A DNA stretch of 64,000 nt from Alphaproteobacteria bacterium (GTDB lineage Bacteria > Pseudomonadota > Alphaproteobacteria > Caulobacterales > Hyphomonadaceae): the NCBI GenBank assembly GCA_018969425.1, contig JAGWYJ010000016.1, positions 1-64,000 of the forward strand, given 5' to 3'. The notes beneath the pieces are model-generated. The model did no database searches and was not told where the DNA came from. It saw only the letters and a program-made list of their open reading frames with translations. Position 1 is the first letter of the stretch, and each line of letters starts with the position of its first letter. A program made the translations under genes and the position numbers. Shown here one piece after another: positions 1 to 64,000 of this stretch.

Positions 1-794
1 CCGTGACCAAGCCACGTCCGCGCCGTACCGCCCGTCTTCACGACGACAGTCAGTTCGTTCGTTGTCACAACGGCTTCAGGCGCCCGGTAGGTGAAGGTGC
101 CGGCAGACTGATCATACGTCGCCGTGACCCGACCGCCCGTCGCGGTCGACACCGCATCCACATAGCCCTGGATCGTCATCGACGCCGTGAGGGTCACGGT
201 GCCGATATCCGTACCGTTGAGACGGAACGTCGTGCCGTCCGCAACAGTGACGCTTCCATTGCCGACCACATAGGCGGACAGACCCGGAACCGTTCCGGCG
301 ACAGCTGTCGAGGTCACCTGGCGGCCTGTGGTGCCGCTTGAGATATCGGAGATCGCGACATTGAGGTTGGTTCCGCCGGAATTGATCAGATTGAGGCCAT
401 TGAACTGAGCCGACCCGACGATTTGTCCGATCTGAGCCCGATAGGCGTCATAGTCAGCCTGCAGGGCGCTTCGCTGATCTGTCGTGAGATCTTCGGCCTG
501 CGCGTTGACCGCTTTGGCTTTCAGTTGCTGGAGGATCTCTCCGATGGCCGTTCCGGCCGCGAGGGCGACATCGATGGAAGATCCCGCTCGATCGATACCA
601 TCCTTCACGGAAGTCAGAGACGTCAGGCGACCACGCTGTCCCTGAGCGATGGCGAACACCGCGCCGTTATCTTTGGCTGACGCCACCTTAAGGCCGGTAT
701 TGATCCGGTTCTGGACATCCTCGAGCTCTCTGTTTGTTGACGAGAGCGCCTGAAGAGCGACGGATGCCCCGTAATTTGAATTAACGCTTAGCAT
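1..794 (-). CDS. Flagellin, N-terminal part (gene runs off the left edge)
   Basis: Reading back from an ATG at 792-794 gives an open frame of about 264 codons to the window edge, with no stop. The protein begins MLSVNSNYGASVALQALSST and continues with NRELEDVQNRINTGLKVASA and AKDNGAVFAIAQGQR. This is the conserved D0/D1 helical region of bacterial flagellins, which forms the inner core of the filament. Later, IGQIVGSAQFNGLNLI matches the second flagellin_N signature. The remainder is Thr/Ser/Gly-rich and beta-like, as expected of the variable outer domains, and the C-terminal D0 helix lies outside the window. No signal peptide is present, as expected for type III flagellar export. A GGAG 11 bases before the ATG is a plausible ribosome site. 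Family assignment is firm; which flagellin paralogue this is cannot be told. Confidence 0.92.
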   Translation of the reverse strand, partial: MLSVNSNYGASVALQALSSTNRELEDVQNRINTGLKVASAKDNGAVFAIAQGQRGRLTSLTSVKDGIDRAGSSIDVALAAGTAIGEILQQLKAKAVNAQAEDLTTDQRSALQADYDAYRAQIGQIVGSAQFNGLNLINSGGTNLNVAISDISSGTTGRQVTSTAVAGTVPGLSAYVVGNGSVTVADGTTFRLNGTDIGTVTLTASMTIQGYVDAVSTATGGRVTATYDQSAGTFTYRAPEAVVTTNELTVVVKTGGTARTWLGH

Positions 795-1132
795 TACACA
801 ATAACTCCATTCTGGACACAGATACGATCATTTTGATCGAGATTGACGGGAATTCCGCCAATAATTCGATCTGTGCCGAAGAGTCATTGATACAATAATA
901 AGAACGCAAAATAAATTTTATATCAATATTAATGAAAATTACCTTCACTTAAATTATTGTTTTTTGACAAATTTTGCGGACCCACAGCAGTCCGTCGACG
1001 CTGAGGGGCCTACGTCTCGAAAAACAGCAGCAGAATCCGGCAGGTCGTTGTACAGTGGCGTAGGGTTCGCGCCTCGGGCCAGAGGAGAGAGGACTTCAGA
1101 CGACATCACTCTTAAGGATTGCGGGACCTGCC
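795..1132. other. AT-rich region between the divergent flagellin and EVE genes
   Basis: No gene is visible here. About 860-970 is markedly AT-rich compared with the rest of the window and lies where the flagellin promoter should be. I looked for a sigma-54 flagellar promoter (GG and GC elements 10 bases apart) and a sigma-28 promoter on the minus strand and found no good match. Positions 970-1120 look like an ordinary leader for the plus-strand gene. Confidence 0.5.
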
Positions 1133-1552
1133 ATGAGCTACTGGCTTCTGAAATCAGAACCGAACGTCTTTTCATGGCAGGATCAGATGCGACGGGGAGA
1201 CACCGGGGAACCCTGGACCGGCGTTCGCAATCACTCCGCCAAGCTCAATCTCATGGCGATGAAAACCGGCGACCAGGCCTTCTTCTATCACTCCAATATC
1301 GGCAAAGAGATCGTGGGAATCGTCACAGTCATTCGCGAAGCCTATCCCGATCCGACAGCAGCCGACGGACCATGGGTATGCGTCGATGTCCGTGCTGCGA
1401 TAGCCCTGCCGACCCCATTGACTCTGAAAAGGATCAAGGAAGATCCCACGCTTCAGGAGATGGCCCTTATAAAGTTATCGCGTCTGTCGGTTCAGCCCGT
1501 CACGGATGACCAGTGGCGACGTGTTTGTCACCTCAGCGGACTGCCAGCCTGA
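1133..1552 (+). CDS. EVE domain-containing protein
   Basis: The 139-residue protein starts MSYWLLKSEPNVFSW and continues with GVRNHSAKLNLMAMKTGDQA, FFYHSN and KEIVGIVTVIREAYPDPTA. These are the hallmarks of the EVE domain (thymocyte nuclear protein 1 group), a small PUA-like beta-barrel that in relatives binds modified nucleotides in nucleic acid. The domain fills the whole protein, as is usual for bacterial stand-alone EVE proteins. An AAGGA about 12 bases before the ATG supports this start. The gene converges on leuA with only 25 bases between the stops. The natural ligand and cellular role cannot be inferred from sequence alone. Confidence 0.88.
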   Translation: MSYWLLKSEPNVFSWQDQMRRGDTGEPWTGVRNHSAKLNLMAMKTGDQAFFYHSNIGKEIVGIVTVIREAYPDPTAADGPWVCVDVRAAIALPTPLTLKRIKEDPTLQEMALIKLSRLSVQPVTDDQWRRVCHLSGLPA

Positions 1553-1577
1553 TTACCTGCGCGACAGCAGACAAGCG

Positions 1578-3137
1578 TCAGGCGGGCGGAAGCGCCTTTG
1601 ATCGCCGCACCTCAAGCTTATTGAGAGCGTGAACGTACGCTCTTGCAGAGGCGACCAGAGTGTCGGGATCCGAGGCCTTGCCCGTAGCCACGAGACCCGC
1701 CTCTGACAGCCGCACAGACACCGTCGCCTGCGCATCAGTTCCCTCTGTCACCGCATTGACCTGGTAGAGCTCAAGCACAGCCGCGTGAGGCGCCAAAGAA
1801 CGAATGGCGTTGAATACCGCATCCACGGGGCCGTTCCCTGTCGACTGGGCGGCCGAGGGCTGGCCCTCAATAAGGAGTTCGATCTCGGCTGTCTGAGGGC
1901 CATCGGTCCCGGCAACAACCTTAAGTCGTTTGAGTGACATCCGCTCCTGAGCGCCCGCAAGCTGATCATCCACCAGGGCGATGATATCCTCATCAAAGAC
2001 ATGCTTCTTACGGTCAGCCAGGTCCTTGAAACGCCGGAACGCGTCATTGAGAGACGCCGGCTCAAGCTCATATCCCAACGACTTTAGCTTATCGCGAAAG
2101 GCGTTTCGTCCAGAAAGCTTGCCCATGATCAGCGATGTCGACGGAACGCCTACATCTTCAGGGTTCATGATTTCATAGGTCTGGGAATTCTTGAGCATTC
2201 CATCCTGATGGATGCCGCTCTCATGCGCGAATGCGTTTTTTCCGACGATGGCCTTGTTGTACTGGACCGGAAAGCCCGTGATGGATGACACCATCTTTGA
2301 GGCTCGCGAAAGTTTTCGCGAGTCCACCCGGGTCTCGTAAGGGAGGGAATCCCGTCTCACTCTCAGCGCCATGACGATTTCTTCAAGCGCCGCATTCCCG
2401 GCGCGTTCGCCCATTCCATTGATCGCGCACTCAACCTGGCGGGCGCCGTTCGCCACCCCCGCCAGCGAGTTTGCAACCGCCAGCCCCAGATCATTATGAC
2501 AGTGGGTCGACCACACGACACGATCCGAAGACGGCACCGCATCAATCAGGCGACGGATCAGGGCCCCATACTCCGACGGATGCGAATACCCTACGGTATC
2601 GGGAACATTTATCGTCGTCGCCCCGGACCGGATCGCCACATCGATCGCCCGGCATAGAAAGTCGAACTCCGTTCGCGTCGCATCTTCCGCAGACCACTCG
2701 ACATCAGCGACATAATTTCTCGCATGCGTCACCGAAGCCCCGATCGCCTCAAGGACCGCATTCTCCCCCATACGAAGCTTGTGCTTCATGTGAACGGGGC
2801 TGGTGGAAATGAATGTGTGAATGCGAGGACGGCTCGCCCTTCGCAGAGCCTCACCCGCCCGATCGATATCCGTCAGGGTGGATCGGGCCAGAGAACAGAT
2901 GACCATCTCCTTCGATCGTTCAGCGATCTGACTGACGCACTGAAAGTCGCCCTCGGAGGACGCTGCAAAGCCCGCCTCGCAGATATCGACCTTCATGTCT
3001 TCCAGGAGCTCTGCCAGCTCAAGCTTTTCCCGGAGCGTCATTGAGGCTCCGGGGCTCTGCTCGCCATCGCGCATGGTGGTGTCGAAAATCAGCACCCGGG
3101 AGGCCTCGGGAGCAGGGGCGGAAACGGTCTGGGTCAT
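1578..3137 (-). CDS. leuA: 2-isopropylmalate synthase
   Basis: LeuA condenses acetyl-CoA with 2-oxoisovalerate, the first committed step of leucine synthesis. RVLIFDTTMRDGEQ near residues 14-27 is the DRE-TIM metallolyase signature. HCHNDLGLAVAN carries the metal-binding HxH, and GIHQDGMLKN follows. The C-terminal third (from about residue 400) is the allosteric LeuA dimer domain that senses leucine. I chose the ATG at 3137 because AGGA lies 10 bases upstream; an in-frame ATG at 3164 lacks a ribosome site. The resulting 519 residues are normal for the family. A leucine-rich leader peptide and competing hairpins lie directly upstream, so attenuation by leucine is likely. The substrate 2-oxoisovalerate comes from the ilv genes about 9 kb away. 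Confidence 0.95.
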   Translation of the reverse strand: MTQTVSAPAPEASRVLIFDTTMRDGEQSPGASMTLREKLELAELLEDMKVDICEAGFAASSEGDFQCVSQIAERSKEMVICSLARSTLTDIDRAGEALRRASRPRIHTFISTSPVHMKHKLRMGENAVLEAIGASVTHARNYVADVEWSAEDATRTEFDFLCRAIDVAIRSGATTINVPDTVGYSHPSEYGALIRRLIDAVPSSDRVVWSTHCHNDLGLAVANSLAGVANGARQVECAINGMGERAGNAALEEIVMALRVRRDSLPYETRVDSRKLSRASKMVSSITGFPVQYNKAIVGKNAFAHESGIHQDGMLKNSQTYEIMNPEDVGVPSTSLIMGKLSGRNAFRDKLKSLGYELEPASLNDAFRRFKDLADRKKHVFDEDIIALVDDQLAGAQERMSLKRLKVVAGTDGPQTAEIELLIEGQPSAAQSTGNGPVDAVFNAIRSLAPHAAVLELYQVNAVTEGTDAQATVSVRLSEAGLVATGKASDPDTLVASARAYVHALNKLEVRRSKALPPA

Positions 3138-3166
3138 TGAAGTCTTGTCCTGGCGGAATGTCATTT

Positions 3167-3258
3167 AGGGGCGGGGCAGACTTAATCCCCTGAACACGCA
3201 AGACGACCTGAATGCGCAGGCGTCAATGACGCGTCCAGGGGCTTCTAAGAAGCCCCTG
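3167..3258 (-). promoter_or_regulatory. leuA leader with competing hairpins (attenuator)
   Basis: In transcription order four segments can pair in alternative ways. Segment 1 is CAGGGGCTTC (3249-3258) and segment 2 is GAAGCCCCTG (3236-3245); they form a perfect 10-base-pair stem with a 3-base loop. Segment 3 is CAGGGG (3187-3192), which can pair with the end of segment 2. Segment 4 is CCCCT (3167-3171), which can pair with segment 3. Segment 1 overlaps a Leu-Leu codon pair of the leader peptide, so a ribosome stalled there would free segment 2 for segment 3. The last hairpin ends close to the leuA ribosome site and has no clear U-run, so it may act on translation or be a weak terminator. Pairings were read by eye. 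Confidence 0.65.
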
Positions 3259-3306
3259 ACAGGAAAGAAGCGCCAGATCGCGCTGAAGGACGAAAGACTT
3301 TCGCAT
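3223..3306 (-). CDS. leuA leader peptide (27 residues, leucine-rich)
   Basis: A short frame on the leuA strand reads MRKSFVLQRDLALLSC followed by QGLLRSPWTRH and a TGA. Six of its 27 residues are leucine, including two adjacent Leu-Leu pairs (codons CTT CTT at 3265-3270 and 3247-3252). The second pair lies inside the 5' arm of a perfect hairpin. This is the classic arrangement of an amino-acid attenuator leader, and leucine is the end product of the downstream enzyme. GGATAG lies about 9 bases before the ATG, but it overlaps a possible -10 box, so the peptide might be read from a near-leaderless transcript. The function is inferred. Confidence 0.7.
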   Translation of the reverse strand: MRKSFVLQRDLALLSCQGLLRSPWTRH

Positions 3307-3312
3307 GGGCCA

Positions 3313-3342
3313 TCTATCCCGCACCTTGGTCTGCCTCGTCAA
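3313..3342 (-). promoter_or_regulatory. Candidate promoter of the leuA leader
   Basis: On the minus strand TTGACG (3337-3342) matches five of six bases of a -35 box. It is 18 bases from GATAGA (3313-3318), a weak -10. Transcription would start at or very near the leader-peptide ATG at 3306. The location fits the attenuator model, but the -10 match is poor. Confidence 0.4.
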
Positions 3343-3384
3343 GCCGTCTGTCCCCAGCCTTGCGATCATCCTGAGCACATCTCG

Positions 3385-4122
3385 TCAGATCGCCTCGTCC
3401 GATGAGCGGGTGATGTCCTGGGCCGGGGCCTCAACCGCACCGACAGCCTTGCGTGCGGCGAGCGCGACGGTCAGCCATAAACCAACCACAGAGACAGCAA
3501 GCCCAACGGCGAGGAAGGGCGCTCCTCCCATGGCCGAGAGCGCAGAATGACCCAAAAGGGCGACAATGGCGGTCTTTGGAATGACGCCCACGATCAGACC
3601 CGCCATATAACGCCAGAATTTGGCATGACTGACCCCGAAGGCCATATTGACGACGATAAAAGGCGCGGTGGGAACGTTTCGGACAATAGCGCTGGCTAGA
3701 AAGTCATTCCGACCGATAAATCGCGACAAGCGATTGACCGTATCCCCTCCATAACGCCGCACAACCTCTGCTCCGGCCCACCGCCCCGTATAAAAGGTGA
3801 GAGCGCCCGAAACGATCGTGCCGATCCACGAGAACAGAAATCCGTTAAGCGGCCCGAACGCGACCACGCAGGCCCCGATCAGCACGAACTGAGGGGCCGC
3901 AATATAGGCTGTCGCACAGAACAGAAGAATAGTCGCAGGCAACCCCCAGGGGCCCACTCGAAGGTCCGAAAGAACCGCCTCAAGATCTTCAGACAATCCG
4001 AGCACGCCCGTCTTTCCCAGGACGATCATCGCTATCACGACAGCCAAAAGGCCGACGGACACGAGAATCGTCCGCCAGGCGCGGACATCCATATGAGTGA
4101 AGAAAGACAGGAACTTGCTCAT
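3385..4122 (-). CDS. TVP38/TMEM64 family inner-membrane protein
   Basis: This 245-residue protein has several long hydrophobic segments and the VTT (SNARE-associated) domain. FGPLNGFLFSWIGTIVSGAL is followed by FYTGRWAGAEVVRRYGG, and further on come RFIGRNDFLASAIVRNVPTA and FIVVNMAFGVS. DedA/TVP38 relatives are thought to act as lipid scramblases or lipid-carrier transporters, or in ion homeostasis; the substrate here is unknown. The first ATG is at 4122; a TTG at 4131 is the alternative, and neither has a strong ribosome site. The gene lies on the same strand as leuA, with the leuA leader between them, so the two are probably separate units. Confidence 0.85.
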   Translation of the reverse strand: MSKFLSFFTHMDVRAWRTILVSVGLLAVVIAMIVLGKTGVLGLSEDLEAVLSDLRVGPWGLPATILLFCATAYIAAPQFVLIGACVVAFGPLNGFLFSWIGTIVSGALTFYTGRWAGAEVVRRYGGDTVNRLSRFIGRNDFLASAIVRNVPTAPFIVVNMAFGVSHAKFWRYMAGLIVGVIPKTAIVALLGHSALSAMGGAPFLAVGLAVSVVGLWLTVALAARKAVGAVEAPAQDITRSSDEAI

Positions 4123-4227
4123 GACCGCCAACCGCCGGACGGCGACCCTCTGCGCCCTTGAAAGGCCCTCGTCAAGAACGCCTGGCGCCCCTGGAGCCGG
4201 CCTGTCCTGCGCCGATAGGCCAGAAAA

Positions 4228-5187
4228 TCAGGCGAATAGGGACAATCCGGTCAGTTGCGCTGAGAGGGCCCAAAGTCGGGCGGCAGCCTCGGGATCGACG
4301 GCATGGGGGTCGACACCTGAGTATCGGGAAGCGCCCGAGGGGGTAAGCGTCGCAATATCGCAATCTTCGCAGTAGACCCCGCCCACGCCCTCAAGGCGAT
4401 CAGCCGTCGCGCACCAGACAGCGGTAGATGCTCCCTGTTCAGGCGTCTTGAAACGTTCGTTGACCCGGCCTTCCGCATCTATCCATCCGAAGGCGATCAT
4501 CTCGTCTTTCGGCAGATGACGCTGAAGAGGCGTCATAATTCCCCCTGGATGGACGGCGAACGCCCGGATCCCAGCTTGTGCAGCACGCCGATCAAGTTCC
4601 ACAGCGAACAGGGAGTTCGCCGTCTTAGCCTGGCCGTAAGCCTTCCATTTGTCATAGGAGCGTCGCTCAAAGTGGACGTCCTCGAAAACCACGGGGGACA
4701 GTTTGTGCCCGACTGAAGACACGCTGACGACCCGGGCCTGTTTCGCCGCTCGGAGCGCCGGCTCGAGCCCTGATACAAGCGCATAATGTCCGAGGTGATT
4801 GGTCGCAAATTGCGATTCCAAACCGCCCGCCACACGTGTCTCGGGATTGGCCATAATCGCTGCATTGTTGATCAGAATATGTAAGGGTCGTCCGGTCTCG
4901 ACGAACGAACGTGCGAACTCGGCGGTAGAACGAAGATCGGCGAGGTCCAGACTGGCCACTTCGACTCCCGGCAGGCCGATCAGCACGTCCTTCGCGGTCT
5001 CGGGACGCCTCGCAGGGACAATGACCCTCGCCCCTGCGCCGGAAAGAGCGCGAACGATTTCAAGCCCCAGACCGGAATACCCACCCGTGACAATCGAATT
5101 AACCCCTGCAAGGGTCCGCCCCGACAGAACCTCCTGCGCCGTTGAACGCATACCGAAGCCCGAGCCGATCGGCGCCTGAACGGTCAT
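4228..5187 (-). CDS. Short-chain dehydrogenase/reductase (retinol dehydrogenase-like)
   Basis: The 319-residue protein has a Rossmann fold with TGGYSGLG at residues 34-41 (nucleotide binding), DLADLRS (adenine pocket), NNAAIMANPETR, a serine in VSVSSVGH, and the catalytic YGQAK at 184-188. NHLGHYALV is typical of the retinol-dehydrogenase/WW-oxidoreductase subgroup of SDRs. It should reduce or oxidise a carbonyl or alcohol with NAD(P)(H); the substrate cannot be predicted. AGGA 9 bases before the ATG at 5185-5187 supports the start. The gene lies upstream of the TVP38 gene on the same strand with about 105 bases between, so co-transcription is possible but not evident. Confidence 0.88.
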   Translation of the reverse strand: MTVQAPIGSGFGMRSTAQEVLSGRTLAGVNSIVTGGYSGLGLEIVRALSGAGARVIVPARRPETAKDVLIGLPGVEVASLDLADLRSTAEFARSFVETGRPLHILINNAAIMANPETRVAGGLESQFATNHLGHYALVSGLEPALRAAKQARVVSVSSVGHKLSPVVFEDVHFERRSYDKWKAYGQAKTANSLFAVELDRRAAQAGIRAFAVHPGGIMTPLQRHLPKDEMIAFGWIDAEGRVNERFKTPEQGASTAVWCATADRLEGVGGVYCEDCDIATLTPSGASRYSGVDPHAVDPEAAARLWALSAQLTGLSLFA

Positions 5188-5375
5188 GATGTTGTCCTGA
5201 TCTGAAGAGTTGACGAAAAAGTGTGACAGAGGTGACCGTCAACGTCCAGCCGGCTCCCCAATACAGGACGAACTGAAGAGCAATCCTTCATAGAGGGCCT
5301 CGAAAGCCGCCTCCTTGAGAGCTATGGTTTCGCGTTCCGCCGGGACACGCGCGGACTGACATCGAGGAGATGCGG

Positions 5376-6398
5376 ATGAAACTGAGATCCTCACTTATGC
5401 TGATGACGGCTCTGGCCGCCGCCGCCTGCGTCGCGGCCCCCGAAAAGAGGGGCGACTGGCCGGCCCCGTCGCTCGGTGGAAAGCAGCCCCTCGTGATTGC
5501 TCACCGGGGCGCGTCAGGAGAACTGCCCGAGCACACCCTCGCCGCATATGAACGAGCGATCATCCACGGCGCCGACTGCATAGAGCCGGATCTGGTCATG
5601 ACCAAGGACGGCGTCCTGATCGACCGCCACGACATCTATCTGTCCACCACGACGGATGTTGCGGACCGACCGGAATTCGCCTCGCGCAAGCGTCTCGCCA
5701 CGGACAAGGACCATGAGGGACGTGAGGACTGGTTCGCCAGTGATTTCACCCTTGCGGAAATCCGCACGCTTCGGGCCCGTCAACCCTTCGACACCCGGTC
5801 AAAGTCCTTCGATGGTCTTTACGCGATCCCGACATTCGAGGAGGTCCTGGACCTCGCCGCCTCGCGCAGCACCATCACAGGGGCAAGGATCTGCGTATAT
5901 CCGGAGGCGAAGGCGCCGTCTCTTCACGCATCTCTCGGATTTGACATGGGAGGAGAAATCCTTCGCATTCTGGCGGACAAGGGGTTCAACAAACCGGGAG
6001 CGCCTGTCTTCATTCAGTCATTCGAACCTGATTTCGTCAGGGAAATGAACGCGAGAACCAAGCTGCCTGTTGTGATGCTGGTAGGCGACATGACCGCACT
6101 GTCAGACGCCATGGCGAAGCCGGGTGCGCCCTATTGGGATGGGCTCGGGGTCACCCATCGAATGCTCTTCAATGAAGCCGGTGACAGCTCAGGCGTAATC
6201 GAAGCCTCTCATACCGCAGGGATCCCGGTGCATGTCTGGACCTATCGCGACGACGCGCCGTTCGGATCGGAGCCCATCGAGGTGTCAATGAGCAAGGCGC
6301 TGAAGCTCGGCGCAGACGGTCTTTTCGCAGACTTCCCAGCGACGGCCCGACGCGTAGTCCGGGAAATGGCCCCGGGTCGCTTCACTGACCCAGGTTAA
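5376..6398 (+). CDS. Glycerophosphodiester phosphodiesterase lipoprotein (GlpQ-like)
   Basis: The enzyme splits glycerophosphodiesters into sn-glycerol 3-phosphate and an alcohol, and probably acts in the periplasm. The N-terminus MKLRSSLMLMTALAAAAC is a lipoprotein signal with the cysteine at residue 18. VIAHRGASGELPEHT contains the family HR motif. EPDLVMTKDGVLIDRHD supplies the catalytic Glu/Asp and second His; the TIM-barrel continues through VFIQSFEPDF and HVWTYRDDAPFG. GAGGAG lies 6 bases before the ATG at 5376, so I prefer it over the ATG at 5370 that overlaps the ribosome site. About 340 residues is normal for periplasmic members. It is divergent from the SDR gene and ends in a long gene-free stretch. 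Confidence 0.9.
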   Translation: MKLRSSLMLMTALAAAACVAAPEKRGDWPAPSLGGKQPLVIAHRGASGELPEHTLAAYERAIIHGADCIEPDLVMTKDGVLIDRHDIYLSTTTDVADRPEFASRKRLATDKDHEGREDWFASDFTLAEIRTLRARQPFDTRSKSFDGLYAIPTFEEVLDLAASRSTITGARICVYPEAKAPSLHASLGFDMGGEILRILADKGFNKPGAPVFIQSFEPDFVREMNARTKLPVVMLVGDMTALSDAMAKPGAPYWDGLGVTHRMLFNEAGDSSGVIEASHTAGIPVHVWTYRDDAPFGSEPIEVSMSKALKLGADGLFADFPATARRVVREMAPGRFTDPG

Positions 6399-6799
6399 AC
6401 GCAACGCTGCAGACCGACGCGAGCCATGTCGGTGCGAGCGTCGGGCGAGGAAGACGGTCCGATGTTCGCTCCTCGCCTGCATCGCCCGGCATGCCGCCCG
6501 CCAGGCGAACGTGGGGGTCTTACCTGCACCACGGGGCGAGGCTGTGCGAAAATCGGCCAGCTGCTGGAACCTAAGGATGTCACTCAAACTCCTTAGACAA
6601 TTACCCCCCGAACCTGGCCTAACCACGGGCGGTCCTTCCGAGAGGCTGGTTTGGAAGGCGTCCACAGGGCCTGCTGAGACCCCATCCCTAGCGTCGAGCA
6701 CCTGAGCCGGATGAGGTGCGCTGCGAAACCGACGGGGATGATCGACGCAAGGGCAATGAAATGAGCGGGACGTCAGCTCTTACGCAGCACACCCAACGA
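6399..6799. other. Gene-free stretch with several hairpins; possible structured RNA
   Basis: About 400 bases between two convergent genes hold no credible coding frame. Inverted repeats are frequent. GGCGAGGA pairs with TCCTCGCC around 6447-6479, CTAAGGA pairs with TCCTTAG around 6571-6596, and CCTTCC pairs with GGAAGG around 6635-6660. I compared the stretch with what I know of RNase P RNA, the SRP RNA and tmRNA and found none of their conserved blocks. It could be an unrecognised small RNA, a decayed gene, or simply chance pairing in GC-rich DNA. Confidence 0.3.
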
Positions 6800-6828
6800 A
6801 TAAGGCCCCGACGTCTCCGCCGGGGCCC
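6800..6828 (-). terminator. Likely terminator of hppA
   Basis: GGCCCCG (6804-6810) pairs with CGGGGCC (6821-6827) around a 10-base loop. On the minus strand the stem is followed by TTATTCGTT. It lies about 28 bases past the hppA stop codon. Confidence 0.6.
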
Positions 6829-6855
6829 TATCGCGAAAACGAGACCTTACAACGA

Positions 6856-9045
6856 TCAGTGCGCGCCAGCCATTGCCGCCAGCATGAGCAGAGCGACGAT
6901 GTTGGTGATCTTGATCATCGGGTTGACGGCTGGACCAGCCGTGTCCTTGTAGGGATCGCCGACTGTGTCGCCGGTGACTGCGGCCTTATGAGCCTCAGAA
7001 CCCTTCTTGTGCACGACGCCATCCTTATCGCGGAAGCCGTCCTCGAACGACTTCTTGGCGTTGTCCCATGCGCCGCCGCCTGCGGTCATCGAGATCGCCA
7101 CGAAAAGCCCGGTCACGATAACGCCCAGAAGCATGGCGCCGACCGCGGAGAGGGCCGCGCTCTTGCCTTCATCCCCGAAACCGCCAATGCCCCAGATCGC
7201 GAAGAACAGAACGATCGGAGAGAGAACCGGCAGCAGCGACGGGACGATCATTTCCCGGATAGCCGCCTTGGTCAGCATGTCCACCGCACGGCCATAATCA
7301 GGCTTGGCGGCATAGGTCATGATGCCAGGAATTTCCCGGAACTGACGACGAACTTCCTCCACAACAGCCTGAGCAGCCCGTCCCACCGCCATCATCGACA
7401 TCCCCCCGAAGAGGAAAGGCAGGAGGCCGCCGAACAGGAGACCGACCACGACATAGGGGTTGGACAACGAGAAATCGGCCGTGACGCCGTAAAGGAATGA
7501 CCCCTCTACAGCCTGGCCCGAGAAGTAGTCGAGATCCGCCGTGAAAGCGGCGAAAAGAACGAGGGCGCCGAGGCCGGCCGAACCGATCGCATAGCCCTTG
7601 GTCACCGCCTTGGTCGTGTTTCCGACGGCGTCAAGCGTATCCGTCGTCTCGCGAACGCTGTCGTCCAGAGATGACATCTCGGCGATCCCGCCTGCATTGT
7701 CGGTCACCGGACCGAAGGCGTCGAGCGCCACGACCATGCCCGCGAGAGCCAGCATCGTGGTCACCGCAATGGCGACGCCGATGAGCCCCGCGAGCGTGTA
7801 GGTAAAGATAATGCCCCCGATGATAATCAGTGCAGGAATAGCTGTCGCCTCAAGGGAGACAGCCAGACCCTGAATGACGTTCGTTCCGTGACCGGAGACA
7901 GACGCCTGGGCGATCGACCGCACGGGGCGGTAACCGACGCCAGTATAGTACTCCGTGATCCAGACGATGAGACCCGTCACCACCAGACCCGCGATTCCGC
8001 AAAGGAAAAGATTCTGGCCGGTAATCACCGTCCCGTCGAACGTCTGAAGAGTCGCTCCGAAGCCTCCGAGCTGCGCCCCGCTGTCGCCGAGCACAATTTC
8101 GATCGCAGCGGCCAGAGCCGGAATGGAGAGAACCGCCGAGGCGATAAACCCCTTATACAGCGCGCCCATGACGTTCCTGGAGCCTTTGCTCAGGCGGACA
8201 AAGAATGTTCCAAGGATCGACGTCACGATGCAGACGCCTGCGATGACCAACGGCAGAAGCATCATCGGAGTGACTGCGTTGGTTCCCGCGAAATAAATCG
8301 AAGCGAGCACCATCGTCGCCACGATGGTCACAGCATAGGTTTCGAAAAGGTCGGCAGCCATGCCGGCGCAATCGCCGACATTGTCGCCGACATTGTCAGC
8401 GATCGTCGCCGGGTTCCGCGGATCATCCTCCGGAATGCCAGCCTCGACCTTACCCACCATGTCGCCGCCAACGTCCGCACCTTTAGTGAAGATGCCGCCG
8501 CCCAGACGAGCGAAAATTGAGATGAGCGAAGCGCCCAGGCCCAGCGCCACGAGCGCGTCGACCACCGTCCGGTCGCTGGGCTCGAGGCCCATGCCTGCTG
8601 TTAGGAACGCGAAGTATCCCGCCAGCCCCAGGAGCGCGAGCCCCACCACATAAAGGCCGGTTACGGCGCCCGAGAGGAAGGCGACGTTCAACCCCTGGGC
8701 CAGTCCCTTTGACGAGGCCTCAGTCGTGCGAACGTTGGCCTGCACGGAGACTTTCATTCCGATGAAGCCCGCGGCGCCGGAGAGAACAGCCCCAAGAACG
8801 AAACCGAGGGGCGCCTGCCAGTTCTTGAAAAAGAAGGCGATAACCACCGTCACAAGCACGCCCACGATGGCGATTGTCTGATATTGACGCTTCAGGTAGG
8901 CGTTCGCCCCCTCCTGAATGGCGGCGGCGATTTCCTGCATTTTGGCGTTACCGGACGGCATCTTCATCAACCGCTGGGTCGTGAAGACGCCGTAGAACAC
9001 GGCGATAGCGCCCGCCACGATGGGCAGCCACAGCGACAAACTCAT
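6856..9045 (-). CDS. hppA: Membrane-bound proton-pumping pyrophosphatase
   Basis: HppA hydrolyses pyrophosphate in the inner membrane and uses the energy to pump protons outward. About 16 hydrophobic segments fill 729 residues. The pyrophosphate-binding motifs are present: [20 protein letters not shown] near residues 189-208 and [12 protein letters not shown] near 217-228. [17 protein letters not shown] near 475-491 carries lysine at the position that separates potassium-independent pumps (Lys) from potassium-dependent ones (Ala). This points to a K+-independent proton pump. AGAGGA 6 bases before the ATG at 9045 supports that start; the frame also opens at a TTG 15 bases upstream. It appears to be a single-gene unit with its own terminator. 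Confidence 0.96.
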
Positions 9046-9262
9046 GAACGATCCTCTCAATCGAGATTAGTTAACAGACCGGATGCTGCGCGCACGCGAA
9101 CGCCCAGCCCCCCGGCCGACGGTTGGCGGGACCATGCCAATATTGGCCGCCCGGCGCAACATCCTTGATGAAGGAAGAGACGGGACTACCCCTGGTGCGG
9201 CGAAGGGCTTGAAAACAGCGTTAACGATCAGGCGTGAGCCCCTGGAACGGGCGCCCCCCCTG

Positions 9263-9703
9263 TCAAGGGCTGCTTGAGGGACAGGCGCCTAGATAAGTCG
9301 CATCCGCCCTCATCGAGAACCCTGTCGGGATGCCGATGACCCTGGCTTTTCCTCGAGCGGTGATGGACATCGTTCGGTCTGTGTAGGTCAGAACGGCCTG
9401 CGCTGTGCCGGGAATGTCTCCATTGCAGATCAGCTTGAAGTTGTACCCCCCCTGAGCCGGAGAGACCTCATCGACCGTGCAGGACTCATCGAGGTCGTAG
9501 GCCAGCGCCCTCAGCGTCATCCGGGCCTTTTTCGCGTCAAGACATTCGGTGTTGGTCTCGCGGATAGGGATACCCGCGACGCTGGTTTCCTGCTTCCAGG
9601 ACCAGAGGCCGGCGTTGACATTGAAGTTAGCGTCTTTCTGCGTGTCCGCCACGGCGGCCGAAACCGCAATGACCGCAATAGCAGCAAGCCACACCCGCCT
9701 CAT
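9263..9703 (-). CDS. Exported DUF3617-like protein
   Basis: MRRVWLAAIAVIAVSAAVA is a signal peptide. The mature part has the DUF3617 pattern: GLWSWKQET near the start (usually written as G-x-W), spaced cysteines in TECLDAKKA, DESCTVDE, FKLICNGD and LGACPSSS, and a closing lipocalin-like beta pattern (MSITARGKA, FSMRADATYLG). The family is periplasmic and has no established function. GGAGG 7 bases before the ATG at 9701-9703 clearly decides the start; the frame is open for 11 more codons upstream without a ribosome site. The 146-residue size fits. The neighbours, hppA and the rhomboid gene, do not suggest a role. Confidence 0.65.
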   Translation of the reverse strand: MRRVWLAAIAVIAVSAAVADTQKDANFNVNAGLWSWKQETSVAGIPIRETNTECLDAKKARMTLRALAYDLDESCTVDEVSPAQGGYNFKLICNGDIPGTAQAVLTYTDRTMSITARGKARVIGIPTGFSMRADATYLGACPSSSP

Positions 9704-9806
9704 GACACCCTCCTGCGCATCCGCCGCACGGGACACCCCGCTCTGATCATGAAGCCACAGCCTTCATGAACGTCAGCCGAACGACGAAGATGGCCGAGCG
9801 TTCTTC

Positions 9807-10505
9807 TCAAGAGAAACCAGCCGTATGGGGCCGGTCAAGCGCAAGCATCAGACACGCGCCAGCGACATATCCCCCAAGATGGGCCTCCCACGCGAGGCCG
9901 CCCCCAAGAAGTGCGGGAGCGATGAGAGTGAGAATGAGATTTGAAACTGCAAACAGCAGTGTGAACCCCCAGAACTCTCGTGCGAACATCACACTCTCAG
10001 ACGAATTGCGTCCGGCGAGCAGCGCAGCAGCCATTAGGCCTGAAGTCCCACCGGAGGCGCCGACCACCACGCCCGGAAAACCTGGGTTCAGAAGGACGAA
10101 AACCAAAGACCCTGCAACGACAGACAAAGCGAACAAAAGCGCCCAGGCGCAGCCGCCGCGAACGTCTTCACCCAACTTTCGGGCGACTGGAGATCCGAAG
10201 GCAAGCAGAAAGCCCGCGTTGACGCTCACATGCAGCCAATCGGCATGCAGGAGAGCAGACGACAGAAAGGGCGTCGCAGCGGCGATAGGTCCGTCATACC
10301 CGCCCCCCCAGACGCCGGTCCGCCCGAGCTTCTCCGGGATCAGCGCGAAGCGCTCGATGACCATCTCCTGCATCGCGGCCGGCGAGATGGTAAAAGCGAG
10401 ATGCGCCCCAAGAAGAAGCAAACTCGCGCACACAACCACGCCAGGGGCGTTGATCAGGCGTTCTCTGGGGGCAGCGGGATCTGGAGTGTCCATCGACAGA
10501 TACAT
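9807..10505 (-). CDS. Rhomboid family intramembrane serine protease
   Basis: Rhomboids cut other membrane proteins within the lipid bilayer. This 232-residue protein has about six transmembrane segments. The catalytic serine is in VVGASGGTSG (Ser151), and the partner histidine is in EAHLGGYVAGA (His209). HADWLHVSVNAGFLLAFGS in the second segment supplies the conserved His and Asn that stabilise the oxyanion. The spacing is that of the compact bacterial GlpG-like core without extra domains. The start is the ATG at 10503-10505. It sits alone on its strand between the DUF3617-like gene and ilvC. Substrates are unknown. Confidence 0.88.
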   Translation of the reverse strand: MYLSMDTPDPAAPRERLINAPGVVVCASLLLLGAHLAFTISPAAMQEMVIERFALIPEKLGRTGVWGGGYDGPIAAATPFLSSALLHADWLHVSVNAGFLLAFGSPVARKLGEDVRGGCAWALLFALSVVAGSLVFVLLNPGFPGVVVGASGGTSGLMAAALLAGRNSSESVMFAREFWGFTLLFAVSNLILTLIAPALLGGGLAWEAHLGGYVAGACLMLALDRPHTAGFS

Positions 10506-10685
10506 GGCGCCTCAGGCCGCCATCATCAACCAGCCGCAACGGCGCATCGCCAGGAATAAACTTCACCCAACCCCAACCTCAGGGCGCCGCATGCGCGACG
10601 CCCCGACGCCGTCATACGGTCGTCAAAGAAGCGGCTGACCGGCGGTTGACGGCATGCAGTTGCCGGCCGTCGCGCCCCAGCCGGA

Positions 10686-12396
<1,711 letters not shown>

Positions 12397-12493
12397 GCCA
12401 GCCTCCAGGAAACAGGAGCAGCTTCATGACGCGATGAGACGGAAAGCGAGCCGCCATAATCAGGACGTAATATCGGGCGCATCAGACTAACCA

Positions 12494-14281
12494 TCAAACA
12501 AGCACCTTCCCGGCCTCGCCGATCTCGTCTCCGGTGATCGAGCCGAGAATCATCTCGTTATGCGCCGCCCCGGATGGGATCATCGGAAAACAGTTTTCCG
12601 CCTTCTCAACGCGACAGTCGAAGATCACAGGACGAGGAGTATTGATCATTTCAAGAATGGCGTCGTCGAGGTCGGCCGGGGAATTGCACCGGATACCATG
12701 AGCGCCATAAGCCTCAGCCAGCTTCACGAAGTCAGGAAGACTGTCCGAGTAGGAATGAGAATATCGCTCCCCATGAAGCAGCTGCTGCCACTGACGGACC
12801 ATGCCCATCCACTCATTGTTGAGGATGAAGATCTTGATGGGAAGATCATGCTGAATGGCGGTGGAGATCTCCTGCATCGTCATCTGAACGGACGCGTCAC
12901 CGGCGATATCGATGACAAGGGCGGAGGGGTGAGCGGCCTGGACCCCCACCGCCGCAGGTAAGCCGTATCCCATTGTGCCGAGGCCCCCGGAAGTCATCCA
13001 GCGGTTGGGTTGATCAAAGTGAAAGAACTGGGCAGCCCACATCTGATGCTGACCAACTTCAGTCGTGATGTAGACATCACGGTCTTTTGTCAGCGCATAA
13101 AGTCGTTCGATCGCATACTGAGGCTTAATGATCCCAGTCGAGGCAGGATAAGCGAAACACTTGCGAGCCCGCCACTGTTCGATCTGTTCACGCCAGGGAG
13201 AAAGATCCGGTCCCTTCTGACGGCCGCGCGCTGCCCAGGCAGCCACGAGCGCGGATAGCGCCTCCCCGCAATCCGCCACAATAGGAACATCCGCCCGCAC
13301 ATTCTTGTTGATCGAAGACGGATCGATATCGATGTGAATCTTCTTTGACCCCGGAGAAAAGGCGTCCAGACGACCTGTTACGCGGTCATCAAACCGAGCC
13401 CCCACGCAGACCATGACATCGCAGTCATGCATAGCGTTATTCGCCTCAAAACTCCCATGCATGCCGAGCATGCCGAGCCATTGCGGCGAAGAGGCGGGAA
13501 AAGCGCCTAGACCCATCAGGGTCGATGTCACAGGAAATCCGGTAAGCGTGGCCAGTTCGCGGAGGGCTTCCGAAGCCTTCGGACCCGAATTTATCACTCC
13601 GCCGCCCGAATAGATGATCGGCCGCTCGGCTCTCGCCATAAGCGCGACGGCTTCCTCAATCCTGTGATCAACAGGAATGGTTCTTGGCCTGTATGTCCGG
13701 TGTTCGATGGCGCCGGGACCGACATAGGGGCCTCGCGCAAACTGTACGTTTTTCGGAATGTCGATAACGACTGGACCGGGACGCCCGGAGGTGGCGATGT
13801 AAAACGCCTCATGAATGATGCGAGCCAGATCATTCACATCACGAACAAGATAATTATGCTTCGTGCACGCGCGAGTGATCCCGACCGTGTCGGCCTCCTG
13901 AAACGCATCGGAACCGATCAGATGCGTCGGGACCTGCCCAGTGATCACCACCATGGGGATAGAGTCCATAAGAGCGTCGGCGATCGGAGTAACCATGTTG
14001 GTTGCCCCGGGCCCGGAGGTGGCGAGCGCCACCCCGCACCTCCCGGTGGAACGGGCGTACCCTTCGGCCATATGGCCTGCGCCCTGCTCATGGCGGACCA
14101 GAATGTGCCGGACACGATCCTGAGCGTAGATGGCGTCATAAATGGGAAGGACCGCTCCGCCCGGATAACCGAAAATCGTATCGACACCCTGATCCGTCAG
14201 GGCGCGGAGCACGATCTCAGCGCCGGTGAGCATTTCCGCCTGCGTCACATCTCCTCCTGTATGTCCGTCCATCTGACCCAT
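12494..14281 (-). CDS. ilvB: Acetolactate synthase large (catalytic) subunit
   Basis: This is a ThDP-dependent enzyme that joins two pyruvates to acetolactate, or pyruvate with 2-oxobutyrate. IFGYPGGAVLPIYDAIY and the activating glutamate in LVRHEQGAGHMAEGYAR (about residue 65) are present. Near residue 460 the ThDP motif runs from GDASVQM to LNNEWMGMVRQWQ. FAD-binding segments lie between. The length of 595 residues is typical. The first ATG (14279-14281) is used here. An ATG at 14272 preceded by AGGA and a GTG just after GGAGGAG are alternatives that would remove 3 or 11 residues. The leader carries a Leu/Val peptide and an intrinsic terminator, so expression probably responds to branched-chain amino acids. 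Confidence 0.96.
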   Translation of the reverse strand: MGQMDGHTGGDVTQAEMLTGAEIVLRALTDQGVDTIFGYPGGAVLPIYDAIYAQDRVRHILVRHEQGAGHMAEGYARSTGRCGVALATSGPGATNMVTPIADALMDSIPMVVITGQVPTHLIGSDAFQEADTVGITRACTKHNYLVRDVNDLARIIHEAFYIATSGRPGPVVIDIPKNVQFARGPYVGPGAIEHRTYRPRTIPVDHRIEEAVALMARAERPIIYSGGGVINSGPKASEALRELATLTGFPVTSTLMGLGAFPASSPQWLGMLGMHGSFEANNAMHDCDVMVCVGARFDDRVTGRLDAFSPGSKKIHIDIDPSSINKNVRADVPIVADCGEALSALVAAWAARGRQKGPDLSPWREQIEQWRARKCFAYPASTGIIKPQYAIERLYALTKDRDVYITTEVGQHQMWAAQFFHFDQPNRWMTSGGLGTMGYGLPAAVGVQAAHPSALVIDIAGDASVQMTMQEISTAIQHDLPIKIFILNNEWMGMVRQWQQLLHGERYSHSYSDSLPDFVKLAEAYGAHGIRCNSPADLDDAILEMINTPRPVIFDCRVEKAENCFPMIPSGAAHNEMILGSITGDEIGEAGKVLV

Positions 14282-14303
14282 CCTGACGCCTCAATGCTCT
14301 CCG

Positions 14304-14333
14304 GGAAAAGAAAAAGGGCCGCATCGGGCCCTT
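14304..14333 (-). terminator. Attenuator terminator before ilvB
   Basis: On the minus strand AAGGGCC and GGCCCTT (14327-14333 and 14314-14320) form a stem with a 6-base loop. It is followed directly by TTTCTTTTCC, a good U-run. A strong intrinsic terminator placed just before the ilvB start and after a Leu/Val-rich leader peptide is the expected layout of transcription attenuation. It is not at the end of any gene on this strand: miaA stops about 140 bases upstream of it. Confidence 0.8.
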
Positions 14334-14343
14334 GTCCTAAAAC

Positions 14344-14382
14344 CTCGCCTGCAGGTTCCTCTCTCAGGGAACCCGCGGCGAG
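14344..14382 (-). promoter_or_regulatory. Pause or antiterminator hairpin of the ilvB leader
   Basis: On the forward strand GGTTCC (14354-14359) pairs with GGAACC (14368-14373). The outer arms CTCGCC (14344-14349) and GGCGAG (14377-14382) extend the stem. The structure overlaps the end of the leader-peptide frame, where a translating or stalled ribosome would disrupt it. It lies just before the terminator hairpin. Confidence 0.55.
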
Positions 14383-14417
14383 CCGCTTACGAGTACAAGG
14401 CCTAGTGTCAAAAACAT
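14364..14417 (-). CDS. ilvB leader peptide (17 residues, Leu/Val-rich)
   Basis: A short frame on the ilvB strand encodes MFLTLGLVLVSGSPRVP and a TGA. Residues 7-10 are Leu-Val-Leu-Val, followed by another valine near the end, so four leucines and three valines fall within 17 residues. A terminator hairpin with a U-run follows about 30 bases later, then ilvB. Starvation for charged leucyl- or valyl-tRNA would stall a ribosome on these codons and favour read-through. The peptide has GGCGAG upstream as a weak ribosome site. The role is inferred from this layout, which is well known for ilv operons. Confidence 0.75.
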   Translation of the reverse strand: MFLTLGLVLVSGSPRVP

Positions 14418-14470
14418 GCGTCTCGCCGCTCGCAAGGATTAATTCGCCCTTATCATCCCGAAAATCTGCA

Positions 14471-15478
14471 TTAGCGTTTCAAACTGACCGCGTCAATCTC
14501 GCCAAGAAGGGCAGAAATGACCTTTACCCGCGTATCTGTTGACTGAGAAGGGATACGCGGCCACCGCGTGAACTGATGAGTGATCCAGGTCATCTGGCGT
14601 TTTGCATATCGTCTCGTATCCCGTCGACAGCGGTCAATCGCCTCGTCGAGAGACGCCCCTCCGGCAAAGAAGGCGCAAAAACCAGGCATTCCATGGGCCC
14701 GCATTACGGGGAGCTCCGGATCGAGCCTTCGCATCCAGAGCGCTCGCGCTTCATCTAAAGCGCCCTCCCCGATCATGCGAGAGACCCGTTGGTCGATAAC
14801 GCGGTACGTATCTTCCCGCGGCGGGGTCAGAGCGACGCCAAGCCACTCCCCACTCTTTAATACAGGAGCCGCGGCCCCATGGTAAGATGATATCGGCCGG
14901 CCGGTTGCGAGGAGCACTTCGAGGGCTCGCGCCATTCGCTGTCTGTCCCTCTCATCAATTCTGTTGACGCAGAGAGGGTCGCCCTCGACCAGCCTCGCCC
15001 AGGCAGCCGCCCGATCCTCGGCCACAATTCGCCTCGCCTCCCGCCGCACGGCATCCGGAATGGGGGGAACATCCGAAAGACCGTCGACAAGAGCCTGGAG
15101 ATAAAGTCCGGTGCCTCCGACGATAACAGGTGTCCGACCGGCGGAACGAATACGTTCGATGCGATCGGCGGCTTCCTTCATCCATCGTCCGACCGAGTAA
15201 CGCTCGACCGCGTCGACATGGCCGAACAGGTAATGCTCGGCCTCAGCTTCCTCCCGGTCATCAGGCCGCGCCGTCAGGATCCGGAGATCAGCATAGACCT
15301 GCATCGCATCGGCGTTGACCACGTCGCCATCGAAACGGCGGGCAAGCTCAATGGCTAGGCGGGTCTTGCCGCTTGCAGTCGGCCCATGAATGAGGATAGC
15401 TGCCGGCGATCGGTCCTTTCGGCTTTCCTCCTCCTGCGCGGCGGCGCGGATCGGTCTCGACGCTGCAGCCTGACCCAT
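14471..15478 (-). CDS. miaA: tRNA dimethylallyltransferase
   Basis: MiaA transfers a dimethylallyl group to adenosine 37 of tRNAs that read codons starting with U. HGPTASGKTRLAIELA (P-loop at residues 32-39), NADAMQVYADLRILTARP and PVIVGGTGLYLQALVDGL are the family blocks. FAGGASLDEAIDRCRRDTRR and YAKRQMTWI form the C-terminal part. The 335 residues include about 25 extra at the N-terminus before the conserved fold. A purine-rich AGGAGGAGG lies inside this extension, with no ordinary start codon close after it. The ATG (15476-15478) is only 17 bases from the serB start on the other strand, leaving almost no room for promoters between the two genes. Confidence 0.93.
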   Translation of the reverse strand: MGQAAASRPIRAAAQEEESRKDRSPAAILIHGPTASGKTRLAIELARRFDGDVVNADAMQVYADLRILTARPDDREEAEAEHYLFGHVDAVERYSVGRWMKEAADRIERIRSAGRTPVIVGGTGLYLQALVDGLSDVPPIPDAVRREARRIVAEDRAAAWARLVEGDPLCVNRIDERDRQRMARALEVLLATGRPISSYHGAAAPVLKSGEWLGVALTPPREDTYRVIDQRVSRMIGEGALDEARALWMRRLDPELPVMRAHGMPGFCAFFAGGASLDEAIDRCRRDTRRYAKRQMTWITHQFTRWPRIPSQSTDTRVKVISALLGEIDAVSLKR

Positions 15479-15495
15479 TGCCGACTTCCCGCTCC

Positions 15496-16416
15496 ATGAC
15501 CCTGTGCCTCACAACCGTCTCCGCCCTGAAAACCGACGCCGCGCGAGACATCGCACGACGATCTCCCGGAGCGATCGGCCCGATGAAGCAACTTGGCGGG
15601 AGACGATGGTCGGCGACCGAAGTCAGCATAGACCGGACTGCTCAGGCCGAGCTAGAGGAATTTCTGGCTGTCGAAGCTGCGGCTGGAGAGACGGACTGGG
15701 CATTGACCTCGACCGGGCCCCGACGCAAACGCCTCCTTATATCGGACATGGACTCCACAATAATCGGACAGGAGTGCCTTGACGAACTGGCCGATTTCGC
15801 CGGGCTTAAAGCCGAGGTGTCCGCGATAACGGAAAAAGCCATGCGGGGCGAACTGGATTTCGAAGCGGCCCTGACAACCCGCGTCGCAATGCTTCGCGGT
15901 CTGCCCCTATCCGCCCTGGACGACTGTCACGCTTCGCGGATCACGCTCAACCCCGGAGCGAGGATCCTTGTCGCAACAATGCGTGCGAACGGCGCCAGGT
16001 GCGTTCTGGTGTCCGGAGGATTTGGCTTCTTCACCTCCAAGGTGAGCGCCTCGGCGGGTTTTGACGCAGACCGGGCCAATACCCTGATACACGACGGCGA
16101 CACGCTGACGGGGGAGGTGGGCCGTCCTATCCTCGGCCGAGAAGCCAAACTGACAGCATTGCTGGAAGAAACGGCGTTGCGCGGCCTGTCGGCTTCGGAT
16201 GCGATCGCTATCGGGGATGGAGCCAACGACCTCGCCATGATTCGGGCCGCAGGCCTTGGAGTGGCCTTCAAGGCCAAACCGGTCGTTGCGGCTGAAACAC
16301 GGGCGAGGATCGAATTCACCGATCTCTCCGCAGCGTTGTTCTTTCAGGGATACGCTGAAGACGAATTCGTGGACCCCGACATCAGCCCTCTATCTCGTCT
16401 TGACCGACACGAATGA
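15496..16416 (+). CDS. serB: Phosphoserine phosphatase
   Basis: SerB removes phosphate from O-phosphoserine, the last step of serine synthesis. HAD motif I is DMDSTIIGQECLDELADFAG near residue 84, motif II is VLVSGGFGFFT, and motif III/IV is AIAIGDGANDLAMIRAAGLG. About 80 residues precede the HAD core, in the position where many SerB proteins carry a regulatory ACT-like region; here that region is not clearly recognisable. I use the ATG at 15496; the frame is also open to a TTG at 15478. No clear ribosome site is visible. Its end overlaps the end of the convergent degP-like gene by 27 bases. Confidence 0.93.
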   Translation: MTLCLTTVSALKTDAARDIARRSPGAIGPMKQLGGRRWSATEVSIDRTAQAELEEFLAVEAAAGETDWALTSTGPRRKRLLISDMDSTIIGQECLDELADFAGLKAEVSAITEKAMRGELDFEAALTTRVAMLRGLPLSALDDCHASRITLNPGARILVATMRANGARCVLVSGGFGFFTSKVSASAGFDADRANTLIHDGDTLTGEVGRPILGREAKLTALLEETALRGLSASDAIAIGDGANDLAMIRAAGLGVAFKAKPVVAAETRARIEFTDLSAALFFQGYAEDEFVDPDISPLSRLDRHE

Positions 16417-17853
16417 CGCCTCGTTGACACCCCACACCTGGAGCAGCACCGGTTTGCCGGCCTGATCCGCGCTTTCTGCTGCGGCGATCGCCTGCTCCGG
16501 GTTCGAGACCGGTTGAAAATTCACCTCTGTAACCACCGAACCGAGCCGGAGTTTTCCAAGCGCATCGGATCCGGTTTCTATCTGACGGACAATCACTCCG
16601 CGGACTGAGGCAGGTATCCCGTTTCGCCGTCTGTCGGCGTCTTCAATAACGCCAAACGTGACACCCAGGATATTGGACAGCTCCCGCGCCGCTTCCCGCT
16701 CAGCAGTCTCCGTCGGCGCTGTCAGCGACGGTTGCGCTGCGAGACGAACCGTGGTGGCGGCCGGCTTGCCTCCCCGTATATACCGCACGCTGATCTGGGC
16801 GCCCACCTGCGCGACCCCAATGATTCGCGAGAGGTCACGACTCTCGCGGATTGGCTGATTGTTGAAAGCCGTAATCAGATCCCCGACCTTGAGACCGGCC
16901 CCTTCAGCTGGCCCGCCCTTGGTCACCCCGGTTATGATGGCCCCCTCTGGGCGCTTCAGACCATACGCCTCCGCAATCTGCTGATCGACCGCACGAACCA
17001 TGACACCCAGCGAGCCGCGACGCGTTGAGCCATACCTTTTGAGCTGCGCCACCACAGACTTCGTCAGGTTTGAGGGAACAGAAAAACCGACACCCACCGA
17101 TCCGCCGCTGTCGCCTGGGGAGAATATCGCCGTATTGATGCCGATCACCTCTCCCTTGAGGTTGAAAAGCGGTCCTCCCGAATTCCCACGATTGATGGCG
17201 GCGTCTGTTTGAATGAAGTCATCAAACGAGCCGGCGCTGATGTCTCGATTGCGGGCCGAAATGATGCCTGCCGTCACTGTCCCGCCCAGGCCGAATGGAT
17301 TTCCGATCGCCACGACCCACTCGCCGACCTGCGCCGTATCCGAATTTCCGAAAACAGCGGGGGTGAGAACGCCCTTACTGTCCACCTTGAGCAACGCCAG
17401 ATCCGTCTCCTCGTCTCGGCCGACCAGCTTAGCGCTCAGAACCGTCCCGTCCGAGAGAATGACATCAATTTCGTCAGCTTCTTCGATCACATGGTTATTG
17501 GTGACCACATGCCCCAGAGAATCGATAATGAAACCCGATCCAAGCGCCGACTGGCGCCTCATGCCTCCCTGATCTCCACGGCCGAAAAAGTCGTTGAACT
17601 CGTTCAGGGGAGAACCGGGCGGAAAACTCGGAAGACCATCCCCGCGAGCAACCGTCTGCCGCGTCGAGATATTCACGACTGACGGCATCAAACGTTTGGC
17701 GAGAGCCGAAAAGTCCTCACCGCTGAAGCCAGGACGATCAATCGCGCGCTGAGCTGACTGAGCTGAAGCAACTGGCGCGAAGGAGGCGGCGCCCGCCCAC
17801 AATGCAAGCCCAACCCCCACAGCGCGCCAAGCCTTGAGCCCATCCGCCAGCAT
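16390..17853 (-). CDS. DegP/HtrA family periplasmic serine protease
   Basis: DegP-type proteases degrade or refold damaged envelope proteins. A signal peptide covers residues 1-31 (cleavage after VASA). The trypsin-like catalytic triad is His121 in VVTNNHVIEEA, Asp151 in EETDLALLKV and Ser225 in NRGNSGGPLF. Two PDZ domains follow at about residues 280-370 and 390-480; VTKGGPAEGAGLKVGDLITA marks the first. The length of 487 fits the Do subfamily. It lies 101 bases after hflC on the same strand. The grouping with hflK and hflC is common in Alphaproteobacteria and suggests a shared role in membrane-protein quality control. DegP and DegQ cannot be separated on sequence alone. Confidence 0.93.
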   Translation of the reverse strand: MLADGLKAWRAVGVGLALWAGAASFAPVASAQSAQRAIDRPGFSGEDFSALAKRLMPSVVNISTRQTVARGDGLPSFPPGSPLNEFNDFFGRGDQGGMRRQSALGSGFIIDSLGHVVTNNHVIEEADEIDVILSDGTVLSAKLVGRDEETDLALLKVDSKGVLTPAVFGNSDTAQVGEWVVAIGNPFGLGGTVTAGIISARNRDISAGSFDDFIQTDAAINRGNSGGPLFNLKGEVIGINTAIFSPGDSGGSVGVGFSVPSNLTKSVVAQLKRYGSTRRGSLGVMVRAVDQQIAEAYGLKRPEGAIITGVTKGGPAEGAGLKVGDLITAFNNQPIRESRDLSRIIGVAQVGAQISVRYIRGGKPAATTVRLAAQPSLTAPTETAEREAARELSNILGVTFGVIEDADRRRNGIPASVRGVIVRQIETGSDALGKLRLGSVVTEVNFQPVSNPEQAIAAAESADQAGKPVLLQVWGVNEASFVSVKTR

Positions 17854-17954
17854 TCAACCAAACTCCAGGTATCAGGACTGCCTCACCGCCTGACACTGAC
17901 GCTATTGCGGAGAAACCGCAAGCAGCGACGCCAGATCTCCGGCTTAAGCTCGCC

Positions 17955-18833
17955 TCAACGACCGTCCTTATCCCCGAAGTAGCGGAAGAACTCGGAATCA
18001 GGAGAAATCACCAGAGGAGTGCCCTCTTTGATTGACCGTTCATACGCTTGCATCGATCGATAAAATGAGAAGAACTCGGGATCCCGACCGTAAGCGTTCG
18101 CGTATATCGCGTTTCGTTGCGCGTCGCCCTCGCCGCGCAGCTTCTGAGACGCTTCGTTGGCTTCCGCCAGGATGACGGAGACCTGCTTGTCTGCGTCGCC
18201 CACGATGGAAAGGTACTGTTCTTCCCCTTCCGCGCGATAAAGAGCCGCTTTCTGGTTAAGTTCGGCCTTCATTCTTTCGTAGACGCGCTCCGAGTTGGCC
18301 GGAGGCAGATCGGCGCGACGGATACGAACATCGATAATGTCCACTCCGAAGCTCGCCATGCTGGCGTTAAGGGACGCCTTGATACGCTGCATGAGCTGCG
18401 CCCTCTGGCCGGAAATGATGTCCGGGGTCGGGACTTTGCCAAGCTCGCCGCGAAGTGCGGCGATCATCCGCTGACGCAGCTGATTTTCGCCATTGGCCTC
18501 AGTCTGCGCAGATCGGAAGAACTGCAGCGGATCCTTGATACGATAGCGAGCGATCGCATCGACGATGAGGCGCTGCTGATCGCCCGCAATGATTTCCTGT
18601 TCGGCCAGATCAAAACCAAGATTTCTCTTATCGTAAATCACCACGTTCTGAATCAGCGGCCACTTCATGTGAAGTCCGGCCTGATCGACGTCTCCCGCAT
18701 TGATCACGTCGCGTTGCTGCCCGAACTGCAGAACGATCGCCTGCTGATCGACGCGAATGATGTAAAAGCAGCTCGAGAGCAGGATCAGAGCGATCGCTGC
18801 GACGACGCCTCCCGGTACGAAATACTTTTGCAT
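17955..18833 (-). CDS. hflC: HflC, modulator of the FtsH protease
   Basis: HflC is an SPFH/band-7 protein that forms a large periplasmic cage with HflK around FtsH. A single N-terminal membrane segment (about residues 5-25: VAAIALILLSSCFYIIRVDQ) is followed by the band-7 domain, with AIVLQFGQQRDVI, VDAIARYRIKDPLQFF and VDIIDVRIRRADLP. The coiled region AEGEEQYLSIVGDADKQVS is typical. The ATG at 18833 shares its first base with the last base of the hflK stop (TGATG), indicating translational coupling. The 292 residues match the family. Confidence 0.95.
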   Translation of the reverse strand: MQKYFVPGGVVAAIALILLSSCFYIIRVDQQAIVLQFGQQRDVINAGDVDQAGLHMKWPLIQNVVIYDKRNLGFDLAEQEIIAGDQQRLIVDAIARYRIKDPLQFFRSAQTEANGENQLRQRMIAALRGELGKVPTPDIISGQRAQLMQRIKASLNASMASFGVDIIDVRIRRADLPPANSERVYERMKAELNQKAALYRAEGEEQYLSIVGDADKQVSVILAEANEASQKLRGEGDAQRNAIYANAYGRDPEFFSFYRSMQAYERSIKEGTPLVISPDSEFFRYFGDKDGR

Positions 18834-19963
18834 CACTGGGCCTCCTTCTTCCGGCCGCGGAGCTGATCAAGCGGGAGATAGGGAACCGCCCCAGCCTTGC
18901 TGTCGAGGATGATCTTGTCCGTCTTGCCGAGAACGCCCTCCATAGTTTCGAGAAACATGCGTTCTCTCGTAACCCGCGGAGCCTTTTGATACTGAGTGTA
19001 AACAAGACTGAAACGAGCCGCCTCACCCTCTGCGTTCGCAACCGAGGACTCACGGTACGCCTCCGCTTCCTGGATCATTCTCTGCGCCTGACCGCGAGCC
19101 TCAGGGACCACCTTGTTCCGATAGGCTGTGGCCTCATTGATCCGCTTGGCGCGATCCTGTTCAGCGTTACTCACGTCTCGCTGGACGTCGACAACTTCGG
19201 CTGGGGCGGTCGCACCCTTAAGTGAGATCGACACAATCTCTATGCCTGACTGATAGGTGTTCAGGGTCGACTGCATGAGATCACGGACCCGTGTCTCGAC
19301 CCCGGTTCTATCCCCGGTCGTAATCGGTTCAAACTGGCTCGTGCCGACCACTTCCCTCATCGCGCTCTCGCCGACCTGCCGGATCAGTTCTCCAGGCTCG
19401 GCGACATTGAACAGATACTGCTCGGGAACGTTGACCTTCCAGTTGATGGAAAAATCGATGTCGACGATGTTCTCGTCACCGGTCAGCATGAGACTTTCTT
19501 CTTCGCGCTCTCCGATCGCCGTCTCCGTTATCCGGTTGATCGGTACGATACGGGCGGTTTCAATCGGATTTGGAAATCTGAACCGGACGCCCGGACCTTC
19601 CGTCCGGTGCACCTTTCCAAATCGAAGAACAACCGCACTTTCCTGTTCGTTCACCTGATAAATCCCAGTCATCAGCCAGCCGACCAGACCGACGCCGAGG
19701 AGAATAAGAAGGCCCGTCGAACCCATTCCTCGAGGCGAAACGCCGCCTCCGCCGCCGCCCGAGCCGCCGCCCGAACCTCCTCGCCGCTTGAATCGCTCCT
19801 GCATTCTCTTGAGGCTCTCCTCAAGATCAGGCTTGTCCGAAGTCTGGCCGCCGCCTCCGGGCGCCTTAGGCTTGCCCCAGGGACTGTCTCCGCCTCCCGA
19901 ACCGCCGCCTCCGGCCGGGCCGCCGCCCCAGGGGCCGCCGCCTTTCTGGTCGTTCCAGGGCAT
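18833..19963 (-). CDS. hflK: HflK, modulator of the FtsH protease
   Basis: HflK is the partner of HflC. The first 80 residues are dominated by Gly and Pro (runs such as GGGPWGGGPAGGGGSGGGD and GGSGGGSGGGGGG), longer than in many relatives but typical in kind. A single membrane span follows at about 82-100 (GLLILLGVGLVGWLMTG), then the band-7 domain with SAVVLRFGKVHRTEGPGVRF and SINWKVNVPEQYLFNV. Near the C-terminus comes the coiled region AEAYRESSVANAEGEAARF. The ATG at 19961-19963 follows GGAGGGG. It begins the hflK-hflC-degP block and is divergent from the glycosyltransferase gene. Confidence 0.95.
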   Translation of the reverse strand: MPWNDQKGGGPWGGGPAGGGGSGGGDSPWGKPKAPGGGGQTSDKPDLEESLKRMQERFKRRGGSGGGSGGGGGGVSPRGMGSTGLLILLGVGLVGWLMTGIYQVNEQESAVVLRFGKVHRTEGPGVRFRFPNPIETARIVPINRITETAIGEREEESLMLTGDENIVDIDFSINWKVNVPEQYLFNVAEPGELIRQVGESAMREVVGTSQFEPITTGDRTGVETRVRDLMQSTLNTYQSGIEIVSISLKGATAPAEVVDVQRDVSNAEQDRAKRINEATAYRNKVVPEARGQAQRMIQEAEAYRESSVANAEGEAARFSLVYTQYQKAPRVTRERMFLETMEGVLGKTDKIILDSKAGAVPYLPLDQLRGRKKEAQ

Positions 19964-20198
19964 CAGCCCCTCCTGTGTTCGGTTCGAATGGGAGACAGTC
20001 TCAGTATTGATCCTAGTAATTGCGGCCGCGTTAAAGCGATTTCAAGGCCATAGTCAAAAGAGAGGGCAAAGGGGCGGCCACCGGAAGGCCCTGAAGTCCG
20101 GGAACGACACCTGTTGAAAGGCCTCTGCGCTGGACTGGGCGGGAAAATCTCCCGATTAGGCTCAATGAACCCGCGCAAGGCGATGGCAGGGTTCTTGT

Positions 20199-21248
20199 AT
20201 GTCTGGGCGGGATTTAGGATTGCGAGGTCTCGTGAGCGATCTGAACAACTCGCTTTCCCCGAACGCGTCACCGGCCGAGGTGGCGGTTATCATAGCCGCC
20301 TTCAGAGCGGCGGACCGCATCGGACGCGCGGTAGCAAGCGCCCTTGAGCAGCCTGAAACCCGCGAGGTCATCGTTATCGATGACGCGTCCGCAGACGACG
20401 GGGCGACCCTCGAAGCCGCTCGACGGGCTGATGATGGAACGAATCGTCTCACGATAATAGCTCTGAAAGACAATAAAGGGCCCGCCCATGCCCGAAATCG
20501 AGGGATCGCTGCAAGCCGCAGCCCATGGATAAGCATACTCGACAGCGACGACTTCATGGAACGACATCGCTTCCAGAAAATGTTCGGCCTGGCGGAAGGC
20601 CCGTTCGATATCATTGCTGACGACCTCTATCAGGTGAATGAGAACGACGAGCAGGGCGTGCGGCGAACCATGCGTCTGCCGGAGACGCACCCCTCGCAAA
20701 ATCTGACCCTTGAAACTTTCCTCGCAGGAAACCTTCCTGACCCCGCCCGCCCGCGCACGGAGCTAGGCTTCCTGAAGCCTGTCATGAAACGGGACTTCCT
20801 CGATCGTCACGCCCTGCGCTACAACGAACAGATGCGCCTGGGGGAGGACTATCAGCTCTACGCCGAAGCGCTGATTTCCGGGGCGCGGTTTCAGTTGGTT
20901 CAAGCATCGGGCTATGTGGCCGTGATGCGACGAGGAAGCCTCTCTGACCGTCACAACCGCGAGGATCTTCTCGCATGTGAAGACGGCGACAGGCGCCTCC
21001 TCTCATATTCGAACATCTCGGCATCCGCCCGCAGACTGATGATCCGGCGCCTGCATTCAACTCAATGCAAGATCGCGTGGATCGACTTCATGGACGCAAT
21101 AAAGTCACGACGATTGCCACGTGCGGCGTGGATCGTGTTAGGAAGACCGCGTTGCGCGTTCCATATCATGACGGGTCTTTTCCAGATCGCCGCCAGGAGG
21201 TTTGGGCGAGCGGCCTCGCACCATGGAGAGGAAGTGGCGCACGCCTGA
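20199..21248 (+). CDS. Family 2 glycosyltransferase
   Basis: The GT-A fold starts near residue 28: VAVIIAAFRAADRIGRAVAS, followed by EVIVIDDASADDGATLEA, NKGPAHARNRGI and the sugar-nucleotide metal motif in ILDSDDFME (115-118). LGEDYQLYAEAL is the usual catalytic-base ED region. The 349 residues resemble single-domain GT2 enzymes of exopolysaccharide or cell-surface glycan synthesis; donor and acceptor are unknown. No membrane anchor is visible. The ATG at 20199 has AGGG 7 bases upstream. A GTG at 20232 with GAGG just before it is a reasonable alternative that would drop 11 non-conserved residues. The gene is followed after 17 bases by mrp, so co-transcription is likely, without an evident functional link. 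Confidence 0.86.
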   Translation: MSGRDLGLRGLVSDLNNSLSPNASPAEVAVIIAAFRAADRIGRAVASALEQPETREVIVIDDASADDGATLEAARRADDGTNRLTIIALKDNKGPAHARNRGIAASRSPWISILDSDDFMERHRFQKMFGLAEGPFDIIADDLYQVNENDEQGVRRTMRLPETHPSQNLTLETFLAGNLPDPARPRTELGFLKPVMKRDFLDRHALRYNEQMRLGEDYQLYAEALISGARFQLVQASGYVAVMRRGSLSDRHNREDLLACEDGDRRLLSYSNISASARRLMIRRLHSTQCKIAWIDFMDAIKSRRLPRAAWIVLGRPRCAFHIMTGLFQIAARRFGRAASHHGEEVAHA

Positions 21249-21265
21249 ATTCGGAGCGCCGCCAG

Positions 21266-22375
21266 ATGTCTCAACCCACGCTGGAAACTTTTGTTCGAGA
21301 AGCCCTCAACCGCGTACCGGATCCGGCAAGTGGGAAAGGACTGATCGATTCGGGTCGGATCTCGGGGCTCGTGATCCGACCGGACGGACGGGCCGGCTTT
21401 ATCCTGGAAACGGATCGGGGTCCTGCGGATGAGCCCCTGAGAGCGGCGGCGGAGAAAGCGGCTGCCTCTGTCAGCGGCGTCACCGGGGTCACAGCAGTGC
21501 TGACGGCGCATGGCGTCCCGCCCTCATCATCACCCCCCCCGCCCAGGCAACCGGTCCCGCCTCCCCCGGAGGCTCGGAAGGGAGCCGCGCGTCCCGCCCG
21601 AACAATCATCGCGGTAGCGTCAGCGAAAGGCGGCGTGGGAAAATCGACTGTCGCGGTGAATCTGGCTGTCGCGGCCGCGCGATCGGGTCTTCGTGTCGGA
21701 CTGCTGGACGCCGACATTTTTGGTCCGTCGCTGCCGACAATGATGGGCGCAGTGGGGCGGAAACCCGAAGTGACCGCAGAACGCCGTATGACCCCGCTCG
21801 AGCTTCACGGGGTTTATGGAATGTCGATTGGCTATCTGATCAGTCCGGACAATCCGATCGTCTGGCGGGGGCCGATGGTAATGTCCGCGCTCGTGCAGCT
21901 GATCAATGATACGGAATGGGGTGATCTTGATGTCCTTTTCATCGACACGCCTCCTGGAACCGGCGAAGTTCAACTGACCCTCGCCCAGAGGCTGCCTATG
22001 GACGGGGTCGTAATCGTCTCAACGCCGCAGGAGGTCGCCCTAGTCGACGTGCGACGAGGGGTTGCCATGTTCCGCAAAACAGCGGTTCCCGTTCTGGGCA
22101 TCATCGAGAACATGGCGTGGTTCGAACAGCCTGACGGATCCCGGGCCTACATCTTCGGTGAAGGCGGCGCGCAGAAAACCGCTGCTGAGCTTGAGACGCC
22201 TTTCCTGGGAGCTATCCCGATCCTGCCGGAGCTGCGCGAAGGAGGAGACGCTGGCCTCCCGGCGGCGCGCGGGGAAGGCGTCTCCGCCCGGGCCTTCGCG
22301 CTTCTGTCGGAGGCCGTGCTCAATGCAGCGGCTAAAACCGCAGGCAAGCCGCCTCCGGTCATCGAGTTCCTTTAA
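21266..22375 (+). CDS. mrp: Mrp/NBP35 family ATPase, iron-sulfur cluster carrier
   Basis: The protein has an N-terminal MIP18-like (DUF59) domain (residues 1-85) and a proline-rich linker of about 20 residues. A ParA-type ATPase follows, with the deviant Walker A SAKGGVGKST at 119-128, LLDADIFGPSLPTMMGAVGR, and Walker B in LFIDTPPGTGEVQLTLAQRL. Relatives bind and hand over Fe-S clusters. The usual CxxC after the ENM(S/A)xF signature is absent: IENMAWFEQPDGSRAYIFG has no cysteine. I chose the ATG at 21266 (MSQPTLETFV) because conservation begins there and GGAG lies upstream; a longer frame reaching into the glycosyltransferase gene is unlikely to be coding. Confidence 0.9.
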   Translation: MSQPTLETFVREALNRVPDPASGKGLIDSGRISGLVIRPDGRAGFILETDRGPADEPLRAAAEKAAASVSGVTGVTAVLTAHGVPPSSSPPPPRQPVPPPPEARKGAARPARTIIAVASAKGGVGKSTVAVNLAVAAARSGLRVGLLDADIFGPSLPTMMGAVGRKPEVTAERRMTPLELHGVYGMSIGYLISPDNPIVWRGPMVMSALVQLINDTEWGDLDVLFIDTPPGTGEVQLTLAQRLPMDGVVIVSTPQEVALVDVRRGVAMFRKTAVPVLGIIENMAWFEQPDGSRAYIFGEGGAQKTAAELETPFLGAIPILPELREGGDAGLPAARGEGVSARAFALLSEAVLNAAAKTAGKPPPVIEFL

Positions 22376-22594
22376 AGTCGCGGAAACCGAGCCGGACCGA
22401 CCGGATAGACCGAGCGCAACCTTCCCCCGATCGGCAAAAAGGCCTTCCGTTAACGGACAATTCGACTTGCAAGACGCCTCAGGCGGCTTAACGTTTCATT
22501 TACCTAGATTGGTCGTCCAGCCGCCAGGTCTGATCGCACCAAGGAATGAGCGTCCAGCCGACCTCACAGGCGTTGAGTGAGAAGGAGTAGGAGT

Positions 22595-23452
22595 ATGGCA
22601 AACGCACGAGGACCACGCGGAGCGTTCTGGCCTCAGGACCATTGGGGACGGGTCACCAATGCGGCTGTTGAGGCGGAGCTGGTTGAGCCGTTCGCACGGG
22701 CAGGGGCGGATGAAGCGACAGACCTCGCCCTCCACCGTTTCGGGGATCGTCTGCACTCCGTTTATCTTGCGGGACAGGCGGCGCGCGGACGCCCGGGCGG
22801 CGCAGCGTTCTTCATCCTTCTCAGGCTTGGCGCGCCTTTCTCCACACCTGACGCTCGCGCCAATGATGCGTGGGAAACTGTCGCCGCCGCCAGACTACAG
22901 CGTCTCCACCCTGCCCTCGGCAGAGTGGAGGTGTCAGTCTTCGGATGGAAGGACGTCTTCACGACCGACGGCGCGTTTTCGCCGGCCCGTTTCCGGCTCG
23001 CGGTAAATTCAATCTGCGTGGCGGGCCGAAACATGAACCGAATGATTGCGCCGCAGCGTCTCGATGCAGCCGCCATGAACGGCGACATTCTGGCGTTCAG
23101 GCAGCGCATGCTGAACGCAACGCGGCGCGTATCGCTCGATGACGGCGAGGATAATGTTCGCAGCGCAGCGATCGAGGCCGGACACGCAGTAATTGCAGCG
23201 GCATTCGCTCTGGTTATTGAACGGGAGCAGGTCTACACGGAGGATCTTGACCTTCAGCGCGACCTTTTCATTCTCAATTACCCGTCGCGCGCCCAGGATA
23301 TGAAGGACGCCTTCAGGATGGCGACCCGCCCATCAACAGACCGTCTACGGGTGTTGACCTTTATCGACAGTGCAAGCCGCTGGATGAGCCCGCTGACGGA
23401 CGCCTGGCTGAATGCAAATAACCCCCAGAGACGCGAAAGGTTGAAAGCCTGA
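22595..23452 (+). CDS. Uncharacterised protein with a degenerate nucleotidyltransferase-like segment
   Basis: I do not recognise this 285-residue family with confidence. Residues 47-70 read LHRFGDRLHSVYLAGQAARG followed by RPGG. This resembles the start of minimal nucleotidyltransferases, where a GS motif is followed by arginine, glycine and then an acidic DxD. Here the serine is Gln and the acidic pair is missing, so catalysis by that mechanism looks unlikely. The C-terminal half is helical and acidic/basic mixed (EREQVYTEDLDLQRDLFI, YPSRAQDMKDAFRMA). No signal or membrane segment is seen. AAGGAG 7 bases before the ATG at 22595 decides the start. It follows mrp by about 220 bases. Confidence 0.55.
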   Translation: MANARGPRGAFWPQDHWGRVTNAAVEAELVEPFARAGADEATDLALHRFGDRLHSVYLAGQAARGRPGGAAFFILLRLGAPFSTPDARANDAWETVAAARLQRLHPALGRVEVSVFGWKDVFTTDGAFSPARFRLAVNSICVAGRNMNRMIAPQRLDAAAMNGDILAFRQRMLNATRRVSLDDGEDNVRSAAIEAGHAVIAAAFALVIEREQVYTEDLDLQRDLFILNYPSRAQDMKDAFRMATRPSTDRLRVLTFIDSASRWMSPLTDAWLNANNPQRRERLKA

Positions 23453-23467
23453 GTTCAGGCCCCAAAC

Positions 23468-25153
23468 TCACACGATATCGAGCGACACGGCGGAGAAATC
23501 CCCGCGCCACAGCGTGCGGCTTCGATCCAGTGTTTCGCGTGCGTCCCTCTCGCTCCCCTTGGATCTGAGCGCCTCCCCCAGAACATACAGCGCCAGAGGG
23601 TCTTGCTTCCACTTCGACAGGCTGGCGCGCGCCTCGATCTCTGCACGGTCAGCATCGCCGGATTTCAGATAGGCGGCTGCAACGCTGCGTCGAACCGGAT
23701 ACCACCAGAGCGGCGGATCCCAGACATCAGACAGGCGGCTCTCCTGAACGTTCGCAGCAGCGGTGAAGTGACGAACCGCCTCTCGATAGCGACCGGCCCG
23801 CATAGCGATTCGTCCCTCAAGGACGCCCTTCGCCACCTGCGCTTCGGGAAGCGGCTTAGACGCCATACGAGCGAGAAGTCTGCCGATTTCCCGCGCCTCC
23901 TGACGAGCCGAGACAAGGTCCCCGGCCGCCACAAACGCCTCTCCTCGTGCGTAATGACGATAAGTGTCAAGCCGGGGATTGTCCTCGGCCTCGGGCTGAA
24001 GCTTCAGCGCCGCTTCAGGAGCGTATCGTCCCAGAACAGCATAGCTGCGCGAGATTGGATAGGAACGATCCGCGATGGACGCGCTTGCCGGCCACACGCG
24101 CGCAGCATGATCTGCAAATCTGAGCGCAAGCTCGGCGTCCCCCGACATCATCGCCCCTGCGATGCCGAAGGCAAGATTGTGAGCATAATACATCGGCGTG
24201 CCGTCCTTGCCGCGATCTCCCCCTTCGCTGATCCATTGACCATCGGCGCCGATGGCCTCCGCGTTAACAACCGCCGCCTCCTGATACCGGCCAGCGTGAA
24301 AGAAGGTGTGAGCGGGCATGTGAACAAGGTGGCTGGCGGCTGGCGCCAGTTCTCCGAGACGTTCGGCATAGGCGATGGCGTCTTCAGCTCGACCATCGAA
24401 CTCAGTGGCGTGAATGAAGTAATGAATAGCCCCGGTGTCTGAGGGCTGCTTGGCGAGAACCTGATCGAGCAGCGCAAGCGCGGGCTTCAAACCCGACCGA
24501 TCATCCGCACGAACCGGTATCAGGAGGCTATGGGAAGCCAGCACCGCAAGCTCAGAAATGTCTGTATATCGTCGCGCGATCGCCTCCATCGAGCGTCCGA
24601 AAGCCGGTTCGCTTGCTCCAGGCTGACCCGGAGCGTATCGACTGACGATCGCTTCTGCGAGTTCGAGAGCCAGTCGGTCTCCAGGCTTGGCCAGCTCCCT
24701 CGCGGACTGAGCGACGCGCAAAGCCTCCAACCTCTGGGCTTCGTCAATCGGATAATTAAGGGTAGGCCCGAGAGCCCAGGCCCGCCCCCAGGCGCAAATG
24801 GAACACTGAGGATCAAGCTCCGCCGCACGCGCCATCGCCGTCTTTGCGTCCTCATGATAGAAGGCGTGCGAAAGTTGGAGTCCATAGTCAAACCAGGCCT
24901 GCGCCTCGACACTGCGCGTATCTGCGGGAAATCCGCCAGACCCCATTCCTGGAAGGCGCCGATCCATAACCGAAGGGGCTCGCGCAGAGAGGGTTTCGGC
25001 GCGGCACATCTGATTAAGAGCACGAAGCGTGTCCTCAACAGAGGCGCCGGCCGTGCCAAGCCGCGGCAGGGGCGCTTCCGGCACAGACGCCGTGGCGCAT
25101 GCCGCAAGACCCAAAACGACCGATAAAACGGCCCGTCTGACGCCAAGTCTCAT
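23468..25153 (-). CDS. Lipoprotein with TPR-like helical repeats, function unknown
   Basis: MRLGVRRAVLSVVLGLAAC is a lipoprotein signal with the cysteine at residue 19, so the 561-residue protein is probably attached to a membrane on the periplasmic side. Repeated helix pairs of TPR type are visible: AWFDYGLQLSHAFYHEDAKT and AMARAAELDPQCSICAWGRA near residues 88-130, then several further units, with DPLALYVLGEALRSKGSERD close to the C-terminus. Histidine-rich spots (IHYFIHATEF, HMPAHTFFHAGRY) recur in this type of protein. Such repeat proteins usually bind partners; no catalytic domain is recognised. It converges on the previous gene with 15 bases between stops. Confidence 0.6.
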   Translation of the reverse strand: MRLGVRRAVLSVVLGLAACATASVPEAPLPRLGTAGASVEDTLRALNQMCRAETLSARAPSVMDRRLPGMGSGGFPADTRSVEAQAWFDYGLQLSHAFYHEDAKTAMARAAELDPQCSICAWGRAWALGPTLNYPIDEAQRLEALRVAQSARELAKPGDRLALELAEAIVSRYAPGQPGASEPAFGRSMEAIARRYTDISELAVLASHSLLIPVRADDRSGLKPALALLDQVLAKQPSDTGAIHYFIHATEFDGRAEDAIAYAERLGELAPAASHLVHMPAHTFFHAGRYQEAAVVNAEAIGADGQWISEGGDRGKDGTPMYYAHNLAFGIAGAMMSGDAELALRFADHAARVWPASASIADRSYPISRSYAVLGRYAPEAALKLQPEAEDNPRLDTYRHYARGEAFVAAGDLVSARQEAREIGRLLARMASKPLPEAQVAKGVLEGRIAMRAGRYREAVRHFTAAANVQESRLSDVWDPPLWWYPVRRSVAAAYLKSGDADRAEIEARASLSKWKQDPLALYVLGEALRSKGSERDARETLDRSRTLWRGDFSAVSLDIV

Positions 25154-25282
25154 GACCGCTCTTCCGCTAAGGCTTCTGCCGATTTTATTTTACTGATTTG
25201 AGACGGCAAAGTCACCACATCGTGCGCTGGCGCCGAGGACTTCGCACCGTTAAAGTCTTTATGCGGTCATTGAAGGTTTTTC

Positions 25283-25975
25283 ATGCAGATCAAGAGCTGC
25301 CTCGCGCTGCTGCTGACGCTTTGTTTTGCGTCTTCGCCTGCGTTCGCCCATGCGATCGGCGGCTCCGACGCCGCCTTTGTGGCGGCCGCTCGCGGACCTG
25401 ACCCGTTTCCATTCATGTATCTTGGCGCAAAGCATATGGTCACCGGCTACGATCATCTGCTTTTCCTCTTCGGCGTCATTTTCTTTCTCTATCGCCTGAA
25501 AGATGTGCTGCTTTACGTCTCTCTTTTTTCCCTCGGACACTCGACCACGCTGCTGGCGGGCGTACTGCTTGAGCTGGACGTATCCGCCTACCTTGTGGAC
25601 GCGGTGATCGGCCTGTCTGTTTGCTACAAGGCCTTCGAGAACCTTGGCGGTTTCAGACGGATGGGCATCGTTCCCGATAACCGACTGGTGGTCGGCGGGT
25701 TCGGCCTGGTTCATGGCCTGGGCCTCGCGACGAAGCTTCAGGAGCTCAACCTCAACAGGGATGGCCTGATAGAGAATCTGATCGCCTTCAATATTGGGGT
25801 CGAAGTGGGACAGGTCATAGCGCTGTCAGTGATCCTGGGCCTAGTGATTCTATGGCGATCAACCCCAACCTTTAGTCGATGGGCGATTGCGACCAACGCC
25901 CTGCTGTTCCTCGCAGGCGTAATCCTGACAGGCGAGCAGATGGCGGGCTATTTTCTCTCCGGAGACATGACATGA
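25283..25975 (+). CDS. HupE/UreJ family membrane protein
   Basis: A signal-like first helix (to about residue 22, AFA) is followed by six or so membrane spans. HMVTGYDHLLFLFGVIFF, FSLGHSTTLLAG, FGLVHGLGLATKLQE and IAFNIGVEVGQVIALS are the conserved blocks of the HupE/UreJ_2 family. Their histidines and acidic residues face the membrane, and some members transport nickel or cobalt. The metal and direction here are not known, and no hydrogenase or urease genes are nearby. The stop overlaps the next start by four bases (ATGA), so both are made together. Confidence 0.82.
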   Translation: MQIKSCLALLLTLCFASSPAFAHAIGGSDAAFVAAARGPDPFPFMYLGAKHMVTGYDHLLFLFGVIFFLYRLKDVLLYVSLFSLGHSTTLLAGVLLELDVSAYLVDAVIGLSVCYKAFENLGGFRRMGIVPDNRLVVGGFGLVHGLGLATKLQELNLNRDGLIENLIAFNIGVEVGQVIALSVILGLVILWRSTPTFSRWAIATNALLFLAGVILTGEQMAGYFLSGDMT

Positions 25976-26625
25976 CCGACAAGACGACGCCGCCTGATCG
26001 CAAAGACGCCAGCCCGAGAAGCCTTTTCCTTATAACCGCGGGAGGCCTTGTGGCCGGAACGCTGATTGTCCTCGGCGCCATTTTGCCGGCGGAGTACGAC
26101 ATAGATCCGCTTGGACTGGGTCGGCTTTCGGGACTTTCACGACTGTGGGCGCCAGACGAAAAGGAATGGAAGTCTGGGGCGATCGAGCCGGCGCATACTT
26201 CAAAAACCGAGATCGCAAGACATGTCATCGAGATCCCGCTGGGCGCGGCCAGCTGGCCGGAAGCTGCGTTGGAATACAAGGTCGCCATGTCGCCCGGACA
26301 AACCTTTCTCTACTCCTGGACAGCGGCCCGCCAGGATGGGAACCCGATTACGAAGCCTGTTGAGTTCGACTTCCATGGCCATACGGTCGAAAACGGCGAG
26401 ACGATGACCGTCGCTGAGTATCAGAAATCGGAGGGAGTGTCCGCCACAGGCGCTCTGACAGCTCCCTTTGAAGGAATTCATGGTTGGTATTTTCGGAACC
26501 ACGAAGAAGATCCGGTAATCGTTCGTCTTGAGATCGAAGGATTTTTCAATCTTATCGAACCGGGGCGCCCGGGAAACGAATTTCGTATCCGGCCGCTTGA
26601 ACAGACAGCGCCTCCGGTTGATTAG
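25972..26625 (+). CDS. Membrane-anchored exported protein paired with HupE
   Basis: The 217-residue protein has one membrane span at about residues 19-40 (FLITAGGLVAGTLIVLGAIL) and a C-terminal domain outside the cytoplasm. That domain is beta-rich and has WTAARQDGNPITKPVEFDF followed by HGH, and FEGIHGWYFRNHEEDPVIVR. The histidine and acidic residues could bind a metal, but that is conjecture. Proteins of this kind are often found directly after hupE genes. The ATG at 25972 overlaps the hupE stop; a longer open frame upstream is antisense-like and not used. The stop overlaps the convergent SMP-30 gene stop. Confidence 0.65.
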   Translation: MTDKTTPPDRKDASPRSLFLITAGGLVAGTLIVLGAILPAEYDIDPLGLGRLSGLSRLWAPDEKEWKSGAIEPAHTSKTEIARHVIEIPLGAASWPEAALEYKVAMSPGQTFLYSWTAARQDGNPITKPVEFDFHGHTVENGETMTVAEYQKSEGVSATGALTAPFEGIHGWYFRNHEEDPVIVRLEIEGFFNLIEPGRPGNEFRIRPLEQTAPPVD

Positions 26626-27524
26626 ACGATGTCGCTGAAATTGAGCCTGAGCCCCGGCTCGGGCCAATGCGTCTTCACGAGGCGCCCTGACTTCGAGAAC
26701 GTGATGTAGGCGTCTGTCATCTCACGCCCCCCAAAACAGATGTTCGTCGTGTAGCGGTCGGGTGTGGGGTACTGAATGAATTCTCCATTCGGCGAGAACG
26801 AAACAATAGCGCCTTCCAGCACGGTGGCGACACAGATACGCCCTGAGGCGGTGACAGCGAGACTGTCGAAAAACTGAAGCCTTGGCACGGCCCCGACAAC
26901 CCGTCCTGCGAATGGGCCTTTCTGCCGGCGAATGACGCCAGGCGACTCAATATCATAGGCCCATAGCCGGCTTGCGCTGGTCTCCGCGACATAAACAGTG
27001 CGCTCGTCCGGCGAGAGACCTACTCCGTTTGAGCCTGAATTGCCGAAATCAACCTCTCGAATGTCGCGTCCGTCCGGCGTCGCATAATACAACCCGCCCT
27101 TATCGCGAACACGCCCCATCTCCTTGCCATAATCAGTGAACCAGAAGCCGCCGTGTCGATCGAAAACGAGATCATTCGGTCCCCGCAGGAGATGATCTCC
27201 GCAGCGGTCGTAAAGTCTATCGACCTCGCCAGTCGAAAGATCGAGACGCTCGATCCGACCGCCGGAATACCCCTCTCCCATGTGCATCGGATGAGCCTCG
27301 TTCCAGCCGAAGCCCCCATTATTGCAGATGTAAAGCGCCCCATCCGGCCCGATTGCGGCGCCATTGGGACCGCCTCCAACCTCGGCTATGACTTCAGTCT
27401 TCCCCTGCCCCCAGCACCGCGTGACCGCACCACGACGGATCTCCACAACGATCACCGACCCATCCGCCATTACGACCGGCCCTTCCGGAAAGGAGAGCCC
27501 CTCGGCGATCACTTCGAATTCCAT
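26622..27524 (-). CDS. SMP-30/gluconolactonase/LRE family protein
   Basis: This is a six-bladed beta-propeller of 300 residues. The metal-site segments are visible: LSFPEGPV (Glu near the start), GGGPNGAAIGPDGALYICNN, RGPNDLVFDRHGGFWFTD (Asn), SGSNGVGLSPDERTVYVAET and FFDSLAVTASGRICVATV (Asp). Family members hydrolyse sugar lactones or similar esters; the substrate here is unknown. GGAGG 5 bases before the ATG at 27522-27524 sets the start. The gene lies 15 bases after folA on the same strand, so they may share a transcript, though no metabolic link is evident. Confidence 0.87.
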   Translation of the reverse strand: MEFEVIAEGLSFPEGPVVMADGSVIVVEIRRGAVTRCWGQGKTEVIAEVGGGPNGAAIGPDGALYICNNGGFGWNEAHPMHMGEGYSGGRIERLDLSTGEVDRLYDRCGDHLLRGPNDLVFDRHGGFWFTDYGKEMGRVRDKGGLYYATPDGRDIREVDFGNSGSNGVGLSPDERTVYVAETSASRLWAYDIESPGVIRRQKGPFAGRVVGAVPRLQFFDSLAVTASGRICVATVLEGAIVSFSPNGEFIQYPTPDRYTTNICFGGREMTDAYITFSKSGRLVKTHWPEPGLRLNFSDIV

Positions 27525-27539
27525 ATACGCCTCCAAAAC

Positions 27540-28079
27540 TCAGAGCTGATTGATGCCTTGGCGAATGAGAGTTCGAACGACAAAGGCGTGATCATCGCCG
27601 GGACCGGCCTCATGCCGCACGCTGGATACTTCGCGCCATCGCGCTCGATCAAAAGAGGGAAACCAGACATCCGCGTCCGCATCCGCATCAACCTCACTGA
27701 GGACGAGACGATCCGCATAAGCCATTGCAGCGGCGTACACGTGAGCGCCTCCTATGACGCAGACCTCCACGCCCCCGGCTGCTGCAGCCATCGCCCCAGC
27801 AGCCGCCAGGGCTGTTTCAAGATTTGAATGAACGTGCGCGTCCGGAGCGAAAAACGACGCGTTACGGGTAACGACGATATTAGGACGTCCGGGCAGAGGT
27901 CTGCGCGGAAGACTTTCCCACGTCTTACGACCCATGACGACCGGCTTTCCAAGCGTTACCTTTTTGAAATGAGCCAGGTCTGAGGACAGGCGAAACAGGA
28001 GTCGCCCGTCTCGTCCGAGCTCTCCGCGACGACCGATGGCGGCGAGAAGAGTGACCTGGACCGCCCCAGCCATCGGCAT
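27540..28079 (-). CDS. folA: Dihydrofolate reductase
   Basis: FolA reduces dihydrofolate to tetrahydrofolate with NADPH. VTLLAAIGRRGELGRDGRLL opens the fold, KPVVMGRKTWESLPRRPLPG is the NADPH and folate signature, and VCVIGGAHVYAAAMAYADRL is the second nucleotide segment. The catalytic aspartate is in SSDLAHFKK (about residue 34). The usual Pro-Trp just before it (LPW) is replaced by Leu-Phe (LLFRLSSD). That changes a residue lining the substrate pocket but keeps the hydrophobic character. The length of 179 is slightly above the E. coli enzyme. thyA, whose reaction regenerates dihydrofolate, lies 1.5 kb away. Confidence 0.92.
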   Translation of the reverse strand: MPMAGAVQVTLLAAIGRRGELGRDGRLLFRLSSDLAHFKKVTLGKPVVMGRKTWESLPRRPLPGRPNIVVTRNASFFAPDAHVHSNLETALAAAGAMAAAAGGVEVCVIGGAHVYAAAMAYADRLVLSEVDADADADVWFPSFDRARWREVSSVRHEAGPGDDHAFVVRTLIRQGINQL

Positions 28080-28199
28080 GAAATGAGACTCCGCTAAACG
28101 CCTTCAGTGTATAGTATGGCTTATCGGAAACACCGAGAGAAAAGCCGGCGCCGCGACCGGGCATAAGCATATCTATCAGCCAAAGAGGGGACGATAAAC

Positions 28200-28895
28200 A
28201 TGATCTCGGACGCAGGAAGGGAGATCCTCAGCGCCATAGCCTATCGCAATTCATCGGATCTTCCCTGGGTAATAGCTGGACTGATCGCGACAGGAGGTTT
28301 GATCTGGGCGCTCAAAGGCAGGGTATGGGCCTTCATCTACGTCGCGCTGATCCCGTTTCTGAACTGGACTTTTGGGCGGGGAGATCTTCTCGAGATCGAC
28401 CTGTCGTCAGCCCTGAGCGGCCTGCTGGGGGGACAATCCGCCACAGCGGTTATTTTCCAGCCGCTGACCGTTCTGACAGGCCTTGTCTTCGTGGTCCGCG
28501 ATTTCGTTCAACGCGAAATGGGACACCGGGTCCTAATCCTCATGGCCCTGGCGATCGGCTGGTCCTTTTATTACTCCTGGCCCGTAATCGCGATCGCTTC
28601 GGCGGCGGCGTTCGCGATATCCGAGTCGGTCGACTGGATAATTTACACCTTCACCCGCTATCGCCTGTCGACGCGCATTCTCCTCTCCAGCGCGGTGGCG
28701 TCTCCCGTGGACACGACGGTCTTTCTCTATGGAGCAGATCTGGCCCTGCAGATGAACGGCGACCCTGCAGGGACCATGCTGAATGTCCCGAACTGGATCT
28801 TCTTCATTCTGGGAAAGATGATTGGAGCCGTCATTGTATCGGCGGCCATTCGAAGACGCGAAATCAGAGGAGAGGTCGATCCGGGAGCAGCCTGA
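28200..28895 (+). CDS. VUT family (queuosine precursor transporter-like) membrane protein
   Basis: Six hydrophobic segments fill 231 residues. The central block is VFVVRDFVQREMGHRVLI, followed by SAAAFAISESVDWIIYTFTR and SSAVASPVDTTVFLYGADLA. This pattern of an acidic/Asp-Arg pair after one helix and Ser-Glu-x-x-Asp in the next is characteristic of the VUT_1 family, whose best-known members import preQ0/preQ1 queuosine precursors. The N-terminal 60 residues are less conserved. The start is the ATG at 28200 with AGGGG upstream. It is divergent from folA. The substrate is predicted only by family. Confidence 0.7.
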   Translation: MISDAGREILSAIAYRNSSDLPWVIAGLIATGGLIWALKGRVWAFIYVALIPFLNWTFGRGDLLEIDLSSALSGLLGGQSATAVIFQPLTVLTGLVFVVRDFVQREMGHRVLILMALAIGWSFYYSWPVIAIASAAAFAISESVDWIIYTFTRYRLSTRILLSSAVASPVDTTVFLYGADLALQMNGDPAGTMLNVPNWIFFILGKMIGAVIVSAAIRRREIRGEVDPGAA

Positions 28896-28982
28896 CCGGC
28901 TGGGAAGGAGGAGCGTCGGATAAAAGACCGCGAGTCTGACGCCACCCTCAAGATTCTCACTTGCGCTGTCCGAAAACAGAAT

Positions 28983-29007
28983 GGGGCGACCTCTAAGAGG
29001 TCGCCCC
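28983..29007 (-). terminator. Terminator of the small lipoprotein gene
   Basis: GGGGCGACCT (28983-28992) and AGGTCGCCCC (28998-29007) form a perfect 10-base-pair stem with a 5-base loop. On the minus strand ATTCTGTTTTC follows. It lies 33 bases beyond the stop of the gene at 29040 and about 90 bases beyond the convergent VUT gene, which it might also serve. Confidence 0.75.
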
Positions 29008-29039
29008 ACCTTCCGACGCCCTGATTAGGGCCGAACGGA

Positions 29040-29276
29040 TTAGTGCTGCTCAGCAGGAGCCGCAGGAGCTTCAGCCGGAGCTGCAGCCGGATCAGCAGGA
29101 GCGGCAGCCGGGTCAACGGCAGCCGGCTCAGCAGCCGGAGCGGGCTCAGCAGCAGGAGCCGGTTCAGCAGCAGGAGCGGGCTCAGCAGCAGGAGCTGCGG
29201 CTTCTTCCTGGGTGCAGGCGGCGAGAGCGAGAGCTGCGACCGAAGCGGCCGCGACGACAACGAGTTTGAACGACAT
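29040..29276 (-). CDS. Small Ala/Pro/Glu-repeat lipoprotein
   Basis: The 78-residue product starts MSFKLVVVAAASVAALALAA and then Cys21, a lipoprotein signal. The mature part is almost entirely Ala, Pro, Glu and Asp, with a sixfold periodic unit APAAEP repeated about four times, then DPAAAPADPAAAPAEAPAAP and a final EQH. It is likely extended and unstructured, similar to small envelope spacers, and no catalytic function is expected. GGAGGG 9 bases before the ATG at 29274-29276 supports the start. It has its own terminator and so is probably monocistronic. Confidence 0.7.
   Translation of the reverse strand: MSFKLVVVAAASVAALALAACTQEEAAAPAAEPAPAAEPAPAAEPAPAAEPAAVDPAAAPADPAAAPAEAPAAPAEQH
29125..29196. 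repeat. Four tandem 18-bp repeats inside the small lipoprotein gene
   Basis: The units start at 29125, 29143, 29161 and 29179 and differ at only one to three positions (unit form GGCTCAGCAGCAGGAGCG). Being a multiple of three, changes in copy number would lengthen or shorten the APAAEP region without a frameshift. Confidence 0.85.
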
Positions 29277-29486
29277 GTGGAAGATCCCTCCGACGGACCA
29301 TAATCCGCCTCGGACAAGACATTCCCCGGGCGGCATGCGTTTCATCACCATTGGACGAAAAATTTCAAGTGGTTGAATCATTGCGTTTTATACAGCTTTG
29401 CTTCCTGAGCGCCAACGGTTCGGCCTGCGGTTCATTCCTCCTGAAACCTGAGGAAAGACGGTCCGGATCGCCTGACCATTCGAAGA

Positions 29487-29502
29487 AAGGCCAAAGGGCC
29501 TT
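29487..29502 (-). terminator. Candidate terminator of thyA
   Basis: On the minus strand AAGGCC and GGCCTT form a 6-base-pair stem with a 4-base loop followed by TCTT. It lies about 70 bases past the thyA stop. The stem is short, so this is a moderate call. Confidence 0.45.
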
Positions 29503-29572
29503 GAATCCATTCAACTGTTGGACACGCACTCGTGAACAGGCGGAGTGATCCACGTGATCGTGAAGACAGACC

Positions 29573-30367
29573 CTAAACAGCGACCGGGGCGCGGATAGCC
29601 GGATCCGGTGTGTAATTAAGAAGCGTGAAATCTTCGTAATCCCACCCAAAAAGGTCGGTTTTTGACGGGTTGAGCACGATTTCAGGCAGCGGACCCGGAG
29701 TTCGCGACAACTGGAGACGAGCCTGATCAAAGTGATTCGAGTAAAGGTGAACATCGCCGAAAGAGTGGACGAACTCTCCCGGAGCGAGACCCGTGGCCCG
29801 CGCCATCAGCAGCGTAAGGAGCGCGTACGATGCGATATTGAACGGGACACCGAGAAAAACATCCGCAGAGCGCTGATAAAGCTGGCAGCTCAGGCGGCCG
29901 TCCATGACTGAGAATTGGAAGAGACAGTGGCAGGGAGGAAGCGCCATGTCGTTCACCTCTCCCGGATTCCAGGCGGAAACGATCAAACGCCGGGAATTTG
30001 GATTTCTCAGGATCTCGTCTCGAACCCAGGCGATCTGATCAATGGTCTGACCTGAAGCGGTCTCCCACGATCGCCACTGTTTTCCATAGACGGGCCCGAG
30101 TTCGCCATTCTCATCCGCCCATTCGTCCCAAATGGTGACGCCTCGATCCTGAAGCCATTTAACGTTCGTTTCCCCGCGCAGAAACCACAGCAGCTCGACA
30201 ATGATGGACTTCACATGAAGCCGTTTGGTGGTGACAAGAGGAAAGCCCGCAGACAGGTCGAATCTCATCTGACGCCCGAAGACGCCTCGCGTGCCGGTTC
30301 CCGTTCGGTCGGGTCGATCCACTCCGTGCGTGAGTATGTCTCGAAGGAGTTCATGATACTGAATCAA
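29573..30367 (-). CDS. thyA: Thymidylate synthase
   Basis: ThyA methylates dUMP to dTMP using methylene-tetrahydrofolate. The length of 264 equals that of the E. coli enzyme. [20 protein letters not shown] is the phosphate-loop region, and [10 protein letters not shown] contains the catalytic cysteine (about residue 146). [20 protein letters not shown] carries the dUMP-binding Arg-Ser-x-Asp motif, and [16 protein letters not shown] the C-terminal contacts. No ATG is available at the right place: conservation ([13 protein letters not shown]) begins immediately after a TTG at 30365-30367, which follows GGGGGAA by about 8 bases, so TTG is the start. Confidence 0.95.
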
Positions 30368-30607
30368 GATTTGGTTCCCCCGAGTTCAGTCCTCTTTCGG
30401 CGTCTTCAGACATGCGCCCAGGCTTAATCCAAGGCAAGTGAGGTCAAGTGAAGCGCGGAAAGCCACCCTGTGAATAAAGTCGTTTTAGACGCCTGAACGT
30501 CTCTCTAGGCCCGGGGCATGAGCTGAAATGGTCGCCTGATTGGGACGGCTGCACGCCCAGAGCGTCGGCCCTTGGGACAGGGCGCCGACGGGCATGGGAA
30601 AGCAGGG

Positions 30608-31291
30608 TCAATCGACGCTGAGAAGACGAAAACGAAAAGCCAGACCAGCGAGACCGGCTCCCAGAAGAGGCGCGATAATAAACAGCCAAAGCTGGGAAAG
30701 GGCGGCGCCCTGAGCAAGAAGTGCGGGACCGAAGCTCCTCGCAGGATTGACCGATACGCCCGTCACCTGAATTCCCACGATATGAATCACTGTGAGGGTG
30801 AGACCGATGGCGAGGCCGGCGAAGTGCGTCGGCGCCTTGGATTGGGTCGAGCCCAGAATCACCACGACGAAGATCAAGGTCGCGACCGTCTCAAACAAAA
30901 AGGCGGCGGCAAGCGAATACTCGCCGAGATACCCCGCTCCCCAGCCATTAGCCCCCAGTGCATAGGGCCCCATCGAGAACGACGAAGCTCCGGACGCAAT
31001 CAGATAAAGCAAGCCCGCCCCGGCAAGGGCGCCGAGAAACTGGGCGATCCAGTACCGGACCATATCAGTGAGCGACATTCGACCCGACACAAACGCCCCA
31101 AAGGAGACCGCGGGGTTCACATGACACCCGGAGATCGGCCCGACCCCGTAGGCCATGGCCACGATCGCAAGCCCAAACGCAAATGCGATGCCGAGCTGTC
31201 CCACAACCCCAGATCCCGCCAGAACAGCTGCGCCGCATCCCAGCAGGACAAGGGTCAGCGTTCCTATGAACTCCGCAGTCAGTTTCTTCAT
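30608..31291 (-). CDS. aqpZ: Aquaporin Z-like water channel
   Basis: This is a 227-residue MIP-family channel with six membrane helices and two NPA half-helices: CHVNPAVSFGAFVSGR and VSVNPARSFGPALLAQG. The constriction residues expected of a strict water channel are present: a His in VIHIVGIQVTG, a small residue in the same stretch, and Arg after the second NPA. This favours AqpZ over the glycerol facilitators. GAGGG 4 bases before the ATG at 31289-31291 sets the start. It lies upstream of thyA on the same strand with 240 bases between, which hold no gene. It is divergent from ssrA. Confidence 0.92.
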   Translation of the reverse strand: MKKLTAEFIGTLTLVLLGCGAAVLAGSGVVGQLGIAFAFGLAIVAMAYGVGPISGCHVNPAVSFGAFVSGRMSLTDMVRYWIAQFLGALAGAGLLYLIASGASSFSMGPYALGANGWGAGYLGEYSLAAAFLFETVATLIFVVVILGSTQSKAPTHFAGLAIGLTLTVIHIVGIQVTGVSVNPARSFGPALLAQGAALSQLWLFIIAPLLGAGLAGLAFRFRLLSVD

Positions 31292-31399
31292 GACGCCCTC
31301 CCTCAAGGCCGTCGCCTTGACATCTCATCCCGCTCCACACTGCCCAGTCTGTCGGCCAACCGCCAGAGCCTTTTTGGGTGAGAGACGTCTCATGAAGCC

Positions 31400-31428
31400 T
31401 TCACTTCGAAAGCGCGAAGGTCTATATA
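31400..31428 (+). promoter_or_regulatory. Candidate promoter of ssrA
   Basis: TTCACT (31400-31405) and TATATA (31423-31428) are separated by 17 bases. A start about seven bases after the -10 box would fall at about 31436, just upstream of the first tmRNA piece. Confidence 0.5.
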
Positions 31429-31435
31429 AGACGAG

Positions 31436-31750
31436 TTCCTCGGAACTATGGCGATAAACCCGCGCGTAATAAGCGGCTCGGACCCGGGGGCGGTACCCGG
31501 CGGCTCCACCAGAACTCTCCGGTCGTGGCCGGACGGCAAGGGGCCGAAATAGCATCGACGGACGTGTAAAGGCGATGACTTCGCTCGACTGGGCCCCGAC
31601 AGAAGCCCGATACGCAATAGTTGCCAACGACAACTTTGCTGAAGGTCAGGCTCTCGCAGCGTAATGCAGTGCGGGTCTAACCGAACCTAAGTCCTCAGCT
31701 GTAGCAAGCTGAGGCGGGGCCCGGGGGCGCCTGGCAACAGAAGCCCCCAC
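31436..31750 (+). ncRNA. ssrA: Two-piece, circularly permuted tmRNA
   Basis: tmRNA rescues stalled ribosomes and tags the unfinished protein for degradation. The acceptor piece comes first: a T-arm (CCGGG, loop GGCGGTA, CCCGG), then CGGCTCC and ACCA ending at 31511. After a spacer of 28 bases (31512-31539) the coding piece starts with GGGGCCG (31540-31546), which pairs fully with CGGCTCC to make the 7-base-pair acceptor stem. The tag frame, from 31623 to a TAA at 31662-31664, encodes ANDNFAEGQALAA, a typical alphaproteobacterial degradation tag. ACCCGC near 31457 and GCGGGT near 31671 can pair to hold the two pieces together. The outer ends are estimates. Confidence 0.93.
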
Positions 31751-31951
31751 TCAATCCCGTCAGGCGAGATTTATCAGGTCTGTGATGTCGTTGACATTGA
31801 TAGGGCTGAGCGCAGTCCTCTGAGGTCTTTTCTGGATTGATCATCGCTTTGAAGGCATTCAACGCAACCTCGCTTTCGCTCCCGACTAGAACGTGATTTA
31901 CGTCATGCAGGGCCGGGATTAGACGATCGGCGGGCGTTTCAGGAGGACACG

Positions 31952-32440
31952 TTGGAGCGCGGCGCATCTCATAAAGACCAGATAGGCTACAACGCCCTGA
32001 CCCAGGCGGCGATGAGAGGCGTGCTGCGAGCGACGCTTCGAAAGGTCTCAGCCCAGAAAGCGCTGCCAGGCGATCATCACTTCTATCTCACATTCAAGAC
32101 CCGAATGCCGGGCGTCCAGATGGCCGACCACCTCAAGGATCGTTTTCCGGACGAAATGACCATTGTGATCCAGCATCAGTACTGGGACTTCGAAGTGTAC
32201 GATGATCGGTTTGAAATCATCCTCAAGTTTTCCGGCGTGCCGCAGCATCTCCGAGTGCCGTTCGCGGCGGTGACCCGATTTGTCGATCCTTCGGTCAATT
32301 TTGGGCTCCAGTTCGAAGATGGGCCCGAGACGAAGGAGATCCTGGAGCCGGAGTCTGGTCAATTCGGACAAACAGGTTCGAGCGCTTCGCAGGAACCGGC
32401 CGGGACTGTGGTGTCGTTGGACGCTTTCCGGCGCAAATGA
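31952..32440 (+). CDS. sspB: SspB, ClpXP adaptor for ssrA-tagged proteins (alpha type)
   Basis: SspB binds the ssrA tag and delivers tagged proteins to ClpXP. HHFYLTFKTRMPGVQMADHL, followed by FPDEMTIVIQHQYWDFEVYD, then LKFSGVPQHLRVPFAAVTRF and VDPSVNFGLQFE, cover the tag-binding fold. The extreme C-terminus VVSLDAFRRK is the ClpX-binding peptide, separated by a flexible linker. No ATG lies at the right place. A TTG at 31952 preceded 5 bases earlier by a perfect AGGAGG is the best start, giving 162 residues. The gene lies 200 bases after ssrA, which makes the tag it recognises, and overlaps the following thioesterase gene by four bases. Confidence 0.92.
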   Translation: MERGASHKDQIGYNALTQAAMRGVLRATLRKVSAQKALPGDHHFYLTFKTRMPGVQMADHLKDRFPDEMTIVIQHQYWDFEVYDDRFEIILKFSGVPQHLRVPFAAVTRFVDPSVNFGLQFEDGPETKEILEPESGQFGQTGSSASQEPAGTVVSLDAFRRK

Positions 32441-32913
32441 CGTCCGATCCGGCATCAGACAACAACGCTCAGACGCCTCCGAAGATGAGCGACGAGGAGA
32501 TGCTGGCGAGATTTCAGAATTCCAAGAAGCGTCCTGCCTGTTCCAACACGCTTGGCATGCGGCTGACCTCAGTCGACCAAGCGAATATGCGGATCACAAT
32601 GGAGTTCGAGGCCTCTGCAGCTTTCGCCAATCCGACCGGAGCGATTCAGGGCGGCTTTCTCGCCGCCATGCTGGATGAAGCGACCAGCACATGCGCCATC
32701 ATCGCCTCAAATGTGACGATGAATGCTCCAACGCTGGAAATGAAGGTATCCTACCTTCGACCGCTGTTTCCAGGTCGAGCCGAGGCCCGGGCGCAGATAC
32801 TTCGATGGGGAAAATCGATCTGCTTCATTGAAGCTGAGCTTTTCAATCAGGAGGGCGAAATGGTGGCTAAGGCGAGCGCCACGCAGGCTCCGAAACCATT
32901 TCGTCGCCTCTAA
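32437..32913 (+). CDS. PaaI-like hotdog-fold thioesterase
   Basis: The 158-residue protein has a hotdog domain with FANPTGAIQGGFLAAMLDEA near residue 75 (the Gly-Gly and acidic residue of PaaI-type acyl-CoA thioesterases). MNAPTLEMKVSYLRPLFPGR follows, then the closing strand CFIEAELFNQEGEMVAKASA. It probably hydrolyses an acyl- or aryl-CoA; the natural substrate is unknown. The ATG overlaps the sspB stop (ATGA), so translation is coupled. It converges on ligA with 29 bases between the stops. Confidence 0.85.
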   Translation: MTSDPASDNNAQTPPKMSDEEMLARFQNSKKRPACSNTLGMRLTSVDQANMRITMEFEASAAFANPTGAIQGGFLAAMLDEATSTCAIIASNVTMNAPTLEMKVSYLRPLFPGRAEARAQILRWGKSICFIEAELFNQEGEMVAKASATQAPKPFRRL

Positions 32914-32942
32914 GATAACGCTCTGAGCGACGCGAAAGACCC

Positions 32943-37066
<4,124 letters not shown>

Positions 37067-37261
37067 GAACTAAAGATAGACCAAAAAGAACAAAAAGGGA
37101 ACACATAACTCGCATGAACGGTCTTCCGGTCTCCAAAAAGCGCGCAGAGAGCCTAAATGCTCTCTGAGCGGGGTCTGTGAGCGGGGAGCGCGTCATGATA
37201 TGCCCCGTCCATCAGCGCGGATCGGCTCCTCGCGATCCGGGCAACATCGGGAGACTGAACC

Positions 37262-37861
37262 ATGAAACGAATTCTCCTCGCGGCCGCCGTCGGCCTCACC
37301 TCCATCACCGCAGCCGCCCTCTCGGCGGGGCCGGCGTTCGCAGCCCTGACCGTGGGCGCCAGCGCCCCTGAGTTTGCAGCCAAAGGCATGCTCGGCGGAA
37401 AAGAGTTCACATTCAAACTGTCCGAAGCCCTCAAAAAAGGACCGGTAGTCGTGTACTTTTTCCCGGCCGCCTATACGCCGGGCTGCACGCTTGAAACCCA
37501 GCTGTTCGCCGATGCTGCCGATGAGTTTAAAGCCGCGGGAGCGACTCTGATAGGAGTGACGGGCGGAGCGAAGCTTGCGGACGGGTCTATGGCCAGCGCA
37601 AGCGAGAACCTCGCGCGTCTCGCCGAATTCTCTAAGGAGCACTGCCGCGACAAATTCCCGATCGCAGCCGTCTCGGCGGACACCATCGCAAAATACAACG
37701 TCGTAATGCCGCAAAGAACTGAGCTGAGCGACCGCACATCCTACGTGATCGGAAAAGACGGCAAGATCCTTCTGTCGCATACGACGCAAAAGCCCGACGA
37801 ACACATCACCAAGACACTCGCCGCATTGAAATCAATGGCGAGCGGCGGGCATCAGCACTAA
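37262..37861 (+). CDS. Exported peroxiredoxin (BCP/AhpC-TSA type)
   Basis: A signal peptide (residues 1-27, ending AFA) precedes a thioredoxin-fold peroxiredoxin. YFFPAAYTPGCTLETQ shows the active-site Pro-x3-Thr-x2-Cys with the peroxidatic cysteine at residue 75, and a second cysteine in SKEHCRDKFP may serve as the resolving partner. SDRTSYVIGKDGKILLSHTT is the usual C-terminal strand pair. Most BCP-type enzymes are cytoplasmic, so the clear export signal is notable: this one should remove peroxides in the periplasm. It is the only plus-strand gene among recN, bamD, lpxC and their neighbours and is probably a single-gene unit. Confidence 0.88.
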   Translation: MKRILLAAAVGLTSITAAALSAGPAFAALTVGASAPEFAAKGMLGGKEFTFKLSEALKKGPVVVYFFPAAYTPGCTLETQLFADAADEFKAAGATLIGVTGGAKLADGSMASASENLARLAEFSKEHCRDKFPIAAVSADTIAKYNVVMPQRTELSDRTSYVIGKDGKILLSHTTQKPDEHITKTLAALKSMASGGHQH

Positions 37862-37890
37862 CAGTCTGGCGTGCTCACCTGAAGAAAAAG

Positions 37891-37920
37891 TGCGGCCGGC
37901 GGAGATCTCCGCCGGCCGCA
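37891..37920 (-). terminator. Palindromic terminator between the peroxiredoxin gene and bamD
   Basis: GCGGCCGGCGGAGA (37892-37905) is followed at once by its perfect complement, giving a 14-base-pair stem (15 with the flanking T-A). On the minus strand CTTTTTCTTC follows, an intrinsic terminator for bamD. On the plus strand only AATTT follows, so it may also serve the peroxiredoxin gene less efficiently. Confidence 0.85.
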
Positions 37921-37949
37921 AATTTGAAACGATCATTGCAACGGACCGA

Positions 37950-38789
37950 TCAGAATATACCGTCCCACATCCGGGAGAGCCAGTTGCCCTGATTGTCCTT
38001 GGGAGCGGTCGGCAGCTCTATGCCCTTGCCGGTCATCAGCTCATAAGTGTCGGCGTACCACTCCGAGCCCGGATAATTGTAGCCCAGAACCGCTGCCGCC
38101 GCCTGCGCCTGGCCTGTCAGACCGATCGACAGGTACGACTCGACAAGCCTGTGAAGCGCTTCAGGCGTATGAGTTGTCGTATCATAGGTCTTGATCACCG
38201 TCTGGAAGCGATTAATTGCCGCCAGGTGCTCATTACGCTTGAGGTAATACCGCCCGATCTCCATTTCCTTCCCCGCAAGCTGATCACGAACCATGTCCGT
38301 TTTCAGCTCGGCGTCTCTCGCATACTCGCTTTCAGGAAAGCGGGCAGTCACTTCCTTGAGAGCCGCAAGAGCCAGTTCAGAGCGGGCCTGCTCACGCCCG
38401 ACATCGATAATCTGGTCGAAATTCGAGACAGCCACGAGATAATACGCGTAGGGAGCGTCCTCTGCGCCCGGATGGAGCGCAATGTATTCCTGAGCGCTGG
38501 AGACGGCCTTGTCGTAATCTCTGGACCGATAGTGAGCATAAGCGGCCATGAGCATGGATCTCTGGGCCCACACTGAGTAGGGATGCTGGCGCTGCACCTC
38601 TGCGAACTGCTGAGCAGCGAGATCCCAGTTCTTGCGATCGAGACTCTCGGTGGCCTCAGAGTAGATGGTCTCGACCGGCCGCTCGACATAGGCAAGCTCC
38701 TCCTGGCGCGCTGAGCTCGCGCAGGCGCTGACCGCAAGGCCCGCAAGAGCCGCGAAAAAACGCGCCTTCGGAAGATTGGCTGATCGCAT
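37950..38789 (-). CDS. bamD: BamD, outer-membrane assembly lipoprotein
   Basis: BamD is the essential lipoprotein of the BAM complex that inserts beta-barrel proteins. A lipoprotein signal ends LAGLAVSAC with Cys23. TPR repeats follow: NWDLAAQQFAEVQRQHPYSV, YDKAVSSAQEYIALHPGAED, and later YYLKRNEHLAAINRFQTVIK. These match the BamD/ComL pattern, and 279 residues is the normal size. GGAG 8 bases before the ATG at 38787-38789 supports this start over a longer open frame upstream. It lies between the DUF4349 gene and recN on the same strand and ends in a strong terminator. Confidence 0.95.
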   Translation of the reverse strand: MRSANLPKARFFAALAGLAVSACASSARQEELAYVERPVETIYSEATESLDRKNWDLAAQQFAEVQRQHPYSVWAQRSMLMAAYAHYRSRDYDKAVSSAQEYIALHPGAEDAPYAYYLVAVSNFDQIIDVGREQARSELALAALKEVTARFPESEYARDAELKTDMVRDQLAGKEMEIGRYYLKRNEHLAAINRFQTVIKTYDTTTHTPEALHRLVESYLSIGLTGQAQAAAAVLGYNYPGSEWYADTYELMTGKGIELPTAPKDNQGNWLSRMWDGIF

Positions 38790-38864
38790 GTTGAACGCTC
38801 CAGAGGCCCAGACCGGGCCTTTGTAGACCAAAGACAGACCCCAGTCCAAGTCCATACGCTGCGA

Positions 38865-39821
38865 TCAGAATGATCTTGTCGTCCCGCCGCCGTGAGAGGA
38901 CGCCTGGGTCTTTCTTCGGCGGCGGAGACGTCCAAGCCCAGCCCACCCGACCCAGCACAGGGCGCCCAGAGCGATAACCCACGGCAGGGCCCCGGCTACA
39001 AAAGTCACCACCCCGGCCAGAGACGTCACAAGGCTAGGAATGATGCCCGACACCGCCTCGACCAGAGGCCTCCAGACCGACCCTGATACGGCGGAGAACC
39101 GAGGCTGATAGCTCAAGGTCAGGGAGGACATCGACACCCGCGCCCGCATTGCGTTGAGAATAGACTGCGTCGAATCGATTTCAGCCTGGACCCGGGCAAG
39201 CTCCCGTTCAATCTCGAGCAGGTCGCCAAGCTTGCCTGGCCGATCCCTAAGAAGAGCCTGAAGACGGCTGCGAAGGCTTCGATTCGTCTCCAGACGAACC
39301 GATGTATCGATGATCTGGACAGTCAGATCCTCCGAGGAGGTTTGACTGGAATCCAGCACGGCGTCGAATGCCTCAAGCCCGTCTTCGAGTCCCGAACGAA
39401 ACCCGGCGACCCAATCCGAAGTCGCTCTGAGCTCGAGACCGCCGCTGGCATAGTCCTCCCCCAGACCCGAGATGGATGAAGAGACAACGAAGCACCTCTC
39501 CGGCCCGGCCGACTCGCACGCGGCGCGATGAGCATCGAGCAGCTCCTCCATCTTTCCTGTCGGAACGGCGATCCCGAATGCGTAAGCGTACGCGATCTGT
39601 CGGCCCTCTACTGCGCCCGGTGAAACGGGAGGAGCCGCCGGATCGACGACGTCGCGATCAGAAACTGCGGGGAATGCCTGAGGTTCGGCGGCCTCGACCT
39701 GCTTAAACTCGGCAGACCCCGAAGCTGTGACATCAGAGGCGGCTGGCTGAGCCTGATCAGTCTTCTGGCAACCGGCCGTCAGCAGGCTGACCGCAGTCAC
39801 GAGTCCGATCCATGCCTTCAT
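38865..39821 (-). CDS. DUF4349 lipoprotein
   Basis: A lipoprotein signal (MKAWIGLVTAVSLLTAGC, Cys18) is followed by an acidic, low-complexity stretch to about residue 75. The DUF4349 region then includes IAYAYAFGIAVPTGKMEELL and a coiled coil with LEIERELARVQAEIDSTQSI (about residue 205 on). A membrane span lies near the C-terminus (VVTFVAGALPWVIALGALCW), ending in a basic tail. The protein thus has lipid at one end and a transmembrane anchor at the other. Function is unknown in the family. GGAGG 7 bases before the ATG at 39819-39821 decides the start. It sits between lpxC and bamD, both outer-membrane biogenesis genes. Confidence 0.78.
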   Translation of the reverse strand: MKAWIGLVTAVSLLTAGCQKTDQAQPAASDVTASGSAEFKQVEAAEPQAFPAVSDRDVVDPAAPPVSPGAVEGRQIAYAYAFGIAVPTGKMEELLDAHRAACESAGPERCFVVSSSISGLGEDYASGGLELRATSDWVAGFRSGLEDGLEAFDAVLDSSQTSSEDLTVQIIDTSVRLETNRSLRSRLQALLRDRPGKLGDLLEIERELARVQAEIDSTQSILNAMRARVSMSSLTLSYQPRFSAVSGSVWRPLVEAVSGIIPSLVTSLAGVVTFVAGALPWVIALGALCWVGWAGLGRLRRRRKTQASSHGGGTTRSF

Positions 39822-39884
39822 GTCGCCACCTCCCTGATCCGTGCCCACGACCGACGTCGGAAAACAAGCGCGATCTCCGCCAGC

Positions 39885-40772
39885 TCAGGTCGTTCCCGAG
39901 CGCCAGCCAGCGTCCGCGGCGTTGCGCCAGGCAAACGAGGATGGATCGCTGAATATCGCCCGGAGCAGTCGATTGTTAAGCTCATGACCAGGCTGAAACC
40001 CTTCATACAACCCCTCGATGGGACCGCCTGCAAGGAACAGATCGCCGATGACATCCAGCAGCTTGTGACGAACGAATTCATCGGAGCATTGCAATCCGGC
40101 GGGATTAAGAACCTGATCTCCGTCAATCACAATGGCGTTGTCCATCGAGCCGCCCCTTGCAAGACCCCGGGCTCGAAGGGCCTCGACCGTCTCGAGAAAG
40201 CCGAAGGTTCGCGCAAAGGCGATCTCACGCTCGAACGCCCCGGGCGTCATGGTGAAATCCAAAAGCTGACGTCCGATAGCGCGGGTCTTGAAGTCGATCT
40301 CCACTCGGAAGCGAGCCTCGGAGCATGGCGACAGACGAACCCATTTGACGCCGTCACGGACTTCCACAGGCCTAAGAATTGTCAGCACCCGCCTCATCCC
40401 AGGCAGGGTTTGGACGCCAGCTGTTGAGAGCAGCCGACAAAAAGGAGCCGAGGAACCGTCCAGTATAGGGGCCTCAGGACCGTCCAGCTCAACAATCAGA
40501 TTATCAATTCCCGCCCCCGCGCACGCCGCGAGAAGATGCTCGACGGTCGCCACGGTGACCCCGTCCGCGTTGCAGAGATTTGTTCCAAGCTGGGTAGTCG
40601 CGACATTCAGGGCGAGAGCCGGAACGACATTATCCCGCTCCGCCACGTCGCGACGAATGAAACGCACCCCGTGATCCGACGGGGCCGGTTTAAACAGCAG
40701 ATCGACCTTGACGCCGGTATGAAGCCCTACGCCTGAGCAGCTAACCTCACGGACGATCGTCGATTGAAGCAC
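39885..40772 (-). CDS. lpxC: UDP-3-O-acyl-N-acetylglucosamine deacetylase
   Basis: LpxC carries out the committed zinc-dependent step of lipid A synthesis. TIVREVSCSGVGLHTGVKVD opens the protein, and TVEHLLAACAGAGIDN holds a zinc histidine (His79). DEFVRHKLLDVIGDLFLAG carries the second His and the Asp ligand, and GLYEGFQPGHELNNRLLRAI the catalytic histidine. The conserved fold begins immediately after a GTG at 40770-40772, with AGGGG 9 bases upstream, so I take GTG as the start. The 295 residues are normal. It follows ftsZ by about 80 bases, the common alphaproteobacterial arrangement, and implies a lipopolysaccharide-bearing outer membrane. Confidence 0.95.
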   Translation of the reverse strand: MLQSTIVREVSCSGVGLHTGVKVDLLFKPAPSDHGVRFIRRDVAERDNVVPALALNVATTQLGTNLCNADGVTVATVEHLLAACAGAGIDNLIVELDGPEAPILDGSSAPFCRLLSTAGVQTLPGMRRVLTILRPVEVRDGVKWVRLSPCSEARFRVEIDFKTRAIGRQLLDFTMTPGAFEREIAFARTFGFLETVEALRARGLARGGSMDNAIVIDGDQVLNPAGLQCSDEFVRHKLLDVIGDLFLAGGPIEGLYEGFQPGHELNNRLLRAIFSDPSSFAWRNAADAGWRSGTT

Positions 40773-40855
40773 CGGGCGAAGCCCCTTCGATTACCGAACC
40801 TGGCGGAGATCGCGCCGCCGGCAGTTCAGGACGCGCCCCTTACCACTGAGCCGGC

Positions 40856-42271
40856 CTACGTATTCGATGATCGTCTGAGAAACGCCGGAATTTCAAGATC
40901 GTTGTCGAACTTATCATCGGGGACAGGGGCAGGAGCGTCCTCCGCAGCTTGAACCGGCCGATCGGACTTCGCCTTGAAACCGCCGAAGAGGGAGCCGAAC
41001 GCTCGACTATGCGGCTCGCCTGGAGGGATGGAGCTGGGACCAGATACCGACACCGCGGGCGCAAGGCCGATCTCCTTCTCGACCTCCTCGCTTTCCTCCT
41101 CCTTCGCATGCGTCGGACGCACGGGCGTGCGAATAATAGGATGGGTCGGGCGCGCGGGCGCATCCGTCGTTTGGATCGGCGCCGAAACAACCTCCTGCGG
41201 AAGAGCAGCAGGCGCATCCGGGATGGATGAAGAGGCGATCGTTTCCCGGCCCTCCGGAATATGAAGGACGGCTGACACGGTCGGAGCGGGCTCGAGGACG
41301 GAAGCGATCGGCGATGTTCGGACAAGGTCAATCCGGCTGACGCCTGCGGCCACGACAGATACCCTGATGCGGCCCTCCATGGCTTCATCGAAGGTCGACC
41401 CAAGAATAAGATGCCCGTCAGGATCCACTTCGCGACGGATCTCGTTGGCCGCCTCATCGACCTCGAAAAGCGTCATGTCGCGACCGCCCGTTATATTGAT
41501 CAGAACGCCGCGCGCGCCCTTCATGGACACATCGTCCAAAAGCGGATTGGCTATGGCCGCGCGAGCAGCCGTCAGAGCGCGATCCTCCCCCTCCGCCTCA
41601 CCGGTCCCCATCATGGCTGTTCCCATGCCAGCCATGACAGTCCGCACATCGGCGAAATCAAGATTAATGAGGCCGGGCATGACCATGAGATCAGTGATCC
41701 CCCGGACCCCGGAATAAAGGACACGGTCAGCCATATGGAACGCTTCGGCAAACGTTGTGTTACGGCTCGCTATCCTGAACAGGTTCTGATTGGGAATGAT
41801 GATCAGAGTATCCACCTCTGAACGAAGATCTGCGATACCCCTCTCAGCCACCGACATGCGCCTCTTGCCTTCGAAGTCGAAAGGCTTGGTCACGACCCCT
41901 ACGGTGAGCACTTTCTGTTCGCGAGCGATTCGGGCGATGATCGGAGCCGCTCCGGTTCCGGTTCCGCCGCCCATGCCGGCAGCGATGAAACACATATGAG
42001 CGCCCTGGAGGAGCTTCCGGATTTCCTCAGACGACTCTTTGGCCGCTTCGGCCCCGACTTCAGGATTCGCGCCAGCCCCGAGACCCTCCGTGCGATTAAC
42101 GCCCAGCTGGATATGCTTAGACGCCTTGGACCGCGTGAGAGCTTGAGCATCGGTGTTGGCCACAACGAACTCGACGCCCTGAAGATTGGCTTCGATCATG
42201 TTGTTGACCGCATTGCCTCCGGCGCCGCCGACGCCAATGACAACTATGCGGGGGCTCAGTTCAAACGCCAT
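40856..42271 (-). CDS. ftsZ: Cell division GTPase FtsZ
   Basis: FtsZ forms the division ring. The N-terminal GTPase has [18 protein letters not shown], the tubulin signature [10 protein letters not shown] (101-110), and [20 protein letters not shown]. After the C-terminal domain (about residue 320) comes a disordered linker of some 130 residues rich in Pro, Ala and Glu. The short C-terminal peptide [10 protein letters not shown], which binds FtsA and other partners, closes the protein. A long linker of this kind is usual in Alphaproteobacteria. The start is the ATG at 42271 with AGGTG upstream. A candidate CtrA box lies in the gap between ftsA and ftsZ. Confidence 0.97.
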
Positions 42272-42345
42272 CACACACCTCGACTAAACACGCCCCCCAC
42301 GATCCACAGGATCAAGGCTATTTAAGGGAGAATCGAAGGTTATGC

Positions 42346-42360
42346 CTAAGCCTGTCTTAA
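42346..42360. promoter_or_regulatory. Candidate CtrA-binding site upstream of ftsZ
   Basis: CTAA, seven bases, TTAA (read as TTAA, seven bases, TTAG on the ftsZ strand) differs in one position from the CtrA consensus of two TTAA half-sites seven bases apart. It lies 75 bases before the ftsZ ATG, in a gap that should hold the ftsZ promoter. In Caulobacter, CtrA represses ftsZ. A one-mismatch site can occur by chance. Confidence 0.4.
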
Positions 42361-42374
42361 AGAGGCAGGATTTT

Positions 42375-43667
42375 TCAGAAATTTTCTTTCAGCCAGACAG
42401 CCAGGCTTCGCAGCATTCCGGCGGAATCGCCCTCTCCTCCGAGCTGCCCAGGTCGAAGAGCGCCAAGACCGTTGAGCATCTCCCACCGAACCAATCCTGC
42501 TGCTGAAGAGAAGGCCGGTGCGCCAAAAACCTCCCCCAGACCACGGACATTGGCCGGTCGCGCCAGACGAACTGGAGCGCGAAACACATCTTCTGCGACT
42601 TCCCGGATGCCGACGAGCTGACTTCCCCCGCCGGTCAGAACGATGCGTCTCGGCAGGGGACGCCCTGCTGCCGAAGCGCGCGACAGCTGACTATCCACCA
42701 GCTCGAACAGCTCCTCGATCCTGGGCCTCAGGATACGAACAATATCAGCTCGGGTGCACTGAGCCGCCTCCAGGCGACCGTCAGCCCCAAGACGTGGCGC
42801 TTCCACCAGTTCAAAGGCATCCACATCGGTCAAGGCGACAGCTCCGTAGAGTGTCTTGAGCCGTTCAGCGGCAGCGTTCGTCGTCCCCAGTCCCTGAGCC
42901 AGATCGGCTGTCGCCTTCGAACACCCTATCGGCAGCGTTTCAATATGAACGAGATCTCCTTCATCGAAGGCGGCTGCGCTCGTAACGCCCCCTCCAAGAT
43001 CGATGACGACAACCCCATTTTGCGCTTCATCCTCAACAAGGACGGATAATCCGGAAGCATAACAGGACGAAACCAGCGCTACAGGATTGAGATGGGCCTT
43101 TCCGATGCATTTGACGATGTTTCGAAGCCCTGCCTGCGGAGCCGAGACGACCACAAAGCTCGCCGAGAGCACGTCGGCGCACATCCCCCGCGGGTCTCTC
43201 ACGCCGGACATGCCGTCGACTGTGAACGACAGTGAGGAACTGTGCAGAACCCTCCGCCCAGCAGCCTGAAAACCTTCAAGTGCGGCCTCGCGAACCTCAC
43301 GAACATGCTGGGCGACGACCTCCCGGCCCGAAAGCTGCGTCTTGGCGCGCACGATATTGCTTCGAATATCCGGACCGCTGACGCCGACCACCACATCATT
43401 GATCCGCTGGTCGGCCACCCTTTCCGCCTGCTCGACCGCAAGACGGATCGATCGCTCCAGAGCGTCGAGGTCCACGACTGTGCCGGCCCTCATTCCCCGG
43501 GTCGCCTGCACCCCGGCGGCCGCGATTAGAGGCTCGCCGTCAACAGTATCCGAACGCCTCGAGATCATGCATGTGATCTTGGAGGTCCCGATATCAAGAG
43601 CGGCGACCAGCGGGCTACGGCCCAGGCTCCGGTCACGGCCTCCGGCGCGTTGAGCGAGCCCGGACAT
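42375..43667 (-). CDS. ftsA: Cell division protein FtsA
   Basis: FtsA is an actin-like ATPase that anchors FtsZ to the membrane. VAALDIGTSKITCMISRRSD is phosphate loop 1. The 1C domain lies at about residues 90-175, GVVVIDLGGGVTSAAAFDEG is phosphate loop 2, and IVLTGGGSQLVGIREVAEDV is the adenosine motif. A C-terminal amphipathic helix (MLRSLAVWLKENF) is the membrane anchor. The length of 430 is standard. The ATG at 43665-43667 is 4 bases after the ftsQ stop, so it is coupled to ftsQ. Confidence 0.95.
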   Translation of the reverse strand: MSGLAQRAGGRDRSLGRSPLVAALDIGTSKITCMISRRSDTVDGEPLIAAAGVQATRGMRAGTVVDLDALERSIRLAVEQAERVADQRINDVVVGVSGPDIRSNIVRAKTQLSGREVVAQHVREVREAALEGFQAAGRRVLHSSSLSFTVDGMSGVRDPRGMCADVLSASFVVVSAPQAGLRNIVKCIGKAHLNPVALVSSCYASGLSVLVEDEAQNGVVVIDLGGGVTSAAAFDEGDLVHIETLPIGCSKATADLAQGLGTTNAAAERLKTLYGAVALTDVDAFELVEAPRLGADGRLEAAQCTRADIVRILRPRIEELFELVDSQLSRASAAGRPLPRRIVLTGGGSQLVGIREVAEDVFRAPVRLARPANVRGLGEVFGAPAFSSAAGLVRWEMLNGLGALRPGQLGGEGDSAGMLRSLAVWLKENF

Positions 43668-43671
43668 GACC

Positions 43672-44556
43672 TCATGCCCCTCCCAGCTCGGAAGAAGAGG
43701 GGGCTCCCGGCAGAGGCCTCAGAGCAAACCGATCGGGATGACGCGCATCGATACGAGACACTGGAAGTTCCAGAATGCGGTTCTGAGCCTGGAGAAAATT
43801 AAGCGCCCTCAGAGCTTCGCCCATTCCATCATCCGCAGGAAGCGCCACATCCACGCCCTCTTCAAACCGGATATCCCATCGGCGCCCCCCGATCCGCTCC
43901 GCTCCATCGAGACGGATCGCCAACTCCGGATAATCGCCCAAAGCAGCCAGCAACGCCGGCGCGGCATGGTTGCCGTCTGCTCCGCTGATGCGGGGCAGAT
44001 GCAAATGATCATTCATGTCCGCCTGAACAAAGACCTCGCCATGCTGATCGATTACCTTCCACGTCTCCCCGTCGCGCCACAGAGCGACCGGCTCGCGTGT
44101 CTCAGCGATGATTGTGATTTGATCAGGCCACAATCGCTGGACGCTGACGCCGCCGACGGCGTCAAGTTCCTCGACACGGGCCTTTATGGTCAAAGGATCA
44201 GCGGCAAGCATGCTCTCGCCAGGCTCGAGCATTGCGGCGTCCCGGGCTCGCTGTTCAAGCAGCGGATCAAGACCGACCACGACAATCTTGTCGACCGTGA
44301 GCCCCGCGGACCTCATCACCGCATCCAGTCCCGAGCTCATGCGAACGCCAACGGACCCCAACGAGCCGCCAAGCCAGGCCGCAGCCGCGATGACTGCAGC
44401 CAGCCCGACGACCGACCCCAGCGCGTAGGCCCCTATTCTCTCCCGGAGACTTTGGGCTTCGTAAGGCGACGCCAGGGTCGAACGCGAAGATGGAAGTTCG
44501 TCGTCGAACTCCTCGTCATCTTCGACCTTTGGACGGGAACGTATCACCTTTGGCAT
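43672..44556 (-). CDS. ftsQ: Cell division protein FtsQ
   Basis: FtsQ connects early and late divisome proteins. It has a cytoplasmic tail with an acidic patch ([11 protein letters not shown]), one membrane span at about residues 41-62 ([20 protein letters not shown]), and a periplasmic POTRA domain ([20 protein letters not shown] and [20 protein letters not shown]). The FtsQ/DivIB region follows ([20 protein letters not shown]). The length of 294 fits alphaproteobacterial members. The start ATG (44554-44556) lies within the last codons of ddl, overlapping by 13 bases. Confidence 0.93.
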
Positions 44557-45452
44557 GAGGCGTCCTCGATCATCCAGCTGACCAGCGACGGATAGTCGAT
44601 CCCAAGATGCGCCGCCTGCTCGGGAATGAGAGAGGTAGGCGTCATGCCTGGCTGAGTATTGGTTTCGAGTATCACCAGTCGGTCCGCTTGTTCGTCATAT
44701 CTGAAATCTGATCGCGTCACGCCCCTGCAGCCGAGAGCCGTGTGCGCGCGGAGCGAAGCATCGAGCGCCGCGGCAGTGACCCGATCGGGCAGAGGTGCAG
44801 GCAACACGTGACGAGACCCTCCAGCATCATATTTTGCTTGGTAATCGTAATATTCCCTTAAAGTCGTGATCTCTGTCACAGCCATGGCTCGATCGCCCAT
44901 GACGCCCACAGTAAGCTCCCGACCAGGAATAAACGCCTCGACAAGCGCGCGTCGCCCGAAACTCCAGGTGCCGTCGGAAAGCTCCTTCGGGGGACGATTC
45001 GCACCTTTGGGAATGATCCTGACGCCAAAGCTCGAGCCTTCCGCTATCGGCTTGATGACATAAGGCGGCGCCATCACGTGTTCGCGCGCGATATCTGCGA
45101 GATCGAACACTCCGCCTTCGGCAATGTCGAGACCGTGCTGGGCGTAAATCGCGCGGGCCTTGTCCTTGTCCATGGCGAGGGCGGAGGCAAGCACGCCTGA
45201 ATGCGAGTAAGGAAGGCCGAGGATTTCAAGAAGCCCCTGGACGCAGCCATCCTCCCCCCAGGGCCCATGAAGCGCGTTCAGGACCACGTCGGGAGCGCAC
45301 GCGCGCAACCGCTCCGCAAGATCCCTATCCGCGTCGATTTCGATAACGTCATAACCCTGAGTGCGGGCGGCGGCCGCCATGCCTCGCCCAGAGGATAATG
45401 AGACGGGCCGTTCCGACGACCAGCCCCCGGCGATGACCGCGACCCGCTTCAT
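44544..45452 (-). CDS. ddl: D-alanine-D-alanine ligase
   Basis: Ddl makes the D-Ala-D-Ala dipeptide for peptidoglycan. [20 protein letters not shown] opens the fold and [20 protein letters not shown] is family signature 1. [16 protein letters not shown] is the ATP-grasp lysine region, and [20 protein letters not shown] the Mg/ATP and second-alanine site. Starting at the ATG at 45450-45452 (GAGG six bases upstream) gives 302 residues; the frame opens at a TTG four codons earlier. It is the first gene of the ddl-ftsQ-ftsA run after the interruption in the dcw cluster. Its expression must come from a promoter in the 140 bases shared with the divergent lipoprotein gene. Confidence 0.95.
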
Positions 45453-45593
45453 TGAGACCCTCAACGCTGTCGGAGATCGGCTCTCGACCTCTCTGACCCA
45501 AGTTCAATTTGGTCTGGATTACGATATGGTGAAAGATCAAAGCGCAGGCCGATGGTGTGTCTGTCATCGGGCGCCCGATGAAGCGAGGGGTCA

Positions 45594-46709
45594 ATGAGAC
45601 GATACTCAGGGATTTCAATATGCGTATTGATGGGCCTCGCCGTGCTCGCGGCGACGGCGTCAGGGTGCGCAACCGCACAGACGGTCCAAAGCGTTCCGAC
45701 TTCAAGAGCTGAAACTTTGACTGTGATGCGGATTGGAGACGGTCCGATCATCCACTCAGGCCTCCATCCCTCGATCGGCGAGAACATTCAGGGGCCCTCA
45801 TTGATCAGGGTGCCCGAGTGGGTTCCGGACCGGCTTGGGAACTATTACCTGTATTTTGCGGATCATAAGGGGGGCTTCATTCGTCTCGCCTACGCGAACG
45901 ATCTGCGTGGACCTTGGACTATTCATCCGCCAGGGGCGCTGCGCCTCAATCAAACGCCTTTTGCGCAAACGCCGCCGGCCTACACAGCCGCCGACCTCGA
46001 AGCTTTCCGCACTCAGATTAAATCGGGAGGCATGGATGAAGCGCTATTCAAGGACCTCGCGTTAGACGCCGCCACTCCGCACATCGCCTCGCCTGACGTC
46101 CATGTCGACACGAAGAACCGACGGATTGTGATGTATTATCACGGCCTCGAAACCTTCGGCCGTCAGACAACAAGGGTTGCTATCTCCAAGGACGGACAAA
46201 ACTTCGTCGCGATGGACGAAGAGCTGGGGCGGACGTATTGGCGGGCCTTCAACCATGATGGCATGACATACGCCATCGCCATGCCAGGGGTGTTTTACCG
46301 ATCAAACAACGCCCTTCAGGGGTTCGAACAGGGACCCACTCTTTTTAAGCCGTCGATGCGCCACGCAGCGGTGTTTAAGCGGGACAAAACGCTGTTTGTC
46401 GTCTGGACGGAGGTAGGCGGAGAGCCCCCTGAGCGGCTCCTTATCAGCAAAATCGACGTCAGCGGCCCGTGGGAAAGCTGGCGGGTAAGCGAAACGCGGG
46501 AGCTCCTCCGTCCTGAACGCCCCTGGGAAGGGGCTGATTTGCCGCTGACGCCGTCATTTCGGAGCACAGCTCCGGGCCGAGTGAACCAGCTCAGAGACCC
46601 TGCAATCTTTGAGGAAGACAACAAAGTTTACCTCCTCTACGCCATCGCCGGAGAGAGCGGAATCGCCATCGCAGAAATCAAGGGCCTCTCAGCCTCGGCG
46701 TCCCCCTAA
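45594..46709 (+). CDS. Lipoprotein with a glycoside hydrolase 43/68-like beta-propeller
   Basis: A lipoprotein signal ends AATASGC at Cys25. The mature 345 residues show a five-bladed propeller pattern: QGPSLIRVPEWVPDRLGNYY followed by LYFADHKGGFIRLAYANDLR, HIASPDVHVDTKNRRIVMYY followed by HG, VAISKDGQNFVAMDEELG, and LRDPAIFEEDNKVYLLYAIA. Blades beginning with Pro-Asp or Asp-Pro are typical of GH43 and related families, but I do not see all three catalytic carboxylates convincingly. It may be a carbohydrate-active enzyme or a binding protein. GAGGGG just before the ATG supports the start. It is divergent from ddl and 22 bases ahead of a HAD gene. Confidence 0.6.
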   Translation: MRRYSGISICVLMGLAVLAATASGCATAQTVQSVPTSRAETLTVMRIGDGPIIHSGLHPSIGENIQGPSLIRVPEWVPDRLGNYYLYFADHKGGFIRLAYANDLRGPWTIHPPGALRLNQTPFAQTPPAYTAADLEAFRTQIKSGGMDEALFKDLALDAATPHIASPDVHVDTKNRRIVMYYHGLETFGRQTTRVAISKDGQNFVAMDEELGRTYWRAFNHDGMTYAIAMPGVFYRSNNALQGFEQGPTLFKPSMRHAAVFKRDKTLFVVWTEVGGEPPERLLISKIDVSGPWESWRVSETRELLRPERPWEGADLPLTPSFRSTAPGRVNQLRDPAIFEEDNKVYLLYAIAGESGIAIAEIKGLSASASP

Positions 46710-46731
46710 GACGAGAGAAGCAAGACAACAG

Positions 46732-47442
46732 ATGCCCGTTTCACTGATTGGGATCGATGCTGACGACACCCTATGGCACAACGAAACCGTCTTCAGGATG
46801 ACCCACCAGCGCTTCAACGAGCTCCTCGGAGAATTCGCTTCTCCCGAAGACATAGAACATACGCTCAATCAAACCGAGCAGCGCAACATCGCGGTCTATG
46901 GATACGGCGCAAAGGGTTTCACGCTGTCGATGATAGAAACAGCGCTCGAAATCAGCGAAGGCCGCGTGTCCGGCGGCGTGATGCGTGAAATCATGGCTGC
47001 GGGCAAGGACATGATGCGCCACCCTGTCACCCCCTTGCCCGGAGTCGATGCGGCGCTGACAGAATTGGCGCAGCGCGGCAAGCTGATCCTCATCACCAAG
47101 GGGGATCTGTTTCACCAGGAAAGCAAGCTGGCGGCCTCAGGTCTTGGAAGTCGGTTTTCCGGGGTCGAGATCGTGAGCGAAAAGACATCCGACATCTATC
47201 GGAGGATCTTTCACCGTCATGGGGGAGCGCCTGACAAATCTCTCATGGCCGGCAATTCGATGAGATCAGATGTTCTGCCCATGCTTGAGGCGGGAGGCTA
47301 CGCAGCCTATGTGCCCTACCCCCTTATTTGGTCGCATGAGGCCGCCGATCCGCCTGAGAACCATCCCCGCTTTCGGGAACTCCCCACCCTTTCGGATCTC
47401 TGCGATTGGGTTGATGAAATCCAGAATGGCGGAAAATCCTGA
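46732..47442 (+). CDS. HAD family hydrolase
   Basis: The 236-residue protein has HAD motif I in LIGIDADDTLWHNETVFRMT (Asp nucleophile and Asp+2), a helical cap of about 80 residues, motif II in LILITKGD, a motif III lysine in SEKTSDIYRRIF, and motif IV in LMAGNSMRSDVLPMLEAGG. This is the layout of small phosphatases of the YjjG or phosphoglycolate-phosphatase kind. The substrate is unknown. I use the ATG at 46732, where conservation starts; the open frame runs further upstream into the previous gene but has no homology pattern. It follows the propeller lipoprotein closely and probably shares its transcript. Confidence 0.85.
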   Translation: MPVSLIGIDADDTLWHNETVFRMTHQRFNELLGEFASPEDIEHTLNQTEQRNIAVYGYGAKGFTLSMIETALEISEGRVSGGVMREIMAAGKDMMRHPVTPLPGVDAALTELAQRGKLILITKGDLFHQESKLAASGLGSRFSGVEIVSEKTSDIYRRIFHRHGGAPDKSLMAGNSMRSDVLPMLEAGGYAAYVPYPLIWSHEAADPPENHPRFRELPTLSDLCDWVDEIQNGGKS

Positions 47443-47475
47443 TCGGGTTTTCTTCGATCACCCTCAGAACGCAGA

Positions 47476-47892
47476 TCAATCTGACAGGCCAGGGTCTCGC
47501 GGACCATCTGGACGGGTCCCGACGAACAGAGCGCATCCCCCGAGAAACAGTCCGGCGAGTGATTTCACAAAAACATGGGAAGGCGAAAAAAGAACAAGAA
47601 GGAATGAGAACGCCATCGCTCCGATAGCCAGAAACTTCACATGGCGAGGGATCGCGCCGTGCTCTCGCCAGGAGAGAATGGAACGTCCCAACTTCGGATG
47701 GGCGACCAGCCACGCCTCAAATCTCGGCGACGATCGCGCGAAGCAGGCGGCGGCGAGTATGAGGAACACCGTCCCAGGCATAAGAGGCAGGATATAGCCT
47801 GCAACACCAAGACCAAGACAGACGACGCCCCCCGCAAAATAGGCGATCCTCAGGGCTTTCGAGGATGAAAAAGGAAGGGGAGGCTCTGTCAT
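47476..47892 (-). CDS. YbaN/DUF454 family small membrane protein
   Basis: The 138 residues contain two to four hydrophobic segments (IAYFAGGVVCLGLGVAGYIL and AIGAMAFSFLLVLFSPSHVF). The DUF454 signature runs LPLMPGTVFLILAAACFARS followed by SPRFEAWLVAHPKLGRSI and WREHGAIPRHVKFLA. YbaN-like proteins sit in the inner membrane and have no firm function. GGGGAG about 10 bases upstream fits the ATG at 47890-47892. It stands alone on the minus strand between plus-strand genes. Confidence 0.88.
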   Translation of the reverse strand: MTEPPLPFSSSKALRIAYFAGGVVCLGLGVAGYILPLMPGTVFLILAAACFARSSPRFEAWLVAHPKLGRSILSWREHGAIPRHVKFLAIGAMAFSFLLVLFSPSHVFVKSLAGLFLGGCALFVGTRPDGPRDPGLSD

Positions 47893-48120
47893 TCCCGATC
47901 ATCTCCCCTTCAATGAGACCCGCCCCCCCCAGAGGAGCGATTGCGTCCGCCGGAGGACCTTTCCCCTTTTTGGCGGCCCCTCGAAAGCCCCGAACCGCCC
48001 GAGACCACGCCGAGCGCTCTCGGCAACGTGCGAAAACAGCGTCTTGGCGTCCTCAGAAAAACCCGTTTATGGTCCGGCGCATACAGATAATGACCTTAAA
48101 AGTCAGGGGAAGAGAAGAAA

Positions 48121-49536
48121 ATGACATTCCACTTTACCAAACGGAGCACGCGCCTTTGGCTAGCCGCGGTATCGGCTATTGCACTTATTTCGTGCAGCCC
48201 CCAGGCGAACGAACCGGCGACAGAAGTCGCCACCGTAACCACTCCGGCTCATGATCAGGCCTGGCCCGCGGCGGCGGCGGCGGACCCGTCAGCCCTGGGA
48301 CTGGACCCACAGGGCCTCGCGGCTCTCGATACGGCGATGGCGGCATCCGTGGCGAACCAGGACGTGGCCGGAATGGTGACCTTGCTGGCGCGCAAGGGAG
48401 AGGTGGCTCAGTTCAAGGCCTACGGCATACAGGCAGGTGAGACCCCGATGACGGAACACTCTCTGTTCCGAATCTATTCGATGTCCAAGCCGATCACAGG
48501 CGTCGCTCTGATGCAGCTTTACGAACAGGGTAAGTGGACACTGGATGATCCCGTGACCCTCCATGCGCCTGAGCTCGCTGGCCTGAAACTCATGACGGGT
48601 GTCGACTCCAAGGGACAGGCTATCCTCGCCAACCCGTCGCGACCGCCGACCATGCGCGAGATAATGACCCATACGGCCGGCTTCGGATACGGACTGTCAG
48701 GCAACGATCCTGTCAACACGGCCTTCAGGGATCAGGCTGTACTCGGCTCAGCCAACCTTGATGAAATGATGACGAAGATAGCCGGTATTCCGCTTCTCTT
48801 CGAACCGGGACAGCGTTGGTCTTACTCGGTCTCGGTGGATATTCAGGGCTATCTGGTTCAGAAGCTGTCCGGACAGAAGTTCGGCGACTATCTGAAAGAG
48901 CACGTGTTCACCCCCCTTGGCATGAACGACACGGCCTTTTTTGTAGCGGAAGAAAATCGCGGTCGGTTCTCAGACGTTTATAGCTGGGACAAGGACGCGG
49001 GAAAGCTTGTAGCCAATCCGGAGCGGCCGGATCGTCCCAGCTTCTTTGATCCCAACCGGCTTGAATCGGGCGGTGGCGGACTTGTGTCCTCCACTCACGA
49101 CTATGCCCGTTTCTGTCAAATGATGCTCAATCGCGGCGAGCTTGGCGGCAATCGAGTCCTCAAGGCGGAAACCGTGGACCTGATGACACAGAATCACATT
49201 GGCGACCTGCGTCTTTACAGCGACGGAACGAACGCCAATCCGGGACTTCCGGGCGTCGGATTCGGACTTGATTACGCCGTATACACAGACCCGGCGGCCG
49301 CCAACGCTCCTTATGGTCAGGGCGCTTATTACTGGGGGGGCGCAGCAGGCACCTGGTTCTGGATCGATCCGAAAAACGAGTTGTTCTTCATTGGCATGAT
49401 CCAGAGGATGGGAGCTTCACGTCCCGACAGCATGAACCTCAGGGACGAATCGGCGCGGCTCGTATACGCGGCCCTTACGCCGGGGGCGGCCCCCGCGTCC
49501 GCCGCGGGCGCTGGCGGCGGCGCCGGCGGACAATAA
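48121..49536 (+). CDS. Serine hydrolase lipoprotein (class C beta-lactamase/esterase fold), first copy
   Basis: A lipoprotein signal (ALISC, Cys25) precedes a penicillin-binding-like hydrolase. The nucleophile motif SMSK is at 120-123. The second motif is the Tyr region RWSYSVSVDIQGYLVQKLSG, and GGGGLVSSTHDYARFCQMML follows. The third Lys/His-Thr-Gly box is less clear. Enzymes of this group act as esterases, peptidases or beta-lactamases, so drug resistance should not be assumed. The tail is a short Gly/Ala run (AAPASAAGAGGGAGGQ). GGGGAAGAG lies upstream of the ATG. A close paralogue follows. Confidence 0.87.
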   Translation: MTFHFTKRSTRLWLAAVSAIALISCSPQANEPATEVATVTTPAHDQAWPAAAAADPSALGLDPQGLAALDTAMAASVANQDVAGMVTLLARKGEVAQFKAYGIQAGETPMTEHSLFRIYSMSKPITGVALMQLYEQGKWTLDDPVTLHAPELAGLKLMTGVDSKGQAILANPSRPPTMREIMTHTAGFGYGLSGNDPVNTAFRDQAVLGSANLDEMMTKIAGIPLLFEPGQRWSYSVSVDIQGYLVQKLSGQKFGDYLKEHVFTPLGMNDTAFFVAEENRGRFSDVYSWDKDAGKLVANPERPDRPSFFDPNRLESGGGGLVSSTHDYARFCQMMLNRGELGGNRVLKAETVDLMTQNHIGDLRLYSDGTNANPGLPGVGFGLDYAVYTDPAAANAPYGQGAYYWGGAAGTWFWIDPKNELFFIGMIQRMGASRPDSMNLRDESARLVYAALTPGAAPASAAGAGGGAGGQ

Positions 49537-49544
49537 GTGCAAAA

Positions 49545-49572
49545 CGCCCGGGAAGCATGATCTTCCCGGGCG
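49545..49572. terminator. Hairpin between the two serine hydrolase genes
   Basis: CGCCCGGGAAG (49545-49555) pairs with CTTCCCGGGCG (49562-49572), an 11-base-pair stem with a 6-base loop, nine bases after the first gene's stop. The plus strand lacks a U-run, so read-through into the second gene is possible. Confidence 0.5.
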
Positions 49573-49683
49573 CATGCCGCCTGCTCCCATCCCTGTCATT
49601 GCCCTTCTTTCAATCTGAAACGCGGCCATGCCGGGCCGAACGCCTGCCGCAGTTCAGTAAGCAAACCCTCCACGGAGAGTCTC

Positions 49684-51003
49684 ATGTCATCACACTCATT
49701 ATCGCGAGGACCGATTTCTCATCGCATCTGGCCTGTTATGGCTATCGCATCCTTCGCGAGCGTTCTGTCCGCCTGCGTTTCGATCCCAACGCTTAACACC
49801 GCTTCGACCGCCTGGCCGACACGAGCGGACGTTGTGGCCAATCAGTCGGACTTCACAGCCGAGGGCCTCGCGGCGCTCGATGCGCGGATGAAGGAAGCAG
49901 TCGACAAGAAACAGATCGCCGGACTCGAGTATGCACTGTTCAAAAATGGACGGCTTGCGGCTTTCAATATTCATGGAAACCAGTCATTCGGCGGACCCCC
50001 AATGACTGAAGACACGATTTTCCGGATCAGATCGATGTCGAAACCGGTAACTGGAGTTGCATTGATGCAGCTCTATGACCAGGGCAAATGGTCTCTCGAC
50101 GATCCGATTACAAAGTTCGTACCGGAGTTTCAAAACCTGAAAGTCTACACTGAGGACAAGGATAAAAACACTGTCCTGGTGAATGTCTCAAGGCCGGCGA
50201 CTATGCGCGAATTGTTCACGCATACCGCCGGATTTGGCTACGGTCTTAGCGCCTCGACGGCCGTCGATAGGATGTTCATCGCTGACCATCCCATGGGAAA
50301 GAAGGACCTTAAGGCCCTGATCGACAGAGTCGCAGAAATTCCTCTCCTCGCACAGCCTGGAGAAAGATGGTCCTACTCAATCGGCATAGACGTTCAGGGT
50401 GCGATCGTCGAACGACTGTCAGGTCAATCCTTCGGATCCTATCTGAAGGCCAACATCTTTGATCCTCTGGGCATGAAGGACACAACCTTCCTGCTCGCTG
50501 AAAAGGATCGCCCGAGACTTGCCACGGTGTATCAGCGGAACAACGAAACCGGCGAGATGGCGGTATTCCCCGACGCGCCGGACCGTGACTTCTTCAAGGC
50601 TGACCATGCGGAATCCGGAGGTGGGGGCCTCGCCTCCACCACACACGACTATGCTCGTTTCGTTCAGATGCTGATCAATGACGGATCACTCGACGGCGCG
50701 CGCATTCTGAAGCCGGAAACAGTCAAACTGATGATGACCAATCAGATCGGCGACATGCGCGCCATGGGAGGAGGCGGCTGGGGACTCGGCGGCGCCTTGA
50801 CCACTGCGCCGCCGAGCGAGAAGGCGCCGCAACCTACAGGAACCTTCTCCTGGTTCGGCATTGATGGAAGCTGGTTCTGGGTCGATCCCGTCAACGACAT
50901 CGGCTTTGTCGGAATGATTCAGCGGCGCGGCGGCGCGGGCCCCGGCTCAGTCGATCTCAGAGGCGAAAGCCCTCAATTGGTCTACAAGGCGCTCACGAAA
51001 TAA
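49684..51003 (+). CDS. Serine hydrolase lipoprotein (class C beta-lactamase/esterase fold), second copy
   Basis: This is a paralogue of the preceding gene. A lipoprotein signal ends LSAC (Cys31). RSMSKPVTGVALMQLYDQGK matches the first copy almost residue for residue, with the SxxK serine at 117. HTAGFGYGLSAS, RWSYSIGIDVQGAIVERLSG and GGGGLASTTHDYARFVQMLI are likewise shared. TFSWFGIDGSWFWVDPVNDI near the end occupies the place of the third motif. The N-terminal 50 residues differ, so the copies may meet different partners or compartments. GGAGAG four bases before the ATG supports the start. The pair looks like a local duplication followed by divergence. Confidence 0.87.
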   Translation: MSSHSLSRGPISHRIWPVMAIASFASVLSACVSIPTLNTASTAWPTRADVVANQSDFTAEGLAALDARMKEAVDKKQIAGLEYALFKNGRLAAFNIHGNQSFGGPPMTEDTIFRIRSMSKPVTGVALMQLYDQGKWSLDDPITKFVPEFQNLKVYTEDKDKNTVLVNVSRPATMRELFTHTAGFGYGLSASTAVDRMFIADHPMGKKDLKALIDRVAEIPLLAQPGERWSYSIGIDVQGAIVERLSGQSFGSYLKANIFDPLGMKDTTFLLAEKDRPRLATVYQRNNETGEMAVFPDAPDRDFFKADHAESGGGGLASTTHDYARFVQMLINDGSLDGARILKPETVKLMMTNQIGDMRAMGGGGWGLGGALTTAPPSEKAPQPTGTFSWFGIDGSWFWVDPVNDIGFVGMIQRRGGAGPGSVDLRGESPQLVYKALTK

Positions 51004-51027
51004 GCGCTGGTGCTCGTCAGACGTTTG

Positions 51028-51051
51028 GAGGGCCCGGCTCCCCGGGCCCTC
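51028..51051. terminator. Hairpin between the second serine hydrolase and murB
   Basis: GAGGGCCCGG (51028-51037) pairs with CCGGGCCCTC (51042-51051) around a 4-base loop, between two convergent genes. The U-run is weak on the plus strand; it probably ends the hydrolase transcript. Confidence 0.6.
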
Positions 51052-51075
51052 TTGCCGTCTGCGATCAGACGCGCC

Positions 51076-51990
51076 TTAGCGGCGACCAATACGACGGATC
51101 TCCCAACGAAGATCGACGCCGCTTGTCGCCTTCACTGCGGCCCGCACATCCTCGCCAAGACCCTCAATATCAGCCGCAGTCGCGTCACCCGTATTGATAA
51201 GAAAATTGCAATGTTGCTCGCTCACCTGAGCCCCGCCGCGCCGCGCGCCCCGCATTCCGGCCTCATCCACTAGCTTCCAGGCGCTTCGGGCATCGGGAGC
51301 CCCCGGCGGATCGGGATTGGCGAAGGTGGATCCCCCGGTCTTTTCGCGGATTGGCTGAGCAGCCTCACGCCGCGACGAAATCTCATTCATTCGAGCCTCG
51401 ATCGCGGCAGGATCATCTGGCTGTCCCCGAAAAACAGCCTGGATCCAGATGATCCCCGTGGGATCGCTGTGGCGATAGCGAAATCCGAAATCAGACGCCG
51501 CGTAACGGCGTACCTCTCCCGTTCTATCTACGCCCCATGCGGCTTCCAGAACATCCTTGGTCTCTCGTCCATAGCAGCCGGCGTTCATTGTCAGAGCGCC
51601 TCCTATGGTCCCAGGAATGCCGACGAGAAATTCGAGCCCTGATAGTCCTGCCTTGGCTGCTGCGCGGGCAACTGTCGCATCCAGCGCCCCGGAGCCGGCG
51701 ACAACCCTGTCTCCATCGATGACGACGGCTCCGAATTCTCGACCCGCAAGTCGGACCACGACCCCAGGAACTCCGCCATCTCGCACGATCAGGTTCGAGC
51801 CGACACCGATCGGATAGACAGGAACATCTGACGGAAGCGCACGCAAAAAACTGGCGAGATCCTCTACATCTGCGGGGATGAAAAGAACTTCGGCCTCACC
51901 GCCGACCCGGAACCAGGTGAACGGCGCCAGCCTTTCTCCGGGGAGCAGGCGACCTCGAACAGGCGGCAGTGACGAAATCAGGGACTCCAT
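51076..51990 (-). CDS. murB: UDP-N-acetylenolpyruvoylglucosamine reductase
   Basis: MurB reduces the enolpyruvyl group to make UDP-N-acetylmuramate, using FAD and [25 protein letters not shown] and [20 protein letters not shown] are FAD contacts. [20 protein letters not shown] is the type I/II core, [10 protein letters not shown] holds the catalytic serine, and [16 protein letters not shown] the C-terminal glutamate region. The length of 304 is normal for alphaproteobacteria. The ATG is at 51988-51990. In the standard cluster murB directly follows murC; here two other genes lie between, and murB is separated from ddl by the plus-strand interruption. Confidence 0.95.
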
Positions 51991-52031
51991 GCTCGCCTTC
52001 CAGTCTGCCGCCCAACCAATTCCAGGCGGAT

Positions 52032-52823
52032 CTAATGGCAGACCCGCTCGCCGCCGGTGTCGAGATGAAGGTGATCGGCGTGATCGGCGTTGTATTCCGG
52101 GCTCAGCGTTACGTCAAAAACCTGACACGCCCCCTGACGAACATCGCGGAGAAACTCTCCCTCGGGACCGGAACTGAAGTAATGATCCCGAACATTAATC
52201 CTTCGTCCATCGACAAGCGTGAACCCCGATATATCCGCGGCGCGACCGAAGGCATGTTCGCTGAGTGGGCCGCTACCCCCGACCCGACGACACGAATATC
52301 CCCCGAAGGCCTCGATTGACGCCAGAGAGGACCCGAAATGCCGCTCCGCGGCGGGCGCTACGATCTGACGCTCCCACAGATGAAGCCGAGCAGCCGTGGC
52401 GCATGTCATGATGAGCGGCTCAGGGGCGCGATAAGTGACAAGCCCCTCCTCCAGCGCCACAGCATCGTCGAAACCGCAACCGTTCTCTTCCGTCTGCGCC
52501 GATACCCGTTGAAAACCGACGCCCGCGAACTCGAGGGCCTGGTAGCAAGCCGACAAATCCCTCGACAATTGAGCATAGGCCTGACGGTCGCCAAGTGTCT
52601 CAGGTGCGGCGAGATCAAGCCCGCGGAGCAGAAGCTGCATGCGTTCCACAGTCAGCGTATTGCGAAACGCAGGCTCGTTCGCCGCACCCGACAAGGAACG
52701 GCCTGAAACAGACGCCCCCTGATCCTGGCTCGCGCCAGGCTCCCGGGAACACCCGCCCAGACAGGCGAACAGACCCGCCAGAACGGCAACAAAAACGACC
52801 CCGGAACCTTTCATGAGAGACAT
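52032..52823 (-). CDS. Extensin-like lipoprotein with LAS metallopeptidase motifs
   Basis: A lipoprotein signal ends CLGGC (Cys25). The C-terminal half is the extensin-like_C domain: [27 protein letters not shown] and [14 protein letters not shown], and near the end [11 protein letters not shown]. His190-x6-Asp197 and the later His251-x-His253 have the spacing of zinc ligands in LAS peptidases (VanY, VanX, MepA), which cut peptidoglycan peptides. The domain family has no proven function, so peptidase activity is an inference. Four or more cysteines suggest disulfides in the periplasm. It lies 41 bases before murB on the same strand within the dcw cluster. The ATG at 52823 is taken; one at 52814 is possible. 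Confidence 0.75.
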
Positions 52824-52933
52824 GCTAGCCGACCGATCATCTTCACCCCATCTGACTCAATCGTGGGGAGAGTGAAAGACGACGCTAACGTTACCGAAAA
52901 GCTAATAATCCGGAGCTCACCCTAGGATGATCG

Positions 52934-53992
52934 TCACTCGCTCTCAGGGGTGAGAGCCAGGTCTTTGCCTGCACGCTCCTGGATACGGGCCCCCGCCAGA
53001 ATGCCGTAAAGGCCGTAATTGCCTTCGTGACAGGCATACTCGTAGACCTGTTCCCGGACCCCGTTGAGGGTCATCTCCCCTCTCCAGGACTGCGAATAGA
53101 CTTCCGGATCATCAACCTGGAATTCATAGAGAATTTCAGCGTCCCCAACGCGAGTAAATCGCTCCGTCAGCTTACCCGTGTCCGAGATGAAAACCGGAGA
53201 GGTCTGCTGCCGATGGAAGTTGCGGGTCTCCACCACGAGAGTGTCGCCCTCATACCACCCAATCGAATCGCCCAGCCAGGGTTCAATGGCGGTGGGGCGA
53301 GTTCGGGTCTTGGTGAGAGGAATGATCCTCGCGTCATGCACCATCTCGATCAGGATCATCACATGATCAGGCGTCTGCACGAACTGATAATGATTGTTGT
53401 AAAGAACATTCAGCATCACCGGGCCGCCAGTACCTCCAAACCCGATCAGACATCTTTCTCCGGTCGAGCGGGACTCTGGTCCCTCGTAAGACCCGCCCGC
53501 GCCTCCCTTGGGCGGTTCAGCCCGCGGCCGCCAGGCCGCCATCTTCCGTCGACCGGCTTGGGTCATGGGGATCCGTCCATCGGCCGGCTCTACAATCCAA
53601 GACGACCTCAGCTCTCCCTTGACCTTGGCGATCCGGGATCCTGGATCGACCCACACCGCGTTATAGTTGCCCACTGGCGGCAAAGGCTTACCCTTCTCAG
53701 GAGCTCCCTCAGCCTGATCGGTCGGCTTAAGTTCGGCGGCGGTGCGGACATTGTTATAGTCTGAAGCCTCGATCTTACGGGCTTCTTCGGCGCTCAACAC
53801 TAGGGATGACACATCCTGGGGACGCGTGAGCTTGGTGATCGAAGAATTGGTCCAGACACCCTGCAAGTCCGGAGCGCCCCAGCTTGTTTTCGGAACGGCA
53901 TAGGGAGCGACAGTCTGGGCAAGAGATGCAGGCGCTTGGGCGGCGACAAAAGCGAAAGCCCACAACGACAGTCCGAACGCGACCCGTTTCAT
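52934..53992 (-). CDS. Exported protein of an uncharacterised family
   Basis: I recognise the pattern as a widespread secreted family without an assigned role, not a named one. A signal peptide covers about residues 1-25 (cleaved near ASLA). SWGAPDLQGVWTNSSITKL starts the mature part. TPDHVMILIEMVHDARIIPL, WLGDSIGWYEGDTLVVETRN followed by FH, ERFTRVGDAEILYEFQVDDP and VYEYACHEGNYGLYGILAGA form the conserved C-terminal half, probably a beta-barrel or lipocalin-like fold. GGGGAG just before the ATG at 53992 favours that start over an ATG four codons earlier. It sits between murC and the extensin-like gene. Confidence 0.6.
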   Translation of the reverse strand: MKRVAFGLSLWAFAFVAAQAPASLAQTVAPYAVPKTSWGAPDLQGVWTNSSITKLTRPQDVSSLVLSAEEARKIEASDYNNVRTAAELKPTDQAEGAPEKGKPLPPVGNYNAVWVDPGSRIAKVKGELRSSWIVEPADGRIPMTQAGRRKMAAWRPRAEPPKGGAGGSYEGPESRSTGERCLIGFGGTGGPVMLNVLYNNHYQFVQTPDHVMILIEMVHDARIIPLTKTRTRPTAIEPWLGDSIGWYEGDTLVVETRNFHRQQTSPVFISDTGKLTERFTRVGDAEILYEFQVDDPEVYSQSWRGEMTLNGVREQVYEYACHEGNYGLYGILAGARIQERAGKDLALTPESE

Positions 53993-54115
53993 ATCTCTCC
54001 CCATAGTCTTTTATATCGGCTTTATTGTGAGTGTTCTGCCGCGTCGAATGCCGGCGCACAAGTCCCACTGAACGAAGAGCCCGAGCATCCAGGAACTGAG
54101 GGATCAGAGACCCAG

Positions 54116-55528
54116 TCAGGCCCCTGCCGCAAGCCGTCGGGCAAGAGCTTGGGCATGGGTCGTAATGTCCCCAGCGCCGAGACAGACTACGAGATCTCCC
54201 GGGTGCAATCCGTCTCTCAGAGTATCCGGCAGATCCTCAAGGGCCGTAAGGGTCCGCACGGATCTGTGACCATGCTCCATCAGCCCCTTGGCGAGAGACT
54301 GAGCCGACACGCCGTCAATAGGCCCCTCTCCGGCCGCATAAACGGGAGCCACCAGAACATGATCGGCGTCATTGAAGCAGGTGCAGAAATCCTCGAATAA
54401 ATCCCGCAGCCGGGTAAACCGGTGGGGTTGGACTACAGCAAACACCCGCCCCTTGCCCTGAACGTCCCGAGCAGCGCGGAGCACAGCTTTAATCTCAACG
54501 GGATGATGACCGTAATCATCAATAATGCGAACTCCGTTCCATTCGCCGACAGTCGTAAATCGGCGCTTCACTCCGCCGAACTTGGACAATGCCGAACGCA
54601 CCTGCTCTTCATCTCCCCCCAGCTCTCTCGCCACAGCGATAGCAGCCAGAGAATTCTGAACATTGTGCTGCCCAGCCATCGGCAGCTTGAGCTCGCGCCA
54701 GCACATCTCCTCACAACTGCCGCGCGGACGGACAACCAGATCAAAGATGGAACCACCCGCCTCGGGACGAACATTGACGGCCCGAACATCCGCCTGCGGA
54801 TTAAAGCCGTACGTGACCCTCCTTCGATCAGGAATGCGGCTCGCCAGCGCCTGCACTTCAGGATGATCGGCGCAAAGAACAGCGAACCCGTAAAAAGGCA
54901 GGTTTTCGACAAAGGTATCAAAGCCTCTCCGAAGGGCCTCCATGGATCCATAGTGATCCATGTGTTCGGGATCGATATTCGTCACAACGGCGACTGTTGG
55001 CCTGAGGCGAGTGAATGTCCCGTCGCTCTCGTCAGCTTCAACGACAATCCACTCTCCGGCTCCGAGTTTAGCGTTTGATCCATAGGCATTGATCACGCCA
55101 CCGTTGATGACAGTCGGATCAAGGCCGACCCCATCCAGCAGGGCCGCAACCATAGACGTGGTGGTCGTCTTGCCGTGGGTCCCTGCGACCGCAACGGTCC
55201 ATTTGAGACGAATAAGCTCGGCGAGCATGTCCGCACGCCGGACCACAGGGATAGCCCGAGCCCGAGCGGCATCGACCTCGGGATTTCCGCTCTTGATAGC
55301 AGAAGACACGACGAGGGCGCCGACACCCTCTATATTGTCAGCCTGATGACCAATGAAAATCTTAGCGCCCATAGACGCCAGACGGGCGGCATTCGGATTC
55401 TCCCTGAGATCAGAACCGGAAACTTCGTAACCGAGATTGATCATGACCTCGGCGATCCCAGACATCCCTATGCCGCCGATTCCGACAAAATGAACGGGGC
55501 CGACGTCAAATGGAATTGATCTACGCAT
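54116..55528 (-). CDS. murC: UDP-N-acetylmuramate-L-alanine ligase
   Basis: MurC adds L-alanine to UDP-MurNAc. [20 protein letters not shown] is the N-terminal nucleotide fold and [20 protein letters not shown] the ATP loop. [20 protein letters not shown] and [12 protein letters not shown] are the central Mur ligase signatures, and [20 protein letters not shown] is the C-terminal domain. Starting at the ATG at 55526-55528 (AAGGA upstream) gives 470 residues. This overlaps the end of murG by eight bases; a longer open frame further into murG is not needed. Confidence 0.96.
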
Positions 55529-56651
55529 GATCCTTGCCCGCCATTTCAACAGCCTGCTCGGCGAGATCTGCAAGATCCCTTGCAGCGTTGAGCCGCCCCA
55601 TCGATAACGCCGCCCGGGCGCGCGCCTGAAGAACGCCAGCGTTCGATAGCCGTTCAGCCAGAATGGACCGGAGGGATGCGGGTGTAAACTTGGCTTCGGT
55701 CAGAATATCGGCAGCAGCCCCCTCGAGCATTTCTTCAGCATTAGCTGTCTGATGATCGTCCATCGCAATAGCAAGAGGCACCAGGATCGAAGGCCGACCA
55801 ACGATCGCAAGTTCGGTCACCGTCGAGGCGCCGGCCCGAGCAATCACAAGATGCGCGCGCGCCAGACGTTCATGCATGTCACGGAAGAAAGATGAAATGT
55901 CGCAACGAACACCCGCCTGCCGATAAATCTCCTCCACTTTAGCTATCTGCTCGTCTCTGACCTGCTGCACCACGATCAGCCGCCTGCGGAGCGTCTCCGT
56001 GAGACCTTCGATCGCCCTAGGAACAACCTCGCCGAAAAGCCGCGCCCCCTGGCTCCCTCCGGTGACAAGAAGATTGATATCTCCATCGTCAGTGAGGTCA
56101 GGGTAAGGCAAATCACGAACCGCGCGAATGGGAGCCCTGACAGGGTTCCCTACAACCCGCTTACGCAATCTGACGGACGCTGGCAGGCGATCCAGCCGCT
56201 CGAACCCGCACGCGACAAAGGCAGCCGAAGGTGCGAAAAGGCGATTGACACGACCCAGAACCGAATTCTGCTCATGAATGATGATCGGCGTCTTGAGGTC
56301 AACAGCGGCGGCCAGAGACGGATAGGACGGATAACCGCCGAAACCAGCCACAAGGTCGGGTTTCGAGGTCGCAAATCGCTTCTTGGCTGTCTGAGTTCCC
56401 GCCCGCAGTTTCATAAGCGCCCCTGGCAGTCGATGAGGGGCTTTGAGCGAGAAAGTGGCCGCCGACACTTCCTCAATCCAGTCAGCTGGAAATGTCTGAG
56501 CATAGGCTCTGCCGCGGGAATCCGTGATGAGAGCGGTGGACCATCCCCGACTGCGCATCTCCTCAGCGAAGGCCTGGGCAGGAAACATATGTCCCCCCGT
56601 ACCGCCTGCAGCGATCACAACGAGGGGCCGCCGTGCAACACTGTCCGCCAT
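55521..56651 (-). CDS. murG: Lipid II synthase (MurNAc-lipid I GlcNAc transferase)
   Basis: MurG transfers GlcNAc to lipid I on the inner face of the membrane. [20 protein letters not shown] is the Gly-rich loop, [20 protein letters not shown] the membrane/acceptor region, and [11 protein letters not shown] with [20 protein letters not shown] the C-terminal UDP-GlcNAc site. The length of 376 is usual. The ATG at 56649-56651 overlaps the ftsW stop by one base (TGATG), with GAGGCC upstream. Confidence 0.96.
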
Positions 56652-57790
56652 CAGGAAGGCCTCAGAACCGAAATGAGCGTATCAGGCCGTCGACGGGTCA
56701 GCGCCAGAGCAAAACCCAGGGTAAGAGCCGTTCCCAGCAATGAGGAGCCCCCCGAAGACACCAGAGGCAGCGTCATGCCCTTGGGCGGCATGAGACTGAG
56801 ATTGACCGACATGTTGATCACAGCTTGCAGGCCGAAAAGAGCAAATAGCCCGACCCCTGCCGCTCTCTCATAAAGATCGGGATTTCGCGAGGCCATCAGA
56901 ATGCCTCTGATGCTGATGAAGGCGAAGCAGATGGCCAGTCCCGCGCAGGCGACGAGTCCGAACTCCTCTCCAGCGACGGCGAAAATGAAATCGGTATGAG
57001 CATCCGGGAGCGCAGCCTTTACATCTCCCTCCCCCGGCCCCACTCCGAACAGACCTCCGTGTTGAATGGCTTCGCGCGCCTTGTCGATTTGATACGTATC
57101 GTACTCAGTCGGATTGATGAAGCTATCAACACGGCGCCGAACATGCGGAAGCAGAAGGTATAAGCCGGATCCCATCGCGCCGCCGCCGATCAGAAAACCG
57201 AGCGCCCACTTCCATGGCAATCCAAGAACGAAAAAAACTATAAGGAATGCGCCAGTCAATAGAACCGCCTGTCCGACGTCGGGCTGAAGAAGCAGAAGGC
57301 CAACAGTCACCGCGTAAAAAGCAAATGCGCTCATGGCGAGAGGACCCTTCGGGTAAAGGCCCCGAAGCGCAAGCAGCCAGGCGGATATCACGATAAGAGC
57401 AGGCTTGATCATCTCGGAGGGTTGAAAAGTCGAGCCTCCGATTCTGATCCAGCGCTGAGCTCCCTTAGCCTCGTGACCCGCAAGAAGAACAGCAGTCATG
57501 AGACCGAAAGAAACCAGAAAAATGAGAACCGCCAGCCTCCGGACCCAGACGGGAGACAACAAGGACAGAGACAGCATCACAACAACAGCCGCAAATGCAA
57601 ACACAGCCTGTCGGTATACGAAGTGATAAAGGTCCGTCTGTCCGATACGTCGAGCCGCTTCAGGTCCTGCAGCAAGAGAGAGCACTAATCCCAGACAGAG
57701 CAAGGCAAACGCCGTCGCGATCATTCCCTTGTCCACGGTTCGCCACCACTCAGCGACCGGCGAAGTGTCAGATCGTCGAAACACCTGCAT
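56651..57790 (-). CDS. ftsW: Septal peptidoglycan polymerase FtsW (SEDS family)
   Basis: FtsW polymerises glycan strands at the septum together with FtsI. About ten membrane helices fill 379 residues. SEDS blocks include WIRIGGSTFQPSEMIKPALI, LLLQPDVGQAVLLTGAFLIV, FGVGPGEGDVKAALPDAHTD followed by FIFAVAGEEFG, and GMTLPLVSSGGSSLLGTALT. The conserved aspartate in LLQPDVGQ is the catalytic residue of the family. The ATG is at 57788-57790, four bases after the murD stop. Confidence 0.96.
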   Translation of the reverse strand: MQVFRRSDTSPVAEWWRTVDKGMIATAFALLCLGLVLSLAAGPEAARRIGQTDLYHFVYRQAVFAFAAVVVMLSLSLLSPVWVRRLAVLIFLVSFGLMTAVLLAGHEAKGAQRWIRIGGSTFQPSEMIKPALIVISAWLLALRGLYPKGPLAMSAFAFYAVTVGLLLLQPDVGQAVLLTGAFLIVFFVLGLPWKWALGFLIGGGAMGSGLYLLLPHVRRRVDSFINPTEYDTYQIDKAREAIQHGGLFGVGPGEGDVKAALPDAHTDFIFAVAGEEFGLVACAGLAICFAFISIRGILMASRNPDLYERAAGVGLFALFGLQAVINMSVNLSLMPPKGMTLPLVSSGGSSLLGTALTLGFALALTRRRPDTLISVLRPS

Positions 57791-57794
57791 GATG

Positions 57795-59213
57795 TCAGGC
57801 CGTCTCTTTCAATGCATGATTTCGAGATAGCTGTAGGGTCAGCGTTCTGAACATCTCACCCCGATGCTCGAAGTCACGAAACTGATCGAAACTGGCGCAC
57901 GCTGGAGAAAACAGAACGACCGGAGATGGGTCGCCGGCAGCCCGGGCATCCATGAACGCGGCATCGATGGCGACGTCCAGCTGCCGGCACTTAACGGCGT
58001 CGAGCTTGCCCGATAGCGTCCGCGCAAAGGCTTCAGAGGACTCACCGATAAGATAAGCCTTTCGAACCGACCCAAAGAGCGGCTCAAGGTCGTCGATCCC
58101 CTCCTCCTTCGGCCGGCCGCCGACGATCCAGTAAGCGCCAGGATAAGCACGCAGCGCCTGCTCAGCCGCCTGACTATTGGTCGCTTTGGAATCATTGATG
58201 AACCGGACGCCATCGACCTCGGCGATCATCTCCAGGCGATGAGGGAGACCGGGATACGACATGAGGCCAGCCATGATATCCGCGGCCTCAAGTCCCAGCG
58301 CCCGGCAGGCGGCGTAGGCTGCGGCGGCGTTCTGGTGATTGTGACGACCCGGCAGGCCGGGGGCGTTTCGAATATCCTCCAGGTCGAGTGCGCGTCCGCC
58401 CGAAGAATCCATCAGGAAGCCGTCAAGAACAGATACGCCGCGTCCCAGCCCGAACTCGCTGGAAACAGGCAGAACACGTCTGCCGCCTTCAGCGGAGAGT
58501 TGAGTGCAGATCACCTGAGTTCGGAGATCGTCGACCCCGAGTATGGCGGTGTCGCCTAAGCCCTGATTGCGAAAGATTCTGCGCTTGGCCTGAACGTATC
58601 CGTCCATACCCCCATGCCGACCCAGATGATCAGGCGATATATTGAGCAGAACCGCGACATCGCACTTGAGTGTCTCGACAAGCTCAAGCTGGTAGCTGGA
58701 AAGCTCGAGAACATAGATCGCTCCCGCGTGCAGACGCTCCAGGTCCAAAACGCCGATCCCGATGTTTCCGCCGACGCGAACATCTTTCCCGGCCGACTTC
58801 AGGATATGGCCAATCAGAGCCGTCGTTGTGGACTTACCGTTCGTCCCGGTCACACCGACGATCCGCGGCCGCTCATGCACAGCGAGACCATTCACCGCCT
58901 TTGCGAACAGCTCCATGTCCCCGATTACGGGAACGCCCATCATCTGCGCCATTCGGACAAGACGATGAGGCTCAGGAAAGCGATGCGGGATACCCGGCGA
59001 CAAGACAAGCGCCGCAAATGTTTGCCAGTCGCGACGATTGAGATCGACAACCTGAACGCCCGCGTCCTCGGCAAGCTTGCGCGAGGCTTCATTGTCATCC
59101 CACGCAAGAACCCGCGCACCTCCGGCCGCCAGTGCACGAGCAGCAGAGATGCCGGATCGGCCGAGACCGAATACCGCCACATCCTTGCCGTCAAATGCAT
59201 GAACCGGAATCAC
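57795..59213 (-). CDS. murD: UDP-N-acetylmuramoylalanine-D-glutamate ligase
   Basis: MurD adds D-glutamate. VAVFGLGRSGISAARALAAG is the uracil-binding fold and IVGVTGTNGKSTTTALIGHI the ATP loop. VLELSSYQLE and LLNISPDHLGRHGG are the Mur ligase signatures, with FINDSKATNSQAAEQALRAY in the C-terminal domain. The frame opens with GTG at 59213, seven bases after the mraY stop and preceded by GGCGG. No ATG fits without cutting into the conserved N-terminus, so GTG is the probable start. The length of 472 is normal. Confidence 0.95.
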   Translation of the reverse strand: MIPVHAFDGKDVAVFGLGRSGISAARALAAGGARVLAWDDNEASRKLAEDAGVQVVDLNRRDWQTFAALVLSPGIPHRFPEPHRLVRMAQMMGVPVIGDMELFAKAVNGLAVHERPRIVGVTGTNGKSTTTALIGHILKSAGKDVRVGGNIGIGVLDLERLHAGAIYVLELSSYQLELVETLKCDVAVLLNISPDHLGRHGGMDGYVQAKRRIFRNQGLGDTAILGVDDLRTQVICTQLSAEGGRRVLPVSSEFGLGRGVSVLDGFLMDSSGGRALDLEDIRNAPGLPGRHNHQNAAAAYAACRALGLEAADIMAGLMSYPGLPHRLEMIAEVDGVRFINDSKATNSQAAEQALRAYPGAYWIVGGRPKEEGIDDLEPLFGSVRKAYLIGESSEAFARTLSGKLDAVKCRQLDVAIDAAFMDARAAGDPSPVVLFSPACASFDQFRDFEHRGEMFRTLTLQLSRNHALKETA

Positions 59214-59220
59214 GACCCGC

Positions 59221-60354
59221 CTACCTCAGCTTGAGCGTTGCAAGGCCGACGAGGGCGAGCAGGAAAGCGATAATCCAGAAGCGGATGACAACCGTCGACT
59301 CAGACCATCCAAGTTTCTCGAAATGATGGTGGATAGGAGCCATAAGAAAGACCCGCTTACCGGTCATCTTAAACGACGCAACCTGAATGATGACCGACAA
59401 GGCCTCAAGAAGGAAAAGACCCCCGACGATAGCGAGGACAAGTTCATGCTTAACGCAGACGGCCATCGCTCCCAGGCCCCCGCCGAGGGCAAGCGAGCCC
59501 GTATCCCCCATGAACACCTTGGCAGGGGGAGCATTGTACCAGAGGAACCCTAAACCTCCCCCGACAAACGAGCCCATCACAACAGCGAGTTCCGCGGTTC
59601 CAGGAGTCGCGGTCAGAAGAAGATAATTCGCCAGGCGAGGCGTTCCGCAAGCGTACGCGATGAACCCGAAAGTGGCCCCTGCGATCATGACAGGCCCAAT
59701 GGCCAGACCATCCAGACCGTCAGTGAAATTCACCGCATTCCCGGCCCCGACGATGACGAATGCGCCGAACGCAATGAATCCTACCAGAGTGAGGTCGAGC
59801 AGGAAGTCCTTCAGGAATGGCAGGGCGAGGGACTGTTCGAACTTGTCAGGCGGCATCGATGCAGCCAGCCCGCCCTCAACAGCCTCCCTGGCCGCCAGCG
59901 GAGCATACTGGGTGATCCAGTAAACAGCGGCGCCGGCGATCACGAACTCCATCACCAGACGCGCCTTGCCTGACAATCCGGCAGTGCCGCGCTTGGTGAC
60001 CTTCTGGTAATCGTCAATGAACCCGACAGCGCCAAACATCAGCGTAACCAGAAACACAATCCAGACATACTGGTTAGACAGATCGGCCCAAAGAAGAGTT
60101 CCAGCGGAGATGCCGAACAGGATGAGAAAGCCGCCCATCGTCGGCGTTCCCTTTTTCGACATGTGACTTGCAGGGCCATCCTCGCGGATAGGCTGCCCCT
60201 TTCCCTGCTTGCGACGAAGCCACGCGATCATCGGAGCCCCGAATATCAGCGAAAGAATAAGAGCAGTCGCCAGCGCCAATCCCGTTCGGAACGTGATGTA
60301 ACTGAAAAGATTCAGATCATCCCCGGCATAAGGAGCGAGAAACTCATAAAGCAT
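59221..60354 (-). CDS. mraY: Phospho-MurNAc-pentapeptide transferase
   Basis: MraY couples the UDP-MurNAc-pentapeptide to undecaprenyl phosphate, forming lipid I. Ten membrane helices are visible. [20 protein letters not shown] followed by [25 protein letters not shown] (the Asp-Asp catalytic motif) and [20 protein letters not shown] are the hallmark loops. [16 protein letters not shown] contains the histidine triplet. GGGAGG seven bases before the ATG at 60354 sets the start, which overlaps the murF stop by 11 bases. The 378 residues, with the conserved first helix, are slightly longer than the E. coli enzyme. Confidence 0.96.
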
Positions 60355-61774
60355 CTGCAATCCTCCCGGATGAAGCGTCTTGATCGACGCCTTTGTCTAT
60401 CGCACGAAGGATCGTGGCGACTTTTCCCATGCCGGATGCATTCGAGCCTTTGATCAAGACCACATCCCCCGAAAGCAACAGGGAATTCATCGTCGCCGCC
60501 GCTTCTTCGGGCCCGTGTGTCATCCTGACCTCAATCGAAGGAGCCTCCCGAATCAGTCGAGCGGCCAGATGCCTCATCTCTCCGCCAGACAGGATCACGA
60601 CACTCACGCCTGCGGCGATAAGCGGTTCTGCAAGACCGGAATGCCACTCAGCGCTCTCCTCACCGAGCTCACGCATTTCGCCCAGTACGGCGACCTTGCG
60701 GCCAGGGCGACGCGCCAGCCCCGAAAAGGCAGCACGCATTGATTGAGGGTTGGCGTTATAGCTGTCGTCCACGAGGGTGATGGGGTCGCCTGTCGCCAGC
60801 TGTAGAGTCTCCGCAGTGCCTCGACCTGGCGGCGGCGAGTAGCCGCTCAAAGCCTGCGCAGCGCTGCGGGCGTCGATACCGGAGGCGACAGCCGCAAGAA
60901 CAGCAAGAGCGGCGTTGGCGGCCCAATGCTCTCCCACGGCGAGCAATTCAGTTTCAACAACGGCCCCCAGGACTTCAAGACGGATCAGGGACCTGGCGCC
61001 GTCAGAATCATAATCTCGGACGCCAGCGCTGTGAACGCCCGGATCGCCGCCGAAGGTTAAAACCTCTGCAGACGGCTGAAGATCGAAAGCTCGTCGCCTG
61101 AGAGTTTCAAAGAACGAATCCCGTTCAGGAAGAATGACCACTCCGTCGGGCTCAAGTCCGGCGAAGATATCGGACTTCTCGCCAGCGACTGCATCAACGC
61201 TACCCAAGCCCTCCAGATGAGCAGGGGCGATACAGGTGATCATCGCAATGTGTGGACGAACGAGCCGCGAGCGCGGAGCGATCTCGCCTGGCGTGCTCAT
61301 GCCGATTTCAAAGATCGCGCGTTGGGTGTCGCGGGGCATCCTTGCGAGGGTAAGAGGAACGCCCCAGTGATTGTTAAATGACTTGTCGGACCAGTGCGAA
61401 CGTCCATGCGCCCGAAAGATCCGGGCAATCATTTCCTTCACGCTGGTTTTGCCGACAGAGCCGGTTACGGCCGCGCACACGCCCGACATTCGCCGGCGCG
61501 AAGCGGAGCCCAGTTGGACCAGCGCCTCCAGCACGTCTCCTGAGATAAGGCCGGGACGCCCCACATCCCGGGACACCAGACAGGCTGCAGCGCCCGCAGA
61601 GAAGGCCGTGTCAACGAAATCATGCCCATCCCGAATGTCCCTAAGCGCCACGAAGAGATCGCCAGGAGACAAAGTTCGGGTGTCTATGGACACCCCGGAA
61701 ACACGCCACTCTCCGATTCGACGGCCCGAAACAGCCGCCTCGACTTCGTGAGCAGTCCATAAATCTTCTGTCAT
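60344..61774 (-). CDS. murF: UDP-MurNAc-tripeptide D-alanyl-D-alanine ligase
   Basis: MurF adds the D-Ala-D-Ala made by Ddl. [20 protein letters not shown] is the N-terminal domain, [20 protein letters not shown] the ATP loop, and [20 protein letters not shown] the substrate region. [15 protein letters not shown] and [20 protein letters not shown] lead into the C-terminal domain. The ATG at 61772-61774 overlaps the murE stop by one base (TGATG). The length of 476 is normal. Confidence 0.96.
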
Positions 61775-63234
61775 CAACGCCCGCCTCCGAGATCAGCCAG
61801 GGCGGCCTCGGCAGCCTCATGATCGGAGAAGGGAGTCACGACGCCGCGCACAATCTGTCCGGTTTCATGACCCTTTCCCGCGATCAAAAGGGCGTCCCCG
61901 GATCTGAGACGCCTCACTCCCTCGAAAATGGCGGAACGACGATCGCCGATATCGGACGCTTCCGGCGCCGCATTCCGGATCGCCGCGCGAATGAGCGCCG
62001 GGTCCTCTGAACGGGGGTTATCGTCCGTGATGATGACATCGTCTGCAAATCGACGCGCGACATCTCCCATCATCGGACGCTTCGCCGCATCACGATCTCC
62101 GCCGCAACCGAACACGAGAACGAGACGTCCGCGCACGTGCGGGCGAACAGCCCTTAACAAGGCCTCCAGTCCGTCAGGAGTGTGAGCGTAGTCGACAAAG
62201 ACAGGCGCCCGCTGAGGTGTCTGGCCCACCAGCTCCAACCTTCCTCGGACTCCGCAAAGATGGGGGACCGCCTCCAGCACTTTCTCCATAGGCTCACCAA
62301 GCGCATAAGCGATGCCCACAGCGCAAAGCACGTTCAGAGCCTGAAATTCGCCGATGAGAGGCAGATGAACCACCGCCTCACGATCGCGTCCCGGGGCCTC
62401 CTCCCACTGAATTCGAAGATCCTGGCCGGTACCCCGGGGAATGATTTCATCGAACCAGACATGATCCCCCCGCCAACCCACGGTGATCACCTTTAATCCG
62501 GCACGGCTTGATGCGGCGGAGAAAGCATCACGCTCGGGACTGTCAGCGTTGATCACCGCTGGGGCGCCAGGGGGCAGGAGCTCTGAGAACAATCTGAGCT
62601 TTGCCGAACGATACTCTTCGAAGGTCGTGTGATAGTCGAGATGGTCTTGTGTCAGGTTCGTAAACGCCCCGACCGATAACCGAACGCTATCCAGGCGATA
62701 CTGGTCCAGTCCATGCGAGGAAGCCTCCATGGCGACATGCGTCACACCGTCATCAGCGAGAGTTTGAAGGGTTTCACATATCATGACCGGATCAGGTGTC
62801 GTATGCCCCAGATCCACCGCCCCCCGGGGCCCCACAGCGCCAAGGGTGCCCATCGACGCAGCCTGATGACCTAAACGGGCCCAGATCTGACGAAGAAAGT
62901 CGACGGTCGAACTCTTGCCATTTGTTCCTGTAACAGCCGCAATCACAGACGGCTGCCTGGGGGTCATAGCGGCGGCCGCTCTGGCGAGCGCAAGCCTGGG
63001 CTCGGGCACATTAACAACTGGAACCGACCACTGCCCAGGGCGCTCATCAGTAAGAACAGCAACCGCGCCGGCGGCCAACGCAGCGTCAATGTATGAACGC
63101 CCATCTCCACGCGATCCCTGAAGGGCCGCAAAAAGATACCCCGGTTGAACCTTACGACTGTCGGCAGTCACGCCGACGATATCAATTTCGGCAAGGTCGC
63201 GTCCAAGTTCGGGAAAGAGTTCGCCCAGCCTCAT
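61774..63234 (-). CDS. murE: UDP-MurNAc-dipeptide:meso-diaminopimelate ligase
   Basis: MurE adds the third residue of the peptide. PGYLFAALQGSRGDGRSYID is the N-terminal domain and AAVTGTNGKSSTVDFLRQIW the ATP loop, with AMEASSHGLDQYRLD and FTNLTQDHLDYHTTFEEY following. VIITDDNPRSEDPALI contains DNPR, the motif that selects meso-diaminopimelate over lysine. Peptidoglycan is therefore of the Gram-negative DAP type. GAGG six bases before the ATG at 63232-63234 fits, and the start overlaps the ftsI stop by four bases (ATGA). Confidence 0.96.
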   Translation of the reverse strand: MRLGELFPELGRDLAEIDIVGVTADSRKVQPGYLFAALQGSRGDGRSYIDAALAAGAVAVLTDERPGQWSVPVVNVPEPRLALARAAAAMTPRQPSVIAAVTGTNGKSSTVDFLRQIWARLGHQAASMGTLGAVGPRGAVDLGHTTPDPVMICETLQTLADDGVTHVAMEASSHGLDQYRLDSVRLSVGAFTNLTQDHLDYHTTFEEYRSAKLRLFSELLPPGAPAVINADSPERDAFSAASSRAGLKVITVGWRGDHVWFDEIIPRGTGQDLRIQWEEAPGRDREAVVHLPLIGEFQALNVLCAVGIAYALGEPMEKVLEAVPHLCGVRGRLELVGQTPQRAPVFVDYAHTPDGLEALLRAVRPHVRGRLVLVFGCGGDRDAAKRPMMGDVARRFADDVIITDDNPRSEDPALIRAAIRNAAPEASDIGDRRSAIFEGVRRLRSGDALLIAGKGHETGQIVRGVVTPFSDHEAAEAALADLGGGR

Positions 63235-64000
63235 AGCGACCTCGCGTCAGAAACAGCCTGGAGCTGGGGCTGAGCCTCCTCCGCAGAGGTCATGATGGGC
63301 TCAAGACCAAGCAGAGGAGCTGCCCTGGAGATTACATGACCTGCGATTGTCGCAGCAGTGTACGCGGCGGTCCGCGCTTCTCCCGACCTGGGAGTCGCTT
63401 CGTCCAGAACGATCAATACGACGAACTGAGGACGCGAAGCAGGAAAGACTGCAGCAAACGATGTCACATTTCGATTCGGGTCATACCCGTCCGGACCAGG
63501 TTTTTCGGCGGTTCCGGTCTTGCCCGCAACCTCGTAGCCGACAGAGTCAGCATTGTGCCCGGTCCCGGAGGTTACCGTGTATCGCATCATGTCGAGAACT
63601 GTTCGTGCGGTCTCTGATGACATGACCTGCCTGCGATCAGCGCGATCTGGATCGACTGGCTCAAGAAAGGTTGGGGACAGATAAAATCCCCCATTGGCGA
63701 AAGGAACGAAGCTCATGGCGAACGCCAGCGGCGAGACTGCGATTCCATGACCATAGCTGACAGTGGCCGACGTTAATCCATCCCATTCGCCAGGAGTGAG
63801 AGGAGCCGCAGACGGCGGTCCGTCATAGTCCATCCGAGAAAGCAGCCCCAGTGATGCGAGAAACTCCCGCTGCCGCTCAGGTCCGATCCTCTGCGCAATC
63901 TGGACAGCGCCAATGTTGGAAGACTGCGCGATGATATCAGCGACCGAAACTGCATGAGCGTGATCAAGAGGATGGGAATCGCGAACCGTCGCCGCGCCGA
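63231..64000 (-). CDS. ftsI: Septal transpeptidase FtsI (PBP3), C-terminal part (runs off the right edge)
   Basis: About 256 residues of the transpeptidase domain are visible and the frame is open to the window edge. The second active-site motif SSN is in ADIIAQSSNIGAVQIAQRIG, close to the edge. TSATVSYGHGIAVSPLAFAM followed by SFVPFANGGFY is the usual stretch before the third motif, and VAGKTGTAEKPGPDGYD holds KTG. The first motif (SxxK), the N-terminal membrane span and the dimerisation domain lie outside. The frame continues upstream of an internal ATG at 63833, so that ATG is not the start. It overlaps murE by four bases and is the usual first or second gene of the dcw run. Confidence 0.94.
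   Translation of the reverse strand, partial: GAATVRDSHPLDHAHAVSVADIIAQSSNIGAVQIAQRIGPERQREFLASLGLLSRMDYDGPPSAAPLTPGEWDGLTSATVSYGHGIAVSPLAFAMSFVPFANGGFYLSPTFLEPVDPDRADRRQVMSSETARTVLDMMRYTVTSGTGHNADSVGYEVAGKTGTAEKPGPDGYDPNRNVTSFAAVFPASRPQFVVLIVLDEATPRSGEARTAAYTAATIAGHVISRAAPLLGLEPIMTSAEEAQPQLQAVSDARSL

Follow-up and report, generated by a model that had tools for sequence, protein, structure and literature searches.

The window, that is, the whole stretch of 64,000 nucleotides that was analysed, carries genes of a dcw cluster on the minus strand, and a gene for an extensin-like protein lies between murC and murB. The features of the locus are as follows.

39885..45464, minus strand: downstream dcw genes ddl, ftsQ, ftsA, ftsZ and lpxC
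51076..51990, minus strand: murB, directly downstream of the extensin-like gene with a gap of 41 bp (equivalog NF010480 at 2.6e-114)
52032..52823, minus strand: Extensin-like_C gene between murC/HypX and murB, product a predicted LAS-type zinc peptidase (open reading frame; PF06904 at 1e-50; predicted LAS fold)
52038..52550, minus strand: Extensin-like_C domain, residues 92-262 (Pfam match)
52065..52082, minus strand: H248-xx-H251-x-H253, with H251 predicted to be catalytic and H253 to be the third zinc ligand, invariant in 35/35
52233..52256, minus strand: H190-x6-D197 (HAFGRAAD), predicted first two zinc ligands, invariant in 35/35
52287..52289, minus strand: R179, invariant Arg before H-x6-D, candidate transition-state residue (invariant; compare R294 of VldE)
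52749..52823, minus strand: N-terminal predicted export signal with a lipobox-like L-G-G-C25 (read from the translation)
52934..54004, minus strand: HypX, probably secreted, between murC and the extensin-like gene, of no known family (0 Pfam/NCBIfam matches)
54116..55573, minus strand: murC, upstream in the dcw cluster (profile match)
55521..63833, minus strand: rest of the upstream dcw cluster, namely a short ftsI-type transpeptidase ORF, murE, murF, mraY, murD, ftsW and murG

The extensin-like gene in the dcw cluster

The order on the minus strand is ftsI-type ORF, murE, murF, mraY, murD, ftsW, murG, murC, HypX, extensin-like gene and murB, and the extensin-like gene thus stands directly before murB on the same strand, as an earlier note on this DNA had stated. 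Its product, translated from the minus-strand ORF, is 263 aa long from the ATG, and the plus-strand reading of the same coordinates is not open and contains stops. The product belongs to PF06904 (Extensin-like_C), scoring 172.8 bits against a curated cut-off of 25.4 over profile positions 2-175 of 176. A Pfam scan at E <= 10 gave, besides PF06904, only a sub-threshold LSU match, and an NCBIfam scan gave no match at E <= 0.001. In comparison with the 89%-identical orthologue in genome G002, dN/dS of the extensin-like gene was 0.09, similar to the 0.066 obtained for murB in this one pair.

N-termini of the dcw-linked copies were judged by eye. A clear lipobox was seen in the window copy (LGGC, ending at C25) and in G002 (LPGC), possibly also in G020 (SSC), and none clearly closed the hydrophobic stretch in the remaining dcw-linked copies. 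As so few copies carry it, the word lipoprotein used in the earlier note suits the window copy and G002, and possibly G020, and may not describe a trait common to the dcw-linked copies.

A promoter and terminator scan of positions 50950-54300 found 0 promoter-like sites and 4 terminator-like sites where 3.0 were expected, a result that speaks neither for nor against co-transcription of murC, the extensin-like gene and murB.

HypX was considered as a constant part of the system and rejected, being present at the same place at 5 of the 17 dcw-linked loci examined (G000, G002, G003, G013 and G020) and as a decayed C-terminal remnant in G012. It is strongly conserved, with 61-68% identity in G003, G013 and G020 and a dN/dS of 0.04 against G002, and a scan of viral contigs for HypX gave no match.

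Between murB and ddl lie two serine beta-lactamase-fold genes and further ORFs, all on the opposite strand. The two PF00144 genes are in tandem (48121..51003, plus strand), and genes similar to this pair were found near murB in G002, G008, G012, G013 and G014. The overlapping ORFs between them and ddl (45594..47797, plus strand) include one that matches a HAD-type hydrolase and two that have no Pfam match.

Distribution and origin of the dcw-linked copies

Profile searches of 61 relatives found PF06904 in 41 and MurB_C in 60, and in 16 of the 61 PF06904 and murB shared a contig and were no more than 2 kb apart. The earlier note had suggested looking for the murB neighbourhood in related genomes, and a murB-adjacent copy was indeed present in 14 of 15 genomes of the genus (window included) and in 2 of 22 other genomes of the family (G020 and G023, one genome each from two other genera), with 0/24 in other families of the order. 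The gap to murB was 8-81 bp in 14 relatives when the first possible murB start codon was used. In G007, murC is followed by the extensin-like gene close to the end of a contig, with murB on a different one. As some sister genera (L049, L052) have murC immediately next to murB, the description of the gene as inserted in the dcw cluster is apt.

Some PF06904 copy is carried by 96 of 105 genomes at the level of the family. In a class-wide sample the PF06904 family was found in 21 of 142 genomes and, read by eye, it was murB-adjacent in the window's own genome alone.

In a maximum-likelihood tree of 56 rows, the 16 dcw-linked copies formed one group (support 100/99) that was recovered in all 200 bootstrap trees and stood beside unlinked copies of the family. 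The dcw-linked clade has a single origin. As both types of copy are present in G003, G004, G011 and G023, the dcw copy is a paralogue rather than the product of a simple relocation.

The unlinked copies were examined for a comparable setting. Of 20 flanking ORFs scanned at 14 loci, 15 matched families, which include gyrase/topoisomerase IV A, Era-type, RecO, pantoate ligase, mechanosensitive channel, RcnB and enoyl-CoA hydratase, and 5 matched nothing; no consistent link to peptidoglycan was found among them, hence the argument from gene position is drawn from the dcw clade alone.

Several individual loci may be recorded here. In the dcw-linked copy of G012 (contig C18, L044) a single stop, either genuine or caused by misassembly, interrupts a frame that is open elsewhere, and a second, partial PF06904 match of G012 lies on C57. 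In two large genera of the family, one locus each (L009 in g5 and L026 in g4) has an unlinked copy beside a gyrase/topoisomerase IV A gene and Era-type/recO genes, respectively. Full-length extensin-like proteins 39% identical to that of the window were found on contigs classed as viral (L068, L070).

Conserved residues and predicted fold

The His-x6-Asp (190-197) and His-x-His (251-253, here HLH) pointed out in the earlier note were confirmed in the translation. Among 35 aligned homologues from the order, one of them from the window, the residues C93, C116, C141, C178, R179, S188, H190, D197, C233, H248, H251, H253 and C262 were invariant (35/35), and they were equally so in a second alignment of 40 sequences (16 of them dcw-linked, 24 not), of which the 35 are the subset left when near-duplicates are removed. 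The 40, also used for the tree, were drawn from 50 PF06904 matches in the 61 relatives; the ten dropped were both matches of G012, a fragment in G014, G032 (one in-frame stop), the single matches of G051, G055 and G059, and the second copies of G037, G041 and G057. Eighteen further homologues came from the class sample (25 further loci besides L001 and L025, omitting L097, L105, L107, L108, L109, L111 and L115), and S-x-H-x6-D was present in 18/18 and HxxHxH in 17/18, the middle His being absent from L103. The family match at 1e-50 and the invariance place the motif far from chance. Six invariant cysteines in an apparently exported domain suggest up to three disulfides.

LAS proteins are characterised by a zinc motif, H-x(3-6)-D...H, and by an H-x-H motif in which the first His is catalytic (passages of PMC4087270). 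Both motifs are found here, as H190-x6-D197...H253 and as H251-x-H253. E. coli MepA has H113-x6-D120 and H206-xx-H209-x-H211, MepK has H133-x6-D140 without HxH, and DdpX has H98-x6-D105 and ExxH; the closer motif match is to MepA (HxxHxH) and not to VanY. In the Pfam scan at E <= 10, the Peptidase_M74, VanY and Peptidase_M15_2 profiles gave no match to the extensin-like protein, which would therefore be a LAS-like peptidase outside those families. Profile-profile comparison with M74 (18 rows, from 17 of 19 loci and E. coli MepA), M15_2 (17 rows, from 16 of 25 loci and MepK) and VanY (5 of 13 loci) gave probabilities of 1-4%, with E values of 0.01-0.035 against 0.23-0.87 for four unrelated control families. 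Locally, similarity was highest in the HxxHxH segment for M74 and in the S-x-H...D segment for VanY, which was not decisive. A PHROGs search gave one match only, of E 0.15 and unknown function. We take PF06904 to be already grouped by Pfam with M74, VanY and M15_2 in one peptidase clan.

No relative was found in the PDB by phmmer with the single sequence, and a profile search gave 12 weak matches (E 0.09-1.2) that included no LAS chain. A template-free AlphaFold2 model of residues 60-263 was made from seven sequences; the five models had pLDDT values of 70.7 to 84.7, and the best had a mean pLDDT of 84.7 and a pTM of 0.83. Foldseek returned no match to this model at E <= 0.001. Its top match was the Zn DD-peptidase 1lbu (E 3.9e-3, prob 0.99), followed mostly by hedgehog domains, with VanXYg at rank 28, mostly unrelated kinases from rank 30 (E 0.22) and MepA at ranks 45-46 (E about 1).

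In the VIA structural comparison, the best 50 of 191 chains at Z >= 2 were all LAS proteins. Among these best 50 of 191, the top scores were those of hedgehog (Z 9.4 over 109 residues, 2.7 A) and MepA (8.3 over 135, 3.8 A), then 1lbu (8.0 over 120, 3.4 A), VanX (7.9 over 125, 3.3 A), LdcB (7.8 over 129, 3.9 A) and Ply500 (6.8), and below them VanXY, LysB4, ChiX, VanY, VldE and the T5 enzyme, of which LysB4, ChiX and the T5 enzyme are presumably LAS proteins. A Z under 8 in VIA may reflect a common arrangement; that a single superfamily occupies the best 50 of 191 rows argues against that explanation here. The structure prediction proposed in the earlier note thus places the extensin-like protein in the LAS fold, as a predicted and not a solved structure.

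The motif residues were mapped to known zinc sites from the first and last aligned residues (model residue n being protein residue n+59), with no gap assumed in the final strand and not by residue-level superposition. The end-points put H253 on residue 211 of MepA (1u10, 1tzp), the His with which HxxHxH ends in the E. coli protein, on residue 183 of 1vhh and on residue 375 of VldE (9flj, 9flk). For VanX and 1lbu they were 184 and 197, both of which we take to be zinc ligands. In the Shh rows the end-point was 182-183 in 14/17 and 184 in 3/17 (3ho5, 6pjv, 3m1n), the zinc His being 183 in mouse numbering and presumably 182 in human numbering. The one clear exception to ligand agreement was 2vo9, with an end-point of 137 and a zinc ligand that we assume to be H133.

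A second model, of residues 60-204 (pLDDT 73.7), was made to anchor D197, which fell on residue 148 of 4c4m; the five other Shh rows gave 147, so that 6/6 Shh rows lay at 147-148; the zinc aspartate of Shh is 148 in mouse numbering and, we presume, 147 in human numbering. The best Z of this model was 4.3 (82 residues), the top 11 of the 26 listed rows were all hedgehog, the next row was at 2.5, and MepA and VanY were absent among the 26. In the rows read, except 2vo9, the end-points of H253 and D197 are at or 1-2 residues from known zinc ligands, an outcome in favour of the reading in the earlier note. Residue 183 of 1vhh and residue 375 of VldE are described as zinc ligands in passages of PMC4102407 and PMC11667670, respectively. 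There is good but indirect support, through the models, for one putative zinc site.

Proposed function and relation to known LAS proteins

A profile search of the genome for other wall peptidases gave 0 matches to Peptidase_M74, 0 to Peptidase_M15_2, 1 to VanY (another gene, G000:C21) and 6 to M23. As the assembly is 99.98% complete, the genome probably does lack enzymes of the MepA and MepK types, as judged from the four families searched.

The extensin-like protein is probably a periplasmic LAS zinc metallopeptidase acting on peptidoglycan peptides, with predicted activity as an endopeptidase of MepA type likelier than as a carboxypeptidase. From what was computed (membership of the family, conservation of the motifs, the predicted LAS fold, the position of the gene, one origin for the dcw-linked copies and, for one pair, low dN/dS) we infer export, metal binding, disulfides, catalysis, substrate, co-transcription and coupling along the following lines. 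The protein would be exported to the periplasm, with a probable lipid anchor at C25 in the window copy, and its LAS-type fold would be held by up to three disulfides. One zinc would be bound by H190, D197 and H253, and the zinc-bound water would be activated by H251, with H248 nearby. The water would attack a peptide bond in the stem peptides of peptidoglycan, perhaps with R179 stabilising the transition state. Most likely a cross-link would be cut, by D,D- or L,D-endopeptidase activity as in MepA; removal of a terminal D-Ala, as by a carboxypeptidase, is less likely. If expressed along with murC and murB, the gene would couple wall opening to precursor supply. The reading as a peptidoglycan peptidase offered in the earlier note is in this way supported, as far as computation goes, by the predicted LAS fold and the adjacency to murB, with peptidoglycan as the putative substrate and the activity a predicted one.

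A less probable possibility, though one to be taken seriously, is a LAS carboxypeptidase of D,D or L,D type that shortens the free ends of peptidoglycan stem peptides in the manner of VanY, LdcB or 1lbu. The top Foldseek match, 1lbu, is such a Zn DD-peptidase, and the Z values of 1lbu, VanX and LdcB (7.8-8.0) are tied with that of MepA, so fold scores cannot tell the two activities apart. Because MepA, 1lbu, VanX and LdcB are within 1 Z, it is HxxHxH that weakly supports a specificity; it fits MepA, whereas DdpX, of the VanX type, has ExxH. LdcB is without H-x-H (passage of PMC4087270), but 1lbu has H-x-H (passages of PMC3927764 and PMC4087270).

It is rather unlikely that the protein has the LAS fold and zinc and acts on a protein substrate or by binding only, as do hedgehog and degenerate LytM factors, with the murB neighbourhood incidental. 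The unrelated flanks of the unlinked copies at 14 loci and the rarity of murB adjacency in the class sample (1/21 family-bearing genomes) would agree with such a role. However, all residues predicted to be catalytic are retained throughout the homologues aligned from the order, unlike in degenerate regulators, and the murB link has been maintained in a clade spanning three genera. Hedgehog is a warning that a LAS site need not be catalytic; despite this, a site so strictly conserved speaks for catalysis. That the motif is coincidental, in an unrelated fold with a different function, is highly improbable: sequence-profile similarity to known LAS families is weak and the Foldseek E is not below 0.001, but the model is template-free, its best 50 of 191 VIA rows are all LAS and most end-points read fall on metal ligands.

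The peptidoglycan endopeptidase reading can be extended, tentatively and with rather less than even confidence, to the whole family. The bacterial extensin-like proteins may be unrecognised disulfide-stabilised periplasmic LAS peptidoglycan endopeptidases. In one alphaproteobacterial clade, the dcw operon would have taken up a paralogous copy between murC and murB; the cutting of cross-links would then be coupled to the making of precursors, and the copy would take the place of the MepA and MepK types that the window's genome probably lacks.

The annotation extensin-like suggests a plant structural protein. In the open-licence PMC literature, no activity was assigned to PF06904 proteins in the titles and abstracts of the matches listed. 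One set of these was made up largely of plant papers and included two microbial ones, of which a bacterial genomics paper places 'extensin family protein' under unknown function (passage of PMC10672838) and the other merely names PF06904 in a fungal table (passage of PMC11196620). If PF06904 proteins are zinc peptidoglycan peptidases, a family present in 21 of the 142 sampled class genomes gains a testable function, and the dcw-linked clade would be a natural example in which an enzyme that cuts the wall is encoded together with those that build it.

The fold and the kind of enzyme are known, and what is new is this member in a rare genomic setting. Hedgehog N-terminal domains gave the highest structural score, with zinc ligands that align by end-points, but hedgehog is an animal signalling protein with calcium sites and no proven peptidase activity (passages of PMC4102407). 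The pneumococcal L,D-endopeptidase VldE resembles the extensin-like protein in H301/D308/H373-x-H375 and in an Arg before the motif, R294 (passages of PMC11667670). H253 falls on its H375, but VldE scores a Z of only 5.4 over 85 residues and is an enzyme with a multi-zinc loop. The Streptomyces albus Zn DD-carboxypeptidase 1lbu, the best Foldseek match, has the LAS fold in common with the extensin-like protein, and the VanY-type protein of the same genome has an S-x-H...D segment that aligns with that of the extensin-like protein. LdcB differs in having glutamate for the first His of HxH (passage of PMC4087270), and VanX types such as DdpX differ in having ExxH in place of HxxHxH. MepA, the E. 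coli DD/LD-endopeptidase, shares the internal spacings of both H-x6-D and HxxHxH and aligns over 135 residues, but its Asp is 91 residues from the last His, against 56 here, and profile-profile similarity is weak. Within PF06904 the match is full-length and the domain itself shows no difference, the distinguishing feature being the place beside murB, which is rare in the class.
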